DNA of 64,000 nucleotides from the NCBI RefSeq assembly GCF_900186535.1, contig NZ_FYDE01000003.1, positions 248,001-312,000 of the forward strand, written 5' to 3'. Positions 1 to 64,000 of this stretch are shown piece by piece. The translations under genes and the position numbers were made by a program. Below the pieces are notes generated by a model. It was not told the DNA's origin. It searched no databases and worked only from the letters and a program-made list of their open reading frames with translations. The first letter of the stretch is position 1; every line of letters begins with the position of its first letter. Source of the stretch: Marasmitruncus massiliensis (GTDB taxonomy: Bacteria > Bacillota > Clostridia > Oscillospirales > Ruminococcaceae).

Positions 1-923
1 AGTCCCAACACTACCAGCTTTTCCCCCGATATTTTTGCCAGAGGCGCAAAATCACCGGAGCGGTCGTCGTCAAATTCCAGATAGTATGCGCTGACATTTT
101 CGCCGCCAAACAGCGTTTCCGAAACCGGTTCATAACCGCCGCTTGTCGCCCATGTGGAGTGATAGTTGCCGCGGCAGACATGTGTTGTCACCGTCAGATC
201 GTCAGGTAAATTTGCAATGGCATCATTATTGAGACGCAGATAAAGCTTTTGCAGGGCTTGGGGATTGTATCCTTCGCCCGCCATGCCGCGCCAGAAATTC
301 TGATCGCAGAGCATCCCCCAGGTGCAGTCATCCAGCTGCAGGCTTCGGCAGCCGGCATCGTATAAAGCCAGAATAAAATCATGATATGCCGTGGACAAAT
401 CCCGGTACAGCGCTTCACGGTCAGGATAGACCGCGTTGAGGTACTGCTCGTTTTCTCCGCGGACCAGTTCGGCGAAGCACTGGGCGGGCGCGGGGATGGT
501 CTGTTTGGCAATGGCACGGCTTGCTGCGATTTTCTTTAAGAACTTATAATGGTCAATAAACGGATGGCTTGAAAATTTGATTTTTCCGCAGACACGAGCC
601 GAGTCGGCTCTGGTTTCCTCCCCATGGAAAAAATAGCCGTGATCCAGCTCAACATGGTCTATGCCATCAAGTCCCCACATGAAATCCAGATGCCAGTAGC
701 TTCGGCGGAATTCACCGTCTGTGACAGAGTGAAGACCGAGTTCAATTTCCTTTTCGACAAGGGCGCGGATGCAGTCATCCTCAACAGCGGTAAGCTGTGC
801 CTGCGTTAATGTCCCTTTGTGGAATGCTTCTCTTGCCTGCTTTAAAGCTTGGGGACGCAAAAAGCTGCCAACGACATCATAGCGGAAGGGTGCGGCGGTG
901 CGGGCGGTAAATTGTGTATTCAT
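1..923 (-). CDS. MetE C-terminal-domain methyltransferase (YxjG/YxjH type), 3' end cut by window edge
   Basis: This reading frame is open to the window edge, so only the N-terminal ~307 residues are seen. It starts PFRYDVVGSFLRP after a short leader and contains LQLDDCTWG and a THVCRGN segment. Those are hallmarks of the C-terminal barrel of cobalamin-independent methionine synthase, where the His-x-Cys pair in THVCRGN would ligate the catalytic zinc. Short, stand-alone versions (Bacillus YxjG/YxjH) lack the N-terminal half of MetE and are thought to make methionine from homocysteine with an alternative methyl donor. The ATG is preceded by AAGGAG at a good distance. A LysR regulator lies just upstream on the same strand with a palindrome near the promoter, so regulation by that protein is likely (inference). 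Confidence 0.85.
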   Translation of the reverse strand, partial: MNTQFTARTAAPFRYDVVGSFLRPQALKQAREAFHKGTLTQAQLTAVEDDCIRALVEKEIELGLHSVTDGEFRRSYWHLDFMWGLDGIDHVELDHGYFFHGEETRADSARVCGKIKFSSHPFIDHYKFLKKIAASRAIAKQTIPAPAQCFAELVRGENEQYLNAVYPDREALYRDLSTAYHDFILALYDAGCRSLQLDDCTWGMLCDQNFWRGMAGEGYNPQALQKLYLRLNNDAIANLPDDLTVTTHVCRGNYHSTWATSGGYEPVSETLFGGENVSAYYLEFDDDRSGDFAPLAKISGEKLVVLG

Positions 924-957
924 AGATCAGCTCTCCTTATGTGAATCACTTGCCTAT

Positions 958-995
958 ATTATACACAAGATGTTTCGTTATGCGTTAATACATAA
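958..995 (-). promoter_or_regulatory. Promoter and probable LysR operator of the MetE-like gene
   Basis: On the minus strand a TATAAT (958-963) lies 35 bases before the MetE-like ATG. Where the -35 box should be there is a palindrome, TTATGNNNNNNNNCATAA (978-995), fitting the T-N11-A style of LysR binding sites. The absence of a good -35 hexamer is typical of activator-dependent promoters. A second short palindrome, CGAT-N4-ATCG, lies at 999-1010. Confidence 0.45.
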
Positions 996-1014
996 TTTCG
1001 ATCATTATCGATAG

Positions 1015-1935
1015 CTAAAAGTTATCACTATAATAAGAAGAAATGTAATCCTGCAGCAGAGTGATATACCGCATACTGATCGAACTAATCGGATGGCATG
1101 CTTCGTAAAGATACCCGATTTCCATCCTCTCTGAGCTTTCCAGCGGAATGGACACAATCTCATCGCCATTCAGATCACTGCTTAGGATACCGGAAGATAT
1201 GGTGTATCCATCCAGGCCGATCAACAGGTTAAACAGCGTTGCCCTGTCGGTAACTACGATACTCTTCGGACTGAACTCCACGCTGTGCAGTTCTTCAGAA
1301 AAATAAAAGGCGTTGTGGATGCCCTGTTCATAGGTGAGACGCGGATATGGCAGCAAATCCTCCAGCGTTACGGAGGACTTTCCGACCAGCGGATTTTTCC
1401 TGCTGACAAATACATGAGGACGGGCAATAAACAACGGTACAAAACGCAGCTCATGATTCTGGATGATGCGTAAAATAACATCCTTATTGAACTGGCTTAA
1501 ATACAAAATGCCAAGCTCGCTTCTTCGCGTACGGACATCTTCAATGATGTCATAGGTGCGCGACTCACGCAGGGAAAACTCATATTGGGTCTTGCCGTAT
1601 TCCCGAACCAGCGATACAAATGCATTCACAACAAATGCGTAATGCTGGGATGAGATGGCGAAAACCCTTCGCAATGGCGCATTGTGTTTATATTGCTGCT
1701 CCAGAAGTTCGGCCTGTTCCATTACTTGACGTGCGTATGACAGGAATTTTGTCCCGTCCTCCGTCAAGGTAACGCCCCGGTTGCTGCGGCCAAAGATGGA
1801 GATTCCCATCTCTTTTTCCAGTTCGCCGATCGATTTTGAAAGACTGGGCTGTGAAATAAAAAGCTTTTGCGCCGCAGTATGGAAGGATCCCGACTGCGCT
1901 GTCTGTATCACATATCGAAGTTGTTGTAGCGTCAT
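1015..1935 (-). CDS. LysR-family transcriptional regulator
   Basis: The 306-residue protein begins MTLQQLRYVIQTAQSGSF, the standard LysR winged-helix start, with AAQKLFISQPSLSKSIGELE as the recognition region (residues ~18-40) and the usual effector-binding domain from about residue 90. I chose the ATG at 1935 because it has an AGGGTGAT ribosome site and matches the family start; an upstream ATG at 2082 would add 49 unlikely residues. It is upstream of and codirectional with the MetE-like methyltransferase, so it probably controls methionine synthesis. The effector is unknown from sequence. Confidence 0.92.
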   Translation of the reverse strand: MTLQQLRYVIQTAQSGSFHTAAQKLFISQPSLSKSIGELEKEMGISIFGRSNRGVTLTEDGTKFLSYARQVMEQAELLEQQYKHNAPLRRVFAISSQHYAFVVNAFVSLVREYGKTQYEFSLRESRTYDIIEDVRTRRSELGILYLSQFNKDVILRIIQNHELRFVPLFIARPHVFVSRKNPLVGKSSVTLEDLLPYPRLTYEQGIHNAFYFSEELHSVEFSPKSIVVTDRATLFNLLIGLDGYTISSGILSSDLNGDEIVSIPLESSERMEIGYLYEACHPISSISMRYITLLQDYISSYYSDNF

Positions 1936-2150
1936 TTTATCACCCTGTTTCATGCGTTTGTTTTGATCACCTTTTATGGTAGATACCGCTGGAATCTCTG
2001 TTATAATGGGTGCATTTGCAGCAGGAAAATGCAGTTTGTCATCCAACATTGCAATTGTACTAATTATACCATACTTGTGCAACTGGCAGATCGTACGAAC
2101 GTGACGTGACAGGTGTGGCTGGTAATAAAGCTTTGCCGATCAAAGAAGAA

Positions 2151-2170
2151 CCGCCGGTTTGGCCGGCGGA
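2151..2170. terminator. GC-rich stem-loop between lysR and the LysM gene
   Basis: CCGCCGG and CCGGCGG form a 7-bp GC stem around a 5-base loop, close to the upstream side of lysR. It has no strong T run on either strand, so a terminator role is only plausible. Confidence 0.35.
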
Positions 2171-2177
2171 TATTTAT

Positions 2178-2267
2178 GATACACAAATAGTACGGATTAT
2201 TCTGCCGGTACGTAAAGAGCATAAGACAAGCGCGTATTGCGTATACAGCATCCAAAAGAAAGAATAA
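2178..2267 (+). pseudogene. Remnant tail of an unidentified protein, paralogous to the tail at 25.3 kb
   Basis: The last 19 codons before the stop at 2265-2267 read VRKEHKTSAYCVYSIQKKE. The stretch at 25304-25363 reads VRRQHKASAYCAPNIPKKE: 12 of 19 identical and in both cases ending at the stop. A short hydrophobic run precedes it, as in the other copy (IVRIILP against MVMIVLL). No start codon or upstream part of the gene remains here. In both places a GATGACACCC stem-loop begins 18 bases after the stop. Confidence 0.55.
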
Positions 2268-2285
2268 AGCCCCCAAAAAGGGAAC

Positions 2286-2315
2286 GGGCGTCATCGCCTG
2301 AAAACGATGACACCC
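2286..2315. repeat. Stem-loop repeat, copy 1 (GTCATCG/CGATGAC)
   Basis: GGGCGTCATCG and CGATGACACCC form an 11-bp stem with one mismatch and an 8-base loop. A near-identical stem-loop is at 25382-25417 with the same spacing from a homologous protein tail. It could also end transcription of the LysM gene on the minus strand. Confidence 0.6.
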
Positions 2316-2371
2316 TTAATTTGTGTCGCATTTATATCGCTTATAAAATAAAAATACTTTTGAAAGAGCTT

Positions 2372-3127
2372 CTATATGAAATATCGGGGAAACTGCCTCA
2401 CGATGCCCAGTGTCATCATGTCGGCCATTGCCAATGCTTCTCTTTCAATATTTTCGAAGACGGTGATGCTGTCTGAGTAATTTTTCGTTAAGATGTCGAC
2501 CGCTTCATTTTTTGTCATCGCAAGGTGATCATATAACATTCTCTGCCATTCCTGCGCCGACCAATATGGATTGATGCTGCCGAGAAAGGCCGCGATCTGA
2601 TCCGCGTTAGCATACCAGCGTTTTTCCGCATCGGCTGCCGCAGCGTTATTATTGACTTTGGCCGCTTTGACAAGCTCAGCGGCGATTGTAAGATGGCTTG
2701 TAAACAATTCTGCGAACTTTGCCGCACTGGATTCCCCGTAAAAGGGGCTTAATGCCGCTTCAAAGTCCTTAGGGTTGCGGAGGAGGCGGCTTGTAACGAA
2801 TTCTGTATCCGGTAAGTCAAAAGCCATGCTGAGAATAACCATCCTCGTCCAATAAATGTGCTGTTCCCACAGCATCCGCATATGGTTGTTCAACATTTCT
2901 TCCGCTCTGCTGATCCTCTCCAATGGGAGAGGTTGCTCGGGATTCTGGTAAAAACGGTGTCCTTGTGGAATACAGATAATTTGTCCTATATGCAGGTTAT
3001 TCGCATCTATGCCAGGATTCAACGCCGTAATAGCCTGTATAGTTGTACAGGATCGTTGCGCGATCAGCCACAATGAATCGCCGAATTTGATTTTGTATGA
3101 GTATGTACCTGTCGGACATGGAGACAT
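2372..3127 (-). CDS. LysM-domain protein with helical C-terminal domain of unknown function
   Basis: Residues ~7-55 form one LysM domain (YKIKFGDSLWLIAQR ... LHIGQIICIP), a peptidoglycan- or chitin-binding fold. The rest, about residues 70-251, is predicted helical from composition and carries MLWEQHIYWTRMVILSMAF and FAELFTSHLTIAAELVKAAK. Similar Bacillus/Clostridium proteins exist and are sometimes annotated, wrongly I think, as acetylglutamate kinase. There is no signal peptide before the LysM domain, which starts almost at the N terminus, so the protein may act inside the cell, in the spore or after lysis. The ATG has a weak AGAGTGG site. It is a single-gene unit. Confidence 0.75.
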   Translation of the reverse strand: MSPCPTGTYSYKIKFGDSLWLIAQRSCTTIQAITALNPGIDANNLHIGQIICIPQGHRFYQNPEQPLPLERISRAEEMLNNHMRMLWEQHIYWTRMVILSMAFDLPDTEFVTSRLLRNPKDFEAALSPFYGESSAAKFAELFTSHLTIAAELVKAAKVNNNAAAADAEKRWYANADQIAAFLGSINPYWSAQEWQRMLYDHLAMTKNEAVDILTKNYSDSITVFENIEREALAMADMMTLGIVRQFPRYFI

Positions 3128-3509
3128 ATATGTGCCACTCTTCTTTCTAATTTTAAAGATTTATTTTTATATATTATGATTTAATTATCGGAATGTACCT
3201 TGTTGTGCCTTTTTATCAGGAATTATTTATACAAAAAGAGAACGTCCTGTGAACAGTGCCTCAATCACTATTTCAATATATCATTTTCACTCGTTAAATT
3301 TTAGGTGCTAATTCTATAAAGAAAAAGAACATTAACAATACACAGAATTGTGATAACAGCCGATGAAATAAAGAGGGAAAACGATGTATAACTGTTTAAT
3401 ATATAACTCAGCGTAATTTTCTGAAAAAGATGCTTATCGAATCATCTGGATAAAAAATTAAATAACCAACCTAGGCTGTTGCTTTACAAAACAAGTTGTG
3501 ATAATATTG

Positions 3510-3537
3510 TGATATAATTCGAATATCGTAATATTCG
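3510..3537 (+). promoter_or_regulatory. Extended -10 promoter overlapped by a palindromic operator for the MarR-fetAB operon
   Basis: An extended -10 element TGaTATAAT (3510-3518) is followed at once by the perfect inverted repeat CGAATAT-CGTA-ATATTCG (3520-3537). The transcription start would fall inside the palindrome. Size and AT-rich symmetry fit a MarR-dimer site, suggesting that the regulator encoded 26 bases downstream represses its own operon. The rest of the gap 3128-3563 is AT-rich and shows no gene. Confidence 0.65.
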
Positions 3538-3563
3538 TATATCGTATTTATGGGGGCAGGCAA

Positions 3564-3998
3564 ATGGATGAAAACAAGATTTTGCACAGGATGATTGACC
3601 TTATTCAGTACAAGGATACCTATCAGCAGCAAAGCTCGGAAATCCAGCCACAGGATATGTTTGTTCTCGAGAGAATATATTTTCATAAAACAGTTCAGAT
3701 CAGGGATCTTACCAAAAACTATGGCATCCCTCCGTCTACCCTTACCGGAATATTGGACAGGCTGGAGCGAAGAAAGTATATTCAGCGTATCAGAAAAGAG
3801 AATGACAGGCGAGCGATTGAACTTTTGATAACAGACGCGGGGAATGCTGTTTTGCAGGAGCATATACGTGAAGACAAGATTTTTGCCTGGAATTTGTTTC
3901 ATACCCTTCCATCAGAGGAACGCCAACAGCTTTTGTACCTTTTGGACGAACTGCTTAGCAATGTGAGCAAAGAAAATCTGTTTTATGAGGGTAAATGA
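3564..3998 (+). CDS. MarR-family transcriptional regulator
   Basis: The 144-residue protein has the MarR winged helix: IRDLTKNYGIPPSTLTGILD as helix-turn-helix (residues ~45-68), then LERRKYIQRIRKENDRRAIE as the wing with the conserved D-x-R. It is the first gene of a three-gene operon with a FetA-like ATPase and FetB-like permease, and a perfect palindrome sits in its promoter, so autoregulation and control of metal export are likely. The inducing signal (iron, oxidant or other) is not visible. The ATG follows a GGGGGCAGG purine run. Confidence 0.9.
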   Translation: MDENKILHRMIDLIQYKDTYQQQSSEIQPQDMFVLERIYFHKTVQIRDLTKNYGIPPSTLTGILDRLERRKYIQRIRKENDRRAIELLITDAGNAVLQEHIREDKIFAWNLFHTLPSEERQQLLYLLDELLSNVSKENLFYEGK

Positions 3999-4013
3999 GA
4001 AGGGTGAATTGTA

Positions 4014-4670
4014 TTGGCTCAGTTAGAATTTCAAAACGTCTCGTTCCGCAATGATGAAAAATCCATACTGAAAGGCATATCAATCAGTATCGAGCCGGGT
4101 GCCTATATTTCCATCATGGGACCTTCCGGCAGCGGGAAAAGCACCTTCTTGAAGCTTTGCTGCCACCTGATCAGCCCAACCGGAGGCAGGATTTTGTTTA
4201 ACGGTGGTGATCTCATACAGCAAGACCCAATTGAAGTAAGGAAAAAAATCAGCTACTGTTTTCAAACGCCTACGCTTTTTGGAGAAACGGTAGAGGACAA
4301 TATATCGTTCGCTTATACAATCCGTAAACAAAATGTAGATAGGGAGAGGGTGAATTCTCTCTTTTCCCGGTTTAATATGAGCCGGGATTATCTGGGTCAT
4401 AAGATTCAGGGCCTCTCCGGTGGGGAAAAACAAAGGATTGCCCTGATCCGGACTTTGCTATTCATGCCCGATGTTTTGCTGTTGGATGAAGTGACTTCTG
4501 CTCTTGATGCCGATAATACGCTCATCGTGGAAAAAGCGATTGAGGTGCTTAATCAGGAAGGGGTAACCATTCTATGGGTTACACACAATCCTGAGCAGGG
4601 CAGAAAATACGCCGAAAAGCTGTTGACCATTAAGGACGGCCAAATAAATTCGCTGGAGGAACTTAAATGA
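4014..4670 (+). CDS. fetA: ABC transporter ATP-binding protein, FetA/YbbL type (iron export)
   Basis: This 218-residue ATPase has Walker A GPSGSGKS (residues ~37-44), the signature LSGGEKQR and Walker B LLLDEVTSALD. The start is TTG at 4014 behind GAAGGGTGA; there is no nearer ATG. It lies 15 bases after the MarR gene and its stop overlaps the start of the permease gene (ATGA). Pairing with a UPF0014/FetB permease identifies it as the ATPase of the FetAB family, linked in Escherichia coli to iron export and peroxide resistance. Substrate here is inferred from family only. Confidence 0.85.
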   Translation: MAQLEFQNVSFRNDEKSILKGISISIEPGAYISIMGPSGSGKSTFLKLCCHLISPTGGRILFNGGDLIQQDPIEVRKKISYCFQTPTLFGETVEDNISFAYTIRKQNVDRERVNSLFSRFNMSRDYLGHKIQGLSGGEKQRIALIRTLLFMPDVLLLDEVTSALDADNTLIVEKAIEVLNQEGVTILWVTHNPEQGRKYAEKLLTIKDGQINSLEELK

Positions 4671-5425
4671 GCAATGCCAATATCAGTATGGATTCTCTTC
4701 TGATCGCGTCTTCGCTTGTGATGGTATCTTTGCTGTTTTCCTATTTTCAGAAGCTCAAGCTTGAGAAAGAAACCATTATCAGTGTTGTCAGAGCTATTAT
4801 CCAGCTTATTGCAGTAAGTTATATTCTCGAGTATATTTTTGGCCTGAACAATCCGTTATTTACGACACTGCTGATATTGATTATGACGTTTAATGCCGCT
4901 TATAACGCATCCAAAAGAGGGAAAGGAATGAAAGACAGGCTTCTTGTCTCATTCGTATCAATTACGGTCGGAGCTGGAATCACCCTGTCCATCCTTGTTT
5001 TTTCAGGCGCAATAAAATATCAGCCCAACCAGGTTATTCCAGTCAGCGGGATGATTATAAGCAATGCTATGGTCGCGCTTGGACTATGCTTCCGCCAGCT
5101 GTCTTCCGATTTTAAAAACAGGCGGGACGAGGTAGAGACCAAGCTTTCGCTGGGAGCGGATATTTTGCCGTCCTCTATTGAGATTATCCGCGATTCAATC
5201 CGAACGGGTATGATTCCTACAATTGATTCAGCCAAAACGCTTGGGATTGTTTCATTGCCGGGCATGATGACGGGGCTCATTCTCGCGGGAACATCACCTC
5301 TACAGGCTATCCGGTATCAGATTTTGGTAACCTTCATGTTGATGTCGACAACTGCTATTTCCTCATTTATGGCCTGTTATCTTTCTTACAGGAGTTTTTT
5401 CAATAAGCGAAAGCAACTGCAATAA
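4667..5425 (+). CDS. fetB: ABC transporter permease, FetB/UPF0014 family
   Basis: A 252-residue membrane protein with about seven hydrophobic segments. The conserved cytoplasmic stretch DEVETKLSLGA followed by SIRTGMIPTIDSAKTLGIVS and LPGMMTGLILAGTSPLQAIR is the FetB/YbbM signature. It overlaps fetA by 4 bases, so the two are translationally coupled. With FetA it forms a two-component half-transporter pair. A strong 16-bp stem-loop closes the operon about 60 bases downstream. Confidence 0.9.
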   Translation: MSNANISMDSLLIASSLVMVSLLFSYFQKLKLEKETIISVVRAIIQLIAVSYILEYIFGLNNPLFTTLLILIMTFNAAYNASKRGKGMKDRLLVSFVSITVGAGITLSILVFSGAIKYQPNQVIPVSGMIISNAMVALGLCFRQLSSDFKNRRDEVETKLSLGADILPSSIEIIRDSIRTGMIPTIDSAKTLGIVSLPGMMTGLILAGTSPLQAIRYQILVTFMLMSTTAISSFMACYLSYRSFFNKRKQLQ

Positions 5426-5485
5426 GGATACGGCAATTCATAAATAATGTAAAACAGATCACTAAAACACTGAAACATATAGAAG

Positions 5486-5524
5486 AATGGGAAGCAGCGA
5501 GCTGAAACCTCGCTGCTTCCCATT
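5486..5524 (+). terminator. Strong stem-loop ending the marR-fetAB operon
   Basis: AATGGGAAGCAGCGAG pairs perfectly over 16 bp with CTCGCTGCTTCCCATT around a 7-base loop. No clear T run follows, so it may stop transcription weakly or stabilise the mRNA end. Confidence 0.55.
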
Positions 5525-5550
5525 ACATTGTAGCTTTAGCGTTAATCAAC

Positions 5551-6158
5551 CACCAGCTTTGCTGGTGAGAATAAAAATCTTTAGATGCAAGAAAACTTCT
5601 TTTTGCTAAACTAGATGCAGGTTGGCCAACCGCATAAAGGAGCAAAAGGAGGTTTTGTCGCATGAACGACATACAAAGTTTAGCACATTCTAATTGGAGA
5701 TGCCAGGATCATATTGTGTTCACGCCTAAATACCGCAGGAAAGAGATATATGGAAAGATTAAGGCGGACATAGGTCAGATACTGAGAAAGCTGTATGAAC
5801 AGAAAAAAGTAGAAATTATTGAGGCACAGGCATGCCCCGACCATATTCACATGCTAGTATGTATTCCACCAAACATAAGTGTCTCACAATTCGTGGGATA
5901 CCTCAAAGGTAAGAGCAGTTTAATGATATTCGATAGACATGCAAACTTAAAATATAAATATGGCAGCAGACACTTTTGCTGCAGAGGATACTATGTGGAT
6001 ACAGTAGGGCGTAATAAAACAGCAATTGCAGAATACATCAAAAATCAGTTAACGGGAGATATTGCGGCAGGCCCAATATTGCTCAAAGAGTATATGGACC
6101 CGTTTACGGGCAGCAAGAATACAAAGGCATAAAACAGGCCGCTTTAGCGGCGGCCTGT
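5551..6158 (+). mobile_element. IS200/IS605-family insertion sequence (transposase plus end hairpins)
   Basis: The element is delimited by subterminal hairpins: CACCAGC-TTT-GCTGGTG at 5551-5567 on the left and ACAGGCCGC...GGCCTGT at 6134-6158 on the right. Between them is a single Y1 transposase. IS200-type elements lack inverted terminal repeats and use such imperfect hairpins, so the exact ends, which lie some bases outside the hairpins, cannot be fixed here. No tnpB accessory gene is present. Confidence 0.75.
5662..6132 (+). CDS. tnpA: IS200/IS605-family transposase TnpA (Y1 HUH)
   Basis: At 156 residues this is the full length of IS200-type TnpA. The start HSNWRCQDHIVFTPKYRRK is typical; the metal-binding HUH motif is in CPDHIHMLV and the catalytic tyrosine is in RGYYVDTVG, followed by IAEYIKNQ. 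The ATG has AGGAGG 9 bases upstream. The gene looks intact, so the element could still move by single-strand transposition. Confidence 0.93.
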   Translation: MNDIQSLAHSNWRCQDHIVFTPKYRRKEIYGKIKADIGQILRKLYEQKKVEIIEAQACPDHIHMLVCIPPNISVSQFVGYLKGKSSLMIFDRHANLKYKYGSRHFCCRGYYVDTVGRNKTAIAEYIKNQLTGDIAAGPILLKEYMDPFTGSKNTKA

Positions 6159-6303
6159 AAAAGGGCGACAGTCCTTTTTCTTTTTGCGGAAAACAAGTTA
6201 TATCACAGTCCTGTTCAGCCATACTGGGAAAAAAGAAGATGAACCGTATGGCAGTATCGCATAAATCTGTCATAGCCTTTGGACTTGTGACTGTACTCAC
6301 GCA

Positions 6304-6337
6304 ACAATACCGGACGTTTTGCCACGCCCGGTATTGT
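6304..6337. terminator. Inverted repeat downstream of the AraC-type gene
   Basis: ACAATACCGG and CCGGTATTGT pair perfectly over 10 bp with a 14-base loop. It lies between the transposon end and the 3' end of the minus-strand AraC-type gene. No T run follows on the minus strand, so its role as terminator is uncertain. Confidence 0.4.
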
Positions 6338-6385
6338 GTTCGGTTTTGCCCTACTATTGCGAAAGCGGATTATCTGCAAATAAAT

Positions 6386-7252
6386 TCATTTCTTCTTCCG
6401 AACCGGTGTCCAAACTTCGCTGTAAGCGTAATCCTTTTTATGCTCATCCATTTTTGAAAAGGAAAAAGCAGGGATGTTGATGACCTCATAATCAGAGACG
6501 GGCAGCCATTCGGAATAGACTCGTGCCATGGTATTTTGCAGGGTGGCGGGAAACGGCCCCTCATTCGGAAAAACTGCCCAGGTGCAGGCTTCTACCGGAA
6601 CTTTCACCAATTGGTCACTTACATCCTCTTTTGTAGTCAGCACGCCAATCAGATGGGTCAGCTCGCCTTCTTCTTTCAAGAATCCGGCGTCTGCTTCATA
6701 AGAGGCGTTGACGATCTGATGAGGTTCCATGTTTTGCAGCGCGTGCATTTCTTTTCTTTGTTCTTCTGTAATGCTCATTGCAAGCTCTACAATAGCATTG
6801 TTGACGCCCTCAAATTGCATGGGAACTCGCTTGCTTACACCAACCAGATAAAACGCCGATTTTTCTTCGATTCTACATTCCATCGTATTTCCTCCTTTGG
6901 TTGTGATGACAAATGAAAGTTTAGGGAAGGGCTTGCTGATTCTTTTTTTGACTACTTCCGAGGGCAAAAAGCAGCTCCATTTTTTGAATGCCCGGGCAAA
7001 GCCGTCCATTGATTGGTAGCCATATTTGTAAGCGATATCAGTGACTTTTTCTCCCAGCAGCAAATCCTTGTTGGCTTCTGACAATCTTCTGCTTTTTATA
7101 TACTCACTCAATGTCATTCCCGCAAGATAAAAGAATACCGTCCTAAAGTGATAATCTGAGATTCCGACATATTTAGAGATTTCTTCCAGAGTCAGTTCAT
7201 CGGTCAAATGCTCTTCAATATAGTCAATGGCGCGGTTTAGTTCCTGAAGCAT
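6386..7252 (-). CDS. AraC-family regulator with GyrI-like effector-binding domain
   Basis: The 288-residue protein starts with an AraC DNA-binding domain at the N terminus (residues ~1-105: LTLEEISKYVGISDYHF, then VTDIAYKYGYQSMDGFARAF). The rest, from METK-like residue ~122, is a GyrI/SOUL-fold ligand domain (YLVGVSKRVPMQF ... VPVEACTWAVFPNEGPF ... YSEVWTPV). This order is that of Rob/MarA-like sensors of drugs or small organic ligands. It is flanked by the transposon and a gene-poor gap, with no target operon beside it. The ATG follows AAGGGAGGG-type sequence. Confidence 0.9.
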   Translation of the reverse strand: MLQELNRAIDYIEEHLTDELTLEEISKYVGISDYHFRTVFFYLAGMTLSEYIKSRRLSEANKDLLLGEKVTDIAYKYGYQSMDGFARAFKKWSCFLPSEVVKKRISKPFPKLSFVITTKGGNTMECRIEEKSAFYLVGVSKRVPMQFEGVNNAIVELAMSITEEQRKEMHALQNMEPHQIVNASYEADAGFLKEEGELTHLIGVLTTKEDVSDQLVKVPVEACTWAVFPNEGPFPATLQNTMARVYSEWLPVSDYEVINIPAFSFSKMDEHKKDYAYSEVWTPVRKKK

Positions 7253-7474
7253 AGCCTTCCCTCCTTTCGCTTCTACATCATATCAAAGTTGATTGGGCAA
7301 TGCTCGACTTTTGGATGCAAGAAATATCGAATCCCCATAGAGGCAAACTATCTAGTCGTAAGCTTTTTACCCCGTAGCTTAACGGCTAATTACAATTATA
7401 CAGTATATTCCATTCACAAGCAAAGCAAATCCGACTTGCTTCACATTGTAAGCCGGAACTTCTTTGACACTCTG

Positions 7475-7502
7475 AAAAGGACGGATAAAGCCGTCCTTTT
7501 TT
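7475..7502 (+). terminator. Rho-independent terminator
   Basis: AAAAGGACGG and CCGTCCTTTT form a perfect 10-bp stem with a 6-base loop followed by more Ts. It is the only clear signal in the gap 7253-7659. No gene sits just before it on the plus strand; on the minus strand it could end the 7660-8199 gene. The remainder of that gap shows nothing I can support. Confidence 0.6.
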
Positions 7503-7659
7503 CTTTGGCTCTATGAAATGATAGAAAGATAATAACGACCGTATAAAAAAGAGGAGCAGCCGGTCAGCTTACTCCCTTAAATTCATATATTCTAAGCAAT
7601 AGATACTTTATAATTTGCTGAATGGCAAAGTAATTAATGGAGAGCGTGTTAACATGACA

Positions 7660-8199
7660 TCACGCTTTCACATCAAGTGAAATATCCATGCACTGTTCCG
7701 GAATTTCGTTTTTTGGCAAGGAATTGTCCACCGTGTTTTTCGAAGTATCTATGGAGTCGGTATTATGTTCGTCGCTTTCATCTTCCGAAACTCGCTTGTG
7801 CTTCTTGGGGTGCTCTCGACTGGCACGAAGCATAATCGACACGCTGTAAAGCTTAGGATTATTTTTTGCCAGATAGCGGTGATCCTGTGGGGGAACAATG
7901 TCGCCCGCCATAATCCGTAACGCTATCTTCTGGCACTTCATTTGCGTCCGCATGGATTCACCCGTTGATTCCGCCTGTTCATTAGCGTTTGCCAACTGAC
8001 GTTTCAATTCCTCGATTTTAAAATCATTATCCTGTGACTGTTTTTGTAAGGATTCCGCAGCCAATCGCCGTTGATCCTCTGCGGACATGGTAACCGTATC
8101 TTGCGATGTCTGTGCCTGTTCGGATTGTTCTGAATCTCCCGGCTGCTTTGTTTGACGGGCAAAGAAATGACTGTGACGGTTTACGTTTTCAATGTACAT
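7660..8199 (-). CDS. Hypothetical coiled-coil protein
   Basis: I do not recognise this 179-residue protein. It is very hydrophilic, rich in Q, S, E and D, with a coiled-coil-like run around residues 40-80 (Q-rich, heptad-like leucines) and a compact conserved-looking core QMKCQKIALRIMAGDIVPPQ then DHRYLAKNNPKLYSVSIMLR around residues 86-127. The tail is acidic and looks disordered. There is no signal peptide or membrane segment. The ATG has GGAAGTGA upstream, supporting translation. The core resembles proteins encoded near flagellar or secreted-protein genes in some Clostridia, but I cannot assign a role. Confidence 0.6.
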   Translation of the reverse strand: MYIENVNRHSHFFARQTKQPGDSEQSEQAQTSQDTVTMSAEDQRRLAAESLQKQSQDNDFKIEELKRQLANANEQAESTGESMRTQMKCQKIALRIMAGDIVPPQDHRYLAKNNPKLYSVSIMLRASREHPKKHKRVSEDESDEHNTDSIDTSKNTVDNSLPKNEIPEQCMDISLDVKA

Positions 8200-8281
8200 A
8201 TTGTCACTTCCAGTATGTTTTAAAATCCATTCCTTATTAATTGATTCGACAGATTACTGAAAATATAAAACGAAACATATT

Positions 8282-8545
8282 ATGGTTCGAGAATCCAAAA
8301 TAGTTTGCATTGGCCGAAGATTGGGAGGAGCGCTATGTGTGGCAGGTCTCTGCAACGAGGTCAATGGGGAATCACGCTTTGCCATTCTTACCACTGCTGC
8401 CAACGAATCAATTTCGGATGTGCACAACCGGATGCCGCTGATACTTCCGAAGGCGGATATCAGTCCATGGCTGCAGAATGTGGCTGCCGCCGTTCAGATT
8501 TTGAATAAAGAGCCGCCGATGCTGGCGAAACAGCCGGTTGCGTAG
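8282..8545 (+). pseudogene. C-terminal remnant of a SRAP (YedK/HMCES-like) abasic-site protein
   Basis: The frame reads AGLCNEV...SRFAILTTAAN, then ISDVHNRMPLILPK, which matches the C-terminal third of SRAP proteins, including the H-x-RMP motif that carries the catalytic histidine. The N-terminal part, with the essential cysteine directly after the start methionine, is not present in this frame. No ribosome site precedes the ATG at 8282. The family crosslinks to abasic sites in single-stranded DNA. The fragment lies about 220 bases before cas3 and may mark a past insertion or deletion there. Confidence 0.6.
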
Positions 8546-8686
8546 AGAATTACTGCCTCTTGTGAACAAACTGCACATAAGGGGCAGTTGTCTGTAACGG
8601 CCTGTATTGTCAGATAGCACAACAGGAAAGATTAATTTCGGATATTTGGTCGAAATTCCCATTATTGAGTTGTTTTCACCTGTCTG

Positions 8687-8717
8687 TTGTCTTATAGTTA
8701 ATTTATGGATTTATAAT
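8687..8717 (+). promoter_or_regulatory. Possible cas operon promoter
   Basis: TTGTCT (8687-8692) and TATAAT (8712-8717) are separated by 19 bases, a little wide, about 47 bases before the cas3 ATG. It is the best promoter-like pair in the gap 8546-8763. Confidence 0.35.
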
Positions 8718-8763
8718 CTGATGATCTAGCAAATAGCACTGTGAAGTTTGTAGAAAGGGAACT

Positions 8764-10950
8764 ATGATTAATCAAGTTTACTACGCTCATACCCTTAAGG
8801 GAGAAAGCGAGGAAAAGTGGCAAACTGCCAAGAAGCATGCAGAAAATGTCGCGGAACTTTTAAAGAAGTTTTCGATACCGTGGTGCACGGAGGAATACGC
8901 CGAAAATCTTGGGCTGTTGCATGATGTTGGCAAGTATCAGTCCGATTTTCAGCGCCGCCTACGAGGTGAAAAGGTTTCTGTGGAGCACTCGATATGCGGA
9001 GCTGCGCAGTGGATCGAAATGAAGTGGCCGGAGTCTGGCGCATATTGTATCGCCGGGCATCACAGCGGCTTGCCGGATGTGGGAAGTAAAACCGACTCGG
9101 CTGACGAGCCGACACTACTTGGGCGGATAAAGAGAGCGGCGCAACAGGACTTTTTCGCCTTCCAAAACGAACTTACATTAAAGAAAATCAATGTTTTCCC
9201 TGCGAAAGATGCTGTTTGCATGAGCGGCAACAGTAAAGATGACATCAAAAAGGAATATGCCTTTTGGACACGGATGATGTTTTCCTGCCTGACCGATGCC
9301 GATTACCTTGACACAGAAGCGTTTTGCAGCGACCGTAAAGAAAGAGGCGTGTATGCAGATTTAAAAATCTGCCGCGCTCTGATCGACAGGTATATGATGC
9401 AGTTTAAGGCGGACACGCCTGTCAAACGTGCACGAGACGCCCTGCGCCGTCAGGTCATGTCGCACGTGCGGGAAAAGGCCGACGTTTATCTCATTCATAT
9501 GCCTACAGGAAGCGGTAAGACACTTACCAGCATGCAGTTCGCACTCGAAAGAGCGGTCTTGTCGCGCAAAAAGCACATTATTTATGTGATCCCTTACACC
9601 AGCATTATTGAGCAAAACGCAAAAATTTTCAAGAGTATTTTCGGCGCCGACGCTGTTTTGGAGCATCACTGCAACTTTGATTATGAGTCGGTGAAAGATG
9701 CCGGAACGCGCGAAAGGCTACAGCGGACGTCGGAAAACTGGGACGCTTCGATCATCGTGACCACCAACGTACAGTTTTTTGAATCGATTTACGGCAACCG
9801 CAGCAGCGAGCTGCGCAAGCTGCACAACATAGCCAACAGTGTCATTGTCTTCGACGAGGTGCATATGTTCCCCCGCCTGTTTTTTCAGCCGTGTCTTGAA
9901 GCTGTCAGGATTCTGACACAGCGGTATCATTGCGAGGCCGTTTTTATGTCGGCTACCATGCCTGATTTTCACAAATGGATGAGAGAATTCGGCTGCGGCA
10001 GTGTCAAAGCAGTCGATCTGATAGCGGACAAAAGCGATTTTCCTATATTTGAACGCTGTAAAATCGAGAATCTGGGGCAGCTGTCGCCGGAAAAGTTGGC
10101 AAGCCTTGCGGCAGAAGCGGGGAACGCGCTGATCGTGGTCAATTTGCGCAAGACCGCACGGCAGATTTACAAGCTTCTGCCGGACAAAAAATATCATTTA
10201 TCTACCTACATGACACATGAAGACCGCAGCGCAGTCATCGCCGAGGTCAAAGAATCGCTGGAAAGACACGAACGGTTTTGCCTTGTCTCAACGTCGCTCA
10301 TTGAAGCCGGCGTCGATCTGGACTTTGACCTCGTTTTCCGCGAGACTGCGGGGCTCGACAACTTGCTCCAAACTGCCGGCCGCTGCAACCGCGAAGGTAA
10401 AAAGCAGAACTGCAGGACATGCACCTTTGAGTTCGAAGAAAAAGAGCTGCAACCCCAAAATGATGAATTCACGATCAAAAAGCAATACTGCCTAGAGGCA
10501 CTTGAAAAATATGAGAACGTGGCGTCTCCCGAGGCAGTCGCACTCTATTTCGACCGGCTTTACTCTTATACGCTCCCGGATATGGAGTCGATGGATTTTA
10601 AGAGAGCGCTTTCCGCCGCATCCTGCGGCATAGACGGCTTTGGTTTTGATTTTGCCCGTTATGCCGCGGATTTCCGTCTGATTGACGACCACACGCAGCC
10701 GCTTGCTATTGTCACCGAAGAAAACAGAAAGATTGTCCGGCCGTTGCTAGACGCGGCCGCCTGCGGCGGAATGGCTCCTATGCGGAAGCTCCAGAAATAT
10801 ACAATTGCTCTGCGCCCGGCGGATTTTGCCCAGCTGTATCAGGCGGGTGTCGTCTGCGATGCCAACGGGCTGTACTATCTGGACTGTGAACGGTATTACA
10901 ATAGGGAAACCGGTATTTGTTTTGAAAACAATGATGCTTGTTATTGGTGA
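8764..10950 (+). CDS. cas3: CRISPR-associated helicase/nuclease Cas3 (type I-C)
   Basis: Cas3 is recruited by Cascade to unwind and degrade target DNA. In its 728 residues the N-terminal HD nuclease shows LLHDVGK (His53-Asp54), VEHS and IAGHHSG. The SF2 helicase has Walker A HMPTGSGKT (~246-253), DEVH (~364-367), MSAT (~395) and the motif VI segment QTAGRCNREG (~535-545), followed by a short C-terminal domain. All key residues look intact. The ATG follows AAAGGGA. It is the first gene of the cas operon, 36 bases before cas5c. Confidence 0.97.
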   Translation: MINQVYYAHTLKGESEEKWQTAKKHAENVAELLKKFSIPWCTEEYAENLGLLHDVGKYQSDFQRRLRGEKVSVEHSICGAAQWIEMKWPESGAYCIAGHHSGLPDVGSKTDSADEPTLLGRIKRAAQQDFFAFQNELTLKKINVFPAKDAVCMSGNSKDDIKKEYAFWTRMMFSCLTDADYLDTEAFCSDRKERGVYADLKICRALIDRYMMQFKADTPVKRARDALRRQVMSHVREKADVYLIHMPTGSGKTLTSMQFALERAVLSRKKHIIYVIPYTSIIEQNAKIFKSIFGADAVLEHHCNFDYESVKDAGTRERLQRTSENWDASIIVTTNVQFFESIYGNRSSELRKLHNIANSVIVFDEVHMFPRLFFQPCLEAVRILTQRYHCEAVFMSATMPDFHKWMREFGCGSVKAVDLIADKSDFPIFERCKIENLGQLSPEKLASLAAEAGNALIVVNLRKTARQIYKLLPDKKYHLSTYMTHEDRSAVIAEVKESLERHERFCLVSTSLIEAGVDLDFDLVFRETAGLDNLLQTAGRCNREGKKQNCRTCTFEFEEKELQPQNDEFTIKKQYCLEALEKYENVASPEAVALYFDRLYSYTLPDMESMDFKRALSAASCGIDGFGFDFARYAADFRLIDDHTQPLAIVTEENRKIVRPLLDAAACGGMAPMRKLQKYTIALRPADFAQLYQAGVVCDANGLYYLDCERYYNRETGICFENNDACYW

Positions 10951-10986
10951 AATTGTTTTAAATAATAAAAACCGAGGAGGGGTTCA

Positions 10987-11664
10987 ATGGGCTACGGAAT
11001 CAAAATTCTTATCGAAGGCGACTATGCTCTGTTCAGCAGGCCGGAGATGAAAGTCGAGCGCGTATCCTACGATGTGCCGACCCCGAGTGCTTTGGCGGGG
11101 CTTCTGTCCAGCATCTACTGGCACCCGGGCGTCAGGTACCTCATAGACCGGATTCATGTGCTCGAGCCGATACGTTTTGTCAACATCAGACGAAATGAGG
11201 TCAGTGAAAAACTGCTCCTTTCCGCTGTAAAAAAGCAGATGGACGGTTCAAAAGGCGACGTCGGCATTTATACGAAGGAGTGCATCAGCCAACGAGCGAG
11301 TCTGCTGCTGAAGGATGTCCGTTACGGTGTCGAAGCGCATTTTGAACTGACCGACGAAAAGGATGCCGGGACGACCCCTGAGAAGTGCTACAACATTCTG
11401 TTGCGCCGGTTGCGCAAAGGGCAGCATTTTACTCAGCCGTGCCTTGGCTGCCGGGAATTTTCCGCACGGGTTACGCTAGCCGAACAGATCCCTCAAAGCC
11501 CGTTGGCAGGCGACGTCGATCTCGGGTATATGCTGTATGATCTGCAATACAAAAAGAATGCGGCCGGTAAAAGTCTGGACTCCGCCGAACCGCGTTTTTA
11601 CCGGCCGCACATGGTAGACGGAGTGATCGACGTGGCGAAGTACGCCGAGGATGTGTTATGTTAA
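10987..11664 (+). CDS. cas5c: Type I-C Cascade subunit and crRNA endonuclease Cas5c (Cas5d)
   Basis: Type I-C systems lack Cas6, and Cas5c both cuts the pre-crRNA and caps the 5' handle. This 225-residue protein opens with GDYALFSRPEMKVERVSYDV and a PTPSALAGLLSSIYWHP segment, the Cas5 RRM signature, and carries ECISQRASLLLKDVRYGVEA typical of the Cas5d family. AGGAGG precedes the ATG. It overlaps the start of cas8c by 7 bases. Confidence 0.95.
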   Translation: MGYGIKILIEGDYALFSRPEMKVERVSYDVPTPSALAGLLSSIYWHPGVRYLIDRIHVLEPIRFVNIRRNEVSEKLLLSAVKKQMDGSKGDVGIYTKECISQRASLLLKDVRYGVEAHFELTDEKDAGTTPEKCYNILLRRLRKGQHFTQPCLGCREFSARVTLAEQIPQSPLAGDVDLGYMLYDLQYKKNAAGKSLDSAEPRFYRPHMVDGVIDVAKYAEDVLC

Positions 11665-13502
11665 GGGCTTTGAGTGCGTACTACGACTGCCTGTGCCGGC
11701 AAAAGGACAGCGGCCTTGTGCCGGACGGTTACAGCAGGCTCGGCGTGAATTACAATCTTGTGCTGAACGCCGACGGATCAATTCAGACAATTTTACCGTA
11801 TGTCAATACGGTCAACAACGGAAAAAAGATGAATGAGATCCCGCGGGACGAGCTTTTCCCGTTTCGGAATTCTGTTCCGGGAATTGCGGCCGAGACTGTC
11901 GATCACCGTGAAAAGTACCTTTTTGGCATCGAGTGGAACAAGCAGGGCAATACGCTCATGGTAACGAAAAACTCACTGTTTGCATTTGTAAAATGCAAAG
12001 AAAAGAATCTTGCATTTCTCGGCGGATTAAGCACTCCGGTCATCGATGCATATAAAAGCTTCCTGCGGTGCTGGAATCCGGAGAACGAACTTGACAATCC
12101 GTTCCTTGTGGATTTGGGCAAGCGATATGGCGGTGCAAAATTCGTTATCACATCAAGTGAAGATGCCGCCGCGCACAGCCCGCTCAACCGAGATCCGCTT
12201 GTCAGGGAAAAATGGAAGAACAGTCTGCGCAGCAAGCCAATTCCGGACGATGCAGTAATGGGACAATGCAGCATAAGCGGTCAATACGGTCCGATCGCCC
12301 GCATCCACGATAATCTCGCCGGCATACCGGGTGGCCTTGCCACCGGCGTGAACATCGTTTGCTTAAAATCGCCGGCCTTCTGGTCCTATGGCCGCAGGGA
12401 ATCCTATAACAGCTCGGTTTCGCAAAGGATTATGGAGAAATACACAAGGACTTTCAATTACCTGTCGTCTGTATCGAATCACAAGCAGGTACTGGATGAC
12501 ATGACGCTTCTCTGGTGGGCGATGACAAAGGAATCGGAAAAGCCGTATATGCAGGCGTTCAACGCCGGGATGGGATTTTTTTATCTGCAGGATGATGACC
12601 CCGAGGAGGCAAAGCGCGGTGAGCGTGAAACGAGCGATAAGGCGCTCGCCTCGATTTTCCGCCAGCTTGCGCAGGGCAAGCTGGCCGATTGGAAAGGCTT
12701 CGGCGTTGATCAAAGTACGGAATTTTATCTTCTCGGCGTCAAGCCCAACAGCAGCCGTCTGGCTGTCAAGCTGTTCGAGCACAACTCTTTCGAAAAAATA
12801 ATGATGAGTATCGAAAAGCATCACGCGGATATGCAACTTTCACCGGAAGACAAACAGATACCGATATGGCTGCTCGTCAAAGCGTTGAAATCGCCTGTTG
12901 TTTCAAGGGACGCTTTGCCGCCTAATCTTTCGGCGAAAATACTGCAGAGCATCCTCAAGGACGCTCCGTATCCCCGGTATATGCTTGATACGGTGGTGCG
13001 ACGGGCAAAGACAGATCAGGATGACGCAAGTAAAAAGTTTTATGCAGTCAGCCGTGACCGGATCAGGATTATCAAGGCATGTCTTACACGTATGAATATT
13101 ATAAAAAGAGGCGAGTTGAATATGTTGAACACGCAGAATCAGAACGGCGCGTACAATTGCGGCAGGCTTTTCGCCGTCTTGGAAATGATCCAGCAAAAGG
13201 CGCTTCCAGGTATCAACGCGACGATCAAAGACAAGTTCTTTTCCTCTGCCTGCAGTACGCCGTATCTTGTTTTCCCCCGTTTAATGAAACTTTCTCAGAG
13301 CCACCTCAAAAAGCTGGACAGGGGCGGCGAAATATTCTATGAGAAATACATTCAAGAGATTTTAAGCAATCTCGGCGATTCTTTTCCAAAGGCCCTGAGC
13401 ATGGAAAAACAGGGCATGTTTATTCTCGGTTATTATCAGCAAAAAGAAAAGTTCTTTGAAAAGAAAAATGAAGGAGAGAAAGATAATGGAACTGAAGAAT
13501 AG
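11658..13502 (+). CDS. cas8c: Type I-C Cascade large subunit Cas8c (Csd1)
   Basis: Cas8c is the large Cascade subunit that reads the PAM. The 614-residue length is normal for Csd1. The conserved central block, GQYGPIARIHDNLAGIPGG followed by FWSYGRRESYNSSVS, is present (residues ~200-260), as is a helical C-terminal domain (~400-600). The 3' end overlaps cas7c by 17 bases, indicating coupled translation. Confidence 0.95.
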   Translation: MLRALSAYYDCLCRQKDSGLVPDGYSRLGVNYNLVLNADGSIQTILPYVNTVNNGKKMNEIPRDELFPFRNSVPGIAAETVDHREKYLFGIEWNKQGNTLMVTKNSLFAFVKCKEKNLAFLGGLSTPVIDAYKSFLRCWNPENELDNPFLVDLGKRYGGAKFVITSSEDAAAHSPLNRDPLVREKWKNSLRSKPIPDDAVMGQCSISGQYGPIARIHDNLAGIPGGLATGVNIVCLKSPAFWSYGRRESYNSSVSQRIMEKYTRTFNYLSSVSNHKQVLDDMTLLWWAMTKESEKPYMQAFNAGMGFFYLQDDDPEEAKRGERETSDKALASIFRQLAQGKLADWKGFGVDQSTEFYLLGVKPNSSRLAVKLFEHNSFEKIMMSIEKHHADMQLSPEDKQIPIWLLVKALKSPVVSRDALPPNLSAKILQSILKDAPYPRYMLDTVVRRAKTDQDDASKKFYAVSRDRIRIIKACLTRMNIIKRGELNMLNTQNQNGAYNCGRLFAVLEMIQQKALPGINATIKDKFFSSACSTPYLVFPRLMKLSQSHLKKLDRGGEIFYEKYIQEILSNLGDSFPKALSMEKQGMFILGYYQQKEKFFEKKNEGEKDNGTEE

Positions 13503-14343
13503 GCATGAATTCGTCATGCTTTTTGATGTGGAGAACGGCAACCCAAACGGCGACCCCGACGCGGGCAATATGCCTCGTGTCGATGCTGAAACAAGCATCG
13601 GTATCGTGACCGACGTCTGCCTCAAGCGTAAAATCCGAAACTATATTGAGGCCACGCGGGAAGAAAAACCAGGTTACAATATTCTAATTAAAAACGACCG
13701 GGCGCTTAACACAAAATTTACCGAGGCGTATGAAACCTGCAATCTTAAAACAAAGCAAAAGGGTAAGGAGCAGAGTGCAGTTGCACAGGCGCGGGATTAC
13801 ATATGTAAAAACTACTTTGACGTGCGTACATTCGGAGCTGTTATGAGCACCGGAGACGATCCGTGCGGAATCGTCCGCGGCCCCGTCCAGATCAATTTTG
13901 CCCACAGCATCGACCCCGTATTGCCGCAGGAGATCACCATCACCCGTCAGGCGTTGACTACAGAATCGGAAAAAGCCGAAAAAGAAAACACGATGGGTAA
14001 AAAGAGCTTTATTCCCTATGGGCTCTACCGCGCGGAAGGATATGTTTCGGCGCTGCTCGCCAACAAAACCGGCTTCAGCGAGGAGGATCTCGAGCTTCTT
14101 TGGAAGAGTATGATCAACATGTTTGAAATAGACCACAGTGCCGCGAGAGGCAAGCTGTGCATGCGTAAGCTGTTTGTTTTTAAGCACGATTCGGCACTCG
14201 GCAACGCGCCGTCACATCTGCTATTTGACAAAATAACCGTCGCCAAAAACGCTGATGTGGACGTTGTGCGCAAATTCGGTGATTACACCGTTACAATTGA
14301 TAAAAACATGCCTGAAGGGGTAGCGTATATTGAAAAGCTCTGA
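13486..14343 (+). CDS. cas7c: Type I-C Cascade backbone subunit Cas7c (Csd2)
   Basis: Cas7c forms the helical backbone that coats the crRNA spacer. The 285-residue protein has the Csd2 N terminus FVMLFDVENGNPNGDPDAGN and the segment DVRTFGAVMSTGDDPCGIVR. I start it at the ATG at 13486 (GAAGGAG site), not the in-frame ATG at 13456, because MELKNRHEF matches the family start. It overlaps cas8c at the start and cas4 at the end (14 bases). Confidence 0.95.
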   Translation: MELKNRHEFVMLFDVENGNPNGDPDAGNMPRVDAETSIGIVTDVCLKRKIRNYIEATREEKPGYNILIKNDRALNTKFTEAYETCNLKTKQKGKEQSAVAQARDYICKNYFDVRTFGAVMSTGDDPCGIVRGPVQINFAHSIDPVLPQEITITRQALTTESEKAEKENTMGKKSFIPYGLYRAEGYVSALLANKTGFSEEDLELLWKSMINMFEIDHSAARGKLCMRKLFVFKHDSALGNAPSHLLFDKITVAKNADVDVVRKFGDYTVTIDKNMPEGVAYIEKL

Positions 14344-15007
14344 CGCCCTGACGGATATCCGGTCAGTACAGCAGTACCTTTATTGCCCGCACCGGTGGGG
14401 TCTGATGGAAACCGATTGCAGTTGGGCAGAAAACGTATTTGTCTGCAAAGGCAATCTGGTGCATGAAAATGTTGACACTGGGAAGTGTCTCTTTGCACGC
14501 AATGCAATCGTCGAGCGGTCGGTCAGGGTATACAACGACGACTGGGGCCTTTTTGGCGTCGTTGACTGCCTTGAGCTTCGCCGCGCTGCGGCGGGATGTT
14601 TAATAGAGAAATACGGCGGTCGCTTTGAGTTGGCAATCGTCGAATACAAGGTACGCTCTCCTAAAAGCGGTGATTTCCGCTACGAGGACGGTATGCAGTT
14701 GCTTGCACAGAAAATCTGCGTGGATGCCATTTTCAAAACTGACTGCGAGACCTTCTTCTATTACGCAAATATTCGCAAAAGAGTGAAGGCTGAATTTCAC
14801 AAGGAAGATTATTCATTTCTGAGAGCAACTCTTGCTGAAATGAATGAGCTGTGTAAGGCTTCCATCATTCCGCCGGTAAGAAAAGGGCAGTATTGCGGCG
14901 GATGTTCTTTGAAGGATATCTGTATGCCGAAAGGAGAGAAAAACCGTAATGCGAAAGCTGCTGAACACACTGTATATCACCCGTCCGGAGGCGTATCTCA
15001 GTCTTGA
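14330..15007 (+). CDS. cas4: CRISPR adaptation exonuclease Cas4
   Basis: Cas4 trims prespacers and selects PAM-bearing ends together with Cas1-Cas2. The 225-residue protein has the first iron-sulphur cysteine in QQYLYCPHRW, the RecB-like nuclease motifs VVDCLEL and IVEYKVRSPK, and the C-terminal cysteine cluster YCGGCSLKDIC. The start is TTG at 14330 with GAAGGGG upstream, inside the end of cas7c. It overlaps cas1 by 59 bases, an unusually long overlap, which leaves a tail past the cysteine cluster of ~25 residues that may be dispensable. Confidence 0.93.
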   Translation: MKSSDALTDIRSVQQYLYCPHRWGLMETDCSWAENVFVCKGNLVHENVDTGKCLFARNAIVERSVRVYNDDWGLFGVVDCLELRRAAAGCLIEKYGGRFELAIVEYKVRSPKSGDFRYEDGMQLLAQKICVDAIFKTDCETFFYYANIRKRVKAEFHKEDYSFLRATLAEMNELCKASIIPPVRKGQYCGGCSLKDICMPKGEKNRNAKAAEHTVYHPSGGVSQS

Positions 15008-15977
15008 CGGCGAAAACGTGGCCATGCTTCTGGACGGGAAAGAGGCCGCGCGCTTGCCATTATCAAATATCGAAAGCATCATCTGCATGAATTATCCTGG
15101 TTGCAGTCCGGCTCTGATGGGTAAATGTGCTGAGGAGCAAATCGGGCTGTGTTTTGTGTCGCCCGGCGGCAGATTTCTTGCGAGAGTAACCGGCCCTATA
15201 AAGGGCAACGTCTTTCTGCGAAAACAGCAAATGGAATTGTTCTCCGACCCGGAAAAGCGGACAGCGCTTATACGAAATCTGATAACCGCAAAGTTGAAAA
15301 ATACGCGCAGCCTGCTCATGCGTTCACGTCGCGATTACCCGATGACAGATGAGAACGGTGAGTTATCCCGCTGCATTGACATGCTTGAATACAATCAAAA
15401 GAAGCTGCTTGAGGAAAAGGATGAAAATACTTTACGAGGCATCGAAGGCCAGAGCGCCAAAGAATACTTCAATGTGTTTGATTTGCTGTTTACCCAGCAG
15501 AAAGAAGATTTCGCACTTTTGAGAAGGACAAAACGGCCGCCGCTTGACCTTACAAACGCGATGCTGTCATTTCTGTATACGATATGTACCAACGATATTG
15601 CATCCGCCCTGGAATGCGTCGGCTTAGACCCGTATATTGGCCTGTTTCATACACTGCGCCCCGGGAGAGCTTCTCTCGCATGTGATATCATGGAGGAGTT
15701 TCGTGCGCTGGTCGAACGTCTGGTGATCACTATGGTGAATCTGAAAATGGTGCAGAAGAGCGATTTCGAAAAGCAGATCAGCGGAGCAGTGTGGCTGAAT
15801 GACGACGGCCGGAAAAAGGTGATTACAGCCTGGCAGGACAAAAAGAACGAATGTATCAGCCATCCGTTCATAAAAGAAAAAATGCCGATAGGCCTCTTCC
15901 CCTATGTACAAGCAAATCTGTTGGCGAAATATATCAGGAGTGAAATAGAAGCCTATCCTAACCTGATTTGGGGGTAG
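14949..15977 (+). CDS. cas1: CRISPR-associated integrase Cas1 (type I-C)
   Basis: Cas1 is the integrase that inserts spacers at the leader end. The 342 residues begin RKLLNTLYITRPEAYLSLDG. The C-terminal metal site includes the glutamate in EYNQKKLLEEKDENTLRGIE, the histidine in YIGLFHTLRPGRASLACDIME and the adjacent acidic pair. GAAAGGAGAG precedes the ATG. cas2 follows after 3 bases. Confidence 0.96.
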   Translation: MRKLLNTLYITRPEAYLSLDGENVAMLLDGKEAARLPLSNIESIICMNYPGCSPALMGKCAEEQIGLCFVSPGGRFLARVTGPIKGNVFLRKQQMELFSDPEKRTALIRNLITAKLKNTRSLLMRSRRDYPMTDENGELSRCIDMLEYNQKKLLEEKDENTLRGIEGQSAKEYFNVFDLLFTQQKEDFALLRRTKRPPLDLTNAMLSFLYTICTNDIASALECVGLDPYIGLFHTLRPGRASLACDIMEEFRALVERLVITMVNLKMVQKSDFEKQISGAVWLNDDGRKKVITAWQDKKNECISHPFIKEKMPIGLFPYVQANLLAKYIRSEIEAYPNLIWG

Positions 15978-15980
15978 AAT

Positions 15981-16271
15981 ATGTTTGTAATTGTAGCCTA
16001 CGACGTAAATGTTACTTCTGAAAAAGGCAGGACCCGGCTTCGCAAGGTTGCAAAGGAATGTGTCAATTATGGCCAGCGGGTGCAGAATTCGGTGTTTGAG
16101 GTTAATTTGGATTACGGCAAATTTCTAAAGATGAAAGATCGTCTCATCAAATTAATTGACACCGACAAGGATAGTCTTCGCTTTTATTACTTGGGAGACA
16201 ACTGGAAAAGGCGCGTAGAGCATATCGGTGCAAAACCGGGATATGACAGTGAGGGAGTGTTGATTTTTTGA
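15981..16271 (+). CDS. cas2: CRISPR-associated protein Cas2
   Basis: The 96-residue protein has the ferredoxin-like Cas2 start MFVIVAYDVNV with the conserved aspartate, then RLRKVAKECVNYGQRVQNSVFE and a closing segment typical of type I Cas2. It forms the structural core of the Cas1-Cas2 integration complex. It ends 149 bases before the first repeat, the gap being the leader. Confidence 0.96.
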   Translation: MFVIVAYDVNVTSEKGRTRLRKVAKECVNYGQRVQNSVFEVNLDYGKFLKMKDRLIKLIDTDKDSLRFYYLGDNWKRRVEHIGAKPGYDSEGVLIF

Positions 16272-16419
16272 ATGCGAACGTGCGGTGACAGCGAAAATGC
16301 TGTCTGGTTCGCGCGGCTAATCTGGCTTGTAAACAGAAAAAGTATCTTATTATTGTTTCCTTTTTGCTTTATTGTCCACTTCATATACAGGGTGCGGTGT
16401 TATATACACAATATATAGG
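16272..16419 (+). promoter_or_regulatory. CRISPR leader
   Basis: The 148-base AT-rich gap between cas2 and the first repeat includes T-rich tracts and an inverted pair ACAGCGAAAATGCTGT. Its position and composition mark it as the leader that carries the array promoter and the integration site. The side next to cas2 fits the usual type I-C arrangement, so newest spacers should be at the low-coordinate end. Confidence 0.75.
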
Positions 16420-19400
16420 GTCGCACCTCGCATGAGGTGCGTGGATTGAAATGTTTTGCCACTGACTGCGCCACATCATCAACACGTCGCACCTCGCATG
16501 AGGTGCGTGGATTGAAATGAACGATGAGAGCACCATGCTTGCCAAACTGATAGTCGCACCTCGCATGAGGTGCGTGGATTGAAATTCCGGTTAGGGGCGT
16601 CAGAGGGCGCAAGGTTAAACGTCGCACCTCGCATGAGGTGCGTGGATTGAAATATCGCACCTATCAGGATTGGGAGTGTGGAAAACGGTCGCACCTCGCA
16701 TGAGGTGCGTGGATTGAAATTAGTGGGGATATTGTCAGGCGCAGCGGATATTACGTCGCACCTCGCATGAGGTGCGTGGATTGAAATCGCTGTTATATCC
16801 GCCTATGCCGTAGGCGACCACGTCGCACCTCGCATGAGGTGCGTGGATTGAAATTTTCAGGGTGGCGTTTTCGGCTTGCATTGCGCTGGTCGCACCTCGC
16901 ATGAGGTGCGTGGATTGAAATTGACGACGCCTTGAAAAACTCTATTTGTTTTGGGTGTCGCACCTCGCATGAGGTGCGTGGATTGAAATAATTTAGTGAA
17001 TGTCAATAAGGGTAATATGTTTAGTCGCACCTCGCATGAGGTGCGTGGATTGAAATTGTTTAAATCTGATTTAATTTCAAGAAATTCTTCGTCGCACCTC
17101 GCATGAGGTGCGTGGATTGAAATTTCCATAATTCAAACCAAGTCATTTTTATCCTTGTCGCACCTCGCATGAGGTGCGTGGATTGAAATCGCTTGAAACC
17201 CAAGCCCCGCAGGAGTCAGACCCGTCGCACCTCGCATGAGGTGCGTGGATTGAAATGCTGGTACTGTTGCGCCCGCGCTGACGTGTTTTGTCGCACCTCG
17301 CATGAGGTGCGTGGATTGAAATTACTCTAGCCACACTGGAAAGTATAGGCTATACCGTCGCACCTCGCATGAGGTGCGTGGATTGAAATTGTACTGTACG
17401 ACGGCAAGATTGTCCGTCCGAAAGTCGCACCTCGCATGAGGTGCGTGGATTGAAATGTGTCAGATATGTTTGACAATCGGAAAATTAAGGTCGCACCTCG
17501 CATGAGGTGCGTGGATTGAAATCTTAAAATATATTTCTTATCTCTTCTTTTGTGTGGTCGCACCTCGCATGAGGTGCGTGGATTGAAATCGTTTGCAAGC
17601 CTGTATACATACAGCAATAGCGAGTCGCACCTCGCATGAGGTGCGTGGATTGAAATCGTTTGCAAGCCTGTATACATACAGCAATAGCGAGTCGCACCTC
17701 GCATGAGGTGCGTGGATTGAAATGTTCTAAGATTTTCGAGTATGCGCTTTGCAATCAGTCGCACCTCGCATGAGGTGCGTGGATTGAAATGATTATATCA
17801 AAGACAATGAAGCCTGTGCAAAGTAGTCGCACCTCGCATGAGGTGCGTGGATTGAAATTCGTATTCCGTGAAGGTTTTCAGCGACAAGCCAGGTCGCACC
17901 TCGCATGAGGTGCGTGGATTGAAATTTAATATCCGGTATCTGGCGCGGCTTTCGTTTACGTCGCACCTCGCATGAGGTGCGTGGATTGAAATATGAATTC
18001 TTGACAGAAAACAGTAAAGGATTTAATGTCGCACCTCGCATGAGGTGCGTGGATTGAAATCTTTGTTGCTGCTAAAGGCTCCGGGGACGTTTTCGTCGCA
18101 CCTCGCATGAGGTGCGTGGATTGAAATTTTTGGGTATTTGTACGTTTATGTTTGGCATGTTGTCGCACCTCGCATGAGGTGCGTGGATTGAAATAGTCAA
18201 GCCATCGGGTAAGAGGAGGTGTATCAAGTCGCACCTCGCATGAGGTGCGTGGATTGAAATAATGATGCGCTTTCGGAATCGATCAGAACTAACCGTCGCA
18301 CCTCGCATGAGGTGCGTGGATTGAAATCTGTATCTCAACTTCGATTTCCCTGTTTTCGGTAGTCGCACCTCGCATGAGGTGCGTGGATTGAAATATTGGA
18401 CATGGATAAAATCAGCAGAATGTTACACGTCGCACCTCGCATGAGGTGCGTGGATTGAAATATCTTAAGAACACCGAACCGGTTCGAAAATTTAAGTCGC
18501 ACCTCGCATGAGGTGCGTGGATTGAAATGTTTCCGACAGCAAAACAGCAACCGGCTCCCGGACGTCGCACCTCGCATGAGGTGCGTGGATTGAAATTATC
18601 TTTAGCAATGTCAAATAAAAAGGACGTACTGTCGCACCTCGCATGAGGTGCGTGGATTGAAATGTCCGTTCCGGCCAACATCAATGATTTCATCGGGTCG
18701 CACCTCGCATGAGGTGCGTGGATTGAAATATTAAGGGGCTTATGCCAATCGTCAAAGAATTGGCGTCGCACCTCGCATGAGGTGCGTGGATTGAAATCAC
18801 AGGCTGTTTGGGCAGCTAAAAAGTACAGGTGTCGCACCTCGCATGAGGTGCGTGGATTGAAATTGATCGGCTTGTCGGTTCCCGCCCACTGGTTTAGTCG
18901 CACCTCGCATGAGGTGCGTGGATTGAAATAAATTTGTGAATATCAATTAAGTCCTGTTGTGGTCGCACCTCGCATGAGGTGCGTGGATTGAAATTTCTTC
19001 CAATTATACAGGCTATTACTCCTGAGATGTCGCACCTCGCATGAGGTGCGTGGATTGAAATCGCGCGGACGCAAACACGCTGACTTCCGATGTGGGGTCG
19101 CACCTCGCATGAGGTGCGTGGATTGAAATTTCTGAACAAGTAAGACTGCGATGAAAGTTTTCATAGTCGCACCTCGCATGAGGTGCGTGGATTGAAATAG
19201 TCCGATTCCGCTGCATATCCAGCTTACACCAAGTCGCACCTCGCATGAGGTGCGTGGATTGAAATCCTAAAACGTCTGCAGTCGGCGCCTGCGGGCGTGT
19301 CGCACCTCGCATGAGGTGCGTGGATTGAAATTTCAAGCCCGCGCTGCGTGAGCTGAGCATAATATGTCGCACCTCGCATGAGGTGCGTGGATTGAAATGT

Positions 19401-19512
19401 ATCCGGCATTGTTTCCAACGCCAGCTTGGAGGTCGCACCTCGCATGAGGTGCGTGGATTGAAATAAGACCTAACGCCTCGCTGCGCCGAAGCCCAGTGGT
19501 CGTACCTCGCAT
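16420..19512 (+). CRISPR. Type I-C CRISPR array: 46 full repeats, 46 spacers, truncated terminal repeat
   Basis: The repeat is 33 bp, starting GTCGCACCTC and ending GTGGATTGAAAT, with an 8-bp stem CGCACCTC/GAGGTGCG around GCAT. I count 46 full copies, the first at 16420-16452 and the last at 19432-19464, with no internal variants seen by eye. Spacers are 32-36 bp, mostly 34. Two neighbouring spacers are identical (17590-17623 and 17657-17690). After the 46th spacer (19465-19498) only 14 bases of a 47th repeat remain (19499-19512, one mismatch). The sequence then passes straight into a transporter lipoprotein gene. Confidence 0.98.
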
Positions 19513-20846
19513 TGGCGGTATGTCTCGCAGCCACCATGGCATTTTCAACGGTCGGCTGTGATTCCGCAAATGCGGAAAGCTCTTCGGAAAGCGGTTCTGC
19601 AAGCTTGGCAGATTCGAGTTCCGGCGACGGAGAACCTGTAACACTCAAAATCACTTGGTGGGGTTCACAGAGTAGACACGACTATACTCAGAAGCTTCTA
19701 GACCTTTATACAGAAACACATCCCAATATAAAGTTTGAAGCGTCGCCTGCCGGTTGGGATGGATATTTTGACAAACTGTCAACGCAGACGGCTTCGGGCT
19801 CTATGCCGGACATTGTACAGATGGACTATTTGTACATTACAACTTACGCACAAAATAATTCTATCGCGGATTTAAAGCCGTTTATCAACGATGGAACGCT
19901 CGATGTTTCAAGCGTTGGCGCGAACATTTTGAATACCGGTGAAATCAACGGAAAAATGGCTGGTATGGTTTTGACAACCTCTCTGCTTGCATTCGGATAC
20001 AATCCGGATGTTCTTACAAAAGCGGGTGTCAATATGCCGACAAGCGAATGGACTTGGGATGACTATATCTCGATGAACAAAACCATAAAAGAAAAAGCGG
20101 GTATTGCGGACAGCGCCAGCATAGATCCTCTGTATGACACCAATCTTTTCAATTATTGGGTAAGGCAGCACGGCGAGAAGCTTTTCAGCGATGATAATAA
20201 GTCCTTAGGATATCAGGATGATAAACTCTGTGCGGACTACCTGAAGATGTGGAAAGACCTGATGGATACCGATATTGTGCCCAATCCCGATGAGTTTGCG
20301 CAGATTCAGACCTTGGGTCTGGAAGCTGGCCCTGTCGTTACCGGAGATGCTGCCTTTGTTCAGAACTGGAACAATTATGCGACTCTCGTAGCAAAGTCGA
20401 ACGATAAAATCAAGATCGTCACGCCCCCGATGGCCACTGATTCCGATGCAAAAGGCCTGTGGCTGAAACCAGGTATGTTTTTCTCTGTAGCCGAGACTTC
20501 GGAACACAAAAAAGAAGCAGCCGAATTCATTAACTGGTTTGTTAATTCGGAAGAAGCCAACGATATCATCATGGCGGAAAGAGGCACACCTGTATCATCC
20601 AAAATTCGCGAGCATATGGTCAGTTCCGGAAAAATGACACAACAGCAGAAAGATATGTTCCAGTATGTTAACGAAGCGGCAAAACTTTGCGGCGAGACTC
20701 CACCTCCAGATCCGATTGGTATGTCTGAGGTAAATAAAGTGTTCAAGGATGTGGGTTCAAGCGTGTTTTATGGCCAGGCAACGCCGGAAGAGGCGGCGGC
20801 CAGCTTTAGGGAACAGACAAACGCAATGCTGGCAAGAAGCAACTGA
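19512..20846 (+). CDS. Sugar ABC transporter substrate-binding lipoprotein (family 1), 5' end lost to the CRISPR array
   Basis: The body is a complete family 1 solute-binding protein (LKITWWGSQ, then MPDIVQMDYLYI, then TPVSSKIREHMV), about 445 residues. It follows a lipobox FSTVGC and an S/E-rich linker. The only possible start is TTG at 19512, in the stub of the last CRISPR repeat. There is no ribosome site, and the next in-frame stop upstream is at 19464. The predicted leader AVCLAATMAFSTVGC has no positive n-region. The gene has most likely lost its promoter, start and first few codons. It heads an operon with two permeases and a GH115-like enzyme, so the ligand is probably a glucuronic-acid-bearing xylo-oligosaccharide (inference). 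Confidence 0.8.
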   Translation: MAVCLAATMAFSTVGCDSANAESSSESGSASLADSSSGDGEPVTLKITWWGSQSRHDYTQKLLDLYTETHPNIKFEASPAGWDGYFDKLSTQTASGSMPDIVQMDYLYITTYAQNNSIADLKPFINDGTLDVSSVGANILNTGEINGKMAGMVLTTSLLAFGYNPDVLTKAGVNMPTSEWTWDDYISMNKTIKEKAGIADSASIDPLYDTNLFNYWVRQHGEKLFSDDNKSLGYQDDKLCADYLKMWKDLMDTDIVPNPDEFAQIQTLGLEAGPVVTGDAAFVQNWNNYATLVAKSNDKIKIVTPPMATDSDAKGLWLKPGMFFSVAETSEHKKEAAEFINWFVNSEEANDIIMAERGTPVSSKIREHMVSSGKMTQQQKDMFQYVNEAAKLCGETPPPDPIGMSEVNKVFKDVGSSVFYGQATPEEAAASFREQTNAMLARSN

Positions 20847-20859
20847 TTGGTGGAAAAAA

Positions 20860-20895
20860 GGGGTTCCACAGAAAGATGTGGGACCCCTCTTTTTT
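20860..20895 (+). terminator. Intra-operon terminator/attenuator after the binding-protein gene
   Basis: GGGGTTCCACA pairs with TGTGGGACCCC (one mismatch) around a 6-base loop and is followed by a 7-base T run. Between a binding-protein gene and its permeases such an element usually keeps the binding protein more abundant. It also rules out the in-frame ATG at 20876 as the permease start. Confidence 0.85.
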
Positions 20896-20914
20896 GAAAG
20901 ATGCAGGTGATTAT

Positions 20915-21832
20915 ATGAAAGGCCATAAGAATTTGATTGGAAAACTTTATAAGCCGAGAGATAATGTGGTAGGCTATTTGATGCTTGCGCCGTGGCTGAT
21001 TGGCTTTCTTTTTATGTGGCTCGCTCCGGCTGTGACTTCTATGTACTATTCGTTTACAGACTTTAATCTTCTGAATACGCCGAAACTGATCGGTTTCGAT
21101 AATTATATTCGCATATTTACGACAGACAAGACCTTTATTCAGGCACTTAAGGTCACTTTTATTTATGTGCTGGTACTAGTGCCGCTTCGCTTGGCGTTTG
21201 CCCTGTTTATCGCGGTTCTTCTGAATAAGAAGCATAGATGCCTCGGCCTGTATCGCACGTTCTATTACATCCCGTCCATTATTGGTGGAAGCATTGCGGT
21301 TTCAGTTGTCTGGAAACAGATTTTTGGCAACAAGGGCGTCATTATGTCGCTGCTGGAGGTCTTTGGAATTCATCAGCAGACTTCCCTTTTGGGAAATCCA
21401 AAAACGGCGTTAAGCGTTATTATCATCATGGGTATATGGCAGTTTGGCTCGTCTATGCTAATTTTCCTTTCTGCATTGAAACAAATTCCGGGTTCGCTCT
21501 ATGAATCTGCTATGGTGGACGGAGCAAAGCCGGCAAAAATTTTCTTTAGGATTACGATGCCCATGCTGACGCCGATGATCTTCTTTAATCTGATTTTGCA
21601 AATTATCAATGGCTTCCGGGTATTTACGGAAAGCTATATTATTACGAACGGCGGGCCACTCGATAGCACGCTGTCCTACGTGTTATACCTGTATCGCCGA
21701 GCGTTTACCTATTTTGATATGGGGTACAGCTGCGCGATGGCATGGATTCTGGTTGCAATTATTGCCGTCTTTACAGTAATATTGTTCAAAACCCAAAAGA
21801 GCTGGGTCTACTATGAGTCGGGAGAGAATTAG
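20915..21832 (+). CDS. Sugar ABC transporter permease (MalF/UgpA-like)
   Basis: A 306-residue inner-membrane protein with six hydrophobic segments. The EAA loop that docks the ATPase reads SLYESAMVDGAKPAKIFFRI. I use the ATG at 20915, which has an AGGTGA site. No ATPase gene is present in the cluster, which is normal for Firmicutes sugar transporters that share an MsmK-like ATPase. The next permease begins 3 bases after the stop. Confidence 0.93.
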   Translation: MKGHKNLIGKLYKPRDNVVGYLMLAPWLIGFLFMWLAPAVTSMYYSFTDFNLLNTPKLIGFDNYIRIFTTDKTFIQALKVTFIYVLVLVPLRLAFALFIAVLLNKKHRCLGLYRTFYYIPSIIGGSIAVSVVWKQIFGNKGVIMSLLEVFGIHQQTSLLGNPKTALSVIIIMGIWQFGSSMLIFLSALKQIPGSLYESAMVDGAKPAKIFFRITMPMLTPMIFFNLILQIINGFRVFTESYIITNGGPLDSTLSYVLYLYRRAFTYFDMGYSCAMAWILVAIIAVFTVILFKTQKSWVYYESGEN

Positions 21833-21835
21833 ACA

Positions 21836-22687
21836 ATGGGTATAAAAAAAGAAAAAAGACTGCGTTCCATCCTATTTCATGTCGGGGCATGTATTCTGGG
21901 ATTTATCATGATCTATCCGCTGCTCTGGCTCGTTGCAAGTTCCTTCAAAAGCAATGAAACAATGTTTACGAACACCTATTCACTGATTCCAACGGAATGG
22001 GACATTATTGAAAATTACAGTAGTGGACTTAAGGGAGTCGGCGGTGTCACGTTCCTAACATTCTTTCTGAATTCGCTGATTGTCACCTTTGTGGGCACCG
22101 TTACCTGTGTAATGTCATCTCTTTTCGCGGCATATGCCTTATCTAGAATCCGGTTCCGCTTTTCCGGTTTTTGGTTTGGCTGCGTCATGGTTACTATGAT
22201 GATACCGCCTCAAGTTATGGTTGTACCACAATATATTATTTTGAAAAAGATGAAATTGATCGACACTGTAGCGTCGCTGGTGCTGCCGTGGGGGTTTGGT
22301 ACGGCATTTTTTATCTTTCTGATGATCCAGTTTTTTAAAGGGATCCCGAAAGAGTTGGATGAAGCGGCACAGATCGATGGCTGTGGAAAGATCGGCATCC
22401 TGTTCCGTATTCTGGTCCCGATTGTAAAGCCTGCGATTGTGACGTCGTCAATCTTTGCATTTTATTGGATCTGGCAGGACTTCTTTCAGCCACTAATTTT
22501 CATGAATACAACCAGCAAGTTTACAATTCCTTTAGCCCTGAACATGTATCTGGATCCCAATTCCTACAACAACTATGGGGGACTGTTTGCCATGTCTGTG
22601 ATTTCGCTGCTCCCGGTTATCATTTTCTTCATTATCTTCCAGAAACAGCTGGTAGAGGGGATTGCAACGGAGGGGCTCAAAGGCTGA
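21836..22687 (+). CDS. Sugar ABC transporter permease (MalG/UgpE-like)
   Basis: The 283-residue partner permease has about six membrane segments and the EAA loop KELDEAAQIDGCGKIGILFR. It is tightly packed behind the first permease and ends 58 bases before the GH115-like gene. Together with the binding protein it would form the import channel. Confidence 0.93.
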   Translation: MGIKKEKRLRSILFHVGACILGFIMIYPLLWLVASSFKSNETMFTNTYSLIPTEWDIIENYSSGLKGVGGVTFLTFFLNSLIVTFVGTVTCVMSSLFAAYALSRIRFRFSGFWFGCVMVTMMIPPQVMVVPQYIILKKMKLIDTVASLVLPWGFGTAFFIFLMIQFFKGIPKELDEAAQIDGCGKIGILFRILVPIVKPAIVTSSIFAFYWIWQDFFQPLIFMNTTSKFTIPLALNMYLDPNSYNNYGGLFAMSVISLLPVIIFFIIFQKQLVEGIATEGLKG

Positions 22688-22745
22688 AAGAAAGGCGTCA
22701 CATGTTGGTGTGGCGTCTGTTTTTTTATAAAGGGAGGGAAAAAGT

Positions 22746-24755
22746 ATGTTGTTGATTAATAAAAATTCGGTGATTACTGTAACAATGGATTCGGAATCTG
22801 TCAGAAGAGCCGTGAGGAGCCTCAGGCGGGATATCGACAAAGCCTTTTGTGATTCCGATACAACAGGGGCGGAAATACGTCTGACAGAAGATCATAAGCA
22901 GAAGACAGAATGTTTCCAAATTGTGGCGATTGACGAATATCTGGAAATCCGGGCGATGGATGCTCTCGGTTTTATTTATGGCATCTATGAAATCAGTCGT
23001 TCCCTGCTTGGTATCACAGACTTCTGGTTCTGGAATGACCAGAAGATAGTGCCGAAGGTGGGCATTCGCATCCCCGACGATTACCAGTACCAGTCCATGC
23101 CGTATATAGTGCAATTCCGCGGCTGGTTTGTCAACGACGAGGTGTTACTCCATACCTGGAGCGTAGACAGGCAGAAAGCAAAACCATGGGAAATGACGTT
23201 TGAAGCACTGCTTCGCTGCGGCGGCAACATGGTTATTCCCGGTACGGATACCAACTCACGGCTTTACCGAAAACTGGCATCGGATATGGGGCTGTATATT
23301 ACCCATCACCATGCGGAGCCGCTTGGCGCGGAGATGTTTGCCCGGGCATATCCACAGCTGAATCCTTCCTACGCGGAATATCCAGACAAATTTCGGCAGC
23401 TTTGGCTGGATGGTATCCGAGAGCAGAAGGAGATGCGTGTCGTCTGGAACCTTGGTTTCCGCGGCCAGGGGGACTGCCCCTTCTGGATTAACGATTCGCG
23501 GTACCGGACGCCAGAATCCCGTGGTAGGTTAATGAGTAGGCTGATCCAAATTCAGTACGAAATAGTAAATCAGATGGTGCCTGGCGCGGTCTGCTGCACG
23601 AATCTATATGGAGAAACGATGGAACTTTACCGGGATGGTTACCTAAAGTTGCCGGAGGACATTATCAAGATCTGGGCGGACAACGGTTACGGAAAGATGG
23701 TGACGAGAAGGCAGGAAAATCATAATCCGCGCATTTACGCCTTACCACAGGAAGGAGACAAAGGGAAGCACGGCATTTATTATCACGTTTCTTTTTATGA
23801 CCTACAGGCGGCAAACCACATCACAATGCTCCCGAACTCCCCAGAATTTGTGCTTGGAGAGCTTGGAAAAGTGTTGAAGCATGGTGTAAGGGACTTCTGG
23901 CTGATCAACTGTTCCAATATCAAACCGCATGTATATTTCCTGGACTTTATCTCCAAAGTCTGGCGGGAGGGAACGGTTAATCCTACGAAACACAGGGAGG
24001 AATACATATCGCGATATTATGGAACGCATAACGTTGGGAAAATTTCCGCTTGCCTGAAAGCTTATCCGGAATATGCGCTTGCATATGGGAACGAAGAGGA
24101 CGAACATGCTGGGGAGCAGTTCGCCAATCATGTGGCGCGGATTCTGATTTCACAATTTATGAGGGACAAAGAGAAACGCGCGGAGGACCTACTATGGGCG
24201 ACGAGGGCAAAGAATCTGAAAGAACAAGTCCTCTGGTATCAAGCGCTGTGCGATAAGGCGCGAAAGGGATACCTGGAGTACCAAAGAGAGTGTGAGCGGA
24301 CGGCAGATTCTATTTCGGATGATGCACGGGGACTATTCCGGGATTCACTGCTTTTGCAGGTGGAGATCTATTCTCATTGCTTTTCTGGAGCTTATCTGGT
24401 GTGCGAAAGCCTGCTGAAGGCCATGGATGGTGATGAACAGAGGGCATTTTATGCGGCTGGCAAAGCAAAGGAAGAATATTGCAGCGCAAATCAAGCTATG
24501 CGGGACTGTGAACATGGTGAATGGTGCGGCTTTTACGCAAACGAATGCCTGACAGATGTCAAACAGACAGCCTGGGTTCTGGAAGGATTAATGAGCTACC
24601 TGAGAAATTTAGGTGATGGACCTCATTTTTACAAGTGGCAAAGAGAATTTCTGTATCCCGAGGAGGACCGCCGGGTGCTGCTGATTCTCAACATGGAAAA
24701 CCATTTGAAAGATGACGAACTGTTTACGCTGATGGAGGCAAGATGGGATAGTTAA
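22746..24755 (+). CDS. GH115-family alpha-glucuronidase-like glycoside hydrolase (intracellular)
   Basis: GH115 enzymes remove (4-O-methyl)-glucuronic acid from xylan. This 669-residue protein shows family landmarks: the start of the barrel RGWFVNDEVLLHTW, WEMTFEALLRCGGNMVIPG, then LPEDIIKIWADNGYGKMVTR and KGKHGIYYHVSFYD. An N-terminal hydrolase-accessory domain with FIYGIYEISR precedes them. There is no signal peptide, so it should act on imported oligosaccharides, fitting the transporter genes directly upstream. It is shorter than characterised GH115 enzymes (~800-1000 residues) and lacks their C-terminal domain. AGGGAGGG precedes the ATG. Confidence 0.8.
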   Translation: MLLINKNSVITVTMDSESVRRAVRSLRRDIDKAFCDSDTTGAEIRLTEDHKQKTECFQIVAIDEYLEIRAMDALGFIYGIYEISRSLLGITDFWFWNDQKIVPKVGIRIPDDYQYQSMPYIVQFRGWFVNDEVLLHTWSVDRQKAKPWEMTFEALLRCGGNMVIPGTDTNSRLYRKLASDMGLYITHHHAEPLGAEMFARAYPQLNPSYAEYPDKFRQLWLDGIREQKEMRVVWNLGFRGQGDCPFWINDSRYRTPESRGRLMSRLIQIQYEIVNQMVPGAVCCTNLYGETMELYRDGYLKLPEDIIKIWADNGYGKMVTRRQENHNPRIYALPQEGDKGKHGIYYHVSFYDLQAANHITMLPNSPEFVLGELGKVLKHGVRDFWLINCSNIKPHVYFLDFISKVWREGTVNPTKHREEYISRYYGTHNVGKISACLKAYPEYALAYGNEEDEHAGEQFANHVARILISQFMRDKEKRAEDLLWATRAKNLKEQVLWYQALCDKARKGYLEYQRECERTADSISDDARGLFRDSLLLQVEIYSHCFSGAYLVCESLLKAMDGDEQRAFYAAGKAKEEYCSANQAMRDCEHGEWCGFYANECLTDVKQTAWVLEGLMSYLRNLGDGPHFYKWQREFLYPEEDRRVLLILNMENHLKDDELFTLMEARWDS

Positions 24756-24823
24756 GTGAAGAAATCAGCGCGGCACAGCGTCGAGATATGCTTACCTATT
24801 CAGCTAGGAGGAGGGACAGACGG

Positions 24824-24921
24824 ATGAAAAAAATACTGATTCTTGAACATGGAAAACCGACACCTAACGATTACGGCAGGAAATATCGCCAGCAGAGGTG
24901 TGAAAGGCGTCTGGATTGACA
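24824..24921 (+). pseudogene. 5' stub of a truncated gene after the GH115 gene
   Basis: A strong AGGAGGAGGG site stands before an ATG whose frame reads KKILILEHGKPTPNDYGRK and then stops after 31 codons. The start looks genuine and probably began the next operon gene, but the body has been replaced by the mobile-element remnant that follows. I cannot name the lost product. Confidence 0.45.
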
Positions 24922-25363
24922 ATGTCATATGGGCAGATAAATCTGGTGGTCTATTATATTCCGGATGGCAAAGATACGGTTATGAATGGAGGACATTGCC
25001 AGGGACCTCTCTGAACCAGTGGAACAGGTTGTCCGACATAACGATACTATCCCACCCACTATCGATTCTGTGGCGGGAACCAAGAGTGACAATGCTCAGG
25101 CGGATCCGCGCGAGCAGCTTGAGGAATTGCTGCGCCGACAGCAGTTGAAGCACAAGGAACAACCGACATAGGCTGCCAACATTCAACAGGTAATTCCTGA
25201 ACCCATCCGCAGACCGTCCGGCAGTTCCAATAGACCGGGCGCAGCTGCTGTTTTGGCTTCCATGCTTTGCTTCCTGGCACTGATGGTGATGATCGTTCTG
25301 CTGGTACGCAGGCAGCACAAGGCAAGCGCTTATTGTGCGCCGAATATCCCGAAGAAAGAGTAA
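24922..25363 (+). pseudogene. Frameshifted and nonsense-mutated mobile-element-type protein
   Basis: Three pieces line up as one former protein. The frame at 24922 gives SYGQINLVVYYIPDGKDTV. The frame at 24986 continues EDIARDLSEPVEQVVRHN and a charged helical stretch ending KHKEQPT at an in-frame TAG (25169). The same frame then continues to 25363 with a membrane segment (VLASMLCFLALMVMIVLLV) and the tail RRQHKASAYCAPNIPKKE. One frameshift and one stop are therefore needed to restore it. I do not recognise the family. Its tail and the stem-loop that follows are duplicated near 2.2 kb. Confidence 0.5.
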
Positions 25364-25381
25364 AGGAATGAAAACATAAAT

Positions 25382-25417
25382 CAAGGGTGTCATCGCTGAA
25401 AAACGATGACACCCTTG
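25382..25417. repeat. Stem-loop repeat, copy 2
   Basis: CAAGGGTGTCATCG and CGATGACACCCTTG form a perfect 14-bp stem with an 8-base loop, 18 bases after the stop of the degenerate protein. It is the partner of the stem-loop at 2286-2315. Confidence 0.65.
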
Positions 25418-25450
25418 ACTCCGTTTAATACTCACACTGCTTATGGTGTG

Positions 25451-25909
25451 TTAATCATCATAATCATTCTTGCTGCTTACTTTTTTTATTATGGCTACAA
25501 TCAGCGAAATAAGCAGACCACTGGCCGGGACAATAAAGAGAATGAAAGCGGAATTATCGTTTGCATCTTCAGCAACTGATTGGACTGATAAATTTCCAAA
25601 GAGCTTAAATGATGCCATCACCAGAGTAACAGAAAAGGCTATAGAAATGATCAAGGATAGAATAGTTTTTCTGTTTTTAGCTTTCGGGGGCAGATATGCG
25701 TTTGTCGCAATCGTTCTAATAAGATAGATACTCATACAAACCATAATAATTACCATAATGTTTAGAGGATATTTAAGCCAGCGGATCCCATACCCGTAGA
25801 GACCGGTATCAAGTAAAAGGGCATAAAACATCAGCATGAACATTTGATTACCAATACCGTTGCGTTTTTCTTTCTGCATTTCGTCCAGACCATTTTTATG
25901 GATTCTCAT
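25451..25909 (-). CDS. Small membrane protein, four predicted helices, partner of Xre regulator
   Basis: This 152-residue protein has a charged N terminus (RIHKNGLDEMQKEKRNGIGN) followed by four hydrophobic segments. Proteins of this layout (I recall DUF6773-like ones, not certain) are often encoded behind small Xre regulators. The ATG at 25909 has GGGAGG 9 bases upstream and overlaps the end of the Xre gene by 14 bases, so the two are co-translated. Function is unknown. Confidence 0.75.
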   Translation of the reverse strand: MRIHKNGLDEMQKEKRNGIGNQMFMLMFYALLLDTGLYGYGIRWLKYPLNIMVIIMVCMSIYLIRTIATNAYLPPKAKNRKTILSLIISIAFSVTLVMASFKLFGNLSVQSVAEDANDNSAFILFIVPASGLLISLIVAIIKKVSSKNDYDD

Positions 25910-26111
25910 ACTTGTCATCCTCCCAAAAAAGTTGATCAAGGGTTTTACCAAGAACCCTGCAAATTGCGATGCATAAATTTATCGAAGGGTTATAGTCGCC
26001 TTTTTCAATAGCGTTCATTGTTTGCCGAGCTACTCCGACAGCGTCAGCAAGTTCTTTTTGCGTCATGTCTTTTGCTGCCCTGGCGGCCTTTATTCGTAAA
26101 TTCTTTCCCAT
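25896..26111 (-). CDS. Xre-family HTH regulator (YvaO/Cro-CI type)
   Basis: A 71-residue one-domain regulator: RIKAARAAKDMTQKELADAV, then GVARQTMNAIEKGDYNPSI, followed by the short tail LGKTLDQLFWED seen in small toxin-like or membrane-partner Xre proteins. GGAGG precedes the ATG at 26111; an upstream in-frame ATG at 26174 has no site. It is transcribed away from the HTH gene at 26220, so the two share a ~108-base divergent promoter region. Confidence 0.9.
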   Translation of the reverse strand: MGKNLRIKAARAAKDMTQKELADAVGVARQTMNAIEKGDYNPSINLCIAICRVLGKTLDQLFWEDDKYENP

Positions 26112-26219
26112 TGTTACTACCTCCGAAATGATAGTAACATATATAAATCTAAATGTCAAATATATATTACACAAAAGAGTGTCCGATCTAGATCTCTATT
26201 TGTAGAAAGAGGTAATTAA

Positions 26220-27008
26220 ATGAACTATTTCTGCATAGGCAACAAACTGTTCGGCTTTGGCCTGTCTCCAGCTGAAGCAATGGTTTTCTGTGCGGTAAGC
26301 AGCATCCGGAATCCACTTTTTTTTGCCGTATCCTGCGCGGATGCGATCAGTAACAGGACAGGCTTGTCGCCGCGCACCGTTTACCGAGCACTGGAAGGCC
26401 TCCAGGACAAGGAATTATTGATTAAAAAGGAAAGATACTGCTATGACGGACTAAGGGCTGCCAACGGCTATTATGTGGCGCGTATTGGCGGCGGACGATT
26501 TAAGGTTGAGCGCAATATCTGGAAGTATAAGCTGGATGCTGCGAGCTTCCTGGTCTATCTGTACATATCGAAATACATTAACAACCGGAACAGGAAAGGT
26601 TTCCCCAGCCTGCGCAAGATGGAGAAAGTGCTCGGCCTGTCCAGAACTACCATCATCACAAAGATCAGAAAGCTGCACCGGTTGGGTGTGTTGCAAAAGT
26701 TCCACCAGTATCATAAGCAAGGCTATCACTGCAACGGCCACACAGTACCGCTGCTGAATTACAAATCACATATTGCAAAACAAAAAGGACGCACGGCAAT
26801 GCGTCCTTTCCTTATGCGTCATCCAGCTTTTGTCCTCACCACAAGGTTTTATGCAAGGATACCGTCTATTTGCAGTGTAACGCATCAGGGCGGGGATTTC
26901 AAGGGGACAGGGCAAAAAAAGCGACGATCTTTTGTAAATTTTTTGAGGTGGTCCAATTTTGGCAGAACAGGTATTATACCATCTCAGTTACAGCAAAAGA
27001 AAGAATAG
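26220..27008 (+). CDS. Replication-initiator-like HTH protein, C-terminus extended through a terminator
   Basis: The first ~180 residues hold two winged-helix units: DAISNRTGLSPRTVYRALEG with LQDKELLIKKERY, and FPSLRKMEKVLGLSRTTIIT with KIRKLHRLGVLQKF. This arrangement is common in mobile-element regulators and replication initiators of Firmicutes. From about residue 188 the frame runs through a clear terminator hairpin (26784-26809) and then has no recognisable sequence, so the natural stop was probably lost. AGAAAGAGG precedes the ATG. Confidence 0.6.
   Translation: MNYFCIGNKLFGFGLSPAEAMVFCAVSSIRNPLFFAVSCADAISNRTGLSPRTVYRALEGLQDKELLIKKERYCYDGLRAANGYYVARIGGGRFKVERNIWKYKLDAASFLVYLYISKYINNRNRKGFPSLRKMEKVLGLSRTTIITKIRKLHRLGVLQKFHQYHKQGYHCNGHTVPLLNYKSHIAKQKGRTAMRPFLMRHPAFVLTTRFYARIPSICSVTHQGGDFKGTGQKKRRSFVNFLRWSNFGRTGIIPSQLQQKKE
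26784..26809 (+). terminator. Terminator hairpin inside the 3' part of the HTH frame
   Basis: AAAGGACGCA and TGCGTCCTTT pair perfectly over 10 bp with a 6-base loop, followed by CCTT. It sits within the open frame of the HTH protein, suggesting that the original stop codon lay just before it. Confidence 0.6.
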
Positions 27009-27199
27009 CTTTAGATTCTACATAGATTAATGGGTTAGATAGAACAGTGCAGATAATAAAAAATTCGCACTACAATTCTGATACCGTGAGTCGAAGGGCA
27101 AAATGCCGTTTTTCTTTTGGTGTCATTTTACTTTTCATAAAATTCGTATATATTAAGAGTAATTGTTCGGAACATTTGTTCTAATTAGAGGTGAAAAAA

Positions 27200-27276
27200 G
27201 TGGAGCGGGTAATCTTGTATATCGACCAAAACAATTTTTACGCCAGCGTGGAATGCCTGTACAATCCGAAGTTGCC
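27200..27276 (+). pseudogene. N-terminal stub of a Y-family DNA polymerase (DinB/UvrX-like)
   Basis: From a GTG with an AGAGGTG site the frame reads ERVILYIDQNNFYASVECLY, the Y-family polymerase start with the metal-binding aspartate. Homology stops after about 25 codons and the frame ends soon after. The rest of the gap 27009-27412 holds nothing I can support. UvrX-type polymerases are frequent on mobile elements, in keeping with the neighbouring decay. Confidence 0.6.
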
Positions 27277-27412
27277 TCAAGGCTTCTTGAAAACGAAGTC
27301 ACTACTCTGTACAATGAAGCCAAAGCCCCAAGGTTTTCCGTGAGAAGATATTTCGATAGTATTGTCACATTTCTTTGCGTATCATATTTTTGAATCCGTA
27401 TTCGTTGTAGTG

Positions 27413-28192
27413 TTAAATTGATGACAATGCCTTGAAATCATCAGCAATACATTTGGTATAGTGTTTAAGTGCCAGCACATAATGTTTAAGCAGTTCATTG
27501 TTAAAGAATAAATAAGTATATGCAATACTTACAGCCGCAATAATATTACCAGAGGGATCGAGGACTGGACTGGCAACAGCGCAAATGCTATCAATGTATT
27601 CGCCACTGTCGACCGAATACCCCTGTTCCTTTATCGTATCCAGTTCTCGCATCATTGATGAATACTCAGTAATGGTAAGGCGTGTGTATTGCTCGACAGG
27701 TTTTTCAAAGTAACGTTCGATATCTCTTACGGGTAATGATGACAACAAAATTTTACTAGCCGCACCAGCGTGGAGGGGGAAAGTTGATCCCATTTCCACG
27801 CTGATTTTTATCTGTTGCGTACTTTCCACCTTGTCAATGACAAAACAAGAGTTCTTTGATAAAATACTGATCTTTACAGTTTCCTTCACTTCGTTCTCCA
27901 ATGCAATCAAATGCGGATGTGATATCTGCTTCAAAATCTGAAGTTGCTCATCGCGGACTCTGGAGATATGTGCAAATTTATTACCGATATAGTAAAGTCC
28001 CGATTCTGCTGAGGACTTCAAGAAACCGTGTAGTTCCAAAGATGCAAGTATACGATATAACGTCGTTTTAGGTATATTAAATTTACGTAATAAGGTGCTT
28101 GCAGATACCCCCATAGGGTATTCACTCACATAATCAATTACATCACTTGCCCGATCGATAATTGGAATATTGGCATAATTCCCCTTGATCAT
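27413..28192 (-). CDS. IclR-family transcriptional regulator
   Basis: 259 residues from the ATG at 28192 (GAGGGAT site): an N-terminal winged helix (VSASTLLRKFNIPKTTLYRI, residues ~27-50) and the IclR effector domain with LKQISHPHLIALENEVKETV, then GSTFPLHAGAASKILLSS and DSGEYIDSICAVASPVLD. IclR proteins with this domain sense small acids or sugar-acid intermediates. It is divergent from the sugar-acid operon at 28446, whose promoter carries a perfect palindrome, so control of that operon is likely. Confidence 0.92.
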   Translation of the reverse strand: MIKGNYANIPIIDRASDVIDYVSEYPMGVSASTLLRKFNIPKTTLYRILASLELHGFLKSSAESGLYYIGNKFAHISRVRDEQLQILKQISHPHLIALENEVKETVKISILSKNSCFVIDKVESTQQIKISVEMGSTFPLHAGAASKILLSSLPVRDIERYFEKPVEQYTRLTITEYSSMMRELDTIKEQGYSVDSGEYIDSICAVASPVLDPSGNIIAAVSIAYTYLFFNNELLKHYVLALKHYTKCIADDFKALSSI

Positions 28193-28372
28193 GATTATCC
28201 CTCGCTCTCTAGTTTCAACTGTAGCACTAATTATAACAATTTGCAACTTTGTTTATCGTGAAAGTACTATATAAAAAATTTAAACAAAATTATTTCAAAT
28301 AAGAAACCATATGTCGATATTTGTAATGTGTAGTAGCGAAATTCATATCGATTTGGGCAATTAGCGAACTGA

Positions 28373-28407
28373 TTGACACGAATATACATGATATGATTAT
28401 ATCATGT
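28373..28407 (+). promoter_or_regulatory. Promoter with overlapping 22-bp palindrome upstream of the sugar-acid operon
   Basis: TTGACA (28373-28378) and TTATAT (28397-28402) form a promoter with an 18-base spacer. The perfect inverted repeat ACATGATAT-GATT-ATATCATGT (28386-28407) covers the -10 box. This is the layout of a repressor site. The IclR-type protein encoded on the other side of the gap is the obvious candidate, though this is inferred. Confidence 0.65.
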
Positions 28408-28445
28408 TTTAAATATGAAACAAATTAGGGACAAGGAGGATTATA

Positions 28446-29783
28446 ATGGAAAGTATGACAAGCGGAATAAATACGAATTCTAGCCCATCCCAACTGCGAA
28501 TAACCGATATGAGATTTGTGGATATTGTAGACGCACCTATGGAATGTACCATCCTGCGATTGGAAACGAATCAGGGAATTACCGGTTACGGTGAAGTGCG
28601 GGATTTCTCAAATAAGGTATATGCTTTGCAGTTAAAGCGGTTGATTGTTGGGGAGAATCCTTGCAATATCGGAAAGATATTCAATAAAATCAAGCAGTTT
28701 GGTGGTCAAGCGCGGCAAGGTGGCGGTGTCAGCGGTATCGAAGTAGCACTTTGTGATTTGGCTGGTAAAGCATTCGGTGTGCCGGTATACCAAATGTTGG
28801 GCGGTAAATTTCGCGATAAGATTCGTATCTATTGCGATACTGATGTTGGAGAAACCCACAACGGAAACGATATGAGTGTTGCGCTTCAAAAACGAATGGA
28901 CAGTGGATACACCATGTTGAAGATGGATCTGGGCATTGATCTTCTGGTAGGCATTGATGGAACAATTAATGCGCCCCTTGGTTATCTCGATAGAATGCGT
29001 GACTTTACACGTCAGGAAATGTCTTTCGGCATAACGGATAAAGCGTTTGCGGAGTTTATGAGCGTACCCCACCCCTTTACCTTTGTGTCTTTGCCGGATA
29101 AAGGTCTTGACTACCTGGAAGAGTATATGTCTCAAGTGCGGGATATCATTGGGTATGAAGTTCCGTTGGCAATCGACCACATTGGCCATGTGAATGTGCA
29201 AAGTTGCATCCGGTTAGGCAAACGTTTGGAAAAGTATAATATCGCTTGGATGGAAGATTGTGTGCCTTGGTTCTATACAGATCAATGGAAGCAATTATCA
29301 AATTCTTGTGCAGTTCCTATGTGTACTGGCGAAGATACATATCTGTGTGAGAATTTCATGCCTTTGTTCCGGAATAAGGCTATCTCGGTTATTCATCCCG
29401 ATGTGTTGACCGCAGGTGGTATCTATGAAACAAAGAAAATCATTGACACGGCATGGGAGCATGGCATCGCGGCGGCGATTCATATGGCAGAGACACCCAT
29501 TGGCTGCATGGCAGCGGCTCATGTATCAGCGGCGGTCGGAGACAATTTCGTTGCGATGGAATTCCATTCTCATGATGTTCCTTGGTGGAACAATATGGTA
29601 AAGGGTGCAAAGGAACCCATTATTCAAAACGGATGGCTTACCATATCTGATAAGCCGGGCTTGGGAATCGATGAATTAGACGACGAGGTTCTGAGAGCTC
29701 ATATGAATCCGAAGCGGCCTGGATTATGGGAAAGTACAGATACATGGAATCAGGAATGGGCCCATGACCGTACCTGGAGTTGA
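28446..29783 (+). CDS. Enolase-superfamily (mandelate racemase/muconate lactonizing type) sugar-acid dehydratase
   Basis: The 445-residue protein has the N-terminal capping domain (ETNQGITGYGEVRDFSNKVY) and the barrel with a K-x-D pair (LKMDLG, ~residue 160). The metal ligands are in LAIDHIGH, WMEDCVPW and CTGEDTYL, and a catalytic histidine is in AAIHMAETPIG. This set indicates dehydration of an aldonate or aldarate to a 2-keto-3-deoxy acid. The exact substrate is not clear: the tail EFHSHDVPWW differs from D-mannonate, L-rhamnonate and L-fuconate enzymes I know. It is the first gene of the operon; GGAGG precedes the ATG. Confidence 0.88.
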   Translation: MESMTSGINTNSSPSQLRITDMRFVDIVDAPMECTILRLETNQGITGYGEVRDFSNKVYALQLKRLIVGENPCNIGKIFNKIKQFGGQARQGGGVSGIEVALCDLAGKAFGVPVYQMLGGKFRDKIRIYCDTDVGETHNGNDMSVALQKRMDSGYTMLKMDLGIDLLVGIDGTINAPLGYLDRMRDFTRQEMSFGITDKAFAEFMSVPHPFTFVSLPDKGLDYLEEYMSQVRDIIGYEVPLAIDHIGHVNVQSCIRLGKRLEKYNIAWMEDCVPWFYTDQWKQLSNSCAVPMCTGEDTYLCENFMPLFRNKAISVIHPDVLTAGGIYETKKIIDTAWEHGIAAAIHMAETPIGCMAAAHVSAAVGDNFVAMEFHSHDVPWWNNMVKGAKEPIIQNGWLTISDKPGLGIDELDDEVLRAHMNPKRPGLWESTDTWNQEWAHDRTWS

Positions 29784-29793
29784 GGTGTGAAAA

Positions 29794-30453
29794 ATGTGGA
29801 AAAATGATGACGAACTCTTTGACCTAATAACAAAAGAGCTATATACGCCGGTAGTGGGTGATATATTGGATGGGCTTGGATTGTACCATCAATTCCTACC
29901 ACCTCAGATCCGCCCGATACACGATATCGATAAACTGGCAGGTCGCGCAATGCCAGTAGTGATGACTGATGTTTACGGTCCACAGAAAAAGCCGTTCGGA
30001 TTACTAACAGAGGCGTTGGATCAATTGCAACCGGGGGAAATTTATATTGCCAGCGGTGGAGAAATGCGTTGTGCCTATTGGGGCGAATTGTTGACTGCTA
30101 CAGCTAAGAAGCGTGGTGCCGTTGGTGCAGTTGTGAATGGATATTACCGAGATTCCCCCCAGGTAATGGAACAAAAATTTTCAGTTTTCAGCAGAGGGCG
30201 GTATGCACAGGATTCTTCTGTCCGTACACAAGTTACCAATTTCCGCTGCCCAATTGAGGTGCAAGGGGTCTGGATTGAACCCGGTGATATAGTGTTTGGT
30301 GATTTGGACGGAGTGCTCGTGATTCCTAAAAATCATATATCAGAGGTTATAGAAAAATCTCTTGAAAAAGCAAGAGGTGAGAAAACTGTTCGCCAGGAGA
30401 TTGAAAGTGGTATGAGCGCAACCGAAGCGTTTGCGACTTTCGGAATTTTATAA
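29794..30453 (+). CDS. RraA-like protein (HMG/CHA aldolase superfamily)
   Basis: 219 residues with the RraA-fold core: [12 protein letters not shown] at the start, the pyruvate/metal site in [20 protein letters not shown] followed by YYRDS, where the arginine-aspartate pair is conserved, and [20 protein letters not shown]. Members can be aldolases or oxaloacetate decarboxylases acting on 2-keto acids. Directly downstream of a dehydratase, cleavage of the resulting keto acid is a reasonable guess. The original annotation often seen, dimethylmenaquinone methyltransferase, is not supported by this fold. Confidence 0.88.
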
Positions 30454-30469
30454 AGGAGAGAACAATACC

Positions 30470-31240
30470 ATGCAGGATTTATTTTTGCATGCATTTAGCC
30501 TTGAAGACCGCACAGCCGTCATTACCGGGGGCGGGACCGGGCTGGGGTATGCTATGTCAAAATGTATGATTGCGGCCGGCGCGAGGATCGTCATGCTTGG
30601 TCGGCGGGAAGACGTGCTGCGGAAGGCATGTACCGAACTGGGTGAGAGAGCTTCCTATTTGACGTTCGATATCACCGACACGGACAATATGGAGAAAATC
30701 GTTCGCAAAATCCGATCAGATGTCGGCAGGATCTATATTCTAGTCAACAACGCAGGTAATCAGCACAAAAAGCCGGTGGAGGAAATGACCGTTAATGAAT
30801 TCACGCAAGTTTTGGACGTTCATTTGGTTGGCTCTTTTGCGCTGACCAAAGCGATTTTGCCATCCATGCGGGAGCAGAAAAAGGGCAGTGTAATATTCAT
30901 TTCCTCAATGTCTGGCTTCATCGGAAATTCTAATTTGACCGGATATGCCGCCGCAAAATCCGGGATCTTAGGGCTTGTCCGAACGTTGGCGAGCGAGGTA
31001 TCTGGTAACGGCGTACGTGTGAACGCAATCGCTCCCGGATGGTTGGAAACTCCCATGTTTCTTCAAGCGCTGGCAAAAGACCCCGATCGCCAGGCGCGTA
31101 TCTTGCAACGCACACCGATGAATAAATTTGGTAATACCACCGATGTTGGGTGGGCCGCAGTCTATCTGGCATCCGATGCATCCTCTTTTGTCACAGGAAC
31201 ATCGATCACGGTGGACGGCGGCGCGGTGATCGGATTGTAG
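30470..31240 (+). CDS. Short-chain dehydrogenase/reductase (KduD / gluconate 5-dehydrogenase-like)
   Basis: 256 residues: the NAD(P)-binding TGGGTGLGYA near residue 16, NNAG, and the catalytic Ser plus Y-x3-K (IFISSM, GYAAAKSG). The C-terminal end GTSITVDGGA is typical for sugar-acid SDRs. I start at the ATG at 30470 behind AAAGGAG. In a uronate/aldonate operon it most likely interconverts a hydroxyl and keto group in the substrate or a deoxy-keto acid. Confidence 0.92.
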   Translation: MQDLFLHAFSLEDRTAVITGGGTGLGYAMSKCMIAAGARIVMLGRREDVLRKACTELGERASYLTFDITDTDNMEKIVRKIRSDVGRIYILVNNAGNQHKKPVEEMTVNEFTQVLDVHLVGSFALTKAILPSMREQKKGSVIFISSMSGFIGNSNLTGYAAAKSGILGLVRTLASEVSGNGVRVNAIAPGWLETPMFLQALAKDPDRQARILQRTPMNKFGNTTDVGWAAVYLASDASSFVTGTSITVDGGAVIGL

Positions 31241-31310
31241 GGCAATTTGGCATTGAGTTGCTATTGATAAGGATACTATAAACCTTCATTTACAAAAGAA
31301 AGGGACGATT

Positions 31311-32372
31311 ATGATGAAAAAAAATATCTGTAACCTTCTGGCGATTATTCTGCTATCCGTTACCTTGACAAGTTGCGCGCAGTCTGAAAAACCGGCAAGT
31401 GCCGTAGACAGTAGTACAAGCAATAGAACAGAGTCCGGTAGTAGCGAAAGCGATGATACGACGAGCGGCGACGTGATTGTGCTGAAAATCGCGCATGTTG
31501 ACAATGATACCTCTCCTTATCAAGTAGGCCTAGAGAGATATGCGGAAGAATTGTCGCGGCTGACAAACGGAAAAGTAACTGGCAAAGTATATTCCGGCTC
31601 GATTCTTGGGAACGATAGAGAGTTGACCGAGGGTATGGCGCTCGGAACCACAGATATAGGTGTGGCCAGCAGTGCAATGCTTGAGTCCTTTATTCCGGAT
31701 ATGGCTGTGTTGAACGCGCCATTTATGTTCAATAGTCCGGAACATGCGGCCAAGATGATTGATGGCGAAGTAGGCGAGCATTTTGAAAAAGAACTGGAAT
31801 CTTTGGATTTTCATACGATTGGGTGGATGTCCTCCGGTATGAGGAATGTTTTTTCCACCAGACCGATCCAGACTGTGGACGATTTCAAAAACCTGAAGAT
31901 CCGCACCATGCAGAACAATATGCATATGCGCACATTTGAATTGCTTGGCGCGCAGGCTGTCCCAATGGATACAAACGAGCAGTTTACCGCATTGCAGCAG
32001 GGGACTATTGATGCAAACGAAAACGCTACTTGCAATGCGCTGAATCAGCATTACTACGAAGTGATCAAACATATCACCAATACAGGACATGTGTTCGGAT
32101 TCATAGCAGTGGGCATCTCCACAAAAACGCTGGAAAGCATCCCGGAGGAATATCGCTCCGCAATCTTTGAAGCCGGAAAAGTGATGGAGGAAGTCGAGAG
32201 GTCGCAATTAGAGGCAGACAATGTGCAGGCGGAAGAAGAGCTCAAGAAGCTTGGCGTGACTTTCTATGAAATTGACCGGGAGGCCCTGAAGGAAAAGATC
32301 GCTCCTGTCTATGAGGAATTCAGCGCAAATATGCCGGAAGATTTGCTGAAGAAGGTTCGGGATTTGGCATAA
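31311..32372 (+). CDS. dctP: TRAP transporter substrate-binding lipoprotein DctP
   Basis: The 353-residue protein has a lipoprotein signal (KKNICNLLAIILLSVTLTSC), an S/T-rich linker and the DctP fold (LKIAHVDNDTSPYQVGLERY, then IGWMSSGMRNVFSTRPIQ with the conserved arginine that binds a carboxylate). Binding-protein-dependent secondary transporters of this type take up organic or sugar acids. dctQ and dctM follow, so a uronate or aldonate substrate is likely. Two adjacent ATGs could serve as start (31311 or 31314). Confidence 0.93.
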   Translation: MMKKNICNLLAIILLSVTLTSCAQSEKPASAVDSSTSNRTESGSSESDDTTSGDVIVLKIAHVDNDTSPYQVGLERYAEELSRLTNGKVTGKVYSGSILGNDRELTEGMALGTTDIGVASSAMLESFIPDMAVLNAPFMFNSPEHAAKMIDGEVGEHFEKELESLDFHTIGWMSSGMRNVFSTRPIQTVDDFKNLKIRTMQNNMHMRTFELLGAQAVPMDTNEQFTALQQGTIDANENATCNALNQHYYEVIKHITNTGHVFGFIAVGISTKTLESIPEEYRSAIFEAGKVMEEVERSQLEADNVQAEEELKKLGVTFYEIDREALKEKIAPVYEEFSANMPEDLLKKVRDLA

Positions 32373-32613
32373 CTATTTCTGTTAAGGAATCAGTACCACC
32401 TTTTCATTCAAGTGGTGGGTTGAGCTCTTTTGTTCCATTCTGATCCCCTGGTTCAATTTGGGACTATACATCTAGACACCCGAAATACAAATTTTTAATT
32501 CTTTGGTTGCTATGGTACTTATATTACTACTGTAACGCTTCTGTTTATTTTGTTCTTCTACGCATAGCCTGTGGATTAATCGGGAATTAACACTACACAA
32601 AGGAGGGTTCTGT

Positions 32614-33087
32614 ATGGTCCAAAAAATTGAAAAAGCGGCAATAATTCTTTTTTTTAGCGTTATGACCGCCGCTATGATCTTACAGGTGGTAAATCGCAAT
32701 ATTCTGCATATTAATATCGGCTGGCTGGAGGAATTGTCCAGATATTGTATGGTTTGGATCGTGATGCTCGCATCGGGGAGTGCGTTGCGGAAAGGTGAGC
32801 ACATCTCAATGGAAGTCGTTACGGCCAAGGTCTCGGGAAAAGTAAAAATGGTTTTAGAGATTTTGGTGCAACTGGTTATCCTTGTGTTTGTACTGACACT
32901 TTTGATCGCATCGTTTAGGCTCGTAGGCATTCAAATAAGGACAGGGCAGATATCGCCCGGATTGAGAGTCCATATGGCATTGCCTTATTTATCCCTTCCT
33001 GTTGCGTTCGCAGGTATGGCAATTGGACAGATTATTGATTTGGCTAAACGCATACCGGCCTTATCAATTTCAAAGGGGGAAGGCTAA
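32614..33087 (+). CDS. dctQ: TRAP transporter small permease DctQ
   Basis: A 157-residue protein with four membrane helices and the DctQ hallmark segment NIGWLEELSRYCMVWIVMLA plus ASGSALRKGEHISMEVV. It lies 241 bases after dctP; that gap contains a weak CCACC/GGTGG hairpin and AT-rich DNA, so a separate promoter is possible. AAAGGAGGG precedes the ATG and the stop overlaps the dctM start. Confidence 0.92.
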   Translation: MVQKIEKAAIILFFSVMTAAMILQVVNRNILHINIGWLEELSRYCMVWIVMLASGSALRKGEHISMEVVTAKVSGKVKMVLEILVQLVILVFVLTLLIASFRLVGIQIRTGQISPGLRVHMALPYLSLPVAFAGMAIGQIIDLAKRIPALSISKGEG

Positions 33088-34346
33088 TGTCGGCGCTGGT
33101 TTTGTTTGGGTCGTTGGTACTTTTTCTGCTTATCGGTGTTCCTATCGGGATTTGTCTCAGTAGTGCTGCGTTATTGTCTTTTGCTTATCTGGATATTCCT
33201 ATGCTTGGCGCGGCGCAAAAAGTCTTTACTGCGTTAGATAGTACATCCCTGATGGCAATTCCTTTCTTTGTACTGGCGGGCAACCTGATGACAAAGGGAG
33301 GTATTTCAAAACGACTTTCAGAATTTGCAAACTCCATTATCGGAAATGTGCGTGGAGGCATGGGGATTGCCGTTGTCATAGCCTGTGCATTCTTTGCAGC
33401 GTTGTCCGGTTCTGGCTCCGCGACGGTTATCGCGATCGGTTCCATGTTTTATCCGGAAATGATTAAGATAGGCTATACAGAAGAACGCGCCTCAGGATTG
33501 ATTTGTATATCCGGTGGTCTTGGCCCTATCATTCCTCCCAGTATTGCCATGGTGATTTACGCTACATGTGTGAACGCATCTGTTAGTGAGATGTTTACAG
33601 CCGGCACCGTTGTTGGCATATTGATTGCGGTAGGCTTAGTGATTGTGTGCCTAATTTTTGCTCACAAGGAAAAATGGCCAAAAAACGAGAAGTGAATTGT
33701 CATAAAGGAACTGGGATTATCCTTTGTTCATGCAATTCCGGCACTGTTCCTACCTGTCATTATTTTAGGAGGGATTTTTTCTGGGCTGTTGACACCGACA
33801 GAATCAGCAGCGGTGGCGGTGGCTTATGCCTTAATCATCAGCATCATGGTCTATAAGGAGATTAAGCTGAATGACCTAAAGGAAATATTTTTTGATTCTG
33901 CGCGCGCTACAGCAACAGTCATGTTTATTATCGCCGCATCGTCCGTGTTTGGGGGGATATTCACATCTGCCGGGTTATCCGATCAGGTTGTGAGCTTCAT
34001 TCAAGGCTTTAATCTCTCCCCATTGCTCTTTCTCTTTGCTGTCGTGCTTTTAATCTTTGGCCTTTTTATGGAAGGCGCGGCTACTATCCTGCTCCTTGTT
34101 CCCATGCTGTGGCCCATTGCATCTGCGCTGGGCATTCATGCAGTACATTTTGGAATGGTCATTATTGTGGCGATTGTCATTGGCAATATGACGCCACCCG
34201 TCGCTTTGAATATTTTTGCAACTGCAACGGTAACAAAATTATCCATTGAACGAATTGCTAAAGGCCAGATGCCGTTTTTTATAACAATGTTTGTCGTATT
34301 TGTTGCTGTTATCTTGTTTCCGCAAATTTTGCTGGCATTTCTGTAA
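33087..34346 (+). pseudogene. dctM: TRAP transporter large permease DctM, interrupted by one in-frame TGA
   Basis: Codons 1-202 give the DctM N-terminal half (IGVPIGICLSSAALL, ALSGSGSATVIAIGS, GGLGPIIPPSI) and codons 204-419 the C-terminal half (AIPALFLPVIILGGIFSGLL, TPTESAAVA, GNMTPPVALN). Both halves are in the same frame, separated only by TGA at 33693-33695, between NEK and IVIKELGL in a cytoplasmic loop. No frameshift is needed. Total length 419 residues is normal for DctM. The lesion is either a recent nonsense mutation or a sequencing error. A split protein by internal restart is less likely: no good start codon with a ribosome site lies just after the stop. Confidence 0.85.
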
Positions 34347-34398
34347 AGCATGCCACAGTTAAAGACGTATATGTGTAAAAAAGGAAACGGAGAAACGC

Positions 34399-34908
34399 AT
34401 GGATCATTGCATGTACTGTGAAAAGAACGAAACTCTTGATAGCTACATGTTACCAATTTGTTCGTTGGAATATTCTCAGGTATACTTGCTCAAAAATCAA
34501 AATTATCCAGGTCGGTGTGTGGTTGCATTTAACCGGCACAAAAGAGAAATATTCGAGCTGGAGCGAAAGGAGCTTCACGGCTTCTTTGACGATGTATCCA
34601 CTGTTGCAGCTGCCATTCAGCGGTTGTTTTTTCCGGACAAGCTGAATTATGGCATATATGGAGACATCGTTTCCCATTTTCACTGCCACATTGTTCCCAA
34701 AACAGAGGGAGACTTTGCTTGGGGGATACCTTTCAGTATGGATGGCAACGCGCATTTTCCCGATACATCGGAGCTGAAACGGCGGGCAGAACAAATCCGC
34801 GATTGTATTGCCAGTATGAACTCGAGGAGTAATCACACGGATTCCTATTTACAATTCCCCATACAAATAAAATGGAACAACAATAAAATCAGGGAGGCAG
34901 TACAATGA
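34399..34908 (+). CDS. HIT-family (histidine triad) hydrolase
   Basis: A 169-residue HIT protein. The triad is HFHCHIVPK and the N-terminal CMYC pair may bind zinc. GRCVVAFNRHKREIFEL is the usual nucleotide-contact region. HIT proteins hydrolyse nucleotide phosphoramidates or act as AP4A hydrolases. Its presence in a sugar-acid operon is unexplained; it overlaps the start of the IolB-like gene by 4 bases, so it is really part of the operon. Confidence 0.88.
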   Translation: MDHCMYCEKNETLDSYMLPICSLEYSQVYLLKNQNYPGRCVVAFNRHKREIFELERKELHGFFDDVSTVAAAIQRLFFPDKLNYGIYGDIVSHFHCHIVPKTEGDFAWGIPFSMDGNAHFPDTSELKRRAEQIRDCIASMNSRSNHTDSYLQFPIQIKWNNNKIREAVQ

Positions 34909-35696
34909 GTTTGCAGTCAGAAAGAGAAGACATGTTCAAGTGGTGCGTGCAATCACCCGAAGAGCCGGGCTTTCACACCGTCGTTTCACCCGAAATAAGC
35001 GATTGCGAAGTCAGCTATATTTACAGACTGAATTTGAAAAAAGCACAGTCTTACAAGCTGAAATCTGATAAATTTGAGATGTTTGTAGCGCTTATAGCCG
35101 GTGAAGCAAGCGTGAAAGCTGTCGATTTTGCGGCCGACATGAAGAAACTAGATTGTTTCTATATCACAGGCAATTATGAAGCTACGATCGTGGCACAGCA
35201 AGACAGCATTTTCTATATTGCTGGTGCTGTATGCGAAGGGATTGGTCGGCCATTTTTCTACCATTTTGACAAGAACATCCCTCTAGGAGACAAGCATCAA
35301 ATCCATGGTGAAGGGACGACGCAGAGAGAAGCATATCTCATTCTGGACGACTATGTACCAACGTCAAGACTTTTATGTGGCTTTACCAGTGGCAGCGACG
35401 GCGGATGGACAAGTTGGCCACCTCATGAACATTCGGCAACCTTAGAAGAAACTTATTGTTATTTTGATATGCCCGCGCCGCATACCGGGTTCCAATTGAC
35501 TTATCTGCGCGAGGGTGAACTAGACAATTCCGCCGTTTCTGGGGTAAGAAGCGGAAGCATGGCCAATTTCCCGCGTGGATATCATCCTACCGTGGCGGCT
35601 CCGGGCACAAAAAACACATATTTCTGGGTATTGACAGCGCGTCAGCCAGAAATGCGCAAATACGGCGTGACAAACGCAGATCCCAATTATCTTTGA
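34905..35696 (+). CDS. IolB/KduI-like cupin isomerase (5-deoxy-glucuronate isomerase family)
   Basis: A 263-residue bicupin. The C-terminal metal motif is WPPHEHSATLEETYCYFDMP, followed by the second histidine in YHPTVAAPG; these are IolB features. IolB isomerises 5-deoxy-glucuronate in inositol breakdown, and the sister family KduI works on 5-keto-4-deoxyuronate. No other inositol genes are nearby while a dehydratase and SDR are, so KduI-like work on a deoxy-keto-uronate seems more likely (inference). GGGAGG precedes the ATG. It is the last operon gene. Confidence 0.85.
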   Translation: MSLQSEREDMFKWCVQSPEEPGFHTVVSPEISDCEVSYIYRLNLKKAQSYKLKSDKFEMFVALIAGEASVKAVDFAADMKKLDCFYITGNYEATIVAQQDSIFYIAGAVCEGIGRPFFYHFDKNIPLGDKHQIHGEGTTQREAYLILDDYVPTSRLLCGFTSGSDGGWTSWPPHEHSATLEETYCYFDMPAPHTGFQLTYLREGELDNSAVSGVRSGSMANFPRGYHPTVAAPGTKNTYFWVLTARQPEMRKYGVTNADPNYL

Positions 35697-35993
35697 GTAA
35701 AATATAGGGTATTTCATCGGGTATCTGCGTGATAGTACAACCTGATTCTTCGTAAATTTCAGATTTTTTGTAGAAAATATGCGTACCACATATGTCATGA
35801 CAATGCATGGCTTACGACATGAATAGAGCAGATTTCGATCTTTACGGCAAATTCGCCTTTCCAATTCTAATAATAAAGTGGTTTGGCAGAACAGCGGTAT
35901 TGTTGTGCTTTTCCCAATTGAAACTTTGGATGGAGGGATATGAACAAAACGGTTGTATTATAGCAATGACTTTGTTTTTACACAATTATGTAT

Positions 35994-36032
35994 GATAAAG
36001 ACCCGCACCATATTTCGGTACGGGTCTTTATC
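35994..36032 (+). terminator. Terminator downstream of the sugar-acid operon
   Basis: GATAAAGACCCG and CGGGTCTTTATC pair over 12 bp and the stem extends with ACC/GGT around small bulges. It is about 300 bases after the IolB-like stop and is the first strong terminator there. Confidence 0.65.
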
Positions 36033-36474
36033 ATTTACAAATCAAATCATATAGCACACACTCATCAGTAACAGCCGGCGCCGGAAACGTCAATCGAGAG
36101 TGAATTAAGTGGCATAGCCCTTAAAGCTGATCTATATTTATTGATCGCACATTTTGTTTTCTCCCAAGATTGATAATTAAATTTACTTACTCAAAATCCG
36201 CAACAACTAAGGCATATGTTAGATGACACCAGAGTTTCTTACAATTTCAACAATTGCCTGGCCGAACTTATTTATCAAAAAACGACGTGTTACAAAGAGA
36301 GATATATTAGATAGTAATTGGTTATTTGGCTGAGCATGGCTACCCTGTAATAGAATTAGAGATAGGCATTTGTATTTTTTCAAAGATACGATAATAGATA
36401 AGCCGTAATAAAATTAAAGATATTCAAAAGGTACTTCTTTCACTCAGTTTAAGCTTTAATTAAAGAATACCTAA

Positions 36475-36593
36475 ATACCCCCGGCAAATAAAATGCCGTG
36501 GGTACTGTACAACTAAGAGTCATGTCTAACAGCTGAGGCAAATTTCAGCACGGTATCCACGCAATCTGTTAGACATAAGAGTTAGTTGTACAG
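36475..36593. repeat. Compound inverted repeat, MITE-like
   Basis: A near-palindrome (TACCCCCGGCA...TGCCGTGGGTA, 36475-36504) is joined to a 28-base imperfect inverted repeat: CTGTACAACTAA...TCTAACAG at 36505-36532 and its complement at 36566-36593, enclosing 33 bases. No coding sequence is enclosed. The form suits a miniature element or a folded RNA. Confidence 0.5.
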
Positions 36594-36679
36594 AAAAGCA
36601 AAAATCCATTGCAAATTTTAAAATTGCATGGTATAACATTCCTATGGAGTTATATCATGACAGCAAAAAAACTCCCACA

Positions 36680-36710
36680 GCATACCGATTGCTTCCAACA
36701 ATCGGTATGC
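36680..36710. repeat. Perfect 12-bp inverted repeat
   Basis: GCATACCGATTG and CAATCGGTATGC flank a 7-base loop. It lies about 90 bases from the compound inverted repeat and has no T run, so it is unlikely to be a terminator. Confidence 0.5.
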
Positions 36711-37089
36711 ATGCGCCTTAAAAGATGTTACGACCAACATCCATAAGACTTATGAGAGGTTCTTTCCATGGTATTTTATCATGGTTAAGATACATTTTTC
36801 AAGGGCTTTTAGATGTTTCGGTCAAAGGTAACATCTGAAAGCTCTTATTTTTTGGTGTTAACGTCGACCCGACGTTTTCACATACATAAAACTGAATTAC
36901 CCATACAAAATGGATACAAAGTGCTTTTGCCCAGCGTGAATTCTGCCCGCCAAAAGCTGAAATGTTACATGGTAACAACTTTGCAAACGCTCCAAGATAG
37001 CCACAATCTGCTGTATTGCTAATTTAGGCTGAGGAGTAGGAACGACTTTTGTGCTAAAAGGGAAACTGTATTCTATATATGTATCTATG

Positions 37090-37128
37090 AAACGGCAGAG
37101 CGTTGCCAACACCAACGCTCTGCCGTTT
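37090..37128. terminator. 16-bp perfect hairpin with T run
   Basis: AAACGGCAGAGCGTTG pairs perfectly with CAACGCTCTGCCGTTT around a 7-base loop. On the plus strand TTTTA follows. It would insulate the tRNA pair from the region to the left. Confidence 0.65.
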
Positions 37129-37140
37129 TATATACAGCTA

Positions 37141-37170
37141 TCATGCAATACGATCGCTCGTATTGCATGA
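37141..37170. terminator. 13-bp hairpin immediately downstream of the tRNA-Tyr gene
   Basis: TCATGCAATACGA and TCGTATTGCATGA pair perfectly around TCGC. It is 7 bases past the encoded CCA of the tRNA gene on the minus strand, a natural place for tRNA transcript termination, though no long T run follows. Confidence 0.5.
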
Positions 37171-37177
37171 TGTGTTT

Positions 37178-37262
37178 TGGTGGGAGGAGATGGATTCGAA
37201 CCATCGAAGTCACTGACAACAGATTTACAGTCTGCCCCCTTTGGCCACTCGGGAACCCTCCC
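37178..37262 (-). tRNA. tRNA-Tyr (GUA)
   Basis: On the minus strand the cloverleaf begins GGGAGGGTTCCCGAGTGGCC, has the anticodon loop CTGTAAATC (GTA), a long variable arm of class II type, GGTTCGAATCC as T arm, and ends TCCTCCCA with an encoded CCA. Length 85 including CCA. Confidence 0.95.
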
Positions 37263-37309
37263 ATATTCAGTTGCGCCGCTAAACAGGATGCCTTTAAAAA
37301 AGGGTTGGT

Positions 37310-37385
37310 TGGAGCTGGTGGACGGACTTGAACCCCCGACCTGCTGATTACAAATCAGCTGCTCTACCAACTGAGCTACACCAGC
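37310..37385 (-). tRNA. tRNA-Thr (UGU)
   Basis: The cloverleaf starts GCTGGTGTAGCTCAGTTGGT, has the anticodon loop GATTTGTAATC (TGT), GGGTTCAAGTCC as T arm and ends CACCAGCT with encoded CCA. It lies 47 bases upstream of tRNA-Tyr on the same strand, so both are probably one transcript. Confidence 0.96.
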
Positions 37386-37448
37386 GGATTTACAGCTCTC
37401 TCATAGCGACGGGTTTTAGTTTAGCATAAATGCATCTGGTTGTCAATA

Positions 37449-37489
37449 GGGTTCCGAAAGAATCTGAGACAAAGATTCTTTCGGAACCC
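37449..37489. terminator. 17-bp perfect hairpin downstream of the LCP-like gene
   Basis: GGGTTCCGAAAGAATCT and AGATTCTTTCGGAACCC pair without mismatch around a 7-base loop, 20 bases after the stop of the LCP-like gene on the minus strand. There is no strong T run on that side. Confidence 0.6.
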
Positions 37490-37508
37490 ATGTTAATCCT
37501 GATTATAA

Positions 37509-38396
37509 TTATGAGATCATCTGGAAATATTGCCGTACAGTGTTTACGTATTCTTCGGAAAGTTCAAATGCTCCGCTTTCCAACACACTCCCGGACAGGG
37601 GGAGGTTGCCGGCAACCTGCGTCTCCAGCTTTGCGGTAAAGTCCGCGGCCTGCCTGCGCATTTCATAGTCCGTATAAGTAATATTGGTCCGAATCAGATT
37701 GACTGCCAAGCGAAATAACCCCGGGGAAAGGTCTTCACTCGCAGCATTTAGATTTTGATTAATGATTGCTTCCACAAGACCGCCAAGAAATTCGCTTTTC
37801 CCGATAGCGCCGTCTTTAAAATTGGGGTAACCGAATAAATCCGCAATATCCTGCCCGTCGAGACGGCGTTCGCCCGCTGCCAGGTTGACATCAAATCCGT
37901 CCCGGGTGTAAGAAACGTCGTAGGGGAGGGTATAGACCACTGTGCCGGTTTTTTCGGCCAGAGTGATAAACATGTCCCGGTTTAAAGATGCATAGCGGTC
38001 AATGACAATGCCAAGGCGGCGTGAAAGCGCGTCTGCCGCTTGCTGCCCTCCTCCCGAACGGTATGCCTGCGCCAGTGTGATCCCCCGTCCGTTCAGGGTG
38101 ACCGCTGTTTCCGGCGGGAGCAGCGAAAGAGGGACTTGCCCATATTGCGGGTTAAAACGAAGCAGCAAAAAATCGCCGGGCGTGTTTTGGCTGTTAACGC
38201 CAACGACCAGCACGGTCAAGGTGTCCTGCGCCAGCGGGCGATAGTGATACTCGGGGGTTTCTGCCTCCGCATGCGTCTGCGGCATGGACGGCTGTACCAC
38301 CATAACGGCACCCGTCATGACCAGAGATAAGAATGCGGTAGTGAGTAGAAACGCCACAGTAAACGATCTCCACTTTTTTTGTTTGCCCTGCTCCAT
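37509..38396 (-). CDS. LytR-CpsA-Psr (LCP)-like membrane-anchored protein
   Basis: 295 residues with one N-terminal membrane helix (FTVAFLLTTAFLSLVMTGAV) and an extracellular domain resembling LCP phosphotransferases: LTVLVVGVN, then DFLLLRFNPQYGQVPLSLLP, then GITLAQAYRSGGGQQAADAL with LGIVIDRYASLNRDMFI. LCP enzymes attach teichoic acids or polysaccharides to peptidoglycan. The usual R-x-D-T motif is reduced here to GDFLLL, so catalytic competence is uncertain. It follows the cyclophilin gene on the same strand after its terminator. Confidence 0.8.
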   Translation of the reverse strand: MEQGKQKKWRSFTVAFLLTTAFLSLVMTGAVMVVQPSMPQTHAEAETPEYHYRPLAQDTLTVLVVGVNSQNTPGDFLLLRFNPQYGQVPLSLLPPETAVTLNGRGITLAQAYRSGGGQQAADALSRRLGIVIDRYASLNRDMFITLAEKTGTVVYTLPYDVSYTRDGFDVNLAAGERRLDGQDIADLFGYPNFKDGAIGKSEFLGGLVEAIINQNLNAASEDLSPGLFRLAVNLIRTNITYTDYEMRRQAADFTAKLETQVAGNLPLSGSVLESGAFELSEEYVNTVRQYFQMIS

Positions 38397-38483
38397 AGCA
38401 ATCTCCCGTCCAAATTCATTCTCAGTCTTAGCATTGACCGCACTGCTGCAAGATTATTCATATCCGAAAAAGATTTGCGGGAC

Positions 38484-38518
38484 GCAAAAAAGCCGCGTAC
38501 AAACGCTTTGTACGCGGC
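38484..38518 (-). terminator. Rho-independent terminator of the cyclophilin gene
   Basis: On the minus strand GCCGCGTACAAA-GCG-TTTGTACGCGGC is followed by TTTTTT. It begins 18 bases after the cyclophilin stop codon. Confidence 0.9.
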
Positions 38519-38535
38519 CGGAAGCTATTTTACTG

Positions 38536-39312
38536 TCAGGCAATTTCAATAGAAAGGATGGTAATATCTTCTTTGGGCTTGTTTGTGTCGTCCCTCGGCG
38601 CGGAGGCAATCTTTTCGACGATATCCAAGCCCTCGACAACCTGCGCAAATACGGTATCCTTAAAGTCGTAATTAGGAACGCCGCCTGCCTTCAGATACTG
38701 GTCAACGACCTTCTCGGGGAATCCGACATCGAGCATCTCCTCCGCGAGATCGTCGGATATGGAACTGTTCTGTATGATGTAAAAACGGCTGTCGTTGCGG
38801 TCCTTGGAACCGCCGTTGTTCATCGCAACCGCGCCGTTAAAATGCCACAAATTGACGCTGTATTCGTCGTCAAACTTTTCTCCGCCTTCAAAACTGCTTT
38901 CCCCCTTGTTCCCGGTTCCCTCGGGGTCGCCTGTGCAGATCCGGACGCTGGGGAGCACTTCATAGAACTTCTGGTTGTCATAATACCCTTTTTTCGCGAG
39001 CGCAATCCAGTTTTCAACAGCTTTAGGGGCTTCTTCCGGATAGAGGACAATCTTAATGTCTCCGGCGCTTGTTTTGATGGTTGCTGTTTGGGAGCCGGCC
39101 GCAGGAGCCTGCGCCTGAAGCAGATTGATGTCCTCTTCGCTGATTTTCAGATTATGCCCGATAATTTCGGATTCAGTGGACGGCATGCTTTGGGCGGATT
39201 CGGACGCCGACGCATCGGAAGAAGCCGGAGAGGCCTCATTCTTTTTGCCGCAGCCGTAAAACATGACGGACAACGCCAAAAGCGCACTTAAAAGCAGGGC
39301 GATTTTTTTCAT
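38536..39312 (-). CDS. Cyclophilin-type peptidyl-prolyl isomerase lipoprotein
   Basis: From the ATG at 39312 (GGAGG site) a lipoprotein signal (KKIALLLSALLALSVMFYGC) is followed by an S/A/E-rich linker and a cyclophilin domain from about residue 80: IKTSAGDIKIVLYPEEAPKA, then YYDNQKFYEVLPSVRICTGD and GAVAMNNGGSKDRNDSRFYI. 258 residues. It likely helps fold secreted proteins on the outer face of the membrane. Compared with the canonical FHR-x-I active-site loop, the arginine is displaced (FYEVLPSVRI), so catalytic activity may be altered. Confidence 0.9.
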   Translation of the reverse strand: MKKIALLLSALLALSVMFYGCGKKNEASPASSDASASESAQSMPSTESEIIGHNLKISEEDINLLQAQAPAAGSQTATIKTSAGDIKIVLYPEEAPKAVENWIALAKKGYYDNQKFYEVLPSVRICTGDPEGTGNKGESSFEGGEKFDDEYSVNLWHFNGAVAMNNGGSKDRNDSRFYIIQNSSISDDLAEEMLDVGFPEKVVDQYLKAGGVPNYDFKDTVFAQVVEGLDIVEKIASAPRDDTNKPKEDITILSIEIA

Positions 39313-39531
39313 AAAGGTACCTCCATATGTTTGCAATCACGGGCGGATTATGCGGCGAAACCGGATTTACCCGCTCAGACAAAGCTGATGGGGAACAAAA
39401 GCCGCTTTGCGCGATACCACCGCCGCAGACGGCTTTGCCGTTTGCTTATGCGGCTATTATAGCATAAAACCCGATAAAATCAATGACCCTGCGGGCTATT
39501 CATAGTAATTTAACGGTTTGGACATGGAAAA

Positions 39532-39557
39532 GCGGCACCGATGATTACCGGTGCCGC
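39532..39557 (-). terminator. Hairpin with short T run, no gene assigned
   Basis: GCGGCACCG and CGGTGCCGC pair over 9 bp; TTTT follows on the minus strand. No gene lies just upstream on that strand: the gap 39313-40307 shows only short, interrupted frames that I cannot identify, possibly a decayed minus-strand gene. Confidence 0.5.
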
Positions 39558-40307
39558 CTGGTTCGTTTTTCATTATGACAATTTGCTTTACCGCTTTCAT
39601 AGCCTATTTCGGCCATGAAAATTCGGTCAACATTCCGTTATCCAACCGGTTCTCAATTTTGCTGACTTCAAATCAACTTCTTTTCTCTGGATTTTTGTTT
39701 GAAAGTTCGATTCCTTGCAAAAATGCCCGCGCCGGAATTTACATACACAAGGGTTTTAGCAAGACATTGCGGGCGGACGATCAGTCGGGATTTGAACGGT
39801 AAACCCGTTGCGCGTCTGGCTTCTGCCGCGGAAGTATCCAGCAAAATGGAAATACAAGATGGGAATATGCCTTGTTGCCTTTGCGTTCAATTTGACAAAA
39901 TCCTTTCACAAATATATGACTGCTTCTATGGTAAATCATATACATTCGGAGGGATATTGCCGCAACAGAAAAGCCGTGAAAAGAATCCTTCTAAATCGTT
40001 CCACATGGCGCTGAGCTCCCTGATGCAACGGAATCGCTTTGTGAATCGTCGTACATTGGAACCACCGCCTTTCCTGAAAAGTTTGTTTTCATTATACCCT
40101 TTCTGCACTTTCATTATACGCAAATAATTGTAAAAAGTCAATACCATGTTTGCTTAATTTCACATAATTTTAGCAAATATATACAAGCTTGTTTTACAAT
40201 TGACATTTTGGGCAAGATGGATTAAGATAGTATTGTCAACAAGAGACAGTACCATTTGATTTTGCTGATTGAGCAGGCATGATGCTCAGATAAAGGAGAA
40301 CAACAGT

Positions 40308-40616
40308 ATGGCAGACAACGAGATGGCAGCCGATCTGATCACATTGGTTGATGACGAAGGAAATGAGCACGAATTCGAAATTGTTGATACTCTTGAACTT
40401 GGCGAGGAGCATTACGTTGCTTTGGTTGCGGCAAATGATGCCGATGAGGATTCAGATGACGACGGTGAGCTTGTAGTTCTGAAGTCGGTCGTTGACGGAG
40501 AGGAAGAATTCTTGGAAGCCATTGAGGATGAGGCCGAATTTGACCAGGTGGCCGGAATTTTTATGGAACGTCTCGAAGAAGATTTTGATTTCGTTGACGG
40601 TGAGGAAGAACCCTAA
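40308..40616 (+). CDS. DUF1292 family protein (YrzB-like)
   Basis: A 102-residue, strongly acidic protein (ITLVDDEGNEHEFEIVDTLE, then YVALVAA, ELVVLKSVVDGEEEFLEAIE). It matches the DUF1292 family found across Firmicutes, often beside yrvI-ruvX-type genes; the function is unknown. I start at the ATG at 40308 (AAAGGAG site). It is a single gene, followed directly by the structured RNA candidate. Confidence 0.92.
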   Translation: MADNEMAADLITLVDDEGNEHEFEIVDTLELGEEHYVALVAANDADEDSDDDGELVVLKSVVDGEEEFLEAIEDEAEFDQVAGIFMERLEEDFDFVDGEEEP

Positions 40617-40620
40617 ATTG

Positions 40621-40817
40621 CGTTACTCCCTGCTGTACACGACAGCTTTGCCCATAATACTCCGATAACTGTATTTTGGGAGCCCGGGCGTCCGCGGCGG
40701 ATTGAAGACCTCCCCTTTCGAGGGACGAAGGGATCATGAATCCGGGGAGAGGGCGTACCCACCTTTGTCGAAAGACGGGGTTGATAGCTGGCAAAGCATC
40801 GATACGGCGGGGCAACG
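40621..40817 (+). ncRNA. Candidate structured RNA, 6S-RNA-like rod
   Basis: The two ends pair over a long closing stem. CCCTGCTGTA (40628-40637) pairs with TACGGCGGGG (40803-40812), CGA with TCG, and GCTTTGCC (40645-40652) with GGCAAAGC (40790-40797); CGTT/AACG extends it outward. The middle includes CTCCCC/GGGGAG pairing and a small CTCC/GGGAG hairpin. Length ~197 and the rod with a central open region resemble 6S RNA, but I see no sequence motif that proves it. A terminator hairpin follows at 40831. Possible alternative: an unstructured spacer with chance pairing, which I think less likely given 18+ paired bases in register. Confidence 0.4.
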
Positions 40818-40830
40818 ATACAACATGCAA

Positions 40831-40856
40831 AGCCCGTTCCGGTTACGGAACGGGCT
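40831..40856. terminator. Bidirectional terminator between the RNA candidate and the CorC gene
   Basis: AGCCCGTTCCG and CGGAACGGGCT pair perfectly over 11 bp with a GTTA loop. It lies between convergent units and could serve both. Confidence 0.7.
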
Positions 40857-40889
40857 ATTGTTATGCCGTTTTTTAGAAGGACAACGGGA

Positions 40890-42209
40890 TTATTCGCCGC
40901 TGATTATCATCCGCTCGGCGCGGATGCGCGCAATGCGCCGTTCCTCCACCAGCAGGATGGTGAACTGAATGCCGGACAGTTCGACCGAAGGATGTTCCTC
41001 CGGCAGCGGGATCCGTTCCAGCGCCTCGGTCAGCAGGCCGCCGATGGTATCATAATCTGAATCATCGCTGAGGGAAATGTCAAACAGCCGCTCTACCTCT
41101 TCGATGGAGACCGCGCCGTCCAGTTCGTAACAGCCGTCGCCCAGCTTGACGATCATTTCCTCTTCATGATCGTATTCGTCCTGAATGTTGCCCAAGATCG
41201 ACTCCACAAGGTCCTCCATCGATACGATACCGGCGGTGCCGCCGTACTCGTCCACCGCGATGGCCACCTGTACCTTTTTGATCCGAAACTGGGAAAACAG
41301 ATCCACGCAGCTCATATTTTCGGGGACAAACAGTACGCTGCGCATGTATGCCCGCACGTCAAACCCATGATCATGTTTTCCGATCAGCGAGAGCAGGTCC
41401 TTTACATAAAGAATCCCTACGATATCATCGATATCATCCTCATAAACGGGAATGCGGGAATACCCCGAATCGATTGCAATACCGGTCACCTCATCCAGCG
41501 AAGTGGAAACGGGTACGGCCGTCATATCCGTGCGGTGGGTCATAACCTCAGAAACATTGCGGTCGTCAAACTCAAAGATATTATTGATCATATCCTTTTC
41601 GCTCTGCTCAATTTCGCCTTTTTCGCTGCCGACATCCACCATCATGCGGATTTCCTCTTCGGTAGCCTGCTCAGGCTCATCCTCTCCACGGATACCGATC
41701 AGATGTGAAAGCAGGCGGGCCACCGCGCTGTTGAATGCCGCGAACGGACGGAACAGAAAAGCGGCGGAGCGGCAGAAATGTGCAAGGGCGAATGCTGCCG
41801 GCTGGGGATAGCGGCAGGCGATTCGATAGGGAAGCAGCAGACAGAATACGTCAAGCACCATAACGGCAAGCAGGACCGCAAGAAGAACCAGCCCCATGCC
41901 GCCGGCCCTCTGCAGCTGGCTGCCGCGAAGCAGCTGTTCGACCCGGATGGGGAGTACGAGCGGCAGCAGGCGCCAGGTCAGCAGGGATGCCATCACGGTG
42001 CAGGTAAAACCCGCCAGCTTGCAGCCTTCCAGTAAGGCCGCGGGCTTTTCAAGCATCCGCGCTACCGCCCGTTCCTTCGGATTGCCGGAAGAGGCCATTC
42101 TCTTTACAGCTCCGTCTCCGAGCATGGTCAAAGCGGTGCGCCCCGCAGTGATCAGGGCATTCAGAATAATCAGGGACAGGACGGCAATCATACTGGGGTA
42201 GGGGTCCAT
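40890..42209 (-). CDS. CNNM/CorC-HlyC family CBS-domain membrane protein
   Basis: 439 residues in the usual order: an N-terminal CNNM transmembrane domain with three to four helices (residues ~5-190), a linker with TEEEIRMMVDVGSEKGEIEQ and FEFDDRNVSEVMTHRTDM, two CBS domains (~210-340; SGYSRIPVYEDDIDDIVGIL, DEYGGTAGIVSMEDLVESIL) and a CorC/HlyC transporter-associated domain. Homologues take part in magnesium/cobalt efflux. The ATG has GGAGG 9 bases upstream. Confidence 0.92.
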   Translation of the reverse strand: MDPYPSMIAVLSLIILNALITAGRTALTMLGDGAVKRMASSGNPKERAVARMLEKPAALLEGCKLAGFTCTVMASLLTWRLLPLVLPIRVEQLLRGSQLQRAGGMGLVLLAVLLAVMVLDVFCLLLPYRIACRYPQPAAFALAHFCRSAAFLFRPFAAFNSAVARLLSHLIGIRGEDEPEQATEEEIRMMVDVGSEKGEIEQSEKDMINNIFEFDDRNVSEVMTHRTDMTAVPVSTSLDEVTGIAIDSGYSRIPVYEDDIDDIVGILYVKDLLSLIGKHDHGFDVRAYMRSVLFVPENMSCVDLFSQFRIKKVQVAIAVDEYGGTAGIVSMEDLVESILGNIQDEYDHEEEMIVKLGDGCYELDGAVSIEEVERLFDISLSDDSDYDTIGGLLTEALERIPLPEEHPSVELSGIQFTILLVEERRIARIRAERMIISGE

Positions 42210-42479
42210 TTGTTCATTCCTCCAAATCGTCAGTTCACTTAAATGTTACTGGTTTCAATATAATCGTTTTTTTTATTGCTGTCAATTTTGCTCTAATACT
42301 CACAGAGAATTCGGTGAAAAATTACAGTCTGTACACATTTTTTCTCCTTGTCGTTATTTACAATGGTAAAGAAAGATGTTAAAATTAACAAAGATGGGTC
42401 GGCCTGCTATGCGGGACCGATCCGCAACGCTGTACTAGTTTATTAATAGTACTAATTCACATTAGGAGGAAGATAAAAC

Positions 42480-45400
42480 ATGGCAAGAAAAATGAAAACC
42501 ATGGATGGTAACAATGCTGCGGCGCATGTATCTTATGCATACACCGATCTGGCTGCGATCTATCCGATCACTCCGTCGTCGGTAATGGCGGAAGTCACCG
42601 ATGAGTGGGCTACTCAGGGACGTGAGAACATCTTTGGGCAGAAAGTGAAAATTGTTGAGATGCAGTCCGAGGCCGGCGCCGCGGGTACTGTCCACGGTTC
42701 ACTGGCTGCCGGTGCGCTGACCACCACCTACACCGCTTCGCAGGGTCTTCTGCTGATGATTCCGAACATGTATAAAATGGCGGGTGAGCTGCTTCCGGGC
42801 GTCATCAACGTTTCCGCCCGCTGTGTTGCTTCCCACGCGCTTAACATTTTCGGCGATCATTCGGATGTTTATGCATGCCGTCAGACCGGTTTTGCAATGC
42901 TCTGCGAAAGCAGCGTTCAGGAAGTCATGGATTTGACCGCTGTCGCACACTGCGCCGCAATTAAGGGCCGTGTTCCGTTCCTCAACTTCTTCGACGGATT
43001 CCGCACCTCTCATGAGCTTCAGAAAATCCAGGTCTGGGATTACGAAGATCTCGACGAGATGGTTGATCATGACGCAATTGATGCGTTCCGCAGAAACGCT
43101 CTGAATCCGGAGCATCCTGTTCTGCGCGGTACCGCCCAGAACCCGGATATCTTCTTCCAGGCGCGTGAGGCCTGCAACAAATACTACAACGCGATCCCTG
43201 AAATCGTTGAGGAGTATATGGCAAAGGTCAACGCCAAAATCGGCACCAACTACAGCCTCTTCAATTACTATGGCGCTCCCGATGCCGACAATGTCATCAT
43301 CGCTATGGGCTCTGTCTGTGAGACCATCGATGAAACCATCGATTTCCTGAACAAAAACGGCAGAAAGACCGGTCTGATTAAGGTCCGCCTCTATCGTCCG
43401 TTTGCTGCCGACCGCCTTGTTGCCGCAATTCCCTCTACTGTTAAGACCATTTCCGTCCTTGACAGAACCAAGGAACCGGGCTCTTTGGGCGAGCCGCTCT
43501 ATCTTGATGTCGTTGCGGCACTCAAAGGCACTCAGTTTGCTGAGACTCCGGTGCTCCGCGGACGTTACGGCCTCGGTTCCAAGGACACCACTCCTGACCA
43601 GATCATTGCTGTTTATGATAATGCTGCCAAGAATGGCAAACCGGAGTTCACCATTGGTATCGAAGACGATGTGACCAACCTGTCCCTCGAAACCAAAAAG
43701 AACCCGAATACAGCTCCTGAGGGTACTACTGCCTGTAAGTTCTGGGGTCTCGGCTCCGACGGTACGGTTGGCGCCAACAAGAACTCCATTAAAATTATCG
43801 GCGACCATACCGACATGTATGCGCAGGCTTATTTTGCTTACGACTCTAAGAAATCCGGCGGTGTAACCGTTTCGCATCTGCGCTTCGGACATACCCCCAT
43901 CCACTCCACCTATCTGATCAACAAGGCGAACTTCGTTGCCTGCCACAATCCTTCCTACATTGACAAGTATGACATGGTGGAAGACCTGGTGGACGGCGGC
44001 ACTTTCCTGCTGAACTGCCCGTGGAGCGGCGAAGAGCTCAACGAGCGCATTCCCGGCAAGGTAAAGAGATTTATCGCAGAGCACGACATCCAGTTCTACA
44101 CCATTGACGGTATCGACATCGGCCGTAAACTGGGACTCGGCACCCGCATCAACACCGTACTCCAATCCGCGTTCTTCAAGCTGGCGAAGATTATTCCGGA
44201 AGCGGATGCAATCCAGTATATGAAAGACGCTGCAACCAAGTCCTACGGCAAGAAGGGCGAAAAGGTTGTCAAGATGAACCATGACGCGATTGAAGAAGGC
44301 GCGAAATCCATTGTCAAGGTGGAAGTGCCGGCTGACTGGAAGAACGCTACCGACGCTGACGAGGCCCTGAAGGCTACCGGCAGCCGCAAAGACCTTGTCG
44401 ATTTCGTCAATGATATCCTGATCCCCGCGAATGCGCAGCGCGGTGATAAACTGCCTGTTTCCACTTTCGACGGCCGCGAGGACGGCACCTTCCCGCAGGG
44501 TTCTGCCGCTTATGAGAAACGCGGTATCGCTGTGGATGTCCCCTGCTGGATCTCTGACAACTGCATCCAGTGTAACTTCTGCTCTTATGTCTGCCCGCAC
44601 GCTGTCATCCGTCCGGCTGTTATGACCGAGGACGAAGCCGCCAAGGCTCCCGCCGGCACCAAGACCGCCCCGATGACCGGTATGCCCGGCTATAAGTTCG
44701 CTATGACCGTCTCCGTTCTGGACTGCACCGGATGCGGATCCTGCGCAAATGTCTGCCCCGGCAAGAAGGGCAACAAAGCGCTGGTTATGGAAAAACTCGA
44801 CAGCCAGCTTGAGCAGGCGGAAGTTGCCGCTTATGGCCAGGCTCTGCCGTCCAAACCCGAAGTTGCAGAAAAATTCAAGGAAAGCACCGTCAAGGGAAGC
44901 CAGTTCAAACAGCCGCTGCTTGAATACTCCGGCGCCTGCGCGGGATGCGGCGAAACTCCGTATGCCAAGCTTGCTACCCAGCTGTTCGGTGACAGAATGT
45001 ATATTGCCAACGCGACCGGATGCTCTTCCATCTGGGGCGGTTCTGCTCCGTCCACCCCGTACACGGTCAACAAGGAAGGACGCGGCCCGGCATGGGCGAA
45101 CTCCCTGTTTGAGGACAACGCGGAATACGGCTACGGCATGTATCTGGCTCAGTCCACTCTGCGTCAGCATCTGATTGCCAAAGTGCTTGAGGCTGCCAAG
45201 AATGAAAAGGCATCTGCTGAAGTGAAAGCGGCATGCGAGGCTTATCTGTCCTCTGTTGATGACGGCGCGGCCAATGCGGTTGCCACGAAGAACCTGATCT
45301 CCGCGCTGGAAGGCATTGACTGCCCGACCTGCAAAGCGATCCTGAAGGATAAAGAGTTCCTCGCCAAGAAGTCCAACTGGGTATTCGGCGGCGACGGCTG

Positions 45401-46028
45401 GGCATTCGATATCGGCTTCGGCGGTCTGGACCATGTCATTGCGTCCGGCGAGGATGTCAATATTCTGGTCTTCAACACCGAGGTTTACTCCAATACAGGC
45501 GGTCAGTCCTCCAAAGCAACCCCGACCGGTGCGATTGCACAGTTCGCGGCTGCCGGTAAGGAAATCAAGCAGAAGGACCTTGCCGCGATTGCGATGAGCT
45601 ACGGCTATGTCTATGTTGCGCAGGTTGCTATGGGCGCTGACTACAATCAGTGCATCAAGGCGTTTGTTGAGGCGGAAAGCTATCATGGCCCGTCCATCAT
45701 CATCGCTTACGCGCCCTGCATCAACCACGGCATCAAGGGCGGTATGGGCATTGCGCAGACCGAGATCAAGAGGGCTGTCGAGGCCGGCTACTGGCACAAC
45801 TTCCGCTTCGATCCCCGCAGAACTGCCGAGGGCGCTAATCCGTTCCAGATGGATTCCAAGGCTCCGAATGCGGACTACAAGTCCTTCATCGAAAACGAAG
45901 TCCGTTACAGCTCGCTGGAAAGACAGAATCCTGAGCGTGCAGAGCAGCTGTTTGCGGTTGCGACAAAGGCTGCGACCGACAAATACAACCATCTGCTCCG
46001 TATGTCCAAACTCTACGACGCAGAATAA
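42480..46028 (+). CDS. nifJ: Pyruvate:ferredoxin (flavodoxin) oxidoreductase
   Basis: 1182 residues, the full single-chain PFOR. Pyruvate is decarboxylated to acetyl-CoA with electrons passed to ferredoxin. Domain I starts AHVSYAYTDLAAIYPITPSS. The 2[4Fe-4S] domain is at ~695-760 (CIQCNFCSYVC and CTGCGSCANVCP). The third cluster and thiamine diphosphate domain carry CAGCGETPY, GGDGWAFDIGFGG (~970) and NTEVYSNTGGQ. It is a single gene with AGGAGG before the ATG and its own terminator. High use of C-ending codons compared with neighbours suggests strong expression. This is a marker of fermentative, anaerobic metabolism. Confidence 0.98.
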   Translation: MARKMKTMDGNNAAAHVSYAYTDLAAIYPITPSSVMAEVTDEWATQGRENIFGQKVKIVEMQSEAGAAGTVHGSLAAGALTTTYTASQGLLLMIPNMYKMAGELLPGVINVSARCVASHALNIFGDHSDVYACRQTGFAMLCESSVQEVMDLTAVAHCAAIKGRVPFLNFFDGFRTSHELQKIQVWDYEDLDEMVDHDAIDAFRRNALNPEHPVLRGTAQNPDIFFQAREACNKYYNAIPEIVEEYMAKVNAKIGTNYSLFNYYGAPDADNVIIAMGSVCETIDETIDFLNKNGRKTGLIKVRLYRPFAADRLVAAIPSTVKTISVLDRTKEPGSLGEPLYLDVVAALKGTQFAETPVLRGRYGLGSKDTTPDQIIAVYDNAAKNGKPEFTIGIEDDVTNLSLETKKNPNTAPEGTTACKFWGLGSDGTVGANKNSIKIIGDHTDMYAQAYFAYDSKKSGGVTVSHLRFGHTPIHSTYLINKANFVACHNPSYIDKYDMVEDLVDGGTFLLNCPWSGEELNERIPGKVKRFIAEHDIQFYTIDGIDIGRKLGLGTRINTVLQSAFFKLAKIIPEADAIQYMKDAATKSYGKKGEKVVKMNHDAIEEGAKSIVKVEVPADWKNATDADEALKATGSRKDLVDFVNDILIPANAQRGDKLPVSTFDGREDGTFPQGSAAYEKRGIAVDVPCWISDNCIQCNFCSYVCPHAVIRPAVMTEDEAAKAPAGTKTAPMTGMPGYKFAMTVSVLDCTGCGSCANVCPGKKGNKALVMEKLDSQLEQAEVAAYGQALPSKPEVAEKFKESTVKGSQFKQPLLEYSGACAGCGETPYAKLATQLFGDRMYIANATGCSSIWGGSAPSTPYTVNKEGRGPAWANSLFEDNAEYGYGMYLAQSTLRQHLIAKVLEAAKNEKASAEVKAACEAYLSSVDDGAANAVATKNLISALEGIDCPTCKAILKDKEFLAKKSNWVFGGDGWAFDIGFGGLDHVIASGEDVNILVFNTEVYSNTGGQSSKATPTGAIAQFAAAGKEIKQKDLAAIAMSYGYVYVAQVAMGADYNQCIKAFVEAESYHGPSIIIAYAPCINHGIKGGMGIAQTEIKRAVEAGYWHNFRFDPRRTAEGANPFQMDSKAPNADYKSFIENEVRYSSLERQNPERAEQLFAVATKAATDKYNHLLRMSKLYDAE

Positions 46029-46041
46029 AATTTATCGTATG

Positions 46042-46075
46042 AAAAGGCTCCGCGGCATTTGCTGCGGAGCCTTTT
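46042..46075. terminator. Bidirectional terminator between nifJ and the ABC ATPase gene
   Basis: AAAAGGCTCCGC and GCGGAGCCTTTT pair perfectly with T runs on both strands, lying between two convergent genes. Confidence 0.92.
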
Positions 46076-46082
46076 TGATCTG

Positions 46083-46763
46083 TCAGGAAACGGTATCGTC
46101 CACAACACAGCCGTCAACGATGCGGATAATCCGGTTTGCCATCGAGGCAATCGTGCCATCATGCGTGATCAGGATAATCGTCTTGCCTTCTTCATGCAGA
46201 TCCCGCAGAATCGACATCACTTCGGAGCCGGATGCCGAGTCAAGATTGCCGGTGGGTTCGTCGGCAAGAAGAATCGGCGGCTTCGCGGCAATCGCCCGCG
46301 CAATGGCAACCCGCTGCTGCTGCCCGCCGGAAAGTTCGGAAGGGCGGTGCCGGACTCTGTTTGCGATTCCAACCCGGCTGAGCGCGGAAAACGCCAGTTC
46401 AAACCGTTCTTTTGCGCGTATGCCCCGATACATTAACGGCAGTTCCACATTTTCAAGGGCGTTCAGGCTGGAAATCAGGTTGAACCCCTGAAAAATAAAG
46501 CCGATGCGGCGGTTGCGGATATGGGCCAGCGTTTCTTCCGGTATGGTCGCAACGTTTTCGCCCTCCAGCAGATATTCCCCGGAATCAGGCATGTCAAGAC
46601 AGCCCAGCATATTCATCAGCGTTGATTTTCCGGAACCGGATTGCCCAATGATTGCAACAAATTCCCCCTCGCTGATCGAGAGGGAGACATTGGAAAGCGC
46701 GCGGACTTCATTTTCGCCGGAGTTATAAATTTTGGTGAGATTCCTCAGTTCGACCAGCGGCAT
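46083..46763 (-). CDS. ABC transporter ATP-binding protein, MacB/LolD type, without adjacent permease
   Basis: 226 residues from the ATG at 46763 (AAGGGGG site). Walker A is GQSGSGKST, the signature LSGGQQQR and Walker B LLADEPTGNLDSASG; the insert EVRALSNVSLSISEGEFVAI is typical of the MacB/LolD family. These ATPases normally work with FtsX-like permeases in lipoprotein or peptide export. Neither neighbour is a permease (nifJ, amylase), so the partner must lie elsewhere or is lost. Confidence 0.9.
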   Translation of the reverse strand: MPLVELRNLTKIYNSGENEVRALSNVSLSISEGEFVAIIGQSGSGKSTLMNMLGCLDMPDSGEYLLEGENVATIPEETLAHIRNRRIGFIFQGFNLISSLNALENVELPLMYRGIRAKERFELAFSALSRVGIANRVRHRPSELSGGQQQRVAIARAIAAKPPILLADEPTGNLDSASGSEVMSILRDLHEEGKTIILITHDGTIASMANRIIRIVDGCVVDDTVS

Positions 46764-46976
46764 AAAACAACCCCCTTTTGCATTTCTACAATTGTGCGGT
46801 ATATGCCGCACGGATTTCACGGAGCGGAAATCCGTCTGTTTATATTGTAGCCGCATAAGAGAAAATCATCAGCAAAACTTGAAGGGATTGAATTTCCTTT
46901 TACTGGAAATTGTAATAAAAAAATGCACACAGCAAACCATGCCGGTAAGCTGTGTGTTATCATGTAGTCTGATCTA

Positions 46977-48848
46977 TTAACGCGGTATGCTGTCTGCCAG
47001 AACGGCATAGCCAAAAGGCGCGAGCCGGCCGCCGTCAACAGTACCAAGTACAACTTTCGCTTGCCCAAATCCGGCGGGAAATGCAATAGGCATGGATCTG
47101 TCTGTACGGTTTACCGCGATCAGCAGGCGGTTTTGGCCCCACTCCCGGCAGTAGGACACCGTCCCCGGCGTAAAAGAAACGGCGCGGAACCTGGCGGTGG
47201 AAAGCTCCGGAAACTGCGTGCGCAGACGTCCGAGAGACCGGAAGAATTCCAAAAGTTCCGTATCTTCCCGTCCCCATGGGTAGCAGGTCCGGTTGAACGG
47301 GTCTTTATAGCCGTACAGCCCCGCTTCGTCCCCATAATACAGGCAGGGGATGCCGGGCAGGGTATACTGGATGACCGATGCCACGCAAAACAGGTTTTTT
47401 CCCAGCCGGTACTGGCTTTCGCTCAGCCGGTTATGCTGGCCCTGCCAGTCCCGTCCGTTGTCCGCGGCCGGTTCGCCGGCCAGTGCGGTGATGGCGCGCT
47501 CCACATCGTGGGTGGAAAGCGAATTCATCAGGACATCCAGCACGGGCTTGGGGTAGTTCTCGAGAATTGCCAAAATGGTCAGATATAGCCTGTTGCAGTC
47601 GCCGCAGCGGACGTAGCTGAGAATCGCGTCCTTGAAAGGATAGTTCATCACAGAATCGAGCTGCCCGCCAAGCAGGTAACGGCGGCGCTCGCCGTAGCTG
47701 ATTTTGGTGGAGGCGTCCTCCCAGACCTCACCGATGACGGCGCATTCGGGGTCATGCCCCTTGACACAGGCTGAAATACGGTTCAAAAAGAAGTCCGGCA
47801 GTTCGTCGGCTACGTCGAGCCGGTAGCCGGAAGCGCCGAGCCGCAGCCACTTTTTCAGCACGCCGTTTTCCCCGCAGATGAACTCCTGGTAAGCGGGGTC
47901 GCTTTCATTGAGATTGGGCAGAGTCTCAAATCCCCACCAGGAACGATAGGAGTTTGGATAACTGGTAAAATCGTACCAGCTGCGATAAGGGCTCTGCGGA
48001 TCGTTATAAGCGCCCAAATGCTCTCCGTAACGCCTGTTTTTGTTGAAATAAACGCTGTCGCTTCCCGTATGGTTAAATACACCGTCCAACAGGATGCAGA
48101 TGCCAAGCTTTTCCGCCTCGTCACAGAGTGTTTGAAAATCCTTTTCATTCCCTAAAAGCGGGTCAATCTTTTCATAGTCGGCGGTGTTGTAACGGTGGTT
48201 TTCATGCGCCTCAAAAATAGGGTTGAGGTAGATGCAGGTAACTCCCAGGCTCTTTAAGTAGGGCAGCTTGGAGGTGATACCGATTAGGTCGCCCCCAAAA
48301 TAATCGGTGTTGGGGAATTTGCCGTTACTGTCCGGCTGATAGACGGGCAGCTCATACCAGTCCTTATGCAGCCAGCGGTCGGGGAATGGGCAGTCCTTTG
48401 GCGTGCCGGAATTGCAGAACCGGTCGGGAAAGATCTGATACATGACGCCGTTTTTCATGAAATCCGGTGTCTTCAGCGCTGTGTCATAAACGGTAAGCTG
48501 CCAAAGATCGCCGCTTTCAAGGCTGATCTGGGAGAATCCGTCGGGGCCGCGGTTGACAGACTTGACGCCGTCGATCCCGCTCAGTTCGAACCGGTAAAAA
48601 TAAAGCTGCGGCAGCGGCGGGCAGAAAACGCAGGTGTAATATCCGGCCACACCGTCGCTCTCCTCAAACTGCATGGGGATGCGGTCGGGGGTATCCCACT
48701 GGTCGGCCTGAAACATCAGCAGGGCCGGGGCTGTGAACTGGTATATCATTGGCAGGCAGATGCGAAAGGTAACGGGCGTGCCTGCGGGAACCGCGCCGAA
48801 AGGGGATTTGAATCTCTCATCACGGCTGTCGTAGAGCAGGGTATTCAC
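46977..48848 (-). CDS. GH13 alpha-amylase-family enzyme (neopullulanase/cyclomaltodextrinase-like)
   Basis: 623 residues with an N-terminal beta domain (~1-125) and the barrel from MYQIFPDRFCNSG. Catalytic residues are in GYRLDVADE (nucleophile Asp), AVIGEVWEDA (acid Glu) and NSLSTHDVER (Asp); DGVFNHTG is the conserved region I. No signal peptide, so it works in the cytoplasm on maltodextrins or glycogen, consistent with the phosphorylase upstream. The start is GTG at 48848 with GGAG; the terminator hairpin lies directly before it, so expression may be by read-through. Confidence 0.9.
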   Translation of the reverse strand: MNTLLYDSRDERFKSPFGAVPAGTPVTFRICLPMIYQFTAPALLMFQADQWDTPDRIPMQFEESDGVAGYYTCVFCPPLPQLYFYRFELSGIDGVKSVNRGPDGFSQISLESGDLWQLTVYDTALKTPDFMKNGVMYQIFPDRFCNSGTPKDCPFPDRWLHKDWYELPVYQPDSNGKFPNTDYFGGDLIGITSKLPYLKSLGVTCIYLNPIFEAHENHRYNTADYEKIDPLLGNEKDFQTLCDEAEKLGICILLDGVFNHTGSDSVYFNKNRRYGEHLGAYNDPQSPYRSWYDFTSYPNSYRSWWGFETLPNLNESDPAYQEFICGENGVLKKWLRLGASGYRLDVADELPDFFLNRISACVKGHDPECAVIGEVWEDASTKISYGERRRYLLGGQLDSVMNYPFKDAILSYVRCGDCNRLYLTILAILENYPKPVLDVLMNSLSTHDVERAITALAGEPAADNGRDWQGQHNRLSESQYRLGKNLFCVASVIQYTLPGIPCLYYGDEAGLYGYKDPFNRTCYPWGREDTELLEFFRSLGRLRTQFPELSTARFRAVSFTPGTVSYCREWGQNRLLIAVNRTDRSMPIAFPAGFGQAKVVLGTVDGGRLAPFGYAVLADSIPR

Positions 48849-48868
48849 GAAATCAACTCCAAAAAAAT

Positions 48869-48897
48869 CTGCGGGCAGAATCTCACCTGCCCGCAGA
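48869..48897 (-). terminator. Terminator between the phosphorylase and the GH13 gene
   Basis: CTGCGGGCAG and CTGCCCGCAG pair around a 7-base loop, with a run of seven Ts on the minus strand. It closes the phosphorylase transcript and, being about 20 bases upstream of the GH13 start, may attenuate it. Confidence 0.88.
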
Positions 48898-48967
48898 AAA
48901 AATCCAAACAGTAATCTTGGGCATTTACAGAACCTTACCGCGCCGGATGCTTACGCCACAGCAGGCG

Positions 48968-51376
48968 CTATTTATAAAGTCCCCAAATATCCCGCGCATA
49001 GTCCTGTATGGAACGGTCGGCGCAGAAATAGCCGGAAGCGGCAATATTATAGAGGGACTTTTTCTGCCAGCCTATGGTATCCCGGTACAGGTCGGAGGCC
49101 TGCGCCTGCACTCTGCAGTAGGCGTCAAAATCAGCAAGCACCATATAAGGGTCATTGTAGCGCAGAGAATTTGCGATATCCGGGAACTGCTGCCCCTCCA
49201 GACCGGACGAAAGCAGATCAATGGCACGGCGTAAGCGGTCGTCCTTATTGCAATAATCGGCGGGGACATAACCCTGCGCTTTCAGGGCGTTGACCTCCGG
49301 CGTGGTCATGCCGAAAAACAGAATATTTTCTCTGCCCACGCACTCACCGATTTCCACATTTGCACCGTCCAGTGTACCAAGCGTAATTGCGCCGTTGAGC
49401 ATCAGCTTCATATTGCCGGTGCCGGAGGCTTCGGTGCCCGCGAGGGAAATCTGTTCGGAAATTTCGGATGCCGGCATCAGCAGCTCGGAAATGGTGACGC
49501 TGTAGTTTTCGAGAAACACAATCCGCAGTTTCTCGCGGACAGCGGGGTCGTTTTCAATCATATCGCGCAGTGTGCAGATGAATTTGATGATTTGCTTCGC
49601 AAGGAAATAGCCGGGAGCCGCTTTCGCACCGAAAATATAAGTTTTGGGTATAAAATCAGCGTCGGGGTGGTCTTTCAGCCAGAGATATTCCGTCAGAATA
49701 TGCAGTGCGTTCAGGTGCTGCCGCTTGTATTCGTGCAGGCGCTTGACCTGGACATCAAAAATCGAGGCGGTGTTGACGGCGATGCCGCTTGTTTCCAGCA
49801 CATAGTCCGCCAGCCGCTTCTTGTTTTCCTGCTTCACCTCCGCCAGCCGCGCAAGCACACTCTGGTCGTCGGCAAACCCGCTGAATTTGCTGAGCTGCGG
49901 CATATCTCTGAGCCAGCCGTCGCCGATGGTATCAAGCAGCAGCCCGGTCAGGCCCGGGTTGGACTGGTAGAGCCAGCGGCGGGACGCGATGCCGTTGGTA
50001 ACATTCTTAAACTTATAAGGGAAGAGTCTGTAATAATCGTGGAAAACGCTGTCCTTGATGATCTGGGAATGCAGCTTGGAAACGCCGTTGACGCTGTGGC
50101 ACGCGATGACCGCGAGATTTGCCATGCGCACCTGGAAGTCATAAAGGACGCGCATGCGGTCGATATCGTACTGGTCGTAATGGTACTTCTGCTGCAATTC
50201 CTCACAGAACCGGCGGTCGATCTCCTGAATGATCTGATAGATGCGGGGCAGCAGGGAGCGGAAAACATCCGCGCCCCACTTTTCAAGCGCTTCCGCCATG
50301 ACGGTATGGTTTGTATAGGCGAAAGAGCGCGTGACAATGTCCCATGATTTTTCCCAGCTGTAGCCGCAGTCGTCCAGGAGCACGCGCATCAGTTCGGGGA
50401 TGGCAAGGGTCGGATGGGTGTCGTTGATCTGGATGGCGTTTTTCTCACCGAAATTATCCAGCGTACCATAAAGGGTGATATGGCGGCGCGTAATGTCGGA
50501 AATGGAAGCGGCGCAGAGGAAATACTGCTGCTTGAGGCGCAGCATTTTTCCCTGCTGGTGGTTGTCGTTCGGATAGAGGACTTTGGAGATCGCTTCGGAT
50601 ACGGAGGCTGCCCCCATGGCGTTCACATAGTCGCCGCGGTTGAATGATTCCATGTCGAAGCCGGGGCTCTGCGCTTTCCAGAGGCGCAGGATAGCAATCC
50701 CATCGCTGCGAAAGCCCGGGACATACATATCGTGCGGGACGGCGTAGACCGTCTGGTAGTCCACGTGGTTCATCCAGTGGTGCCCGTTTTCCCAGCCTTC
50801 TTCAATGCGCCCGCCGAAACGGATGGGAACGGTGCGGTCGGGCTTTACCTTGAGCCAGACGCTTCCGCCGGGCAGCCAGTAGTCCGGCGTTTCGGTCTGC
50901 CAGCCGTCGATGATGTTCTGCTTGAAGATGCCGAACTCATAGAGGATGGAATATCCCATAGCGGGCAGCTCCTCGGTCGCCATGGCGTCCATGTAACAGG
51001 CCGCCAGCCTGCCCAGCCCGCCGTTGCCGAGCCCTGCGTCCGGCTCCAGTGCATACATCTTTTCGATGTCCACGCCGAGCTCCGAGAGCGCCCCGGTCAT
51101 CGCTTCCTGAATATTCAGATTGTAGAGGCTGTTTTTCAGCGACCGCCCCATCAGGAATTCCATACTGAGATAATAGACCTTTTTGGCGGCGCGGGCATTG
51201 TTATGCGCACTGAAAACCTGAAGCTTTTCACTGAGAATGTCGCGGGTTACACGGCAGAGCGCTTCATAATAGGCTTCGTCCGAAGCGTGCTCCGGGTCGA
51301 TGAGCATGTCGTTCTGAAAGGTCAACAGAATCAGCTGTTTGAGCTTTTCTTTGGTAAATGGTGGTTTTATATTCAT
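48968..51376 (-). CDS. glgP: Glycogen/maltodextrin phosphorylase (GT35)
   Basis: 802 residues. The pyridoxal-phosphate lysine is in GTGNMKLMLNGA (about Lys657). Other GT35 landmarks are DAGLGNGGLGRLAACYMD, QINDTHPTLAIPELMR, VKRLHEYKRQHLN and FGAKAAPGYFLAK. It releases glucose-1-phosphate from storage glucan. I start at the ATG at 51376 (GGAGG site); an upstream ATG at 51496 has none. It is on the same strand as the GH13 enzyme, separated by a terminator. Confidence 0.96.
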   Translation of the reverse strand: MNIKPPFTKEKLKQLILLTFQNDMLIDPEHASDEAYYEALCRVTRDILSEKLQVFSAHNNARAAKKVYYLSMEFLMGRSLKNSLYNLNIQEAMTGALSELGVDIEKMYALEPDAGLGNGGLGRLAACYMDAMATEELPAMGYSILYEFGIFKQNIIDGWQTETPDYWLPGGSVWLKVKPDRTVPIRFGGRIEEGWENGHHWMNHVDYQTVYAVPHDMYVPGFRSDGIAILRLWKAQSPGFDMESFNRGDYVNAMGAASVSEAISKVLYPNDNHQQGKMLRLKQQYFLCAASISDITRRHITLYGTLDNFGEKNAIQINDTHPTLAIPELMRVLLDDCGYSWEKSWDIVTRSFAYTNHTVMAEALEKWGADVFRSLLPRIYQIIQEIDRRFCEELQQKYHYDQYDIDRMRVLYDFQVRMANLAVIACHSVNGVSKLHSQIIKDSVFHDYYRLFPYKFKNVTNGIASRRWLYQSNPGLTGLLLDTIGDGWLRDMPQLSKFSGFADDQSVLARLAEVKQENKKRLADYVLETSGIAVNTASIFDVQVKRLHEYKRQHLNALHILTEYLWLKDHPDADFIPKTYIFGAKAAPGYFLAKQIIKFICTLRDMIENDPAVREKLRIVFLENYSVTISELLMPASEISEQISLAGTEASGTGNMKLMLNGAITLGTLDGANVEIGECVGRENILFFGMTTPEVNALKAQGYVPADYCNKDDRLRRAIDLLSSGLEGQQFPDIANSLRYNDPYMVLADFDAYCRVQAQASDLYRDTIGWQKKSLYNIAASGYFCADRSIQDYARDIWGLYK

Positions 51377-51572
51377 AGATTGCCTCCTAATCAAGCGGAC
51401 AGATTCGGCAGGCCCGCCGGTGAGTGTCGGCGACGGGGCATTCCAGCTGCGTACAGATATTATTATCATTATACTCGCATCCCGAATGCCGCGCAAGCAA
51501 TATCTGCCGTCAATGGGGATTTATGTCGTTTTTTGCAGATAGAGTTCCGATATGTTTTTTTGTAAACTCCTC

Positions 51573-51601
51573 TTTATTCGCAAACAAAAATGTATTATAA
51601 T
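51573..51601 (+). promoter_or_regulatory. Probable zapA promoter
   Basis: TATAAT at 51596-51601 with TTTATT 17 bases upstream; the start of zapA is 80 bases downstream. The rest of the 304-base gap 51377-51680 shows no gene. Confidence 0.4.
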
Positions 51602-51680
51602 AAATACCAGTTAATGCTCCGTAAGGATAATTGATAGATCAGACCGTATGCAACGCTGATAAAATGGAGGAAAAACAGAC

Positions 51681-52049
51681 ATGAACACGCAAAACCGTGT
51701 AAAGATTACCATAAATGGGGTTCATTATTTCATCGCGACATCCGAGCCGGAAGAATATGTTCTCGGGCTTGCGCAGGAACTGGACGAGCAGATTAAGGGA
51801 ATTTTAGACAAGAACACAAATATTTCATTTAATGATGTTATGGTTCTTTGCGCCATGAATTATGTGGATGCTTATAAGCGAAGCGAAGAAAACGCGGACC
51901 GTATGCGCACCCAGATTTCCGAGTACCTGGAGGATGCGGCAAAGGCCCGCATCGAGCTGGACGAGGTCAAACGCGAAAATGCCCATCTGCGCCGTCAGCT
52001 GGAGGCCGCGGAAACGAAGGGCCAGCCTAAATTGGACGAGAAAGGCTAA
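51681..52049 (+). CDS. zapA: Cell division protein ZapA
   Basis: 122 residues: the ZapA globular part (RVKITINGVHYFIATSEPEE, residues 6-25) and a C-terminal coiled coil from ~70. ZapA binds and bundles FtsZ. GGAGG precedes the ATG. It ends 3 bases before the U32 peptidase gene, the usual Clostridia arrangement. Confidence 0.93.
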   Translation: MNTQNRVKITINGVHYFIATSEPEEYVLGLAQELDEQIKGILDKNTNISFNDVMVLCAMNYVDAYKRSEENADRMRTQISEYLEDAAKARIELDEVKRENAHLRRQLEAAETKGQPKLDEKG

Positions 52050-52052
52050 GGA

Positions 52053-54122
52053 ATGAAAAAACCTCTGGAAATACTGGCGCCCGCAGGGAGTATGCAGGCG
52101 CTGGAGGCTGCGGTTTACTGCGGTGCCGACGCCGTATATCTCGGAATCGAAACGCTCAACGCCCGCCGCAACGCGGAGAACTTCACCAGTGAGAATTTAG
52201 CGGAGACGGTGCGCCGATGCCACATCAGGGGAACAAAGGTTTATCTGACGCTCAATATCGTTGTGCTGGAAAACGAAATCGGGGAGCTTCTGCGTGCCGC
52301 GTCCTGTGCCTGTGCGGCGGGTGTGGACGCGGTGATTGTGCAGGACTTGGGCGCAGCTGCAATTTTGCGGCGCTGCTGTCCTGATTTAAAACTGAATGCC
52401 TCCACGCAGATGGCGGTGCACAACGCCGAAGGCGCAAAAATGCTGGAAAAGCTGGGTTTTTCCCGTGTTGTTCTGGCCCGGGAATGTTCCAAAGGGGAAA
52501 TTTGCAACATTGTCCGCGAAACTTCGCTGGAAGTGGAAGTATTTGTCCACGGGGCGCTCTGTATGTGTGTTTCCGGACAATGCTATATGTCCTCGGTGCT
52601 GGGGCAGCGCAGCGGCAATAGGGGACTTTGCGCCCAGCCCTGCCGGCTGGAATTTGAAAGCTCGGCGACCAGCCATGCGCTTTCTCTGAAAGACATGAGC
52701 CTGATTGCCCGTATCAATGAGCTTCAGGAAATCGGCGTGGTTTCCGTCAAAATTGAGGGGCGTATGAAACGCCCCGAGTATGTTGCCGCTGCGGTAACAG
52801 CCTGCCGGAACGCGCTTGCAGGCGAAGCGGTGGATCTCGATACACTACAAGCTGTATTTTCCAGATCGGGATTTACAGAAGGTTATTATACCGGCAATTA
52901 CACAATCGATATGTTTGGCATCCGCGCAAAAGAGGATGTGCAGGCGGCGGCCGGTGTTCTTGGCAAGCTGGAAAATCTCTACACGGATCCGCGCAAACAG
53001 GTGCAGAAGGTGGCGGTATCATTCCAATTTGCCATGCACCCGGGGGAACCGGTTACGCTTGGCGCAGAAGACTGCGACGGCAACCTGATAACAGTATATG
53101 GCGATACCCCTCAGGCCGCCATCAATAAGCCGACGGATGCGGAGCGCGTCAAAGCGGGACTCTCTAAAACAGGCGGCACGCCGTACAAAGCGGAATCGAT
53201 TGTATGCGATGTGGCGGAAGGGCTGATGCTGCCGGTCTCTTCGCTCAACGCACTGCGCCGGGAGGCGCTGGAAAAGCTGGATGAACTGCGGGGGAAACCG
53301 CGTTCGATCCGGTTCGGCCCGGGCCGGATGGGGACTCCTGCGGCGGGAAGGCGGGCCCTGTTCCCCGGACTGCGGGTGCGCGCGTACCGCGCGGAACAGG
53401 TTACCCCGATGATGCTGGAACATGCCGAGCTGATTACGCTGCCTGTGCCGGAACTGCTGAAATTATGTGCAAAAGGGGCGTCGCCTTACGCGGACAAACT
53501 GTGCGCCGGGCTTCCCCGTATGTTGTTTTCCGGACAGGAACAACTGAGAACCCAGCTTCAGACGCTGTGGGAAAACGGCATCCGCCATGCATCTGTCGGC
53601 AACCTCGGAACGCTGTATCTCGCGTCTGAATATGGGTTTACCCTGCATTGCGAGCCGTTTTTCAACGTGACCAATTCCTATGCGGCCGAGGCTCTGGCCG
53701 AGCTGGGTACCGCCGATTTGCTGGTGTCCTTTGAGTTGAGCCTTGAATCCGCGAAACGGCTTGTCTCCAAAATCCCGCTTGGAATCACCGCCTACGGAAA
53801 GCTGCCGCTTATGACGGTGCGAAATTGTCCGGTGCGTGTTTCCGAAGGCTGCGCCGCCTGTAAGGCCGGCAGGAACTTCATCACCGACCGGAAGGGAAAC
53901 CGGCTCTATACCAGCTGTGCATACGGCTGCAGCGAGCTTCTGAACCCCGTTCCGCTTTATATGGGTGACCGCCTTGACGAACTGAAGAATCTGGATTTTA
54001 TTTCTCTGTGTTTCACAGCCGAAGAACCGAAGGAATGTGAGCGCATGTTCCGGCTGTACCTGGAAGGCGGCGAACTTGGCGGAAACTTTACACGCGGGCT
54101 GCTCTACAAAACAATCTTTTAG
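52053..54122 (+). CDS. U32-family peptidase with C-terminal extension (RlhA-like)
   Basis: 689 residues starting LEILAPAGSMQALEAAVYCG, the U32 signature. The segment VFVHGALCMCVSGQCYMSSV with nearby RGLCAQPCR provides the cysteines thought to bind an iron-sulphur cluster. RlhA of E. coli, a member, takes part in hydroxylation of C2501 of 23S rRNA; others are listed as collagenase-like. The extra C-terminal ~280 residues include a DUF3656-type region. It is followed by dut after 10 bases. Confidence 0.9.
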   Translation: MKKPLEILAPAGSMQALEAAVYCGADAVYLGIETLNARRNAENFTSENLAETVRRCHIRGTKVYLTLNIVVLENEIGELLRAASCACAAGVDAVIVQDLGAAAILRRCCPDLKLNASTQMAVHNAEGAKMLEKLGFSRVVLARECSKGEICNIVRETSLEVEVFVHGALCMCVSGQCYMSSVLGQRSGNRGLCAQPCRLEFESSATSHALSLKDMSLIARINELQEIGVVSVKIEGRMKRPEYVAAAVTACRNALAGEAVDLDTLQAVFSRSGFTEGYYTGNYTIDMFGIRAKEDVQAAAGVLGKLENLYTDPRKQVQKVAVSFQFAMHPGEPVTLGAEDCDGNLITVYGDTPQAAINKPTDAERVKAGLSKTGGTPYKAESIVCDVAEGLMLPVSSLNALRREALEKLDELRGKPRSIRFGPGRMGTPAAGRRALFPGLRVRAYRAEQVTPMMLEHAELITLPVPELLKLCAKGASPYADKLCAGLPRMLFSGQEQLRTQLQTLWENGIRHASVGNLGTLYLASEYGFTLHCEPFFNVTNSYAAEALAELGTADLLVSFELSLESAKRLVSKIPLGITAYGKLPLMTVRNCPVRVSEGCAACKAGRNFITDRKGNRLYTSCAYGCSELLNPVPLYMGDRLDELKNLDFISLCFTAEEPKECERMFRLYLEGGELGGNFTRGLLYKTIF

Positions 54123-54132
54123 GAGTAAATTC

Positions 54133-54564
54133 ATGCTGAAAATCAAAAAACTGCGCGAATGCGCACAGATTCCGCGTAACGCTACAGCGGGCAGCGCGGG
54201 CTTCGATCTGTGCGCCGCAACCGAACACCCGGTGACGATTGAGCCGGGAGAAACGGCAGGCGTCCCGACCGGCCTTGCCCTGCAGATTGAAGAAGGATAC
54301 GCGGGATTTGTGTTTGCCCGCAGCGGGCTGGGAATCAGGCACGGAATTGTGCCGGCAAACTGTGTCGGCGTGATTGACAGCGATTATCGGGGGGAGGTGC
54401 TGGTGGGGCTTCACAACCATTCCAAGACGGCATTTACCGTGAACCCCGGCGACCGGATTGCCCAGTTGGTGCTGATACCGGTCCATACACCCGAAATCGA
54501 GCTTTGTGAGGAACTGGACGACACCGCGCGCGGAAGCGGCGGTTTTGGCTCCACCGGACGCTGA
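54133..54564 (+). CDS. dut: Deoxyuridine 5'-triphosphate nucleotidohydrolase (dUTPase)
   Basis: 143 residues with all five trimeric-dUTPase motifs: GSAGFDL, ARSGLGIRHGI, GVIDSDYRGE, NPGDRIAQLVL and RGSGGFGSTGR. It removes dUTP and provides dUMP. The ATG at 54133 follows AGGAG. maf begins 48 bases downstream. Confidence 0.96.
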   Translation: MLKIKKLRECAQIPRNATAGSAGFDLCAATEHPVTIEPGETAGVPTGLALQIEEGYAGFVFARSGLGIRHGIVPANCVGVIDSDYRGEVLVGLHNHSKTAFTVNPGDRIAQLVLIPVHTPEIELCEELDDTARGSGGFGSTGR

Positions 54565-54611
54565 TGCAGGTGCAAAGGGTGGAAAATACATTAGGTTGGG
54601 CAGGTGAAACG

Positions 54612-55172
54612 ATGAGAGAGGTTATTCTGGCTTCCGGTTCGCCGCGCAGACAGGAGCTTCTTCAATTGGTGATTGACCATTTTGAGGTTTGTGTTTCCGA
54701 TGTGGACGAAACCCTGCCGGAAGGAATTGCTCCCCGTGACGCGGTGGAAATGCTTGCTCAGCGCAAGGCGCAGACAGTAGCGGAACTGCGGCCGCACGCA
54801 CTGGTCATCGGGGCGGATACGGTGGTGGCTGTGGAAGGACGGATTCTCGGCAAGCCCCGGGACGACGAGCAGGCGGCGGAGATGCTGAGGATGCTTTCCG
54901 GGCGTACTCATCAGGTATATACGGGAGTTGCGGTCTGTGAAAAAAACAAAAGCAATGTTTTTTCCTGCTGTACACAGGTCGAATTCGCGCCGCTTTCCGA
55001 GGCGGAAATTGACTGGTACCTCTCAACCGGAGAACCGTTCGATAAAGCGGGCGGATATGGAATTCAGGGTTACGGCGCCAGGTTCGTAAAAGGGATTTCC
55101 GGGGACTATTTTAATGTGATGGGGCTTCCTGTGAACCGGCTTTATACAATCCTTGGGAGGATTGACAAATAA
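54612..55172 (+). CDS. maf: Maf/YhdE nucleotide pyrophosphatase
   Basis: 186 residues beginning REVILASGSPRRQELL, with VIGADTVVAVEGRILGKPRD and GGYGIQGYG motifs. Maf proteins hydrolyse modified or canonical dTTP/UTP and are linked to septum formation. I use the ATG at 54612 (AGGTGAAA) instead of the in-frame one at 54564. It lies just before mreB, the common order in Firmicutes. Confidence 0.94.
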   Translation: MREVILASGSPRRQELLQLVIDHFEVCVSDVDETLPEGIAPRDAVEMLAQRKAQTVAELRPHALVIGADTVVAVEGRILGKPRDDEQAAEMLRMLSGRTHQVYTGVAVCEKNKSNVFSCCTQVEFAPLSEAEIDWYLSTGEPFDKAGGYGIQGYGARFVKGISGDYFNVMGLPVNRLYTILGRIDK

Positions 55173-55209
55173 AACCACCCGAATCGGCGGGTTATTTACA
55201 AATTAGGTG

Positions 55210-55238
55210 TTGTTCTATTTTTCGACACAGGTTATAAT
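55210..55238 (+). promoter_or_regulatory. mreB promoter
   Basis: TTGTTC (55210-55215) and TATAAT (55233-55238) with a 17-base spacer, 50 bases before the mreB ATG: a good vegetative promoter. Confidence 0.65.
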
Positions 55239-55284
55239 ATACAGGATCATGTGGCAGTTTTGAAATGTATTAAGGGGGACGTGA

Positions 55285-56304
<1,020 letters not shown>

Positions 56305-56367
56305 TCCTGTTTGAAAGGAAGCCTGGGAACGCGTGCGAGCGCGTTCCTTGCTGTTCGGAGGAAAGCA

Positions 56368-57216
56368 TTGGGAGATTTCTTGAAAAGCGCTCGATTTAAA
56401 ATTTTATTTGGCGTGTTCATTCTGCTGCTCTTCTTTATGCTGCGCGCGGCATGGACAGGCGGGCTCTCTCCGCTCCTGAGCCAGGGGACGGGCTTGCTTG
56501 TCACACCCTTGCAGAAGGCGTCTTCCAGTATTTCTGACGCGGTGAGCGGCTACTTTCAGCGATATGTCCGCGCGGATGAACTGGCGGCGGAGAACGCCGC
56601 GCTGCAGTCGGAGGTTAATGAACTGCGCAGTCAATTGATTGACTATGAGCAGTACCGCCAGGAAAATGAAAACCTGCGCCAGTACATCGGACTGAAAGAA
56701 GAAAATCCCGACTTCGAGCTGGAGCCTGCTTCGGTGGTCAAGCGCGACTCGGACGACCGGTTTTTCTCCTTTATGATTGATAAAGGTTCCATCAACGGGA
56801 TAACGCTTTATGATACGGTTATTTCACCCGAAGGATTGGTAGGGGCCATCACAGAGGTCGGCCCCAACTTTTCCAAAGTGACGACGATACTGGATGTCCG
56901 TTCCAAAGTGGGTGCGTATGACAACCGCACCCGGGACATCGGCATTGTAAACGGCGATATCGAGCTGGCGGCCGAAGGAAAATGCAAACTGACCTATCTG
57001 CCGCGCGAAAGCGGGGCCGCCAAGGATGATCTTGTGGTGACAAGCGGCGGCAGCATCTATCCGAAAAATCTGGTTATCGGAAAGGTTACGGAAATCCGGG
57101 AAGGAGAGGGAAAGATCTCTCTGTACGCGGTGGTTGAGCCTGCCGCTGACATTAAAAATCTTACGGATGTCATGGTGATCAAGTCGTATCAGGGACAGGG
57201 TGAGCCGGATGAATAG
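56368..57216 (+). CDS. mreC: Rod shape-determining protein MreC
   Basis: 282 residues from a TTG at 56368 with GGAGG 7 bases upstream; the in-frame TTG at 56311 would add 19 residues and lacks a site. A membrane helix (FKILFGVFILLLFFMLRAAW), a coiled coil (AENAALQSEVNELRSQL) and two beta domains ending with KNLVIGKVTEI follow. It links MreB to the extracellular synthases. It overlaps mreD by 8 bases. Confidence 0.93.
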   Translation: MGDFLKSARFKILFGVFILLLFFMLRAAWTGGLSPLLSQGTGLLVTPLQKASSSISDAVSGYFQRYVRADELAAENAALQSEVNELRSQLIDYEQYRQENENLRQYIGLKEENPDFELEPASVVKRDSDDRFFSFMIDKGSINGITLYDTVISPEGLVGAITEVGPNFSKVTTILDVRSKVGAYDNRTRDIGIVNGDIELAAEGKCKLTYLPRESGAAKDDLVVTSGGSIYPKNLVIGKVTEIREGEGKISLYAVVEPAADIKNLTDVMVIKSYQGQGEPDE

Positions 57217-57730
57217 CAAGACAAAAATTTTCCTTGCAAAGTATACGGTTTATGCGGCTGTCCTGATTGTGCTTTATGTTTTGCAGACGACCCCGCGGTT
57301 TCTGACAATTTTGGATGTGAAACCTAATTTTGTGATTCCGGCGGCGGTGGGTATCGCTATGCTGGAAGGGGAATTTATCGGTGGCCTGTATGGCGCATTT
57401 GCGGGAGTCCTCTGCGATCTGGGCGGGCGGATGCTGTTTGGTTTCAATTCCATTATCTTGCTGGTGTCCTGCGTCTGTGTGGGGCTGCTGGTGATCTATC
57501 TTCTTCGGCCGGGTGTCATTAATTTTGTTTTGCTCGTTGCAGGCACAATGCTGATACGGGGACTGCTGGAATACCTGCTCAGTTATGTTATGTGGGATTA
57601 TGAGAATGTCTGGATGGTGCTTGCCTATATGATTTTGCCGGCGATTCTGTATACGGCGGCGGTTTCCCCGCTGATCTATTATCTGCTCCGCTGGCTGAAC
57701 GGAAAATTCTCAGAATACCTGCAGGTTTGA
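57209..57730 (+). CDS. mreD: Rod shape-determining protein MreD
   Basis: A 173-residue protein with five to six membrane segments (TVYAAVLIVLYVLQTTPRFL, LEGEFIGGLYGAFAGVLCDL). Position between mreC and the PBP2 gene and its GLYGAFAGVLCDL segment identify it. A GTG at 57200 is an alternative start. Confidence 0.9.
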   Translation: MNSKTKIFLAKYTVYAAVLIVLYVLQTTPRFLTILDVKPNFVIPAAVGIAMLEGEFIGGLYGAFAGVLCDLGGRMLFGFNSIILLVSCVCVGLLVIYLLRPGVINFVLLVAGTMLIRGLLEYLLSYVMWDYENVWMVLAYMILPAILYTAAVSPLIYYLLRWLNGKFSEYLQV

Positions 57731-57784
57731 CAGGAAGCGGTTAGGACGATTGTTTTAGTAGGGATTATTTAATAGGAGAACAAG

Positions 57785-59854
57785 ATGAAATCAGCCTCGC
57801 AAACACTACGAATCATTATATTAGCTGCGGTTACCATTGTGCTGCTGCTGTTGTATTCGCTCTGCCTGATGCAGATGCAGGTCGTAAATGGGGAAACATT
57901 TGCGAACATCGTGGAGCAGGGTACTACGAAACAGCAGCGGATTAAAGCCGCCCGCGGGGAGATACTTGACCGCAACGGGCGCCCGCTTGCTGTAAATGCG
58001 TTGGGCCGCGATGTGACCATTGATAAGGCCTACCTGCCCAGAGACCAGATGAACGAAGTTATTTTGCGGCTGATCAAAATCATGGAAGATGCGGATGAGG
58101 ACTGGATTGACAACCTGCCGCTGACCGAGACCGCGCCCTTTGCTTTCAAGGAAGGCGAAGGATATGAAAATGCGATTGCAACGCTGAAAAAGACTCTGGG
58201 GATGCAGCAATATGCCACAGCGGAGAATGTTGTAGAAAATCTACGAAAAGTATATGACCTGGAAAAAGTGAGTGACGCGGATTTCCGCAAGGCGGCCGGG
58301 GTTCGTTATGAAATGCAGCGCCTGGACTTCAGTATTTCCAATCCATATACCTTTGCCACCGATATCAAAATTGAGACCGTGCCTAAAATCAAGGAGCGCA
58401 GTTTTGAACTGCCGGGCGTGGATGTTGTGGAAAGCACCATCCGCCAGTATGTCAGCGGGGATGTGGCGCCCCATGTAATCGGCAGTATCGGCAAAATCTA
58501 TCAGGAACAATGGGAACCCGCGGAAAAAGTGAACGACGGTGCTGTCATTAACGGGCTGGTGTACCAGATGACGGATATGATCGGCAAGGAAGGCGCTGAA
58601 CTTGCGTTTGAACAATACCTGAAGGGGCAGGACGGGCAAAGGCAGATTACCCTGAACTCCAGCGGCGACGTGATTGACGTGGTTGAAGAGAAGGAGCAGG
58701 TGCCCGGGAATACGGTCATTCTGACCATCGATTCCCAGCTGCAGAAGGTTGCGCAGGAAGCGCTGGAAAACAAAATCCATATGATGCAGAATGACCTGGT
58801 GACCTATCCGCCGGGCAAGGGCCATGAGGCGGATGCCGGCGCGGTTGCCGTTGTGAATGTTAAAACGGGCGAAATCCTTGCTTTGGCGACCTATCCGTCC
58901 TATAACCTCACTACTTTCCGGCAGGACTATGCGCAGCTTTCTGAGGACCCGCTGCGGCCAATGTTCAACCGTGCTCTGAACGGTACCTATACGCCCGGCT
59001 CTATCTTTAAACCTGTCATTGCGCTGGGCGCGCTTTCGGAGGGGGTTGTTACCCCAACCGACACGGTGAATTGCACCGGTGTGTATACACGGTGGACCAG
59101 CTGGCAGCCCCGCTGCTTAAGCGCCCATGGCCTGGTCAACGTGATGGATGCGCTGAAACATTCCTGCAACATCTATTTTTATGATGTGGGATACCGCCTT
59201 GGCATCGAAAAGATTGACGAATATGCCGCCAAGCTGGGGCTTGGGCTTCCTACCGGTATCGAACTGCCGGAAGCTGTGGGACGTGTTTCGTCGCCCGAAG
59301 TCAAAGAACAGATTCATCAGGGGGATGACCGCATCTGGCAGGACGGCGATACGGTGCAGGCCTCAATCGGTCAGTTGGATACAAAGCTGTCCCCGCTTCA
59401 GCTTGCCAACTATGCGGCTACCCTTGCAAATAATGGCGAACGGATGAAGCTGACGCTGCTCAAATCAGTGAAGTCTTACACGTTCGATGAAACCCTGTAT
59501 GAACATCAGCCGGAAGTGGCCGAGGAGATTGATTCTTCGGCGGCGTTCGCGGCCATCCGCGAGGGCATGGAGCGTGCTGCCGGGCTGGGCGGAACCGCCG
59601 GCGCCGTATTCGGCAACTACCCGATTCAGGTGGCCTGCAAAACCGGTACGCCGGAAACGCACGCCGACCCGAACTCTACTTTTATCGCTTATGCGCCCGC
59701 CGAAGACCCTCAGATAGCCGTCTGTGTGGTCATCGAAAAAGGCTGGCACGGCTATACCGGCGGACCTGTAGCCAAAGAGATTTTTGATTCGTATTTCTTT
59801 TCCAATAAAGGGAAAACTTCAGCGTCCATTGCATACGGCACGCTGCTTTCCTGA
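57785..59854 (+). CDS. mrdA: Penicillin-binding protein 2 (PBP2/MrdA), elongasome transpeptidase
   Basis: 689 residues: one N-terminal membrane helix, the PBP dimer domain (RGEILDRNGRPLAVNALGRD) and the transpeptidase domain with serine motif GSIFKP, SCN and KTGT. It cross-links peptidoglycan during elongation under control of MreBCD. It lacks PASTA repeats and the zinc-site histidine cluster of some Gram-negative PBP2 enzymes was not sought. AATAGGAG precedes the ATG. Confidence 0.95.
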   Translation: MKSASQTLRIIILAAVTIVLLLLYSLCLMQMQVVNGETFANIVEQGTTKQQRIKAARGEILDRNGRPLAVNALGRDVTIDKAYLPRDQMNEVILRLIKIMEDADEDWIDNLPLTETAPFAFKEGEGYENAIATLKKTLGMQQYATAENVVENLRKVYDLEKVSDADFRKAAGVRYEMQRLDFSISNPYTFATDIKIETVPKIKERSFELPGVDVVESTIRQYVSGDVAPHVIGSIGKIYQEQWEPAEKVNDGAVINGLVYQMTDMIGKEGAELAFEQYLKGQDGQRQITLNSSGDVIDVVEEKEQVPGNTVILTIDSQLQKVAQEALENKIHMMQNDLVTYPPGKGHEADAGAVAVVNVKTGEILALATYPSYNLTTFRQDYAQLSEDPLRPMFNRALNGTYTPGSIFKPVIALGALSEGVVTPTDTVNCTGVYTRWTSWQPRCLSAHGLVNVMDALKHSCNIYFYDVGYRLGIEKIDEYAAKLGLGLPTGIELPEAVGRVSSPEVKEQIHQGDDRIWQDGDTVQASIGQLDTKLSPLQLANYAATLANNGERMKLTLLKSVKSYTFDETLYEHQPEVAEEIDSSAAFAAIREGMERAAGLGGTAGAVFGNYPIQVACKTGTPETHADPNSTFIAYAPAEDPQIAVCVVIEKGWHGYTGGPVAKEIFDSYFFSNKGKTSASIAYGTLLS

Positions 59855-59879
59855 CAGAGCAGAAAAAGGGGGAAGCCGT

Positions 59880-60605
59880 ATGGGGCAAGCGATTCTGATT
59901 ACCAGCGGGAAAGGCGGAGCGGGCAAATCGGTGGTCTGTGCCGGCTTGGGGGAAGCGCTGGCAAGACAGGGCAAGCGGGTGCTTTTGCTCGAGGGCTCCC
60001 GGCGTTCACTGGATGTGATGCTTGGCGTTTCCGACAGCATTTTGTTTGATTTTTCCGATGTTGCCGGCCGAAACTGCGATTTAGCCGACGCAATGGTAGC
60101 AGTCGGTGAAACAGGTCTTCTTCACCTCGTTTGCGCGCCGATCGCGGAAACCGTCCCGGTGGACGCACAACTGTGCCGCGAGTTTTTTCAGGCGGTCGCA
60201 CCGCATTTCGACCATGTCCTGATTGAAGCGGACGGCATGGACAGACAGACACTGTCCGCTTATGCCGCGGCCGCCAAACGGGCCGTTCTGGTTTGTGCTC
60301 CCGACCGGATCAGCGCACGGTCTTCGAGGGTGGTTTCAGACGCGCTGTTTGCGGAGCATCTATCGGATATCAGGCTTTGTGTGAATAAACTGCCACGGGA
60401 TTTTGAGCATCAGCGCACAATTCCAGACCTGGACTGGCTGGTTGACAATGTCTGTGCACAGCTGATCGCGGTGATTCCCTACGATAAGGCATTGTCCGCA
60501 GGACCGATAGGGCATTCTATCAGTTTGTCGAATGTATCCAAATTGATATTTGATAATTTTGCACAAAGAATTCTTGGGAACTATATTGATTTGTTGATTG
60601 AATAA
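59880..60605 (+). CDS. MinD/ParA-like P-loop ATPase, divergent
   Basis: 241 residues with a deviant Walker A (SGKGGAGKSVVCAGLGEALA). In the place of the conserved aspartate of MinD switch I (D-x-D) it has LLLEGSRRSLDVMLG, and it carries the middle segments VLIEADGMD and CVNKLPR. A C-terminal amphipathic helix like that of MinD is not obvious. It follows PBP2 in the usual position of minD in Clostridia, but minC and minE are not next to it. Role in septum placement is therefore likely but unproven. I use the ATG at 59880. Confidence 0.8.
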   Translation: MGQAILITSGKGGAGKSVVCAGLGEALARQGKRVLLLEGSRRSLDVMLGVSDSILFDFSDVAGRNCDLADAMVAVGETGLLHLVCAPIAETVPVDAQLCREFFQAVAPHFDHVLIEADGMDRQTLSAYAAAAKRAVLVCAPDRISARSSRVVSDALFAEHLSDIRLCVNKLPRDFEHQRTIPDLDWLVDNVCAQLIAVIPYDKALSAGPIGHSISLSNVSKLIFDNFAQRILGNYIDLLIE

Positions 60606-60736
60606 GTGCTATAATAACACATAATACTAAAATTGGAACGTTATGGCAGGTCTTTCCGGTTTGTTGCGCTGATTTAGGGAACAAATATGCTGGAAAGCTG
60701 ATTGTATGACAATATGACCGGGAGGTATAGAATACT

Positions 60737-61141
60737 ATGAATATCGCATTGATTGCCCATGATTCCAAAAAGGAATTAATGGTCCAGTTCTGCATTGCTT
60801 ACTGTGGCATATTCAGCCGTCACAGCCTTTGCGCAACCGGAACTACAGGGAAGCTGGTGGCGGAGGCAACCGGCCTGGAGGTGTTTCGTTTTCTGAGCGG
60901 TTCGCAGGGCGGCGACCAGCAGATTGCCGCGCGCATCGCCTGCAATGAAATCGACCTCCTGCTGTTCTTCCGCGACCCGATCCGCGCAAATCCCGGGGAA
61001 CCGGATGAAGCCGGCCTGCTTCGCCTGTGCGACGTGCACAATATCCCGGTGGCAACCAATATTGCTACCGGTGAAGCGTTGATCCATGCCCTGGAGCGCG
61101 GAGATCTTGATTGGCGCAATATTGTAAATCCAAAGCGGTAG
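60737..61141 (+). CDS. mgsA: Methylglyoxal synthase
   Basis: 134 residues: [23 protein letters not shown], and the catalytic aspartate in [14 protein letters not shown] (Asp60), then DLLLFFRDP. It makes methylglyoxal from dihydroxyacetone phosphate as a phosphate-releasing bypass of lower glycolysis. GGGAGG precedes the ATG. The T-box leader of hisS starts just after it. Confidence 0.96.
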
Positions 61142-61467
61142 GGGCAGCCTGCCGGATATCGAATAAAGGCGTTTCACGCGGGAAGAGTAGCGGGATGCGG
61201 CGGACAGAGAGGGTGCAGCAAGCTGGAATGCGCCTGCGCCGGTGAGTCCTGTGAAAGACACCCGTCCAGCCTGCCGTGACAAGCGGCACGTAGTTCCTGC
61301 GTTAAAGGGTTTGAGAGGGGCGCGTTTGCGCCCAACAAGGGTGGCACCACGTGGAATGTCCTCGTCCCTTTGTATGGCGTTGTCATACACTGCGGCGGGG
61401 ATTTTTTCATTTTTAAATAGATTGATTCCATCTTTTACGATATGTATATTTTCAGGAGGATTATACT
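61142..61467 (+). promoter_or_regulatory. T-box leader of hisS-aspS
   Basis: The T-box sequence AACAAGGGTGGCACCACG (61334-61351) is conserved and lies before a terminator whose stem pairs TCCTCGTC (61359-61366) with GGCGGGGA (61394-61401), followed by a six-T run. Upstream is stem I with GAAGAGTAG and GACAGAGAGGGTGCAG. A CAC triplet at 61259-61261 could be the histidine specifier; I am not sure of the register. Uncharged tRNA-His would promote antitermination. Confidence 0.88.
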
Positions 61468-62802
61468 ATGGCGATTATCACCAATGCGCCGCGCGGCACA
61501 CAGGATGTGCTGCCCGCACAAAGCGGCAAATGGCAGTATGTGGAGCAAAAGGCGCTGGACGTGGCGGGGCTGTTCGGCTTCCGCGAAATCCGGTTTCCGA
61601 CCTTTGAGCACACAGAGCTGTTTCACCGCTCGGTGGGAGATACCACCGATGTTGTGCAGAAGGAAATGTATACGTTTCAGGACAAAGGCGGGCGATCGAT
61701 CACGCTGCGCCCGGAGGGCACTGCGGGTACGATGCGTGCCATCCTGCAAAACGGGTTGCTCAACGACGTCATGCCGCTGAAGGTCAGCTATGTAACCAGC
61801 TGTTTCCGCTATGAAAAGCCGCAGGCGGGCCGCCTGCGTGAATTCCACCAGTTCGGGGTGGAGATGGTGGGTTCCGCCGCTCCCGCCGCCGATGCCCAGA
61901 CGATCGCGGTTGCGAAGACGATCTTTGATTCGTTGGGAATTACCGGCCTGGAACTGGAAATCAACTCGATCGGCTGCCCGGAGTGCAGGGCAAACTATCA
62001 CGAAGCACTGAAAGCCTATTTCCGGAGCCATTATGAGGAGCTGTGCGAAACCTGCCGTGAGCGCCTTGACAAAAACCCGATGCGGATTCTGGACTGCAAA
62101 AATCCGGCCTGCGCGGAACTTGCCAAGGATGCGCCTGTGGTGCTGGACTATATCTGCGACGACTGCAAAACGCATTTTGAAGGGCTGAAAAAGCACCTTG
62201 AAGCAATGGGAATTGCCTACCAAGTCAACCCAACCATTGTCCGCGGTCTGGACTATTACACACGCACGGTGTTTGAATTTGTTGCCACCGGAATCGGCGC
62301 GCAGGGGACTGTCTGTGGCGGAGGGCGCTATGACGGGCTGATTGAGCTGCTGGGCGGTCAGCCGACCCCCTCTATCGGTTTCGCGATGGGACTTGAAAGG
62401 TTATTGCTCGTCATGGAACAGTGCGGCTGCGAGTTCCCGCCGGATCAGGGCTGCACGATCTATCTCGGCAGCATGGGCGAAGCCGCCGCGCTGAAAGCGT
62501 CGGAACTTTGCATGAGGCTGCGGGACGAAGGCTTTTACGCCGAGTGTGACATTGTCGGGCGCAGCGTCAAAGCGCAGATGAAATATGCGGACAAGCTGCA
62601 CGCCAAATACAGCTGCATCCTCGGCGACAATGAGTTGGAAGCAGGCAAGGTGAGGGTGAAACGCATGGACAGCGGCGAAACGGAGGAAGTTTCGCTGGAA
62701 GCAGACGCGTTTATCCGGTTTATTTACGCCGGGACACTGGATGAACTGACCGATGAGACCGACGGCATACTCGGTTCCATTTCGAAAATCAAAGGAGAAT
62801 AA
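61468..62802 (+). CDS. hisS: Histidyl-tRNA synthetase
   Basis: 444 residues, class II aminoacyl-tRNA synthetase: motif 2 SCFRYEKPQAGRLREFHQFG, the HisRS signature GLDYYTRTVFEF, and the C-terminal anticodon domain. AGGAGG precedes the ATG. It is cotranscribed with aspS, which starts 5 bases downstream, as in many Firmicutes. Confidence 0.97.
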   Translation: MAIITNAPRGTQDVLPAQSGKWQYVEQKALDVAGLFGFREIRFPTFEHTELFHRSVGDTTDVVQKEMYTFQDKGGRSITLRPEGTAGTMRAILQNGLLNDVMPLKVSYVTSCFRYEKPQAGRLREFHQFGVEMVGSAAPAADAQTIAVAKTIFDSLGITGLELEINSIGCPECRANYHEALKAYFRSHYEELCETCRERLDKNPMRILDCKNPACAELAKDAPVVLDYICDDCKTHFEGLKKHLEAMGIAYQVNPTIVRGLDYYTRTVFEFVATGIGAQGTVCGGGRYDGLIELLGGQPTPSIGFAMGLERLLLVMEQCGCEFPPDQGCTIYLGSMGEAAALKASELCMRLRDEGFYAECDIVGRSVKAQMKYADKLHAKYSCILGDNELEAGKVRVKRMDSGETEEVSLEADAFIRFIYAGTLDELTDETDGILGSISKIKGE

Positions 62803-62807
62803 AATTG

Positions 62808-64000
62808 ATGGACACGATGCAGGGATTAAAAAGAACGAAATATTGCGGGGAATTTACAGCGGCGGATATCGGCAGGCAGGCGGTTGCCTGCGGCTGGGTG
62901 CAGAAAATCCGCGACAAGGGGATGCTGGTTTTCATTGATCTGCGTGACCGAAGCGGCATTTTGCAGCTTGCGTTTGACGACCAGACCGACGCTGCGCTGC
63001 GCGCAAAGGCGCAGACAGCGCGCTCAGAGTTTGTGCTGATGGCAAAAGGAACCGTGCGCCGCCGTGAATCCGTCAATCCGGAGCTTCCTACGGGCGAGAT
63101 TGAGCTTTATGTGGACGATCTGCGGATCCTGGCGAAAAGCCAGACCCCTCCGTTTGAGATTACCGATACCACCAATGTGAAAGAAGACCTACGGCTGAAA
63201 TACCGTTATCTTGATTTGCGCCGCGGCGAAATGCAGAACGCGCTGACGATGCGCCACAAAATCGTCAAAATCGCCCGCGACTATTATGATCAGAACGGAT
63301 TCCTGGAGATCGAAACGCCAAACCTGATTAAATCCACGCCGGAAGGCGCCCGCGACTATCTGGTTCCGTCCCGCGTCAATCCGGGCTGCTTTTACGCGCT
63401 CCCGCAGTCGCCCCAGCTTTATAAGCAATTGCTGATGCTTTCCGGCTATGACCGCTACATGCAGGTGGCGCGCTGCTTCCGCGACGAAGACCTGCGCGCG
63501 GACCGCCAGCCGGAATTTACCCAGATTGACATTGAAATGTCCTTTGTGGATGAAGAGGACGTCATGACTGTCAATGAGGGTTTCATGAAGAAAGCGTTCA
63601 AGGAAGCGCTGGGCATTGACATCAAGACCCCGTTCCTGCGCATGCCTTATGCCGAGGCAATGGAGCGTTTCGGCTCGGACAAGCCGGACACCCGCTTCGG
63701 CCTTGAACTGGTGGACCTGTCCGACCTGCTCCAAAACTGCGAATTTAAAGTCTTTCAAGGTGTACTTGCGGGCGGAAGTGTCCGCGCGATCAACGTAAAA
63801 GGCGCGGCTGACCACCTCTCCCGCAAGGAGATTGACAAGCTGGTGGAGTTTGTCAAAACCTACCGCGCGAAAGGGCTGGCCTATACCAGGCTGACTTCCG
63901 AAGGGGAATCCTCCTCCTACGAGAAGTTCCTGACCGACGCAGAAAAAACAGCCATCCGCGAGCGGATGGGCGCGCAGACCGGCGACGTACTCTTGATTGT
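62808..64000 (+). CDS. aspS: Aspartyl-tRNA synthetase, 3' end cut by window edge
   Basis: The visible ~397 residues hold the N-terminal anticodon-binding OB fold (VACGWVQKIRDKGMLVFIDL), motif 1 and motif 2 (QVARCFRDEDLRADRQPEFT), and the start of the AspRS-type GAD insertion. AGGAG precedes the ATG. It belongs to the T-box controlled hisS operon; an AspRS following HisRS on one histidine-type T-box is common in Firmicutes. Confidence 0.96.
   Translation, partial: MDTMQGLKRTKYCGEFTAADIGRQAVACGWVQKIRDKGMLVFIDLRDRSGILQLAFDDQTDAALRAKAQTARSEFVLMAKGTVRRRESVNPELPTGEIELYVDDLRILAKSQTPPFEITDTTNVKEDLRLKYRYLDLRRGEMQNALTMRHKIVKIARDYYDQNGFLEIETPNLIKSTPEGARDYLVPSRVNPGCFYALPQSPQLYKQLLMLSGYDRYMQVARCFRDEDLRADRQPEFTQIDIEMSFVDEEDVMTVNEGFMKKAFKEALGIDIKTPFLRMPYAEAMERFGSDKPDTRFGLELVDLSDLLQNCEFKVFQGVLAGGSVRAINVKGAADHLSRKEIDKLVEFVKTYRAKGLAYTRLTSEGESSSYEKFLTDAEKTAIRERMGAQTGDVLLI

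Follow-up and report, generated by a model that had tools for sequence, protein, structure and literature searches.

A type I-C CRISPR array joined to the codons of a 5'-truncated sugar-binding lipoprotein gene in Marasmitruncus massiliensis

Damage to the terminal repeat of a CRISPR array has been described before. The available part of PMC8047081 reports that 3' substitutions or truncations are frequent in terminal repeats, and that of PMC4466440 gives a degenerate terminal repeat in 126 of the 126 Streptococcus agalactiae strains studied. For type I-C systems, the accessible text of PMC5965380 leads to the expectation that Cas5 cuts every repeat hairpin of the pre-crRNA and gives a crRNA handle of 11 nt. 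Another class of system close to the one studied here is the two-component-regulated operon found at loci L009, L010, L055 and others, in which a gene for a sugar-binding protein is followed by permease genes and, in L009, also by a GH115 gene. The locus described here touches both. In line with the available parts of PMC8047081 and PMC4466440, the 3' end of the oldest repeat shows damage in this array and also in the second type I-C array of the same genome. The junction differs from the trailer ends presented there in that the repeat stub meets the codons of a start-less gene, which those parts do not describe. Likewise, none of the titles and abstract openings of the matching literature describes a fusion of an array with the coding sequence of a gene lacking its 5' end.

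The type I-C locus and the end of its array

The window, a stretch of 64,000 nt from the genome of M. massiliensis (positions 248,001 to 312,000 of contig NZ_FYDE01000003.1), contains a cas operon at 8764-16271 on the + strand with the gene order cas3, cas5c, cas8c, cas7, cas4, cas1, cas2. All seven proteins score above their NCBIfam cut-offs, among them Cas8c with 336.5 against 218.65 and Cas1c with 428.6 against 385. The occurrence of Cas3, Cas5c, Cas8c, Cas7 (Csd2), Cas4, Cas1c and Cas2 in a single operon, together with identical hairpin repeats adjoining cas2, places the system in type I-C. The stretch between cas2 and the first repeat (16272-16419, + strand) is assigned as the leader from its position only. 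It is followed by the array (16420-19464, + strand), in which 46 exact copies of a 33-nt repeat are separated by 45 spacers. The first full repeat starts at 16420 and the last one, in which folding predicts a hairpin, occupies 19432-19464. Behind the last full repeat, spacer 46 (19465-19498, + strand, 34 nt) forms the oldest end of the array, giving 46 spacers with lengths of 32-36 nt. Allowing at most one mismatch, the repeat is absent from all other genomes among the 297 of the family. In a search for an ancestral form of the cas locus, cas1 at E 1e-130 matched only its own genome among 398 genomes of the phylum, and the closest Cas1 among the fetched loci stands at 57%.

At the exact array period, the sequence GTCGTACCTCGCAT at 19499-19512 (+ strand) corresponds to repeat positions 1-14 with a single C>T change (13/14 identical). 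The stub has a partial-repeat score of 11, and a score of at least 8 was reached in none of 1450 shuffles of the downstream DNA. A reading made earlier from the sequence only had described the last repeat as cut after 14 bases. The 14-nt stub is present, but it represents an additional, 47th copy at the array terminus, and the final full repeat before it is intact. Directly 3' of the stub, the sequence continues as the coding sequence of a sugar-binding lipoprotein, entered at about codon 9. On the + strand, this frame is closed by the TAA at 19464-19466, whose first base is the last base of the final full repeat. Within the frame, the TTG at 19512 is the earliest start codon, and the next ATG lies at 19536. 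The sequence-only reading had the array running straight into the lipoprotein codons, with only this TTG left as a start and this TAA closing the frame, and all of that holds. A CTCGCAT stretch that it regarded as shared between repeat and codons, suggesting a deletion through short homology, is the stub itself read as codons.

Terminal repeats of other type I-C arrays

A search for Cas1c across 393 genomes of the class was positive in 54, and 53 stretches were fetched. With the two from this genome included, 55 arrays or stretches were examined, of which 13 had no usable consensus, 13 ended within 300 bases and 29 were readable at their ends; the 26 unread arrays represent a non-random loss, many of them lying on short stretches. 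By rule, a stub was present at 7 of the 29 readable ends and absent from 22. On inspection, one of the seven (L180) proved to be a complete repeat that carries an indel; without it, clear 3'-truncated terminal repeats remain at 6 of 29 ends. Two further cases, L146 (19 nt) and L182 (27 nt), are arguable; the rule counts them as degenerate full copies, and they belong to the 11 of the 22 arrays without a stub whose last copy carries at least three mismatches.

The second type I-C array of M. massiliensis, with 43 copies, lies with a second type I-C Cas1 at about 2570-6949 of locus L111 (G000:C1:153001-173000). It also ends in a stub, which a script measured as 9 nt; inspection by eye gives 12 nt, one of them mismatched (L111:6938-6949). 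From L111:12745 onward, the same locus carries a long run of 18-nt repeats with 138 overlapping copies in register. A congener's I-C-type array (L112, G005:C1:216001-235990, at 10375-17932) is arranged in three blocks with gaps of about 3.5 and 2.4 kb, and a run of N lies at the edge of one block.

Because terminal repeats that are truncated or degenerate occur commonly among the surveyed type I-C ends as well as in the published cases (PMC8047081 and PMC4466440, in their available parts), the truncation of the repeat alone is no evidence of a deletion, and the earlier reading is not supported where it takes the cut repeat by itself to indicate one. The cut repeat is ordinary; the unusual feature of this array is its neighbour gene. 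In a comparison of array ends covering the + strand frames, the frame that is open where the array ends is 443 codons long here, the longest among the 29 readable ends. The second longest, with 391 codons, belongs to L166, where an AAGGAGG resembling a ribosome site and a separate start follow downstream. At L151 (G601:C16:38862-43518, positions 2001-2520), the last full repeat of a type I-C array directly abuts a phage Gp15 gene that is without about 28 N-terminal profile positions, its open frame of 162 codons leading into profile positions 29-169 of 170. As at the junction studied here, the array continues into the codons of a gene without a start. Unlike it, L151 has a full last repeat, a phage gene as neighbour and a contig end 2.6 kb away, perhaps reflecting a misjoin. 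L151 may be either a genuine fusion or a misjoin through a spacer.

The operon behind the array and its relatives

The gene following the array (19512-20846, + strand) encodes a family-1 sugar-binding lipoprotein with the SBP_bac_1 domain (PF01547, 102.8 bits against a cut-off of 26). Loci with relatives numbered 67, 66 from a collection with one genome per species and one from a search of the family, of which 40 formed the comparison set, namely the reference L009 and those loci whose protein shares at least 49% identity with its protein. A start codon, a ribosome site and at least two K or R in the first 11 residues were found in 39 of the 40; at L042, the stretch stops inside the gene. The sequence-only reading had argued that the gene lost its start, ribosome site and positive n-region and had suggested a search for relatives with an intact 5' end. 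Every one of the 39 readable relatives has all three elements, in agreement with that view. In M. massiliensis, the TTG at 19512 aligns with codon 9 of L009, indicating that about eight codons are missing, and this TTG is all that stands in the place of a start with a ribosome site and a positive n-region. The lipobox position reads TVGC here, AAGC in L009 and LAGC in L055; we take the T at -3 of TVGC to deviate from the lipobox consensus.

No close relative was found for either half of the junction. With its own genome set aside, the binding protein finds at most 31% identity in the genus (11 genomes) and one strong match, at 57%, among the other members of the 297 family genomes. The best matches in the species collection are L019 (76%, partial) and L009 (71%). 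The genes upstream are missing as well. A sensor kinase and a regulator lie upstream on the same strand in 30 of the 34 loci having at least 4.4 kb of upstream sequence; at L030, L032, L043 and L065, both are elsewhere in the locus or otherwise oriented. In L009, the kinase is a His_kinase/HAMP protein, and the regulator is a response regulator that carries an AraC-type domain. Both are absent from the window, leaving the binding-protein gene without the kinase and AraC-type regulator that stand beside it in a two-component-regulated GH115 operon. Relocation of the pair to another place in the genome was considered and rejected, as no close copy was found and the best partial matches reach 38% (regulator) and 37% (kinase). 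Since the genome holds only these partial matches, the gene front was lost and not moved, barring an assembly gap. Short-period repeats were absent upstream of the relatives' genes at the four loci tested.

The rest of the operon follows the order of L009, with protein identities of 75-86%; unlike the L009-type operons, it is without kinase, regulator, promoter and first codons. A terminator-like hairpin (20859-20888, + strand; scan and fold) separates the binding-protein gene from the permease genes, and folding of 11 relatives predicts a hairpin at the matching place in all 11, a count made without a shuffle control. On the + strand, permease gene 1 (20915-21832, within a longer ORF from 20876; PF00528, 85% to L009) is followed by permease gene 2 (21836-22687, PF00528) and the gene of the GH115 glycoside hydrolase (22746-24755; PF15979, 214.1 bits). 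Both permeases are present in 35 and GH115 in 34 of the 40 relative loci. Permease 2 shows no departure at 123 invariant columns, where its 18 relatives show 0-13. Of 102 columns that are constant across the other 20 rows, the mature binding protein departs at 2, against 0-7 departures for those rows themselves, in an alignment in which at least one of the 21 rows carries a stop symbol. Against L009, dN/dS is about 0.08, a value that dates nothing because dS is saturated.

Origin of the junction and expression of the operon

We consider the junction to be probably the scar of an illegitimate rearrangement, either a deletion or a replacement, at the trailer end of the type I-C array. It is most likely an ordinary scar of this kind rather than a designed link between immunity and feeding. 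We infer that one breakpoint fell within the terminal repeat, or at the edge that an earlier truncation had left, that the other fell in the lipoprotein gene some eight codons from its start, and that the event would have removed the sensor kinase, the response regulator, the promoter, the ribosome site, the start codon and the positive n-region. Loss after the arrival of the operon and arrival in an already truncated state are indistinguishable because no sister strain shows the ancestral state. The mature protein has no visible decay, implying that the event was recent or that the protein is still used; this weighs somewhat against a scar, as a gene in use would look the same.

The rearrangement would be an artefact if the assembly had joined an array end and an operon that are not neighbours, with the intact gene front and the regulators lost in a gap. 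The assembly (3.76 Mb) does consist of five contigs with 2.2% contamination, and a possible spacer-mediated misjoin was met elsewhere, at L151. Against this stand a completeness of 99.97%, a position of the junction deep inside a 559-kb contig, and a genome in which a second copy of the gene front, the kinase or the regulator is nowhere to be found. In addition, the stub carries its own mutation and offers only 14 nt, which is little to misjoin on. A false join is unlikely.

We also weighed the idea that the gene is alive and yields a lipoprotein with a short signal from the TTG at 19512, driven by a nearby promoter that simple scans missed. Its open frame and undecayed protein agree with this, as does the centroid fold, in which the TTG is unpaired; in the minimum-energy fold, it is paired. 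The 20 nt before the TTG contain no visible purine-rich ribosome site, and the residues ahead of the hydrophobic stretch include neither K nor R. At the TTG, the duplex computed with the 16S tail (-8.2 kcal/mol) is weaker than at the real starts of five of five relatives (-8.8 to -12.6; L025 was excluded from this range, the position read there being no start codon). The value is not decisive because random places in the operon, with a median of -3.5, reach -9.4 at the 5th percentile. Simple scans of 19200-21000 found no sigma-70-like site on the + strand before 19831, which itself lies inside the gene, although promoter scans say little because the numbers of sites are near those of shuffles. 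On balance, expression in this manner is rather improbable.

In another scenario, transcription from the CRISPR leader would extend into the operon, and sugar uptake would be driven by the synthesis of pre-crRNA. The earlier statement that the operon is readable only via the leader or an internal promoter is fair in its logic, but the leader itself is without a + strand promoter-like site in the simple scan, which placed one inside the array, at 17450. Array and operon are on the same strand, and the scan of 16200-19520 detected no + strand terminator-like site, both compatible with read-through. Opposing it are the Cas5 cutting expected at each repeat hairpin (PMC5965380, available part) and the terminator-like hairpin after the first gene, and we regard this route as very doubtful. 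In its most elaborate form, the leader would have captured the operon. Cas5 would cut the read-through transcript at the last full repeat, near 19454 as deduced from the 11-nt handle in the available text of PMC5965380, and leave a natural crRNA-mRNA chimera that starts with the crRNA 5' handle and spacer 46 and runs on into the transporter mRNA; effector proteins loaded on the 5' end would gate translation, and uptake would follow the CRISPR state. This version is highly improbable.

If the junction is a rearrangement scar, translation of the binding protein would have to begin at a TTG that lacks a visible ribosome site, its signal peptide would be uncharged, and the protein would be made poorly or not at all. 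The intact permeases and GH115 enzyme would rely on a promoter that escaped recognition or on read-through. The array would still be usable for immunity, except that 3' processing at spacer 46 would lack a full downstream repeat. An old array end could thus become a rearrangement boundary that strips an adjacent operon of its promoter and regulators, and the locus would offer a natural setting in which to examine genes that lie behind an array, as well as a last crRNA that lacks a repeat downstream of it.

Self-targeting was examined as a cause and rejected. The 46 spacers, compared with the fetched loci above L008 and with the array-masked window, gave only chance-level matches of 13-22 nt, self matches in loci holding the same stretch aside. 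Spacer 46 (33/34 nt) returned seven phage records with a best E of about 1, none at 80% coverage, and the 24-mer of the junction had no match in viral contigs. Rfam at gathering thresholds gave no match in 16200-21100. An IS200-like transposase gene (PF01797) at 5662-6132 lies to the left of the cas operon, without a demonstrated link to the junction. Within the array, two identical neighbouring spacers at 17590-17690 constitute its sole duplicated spacer.
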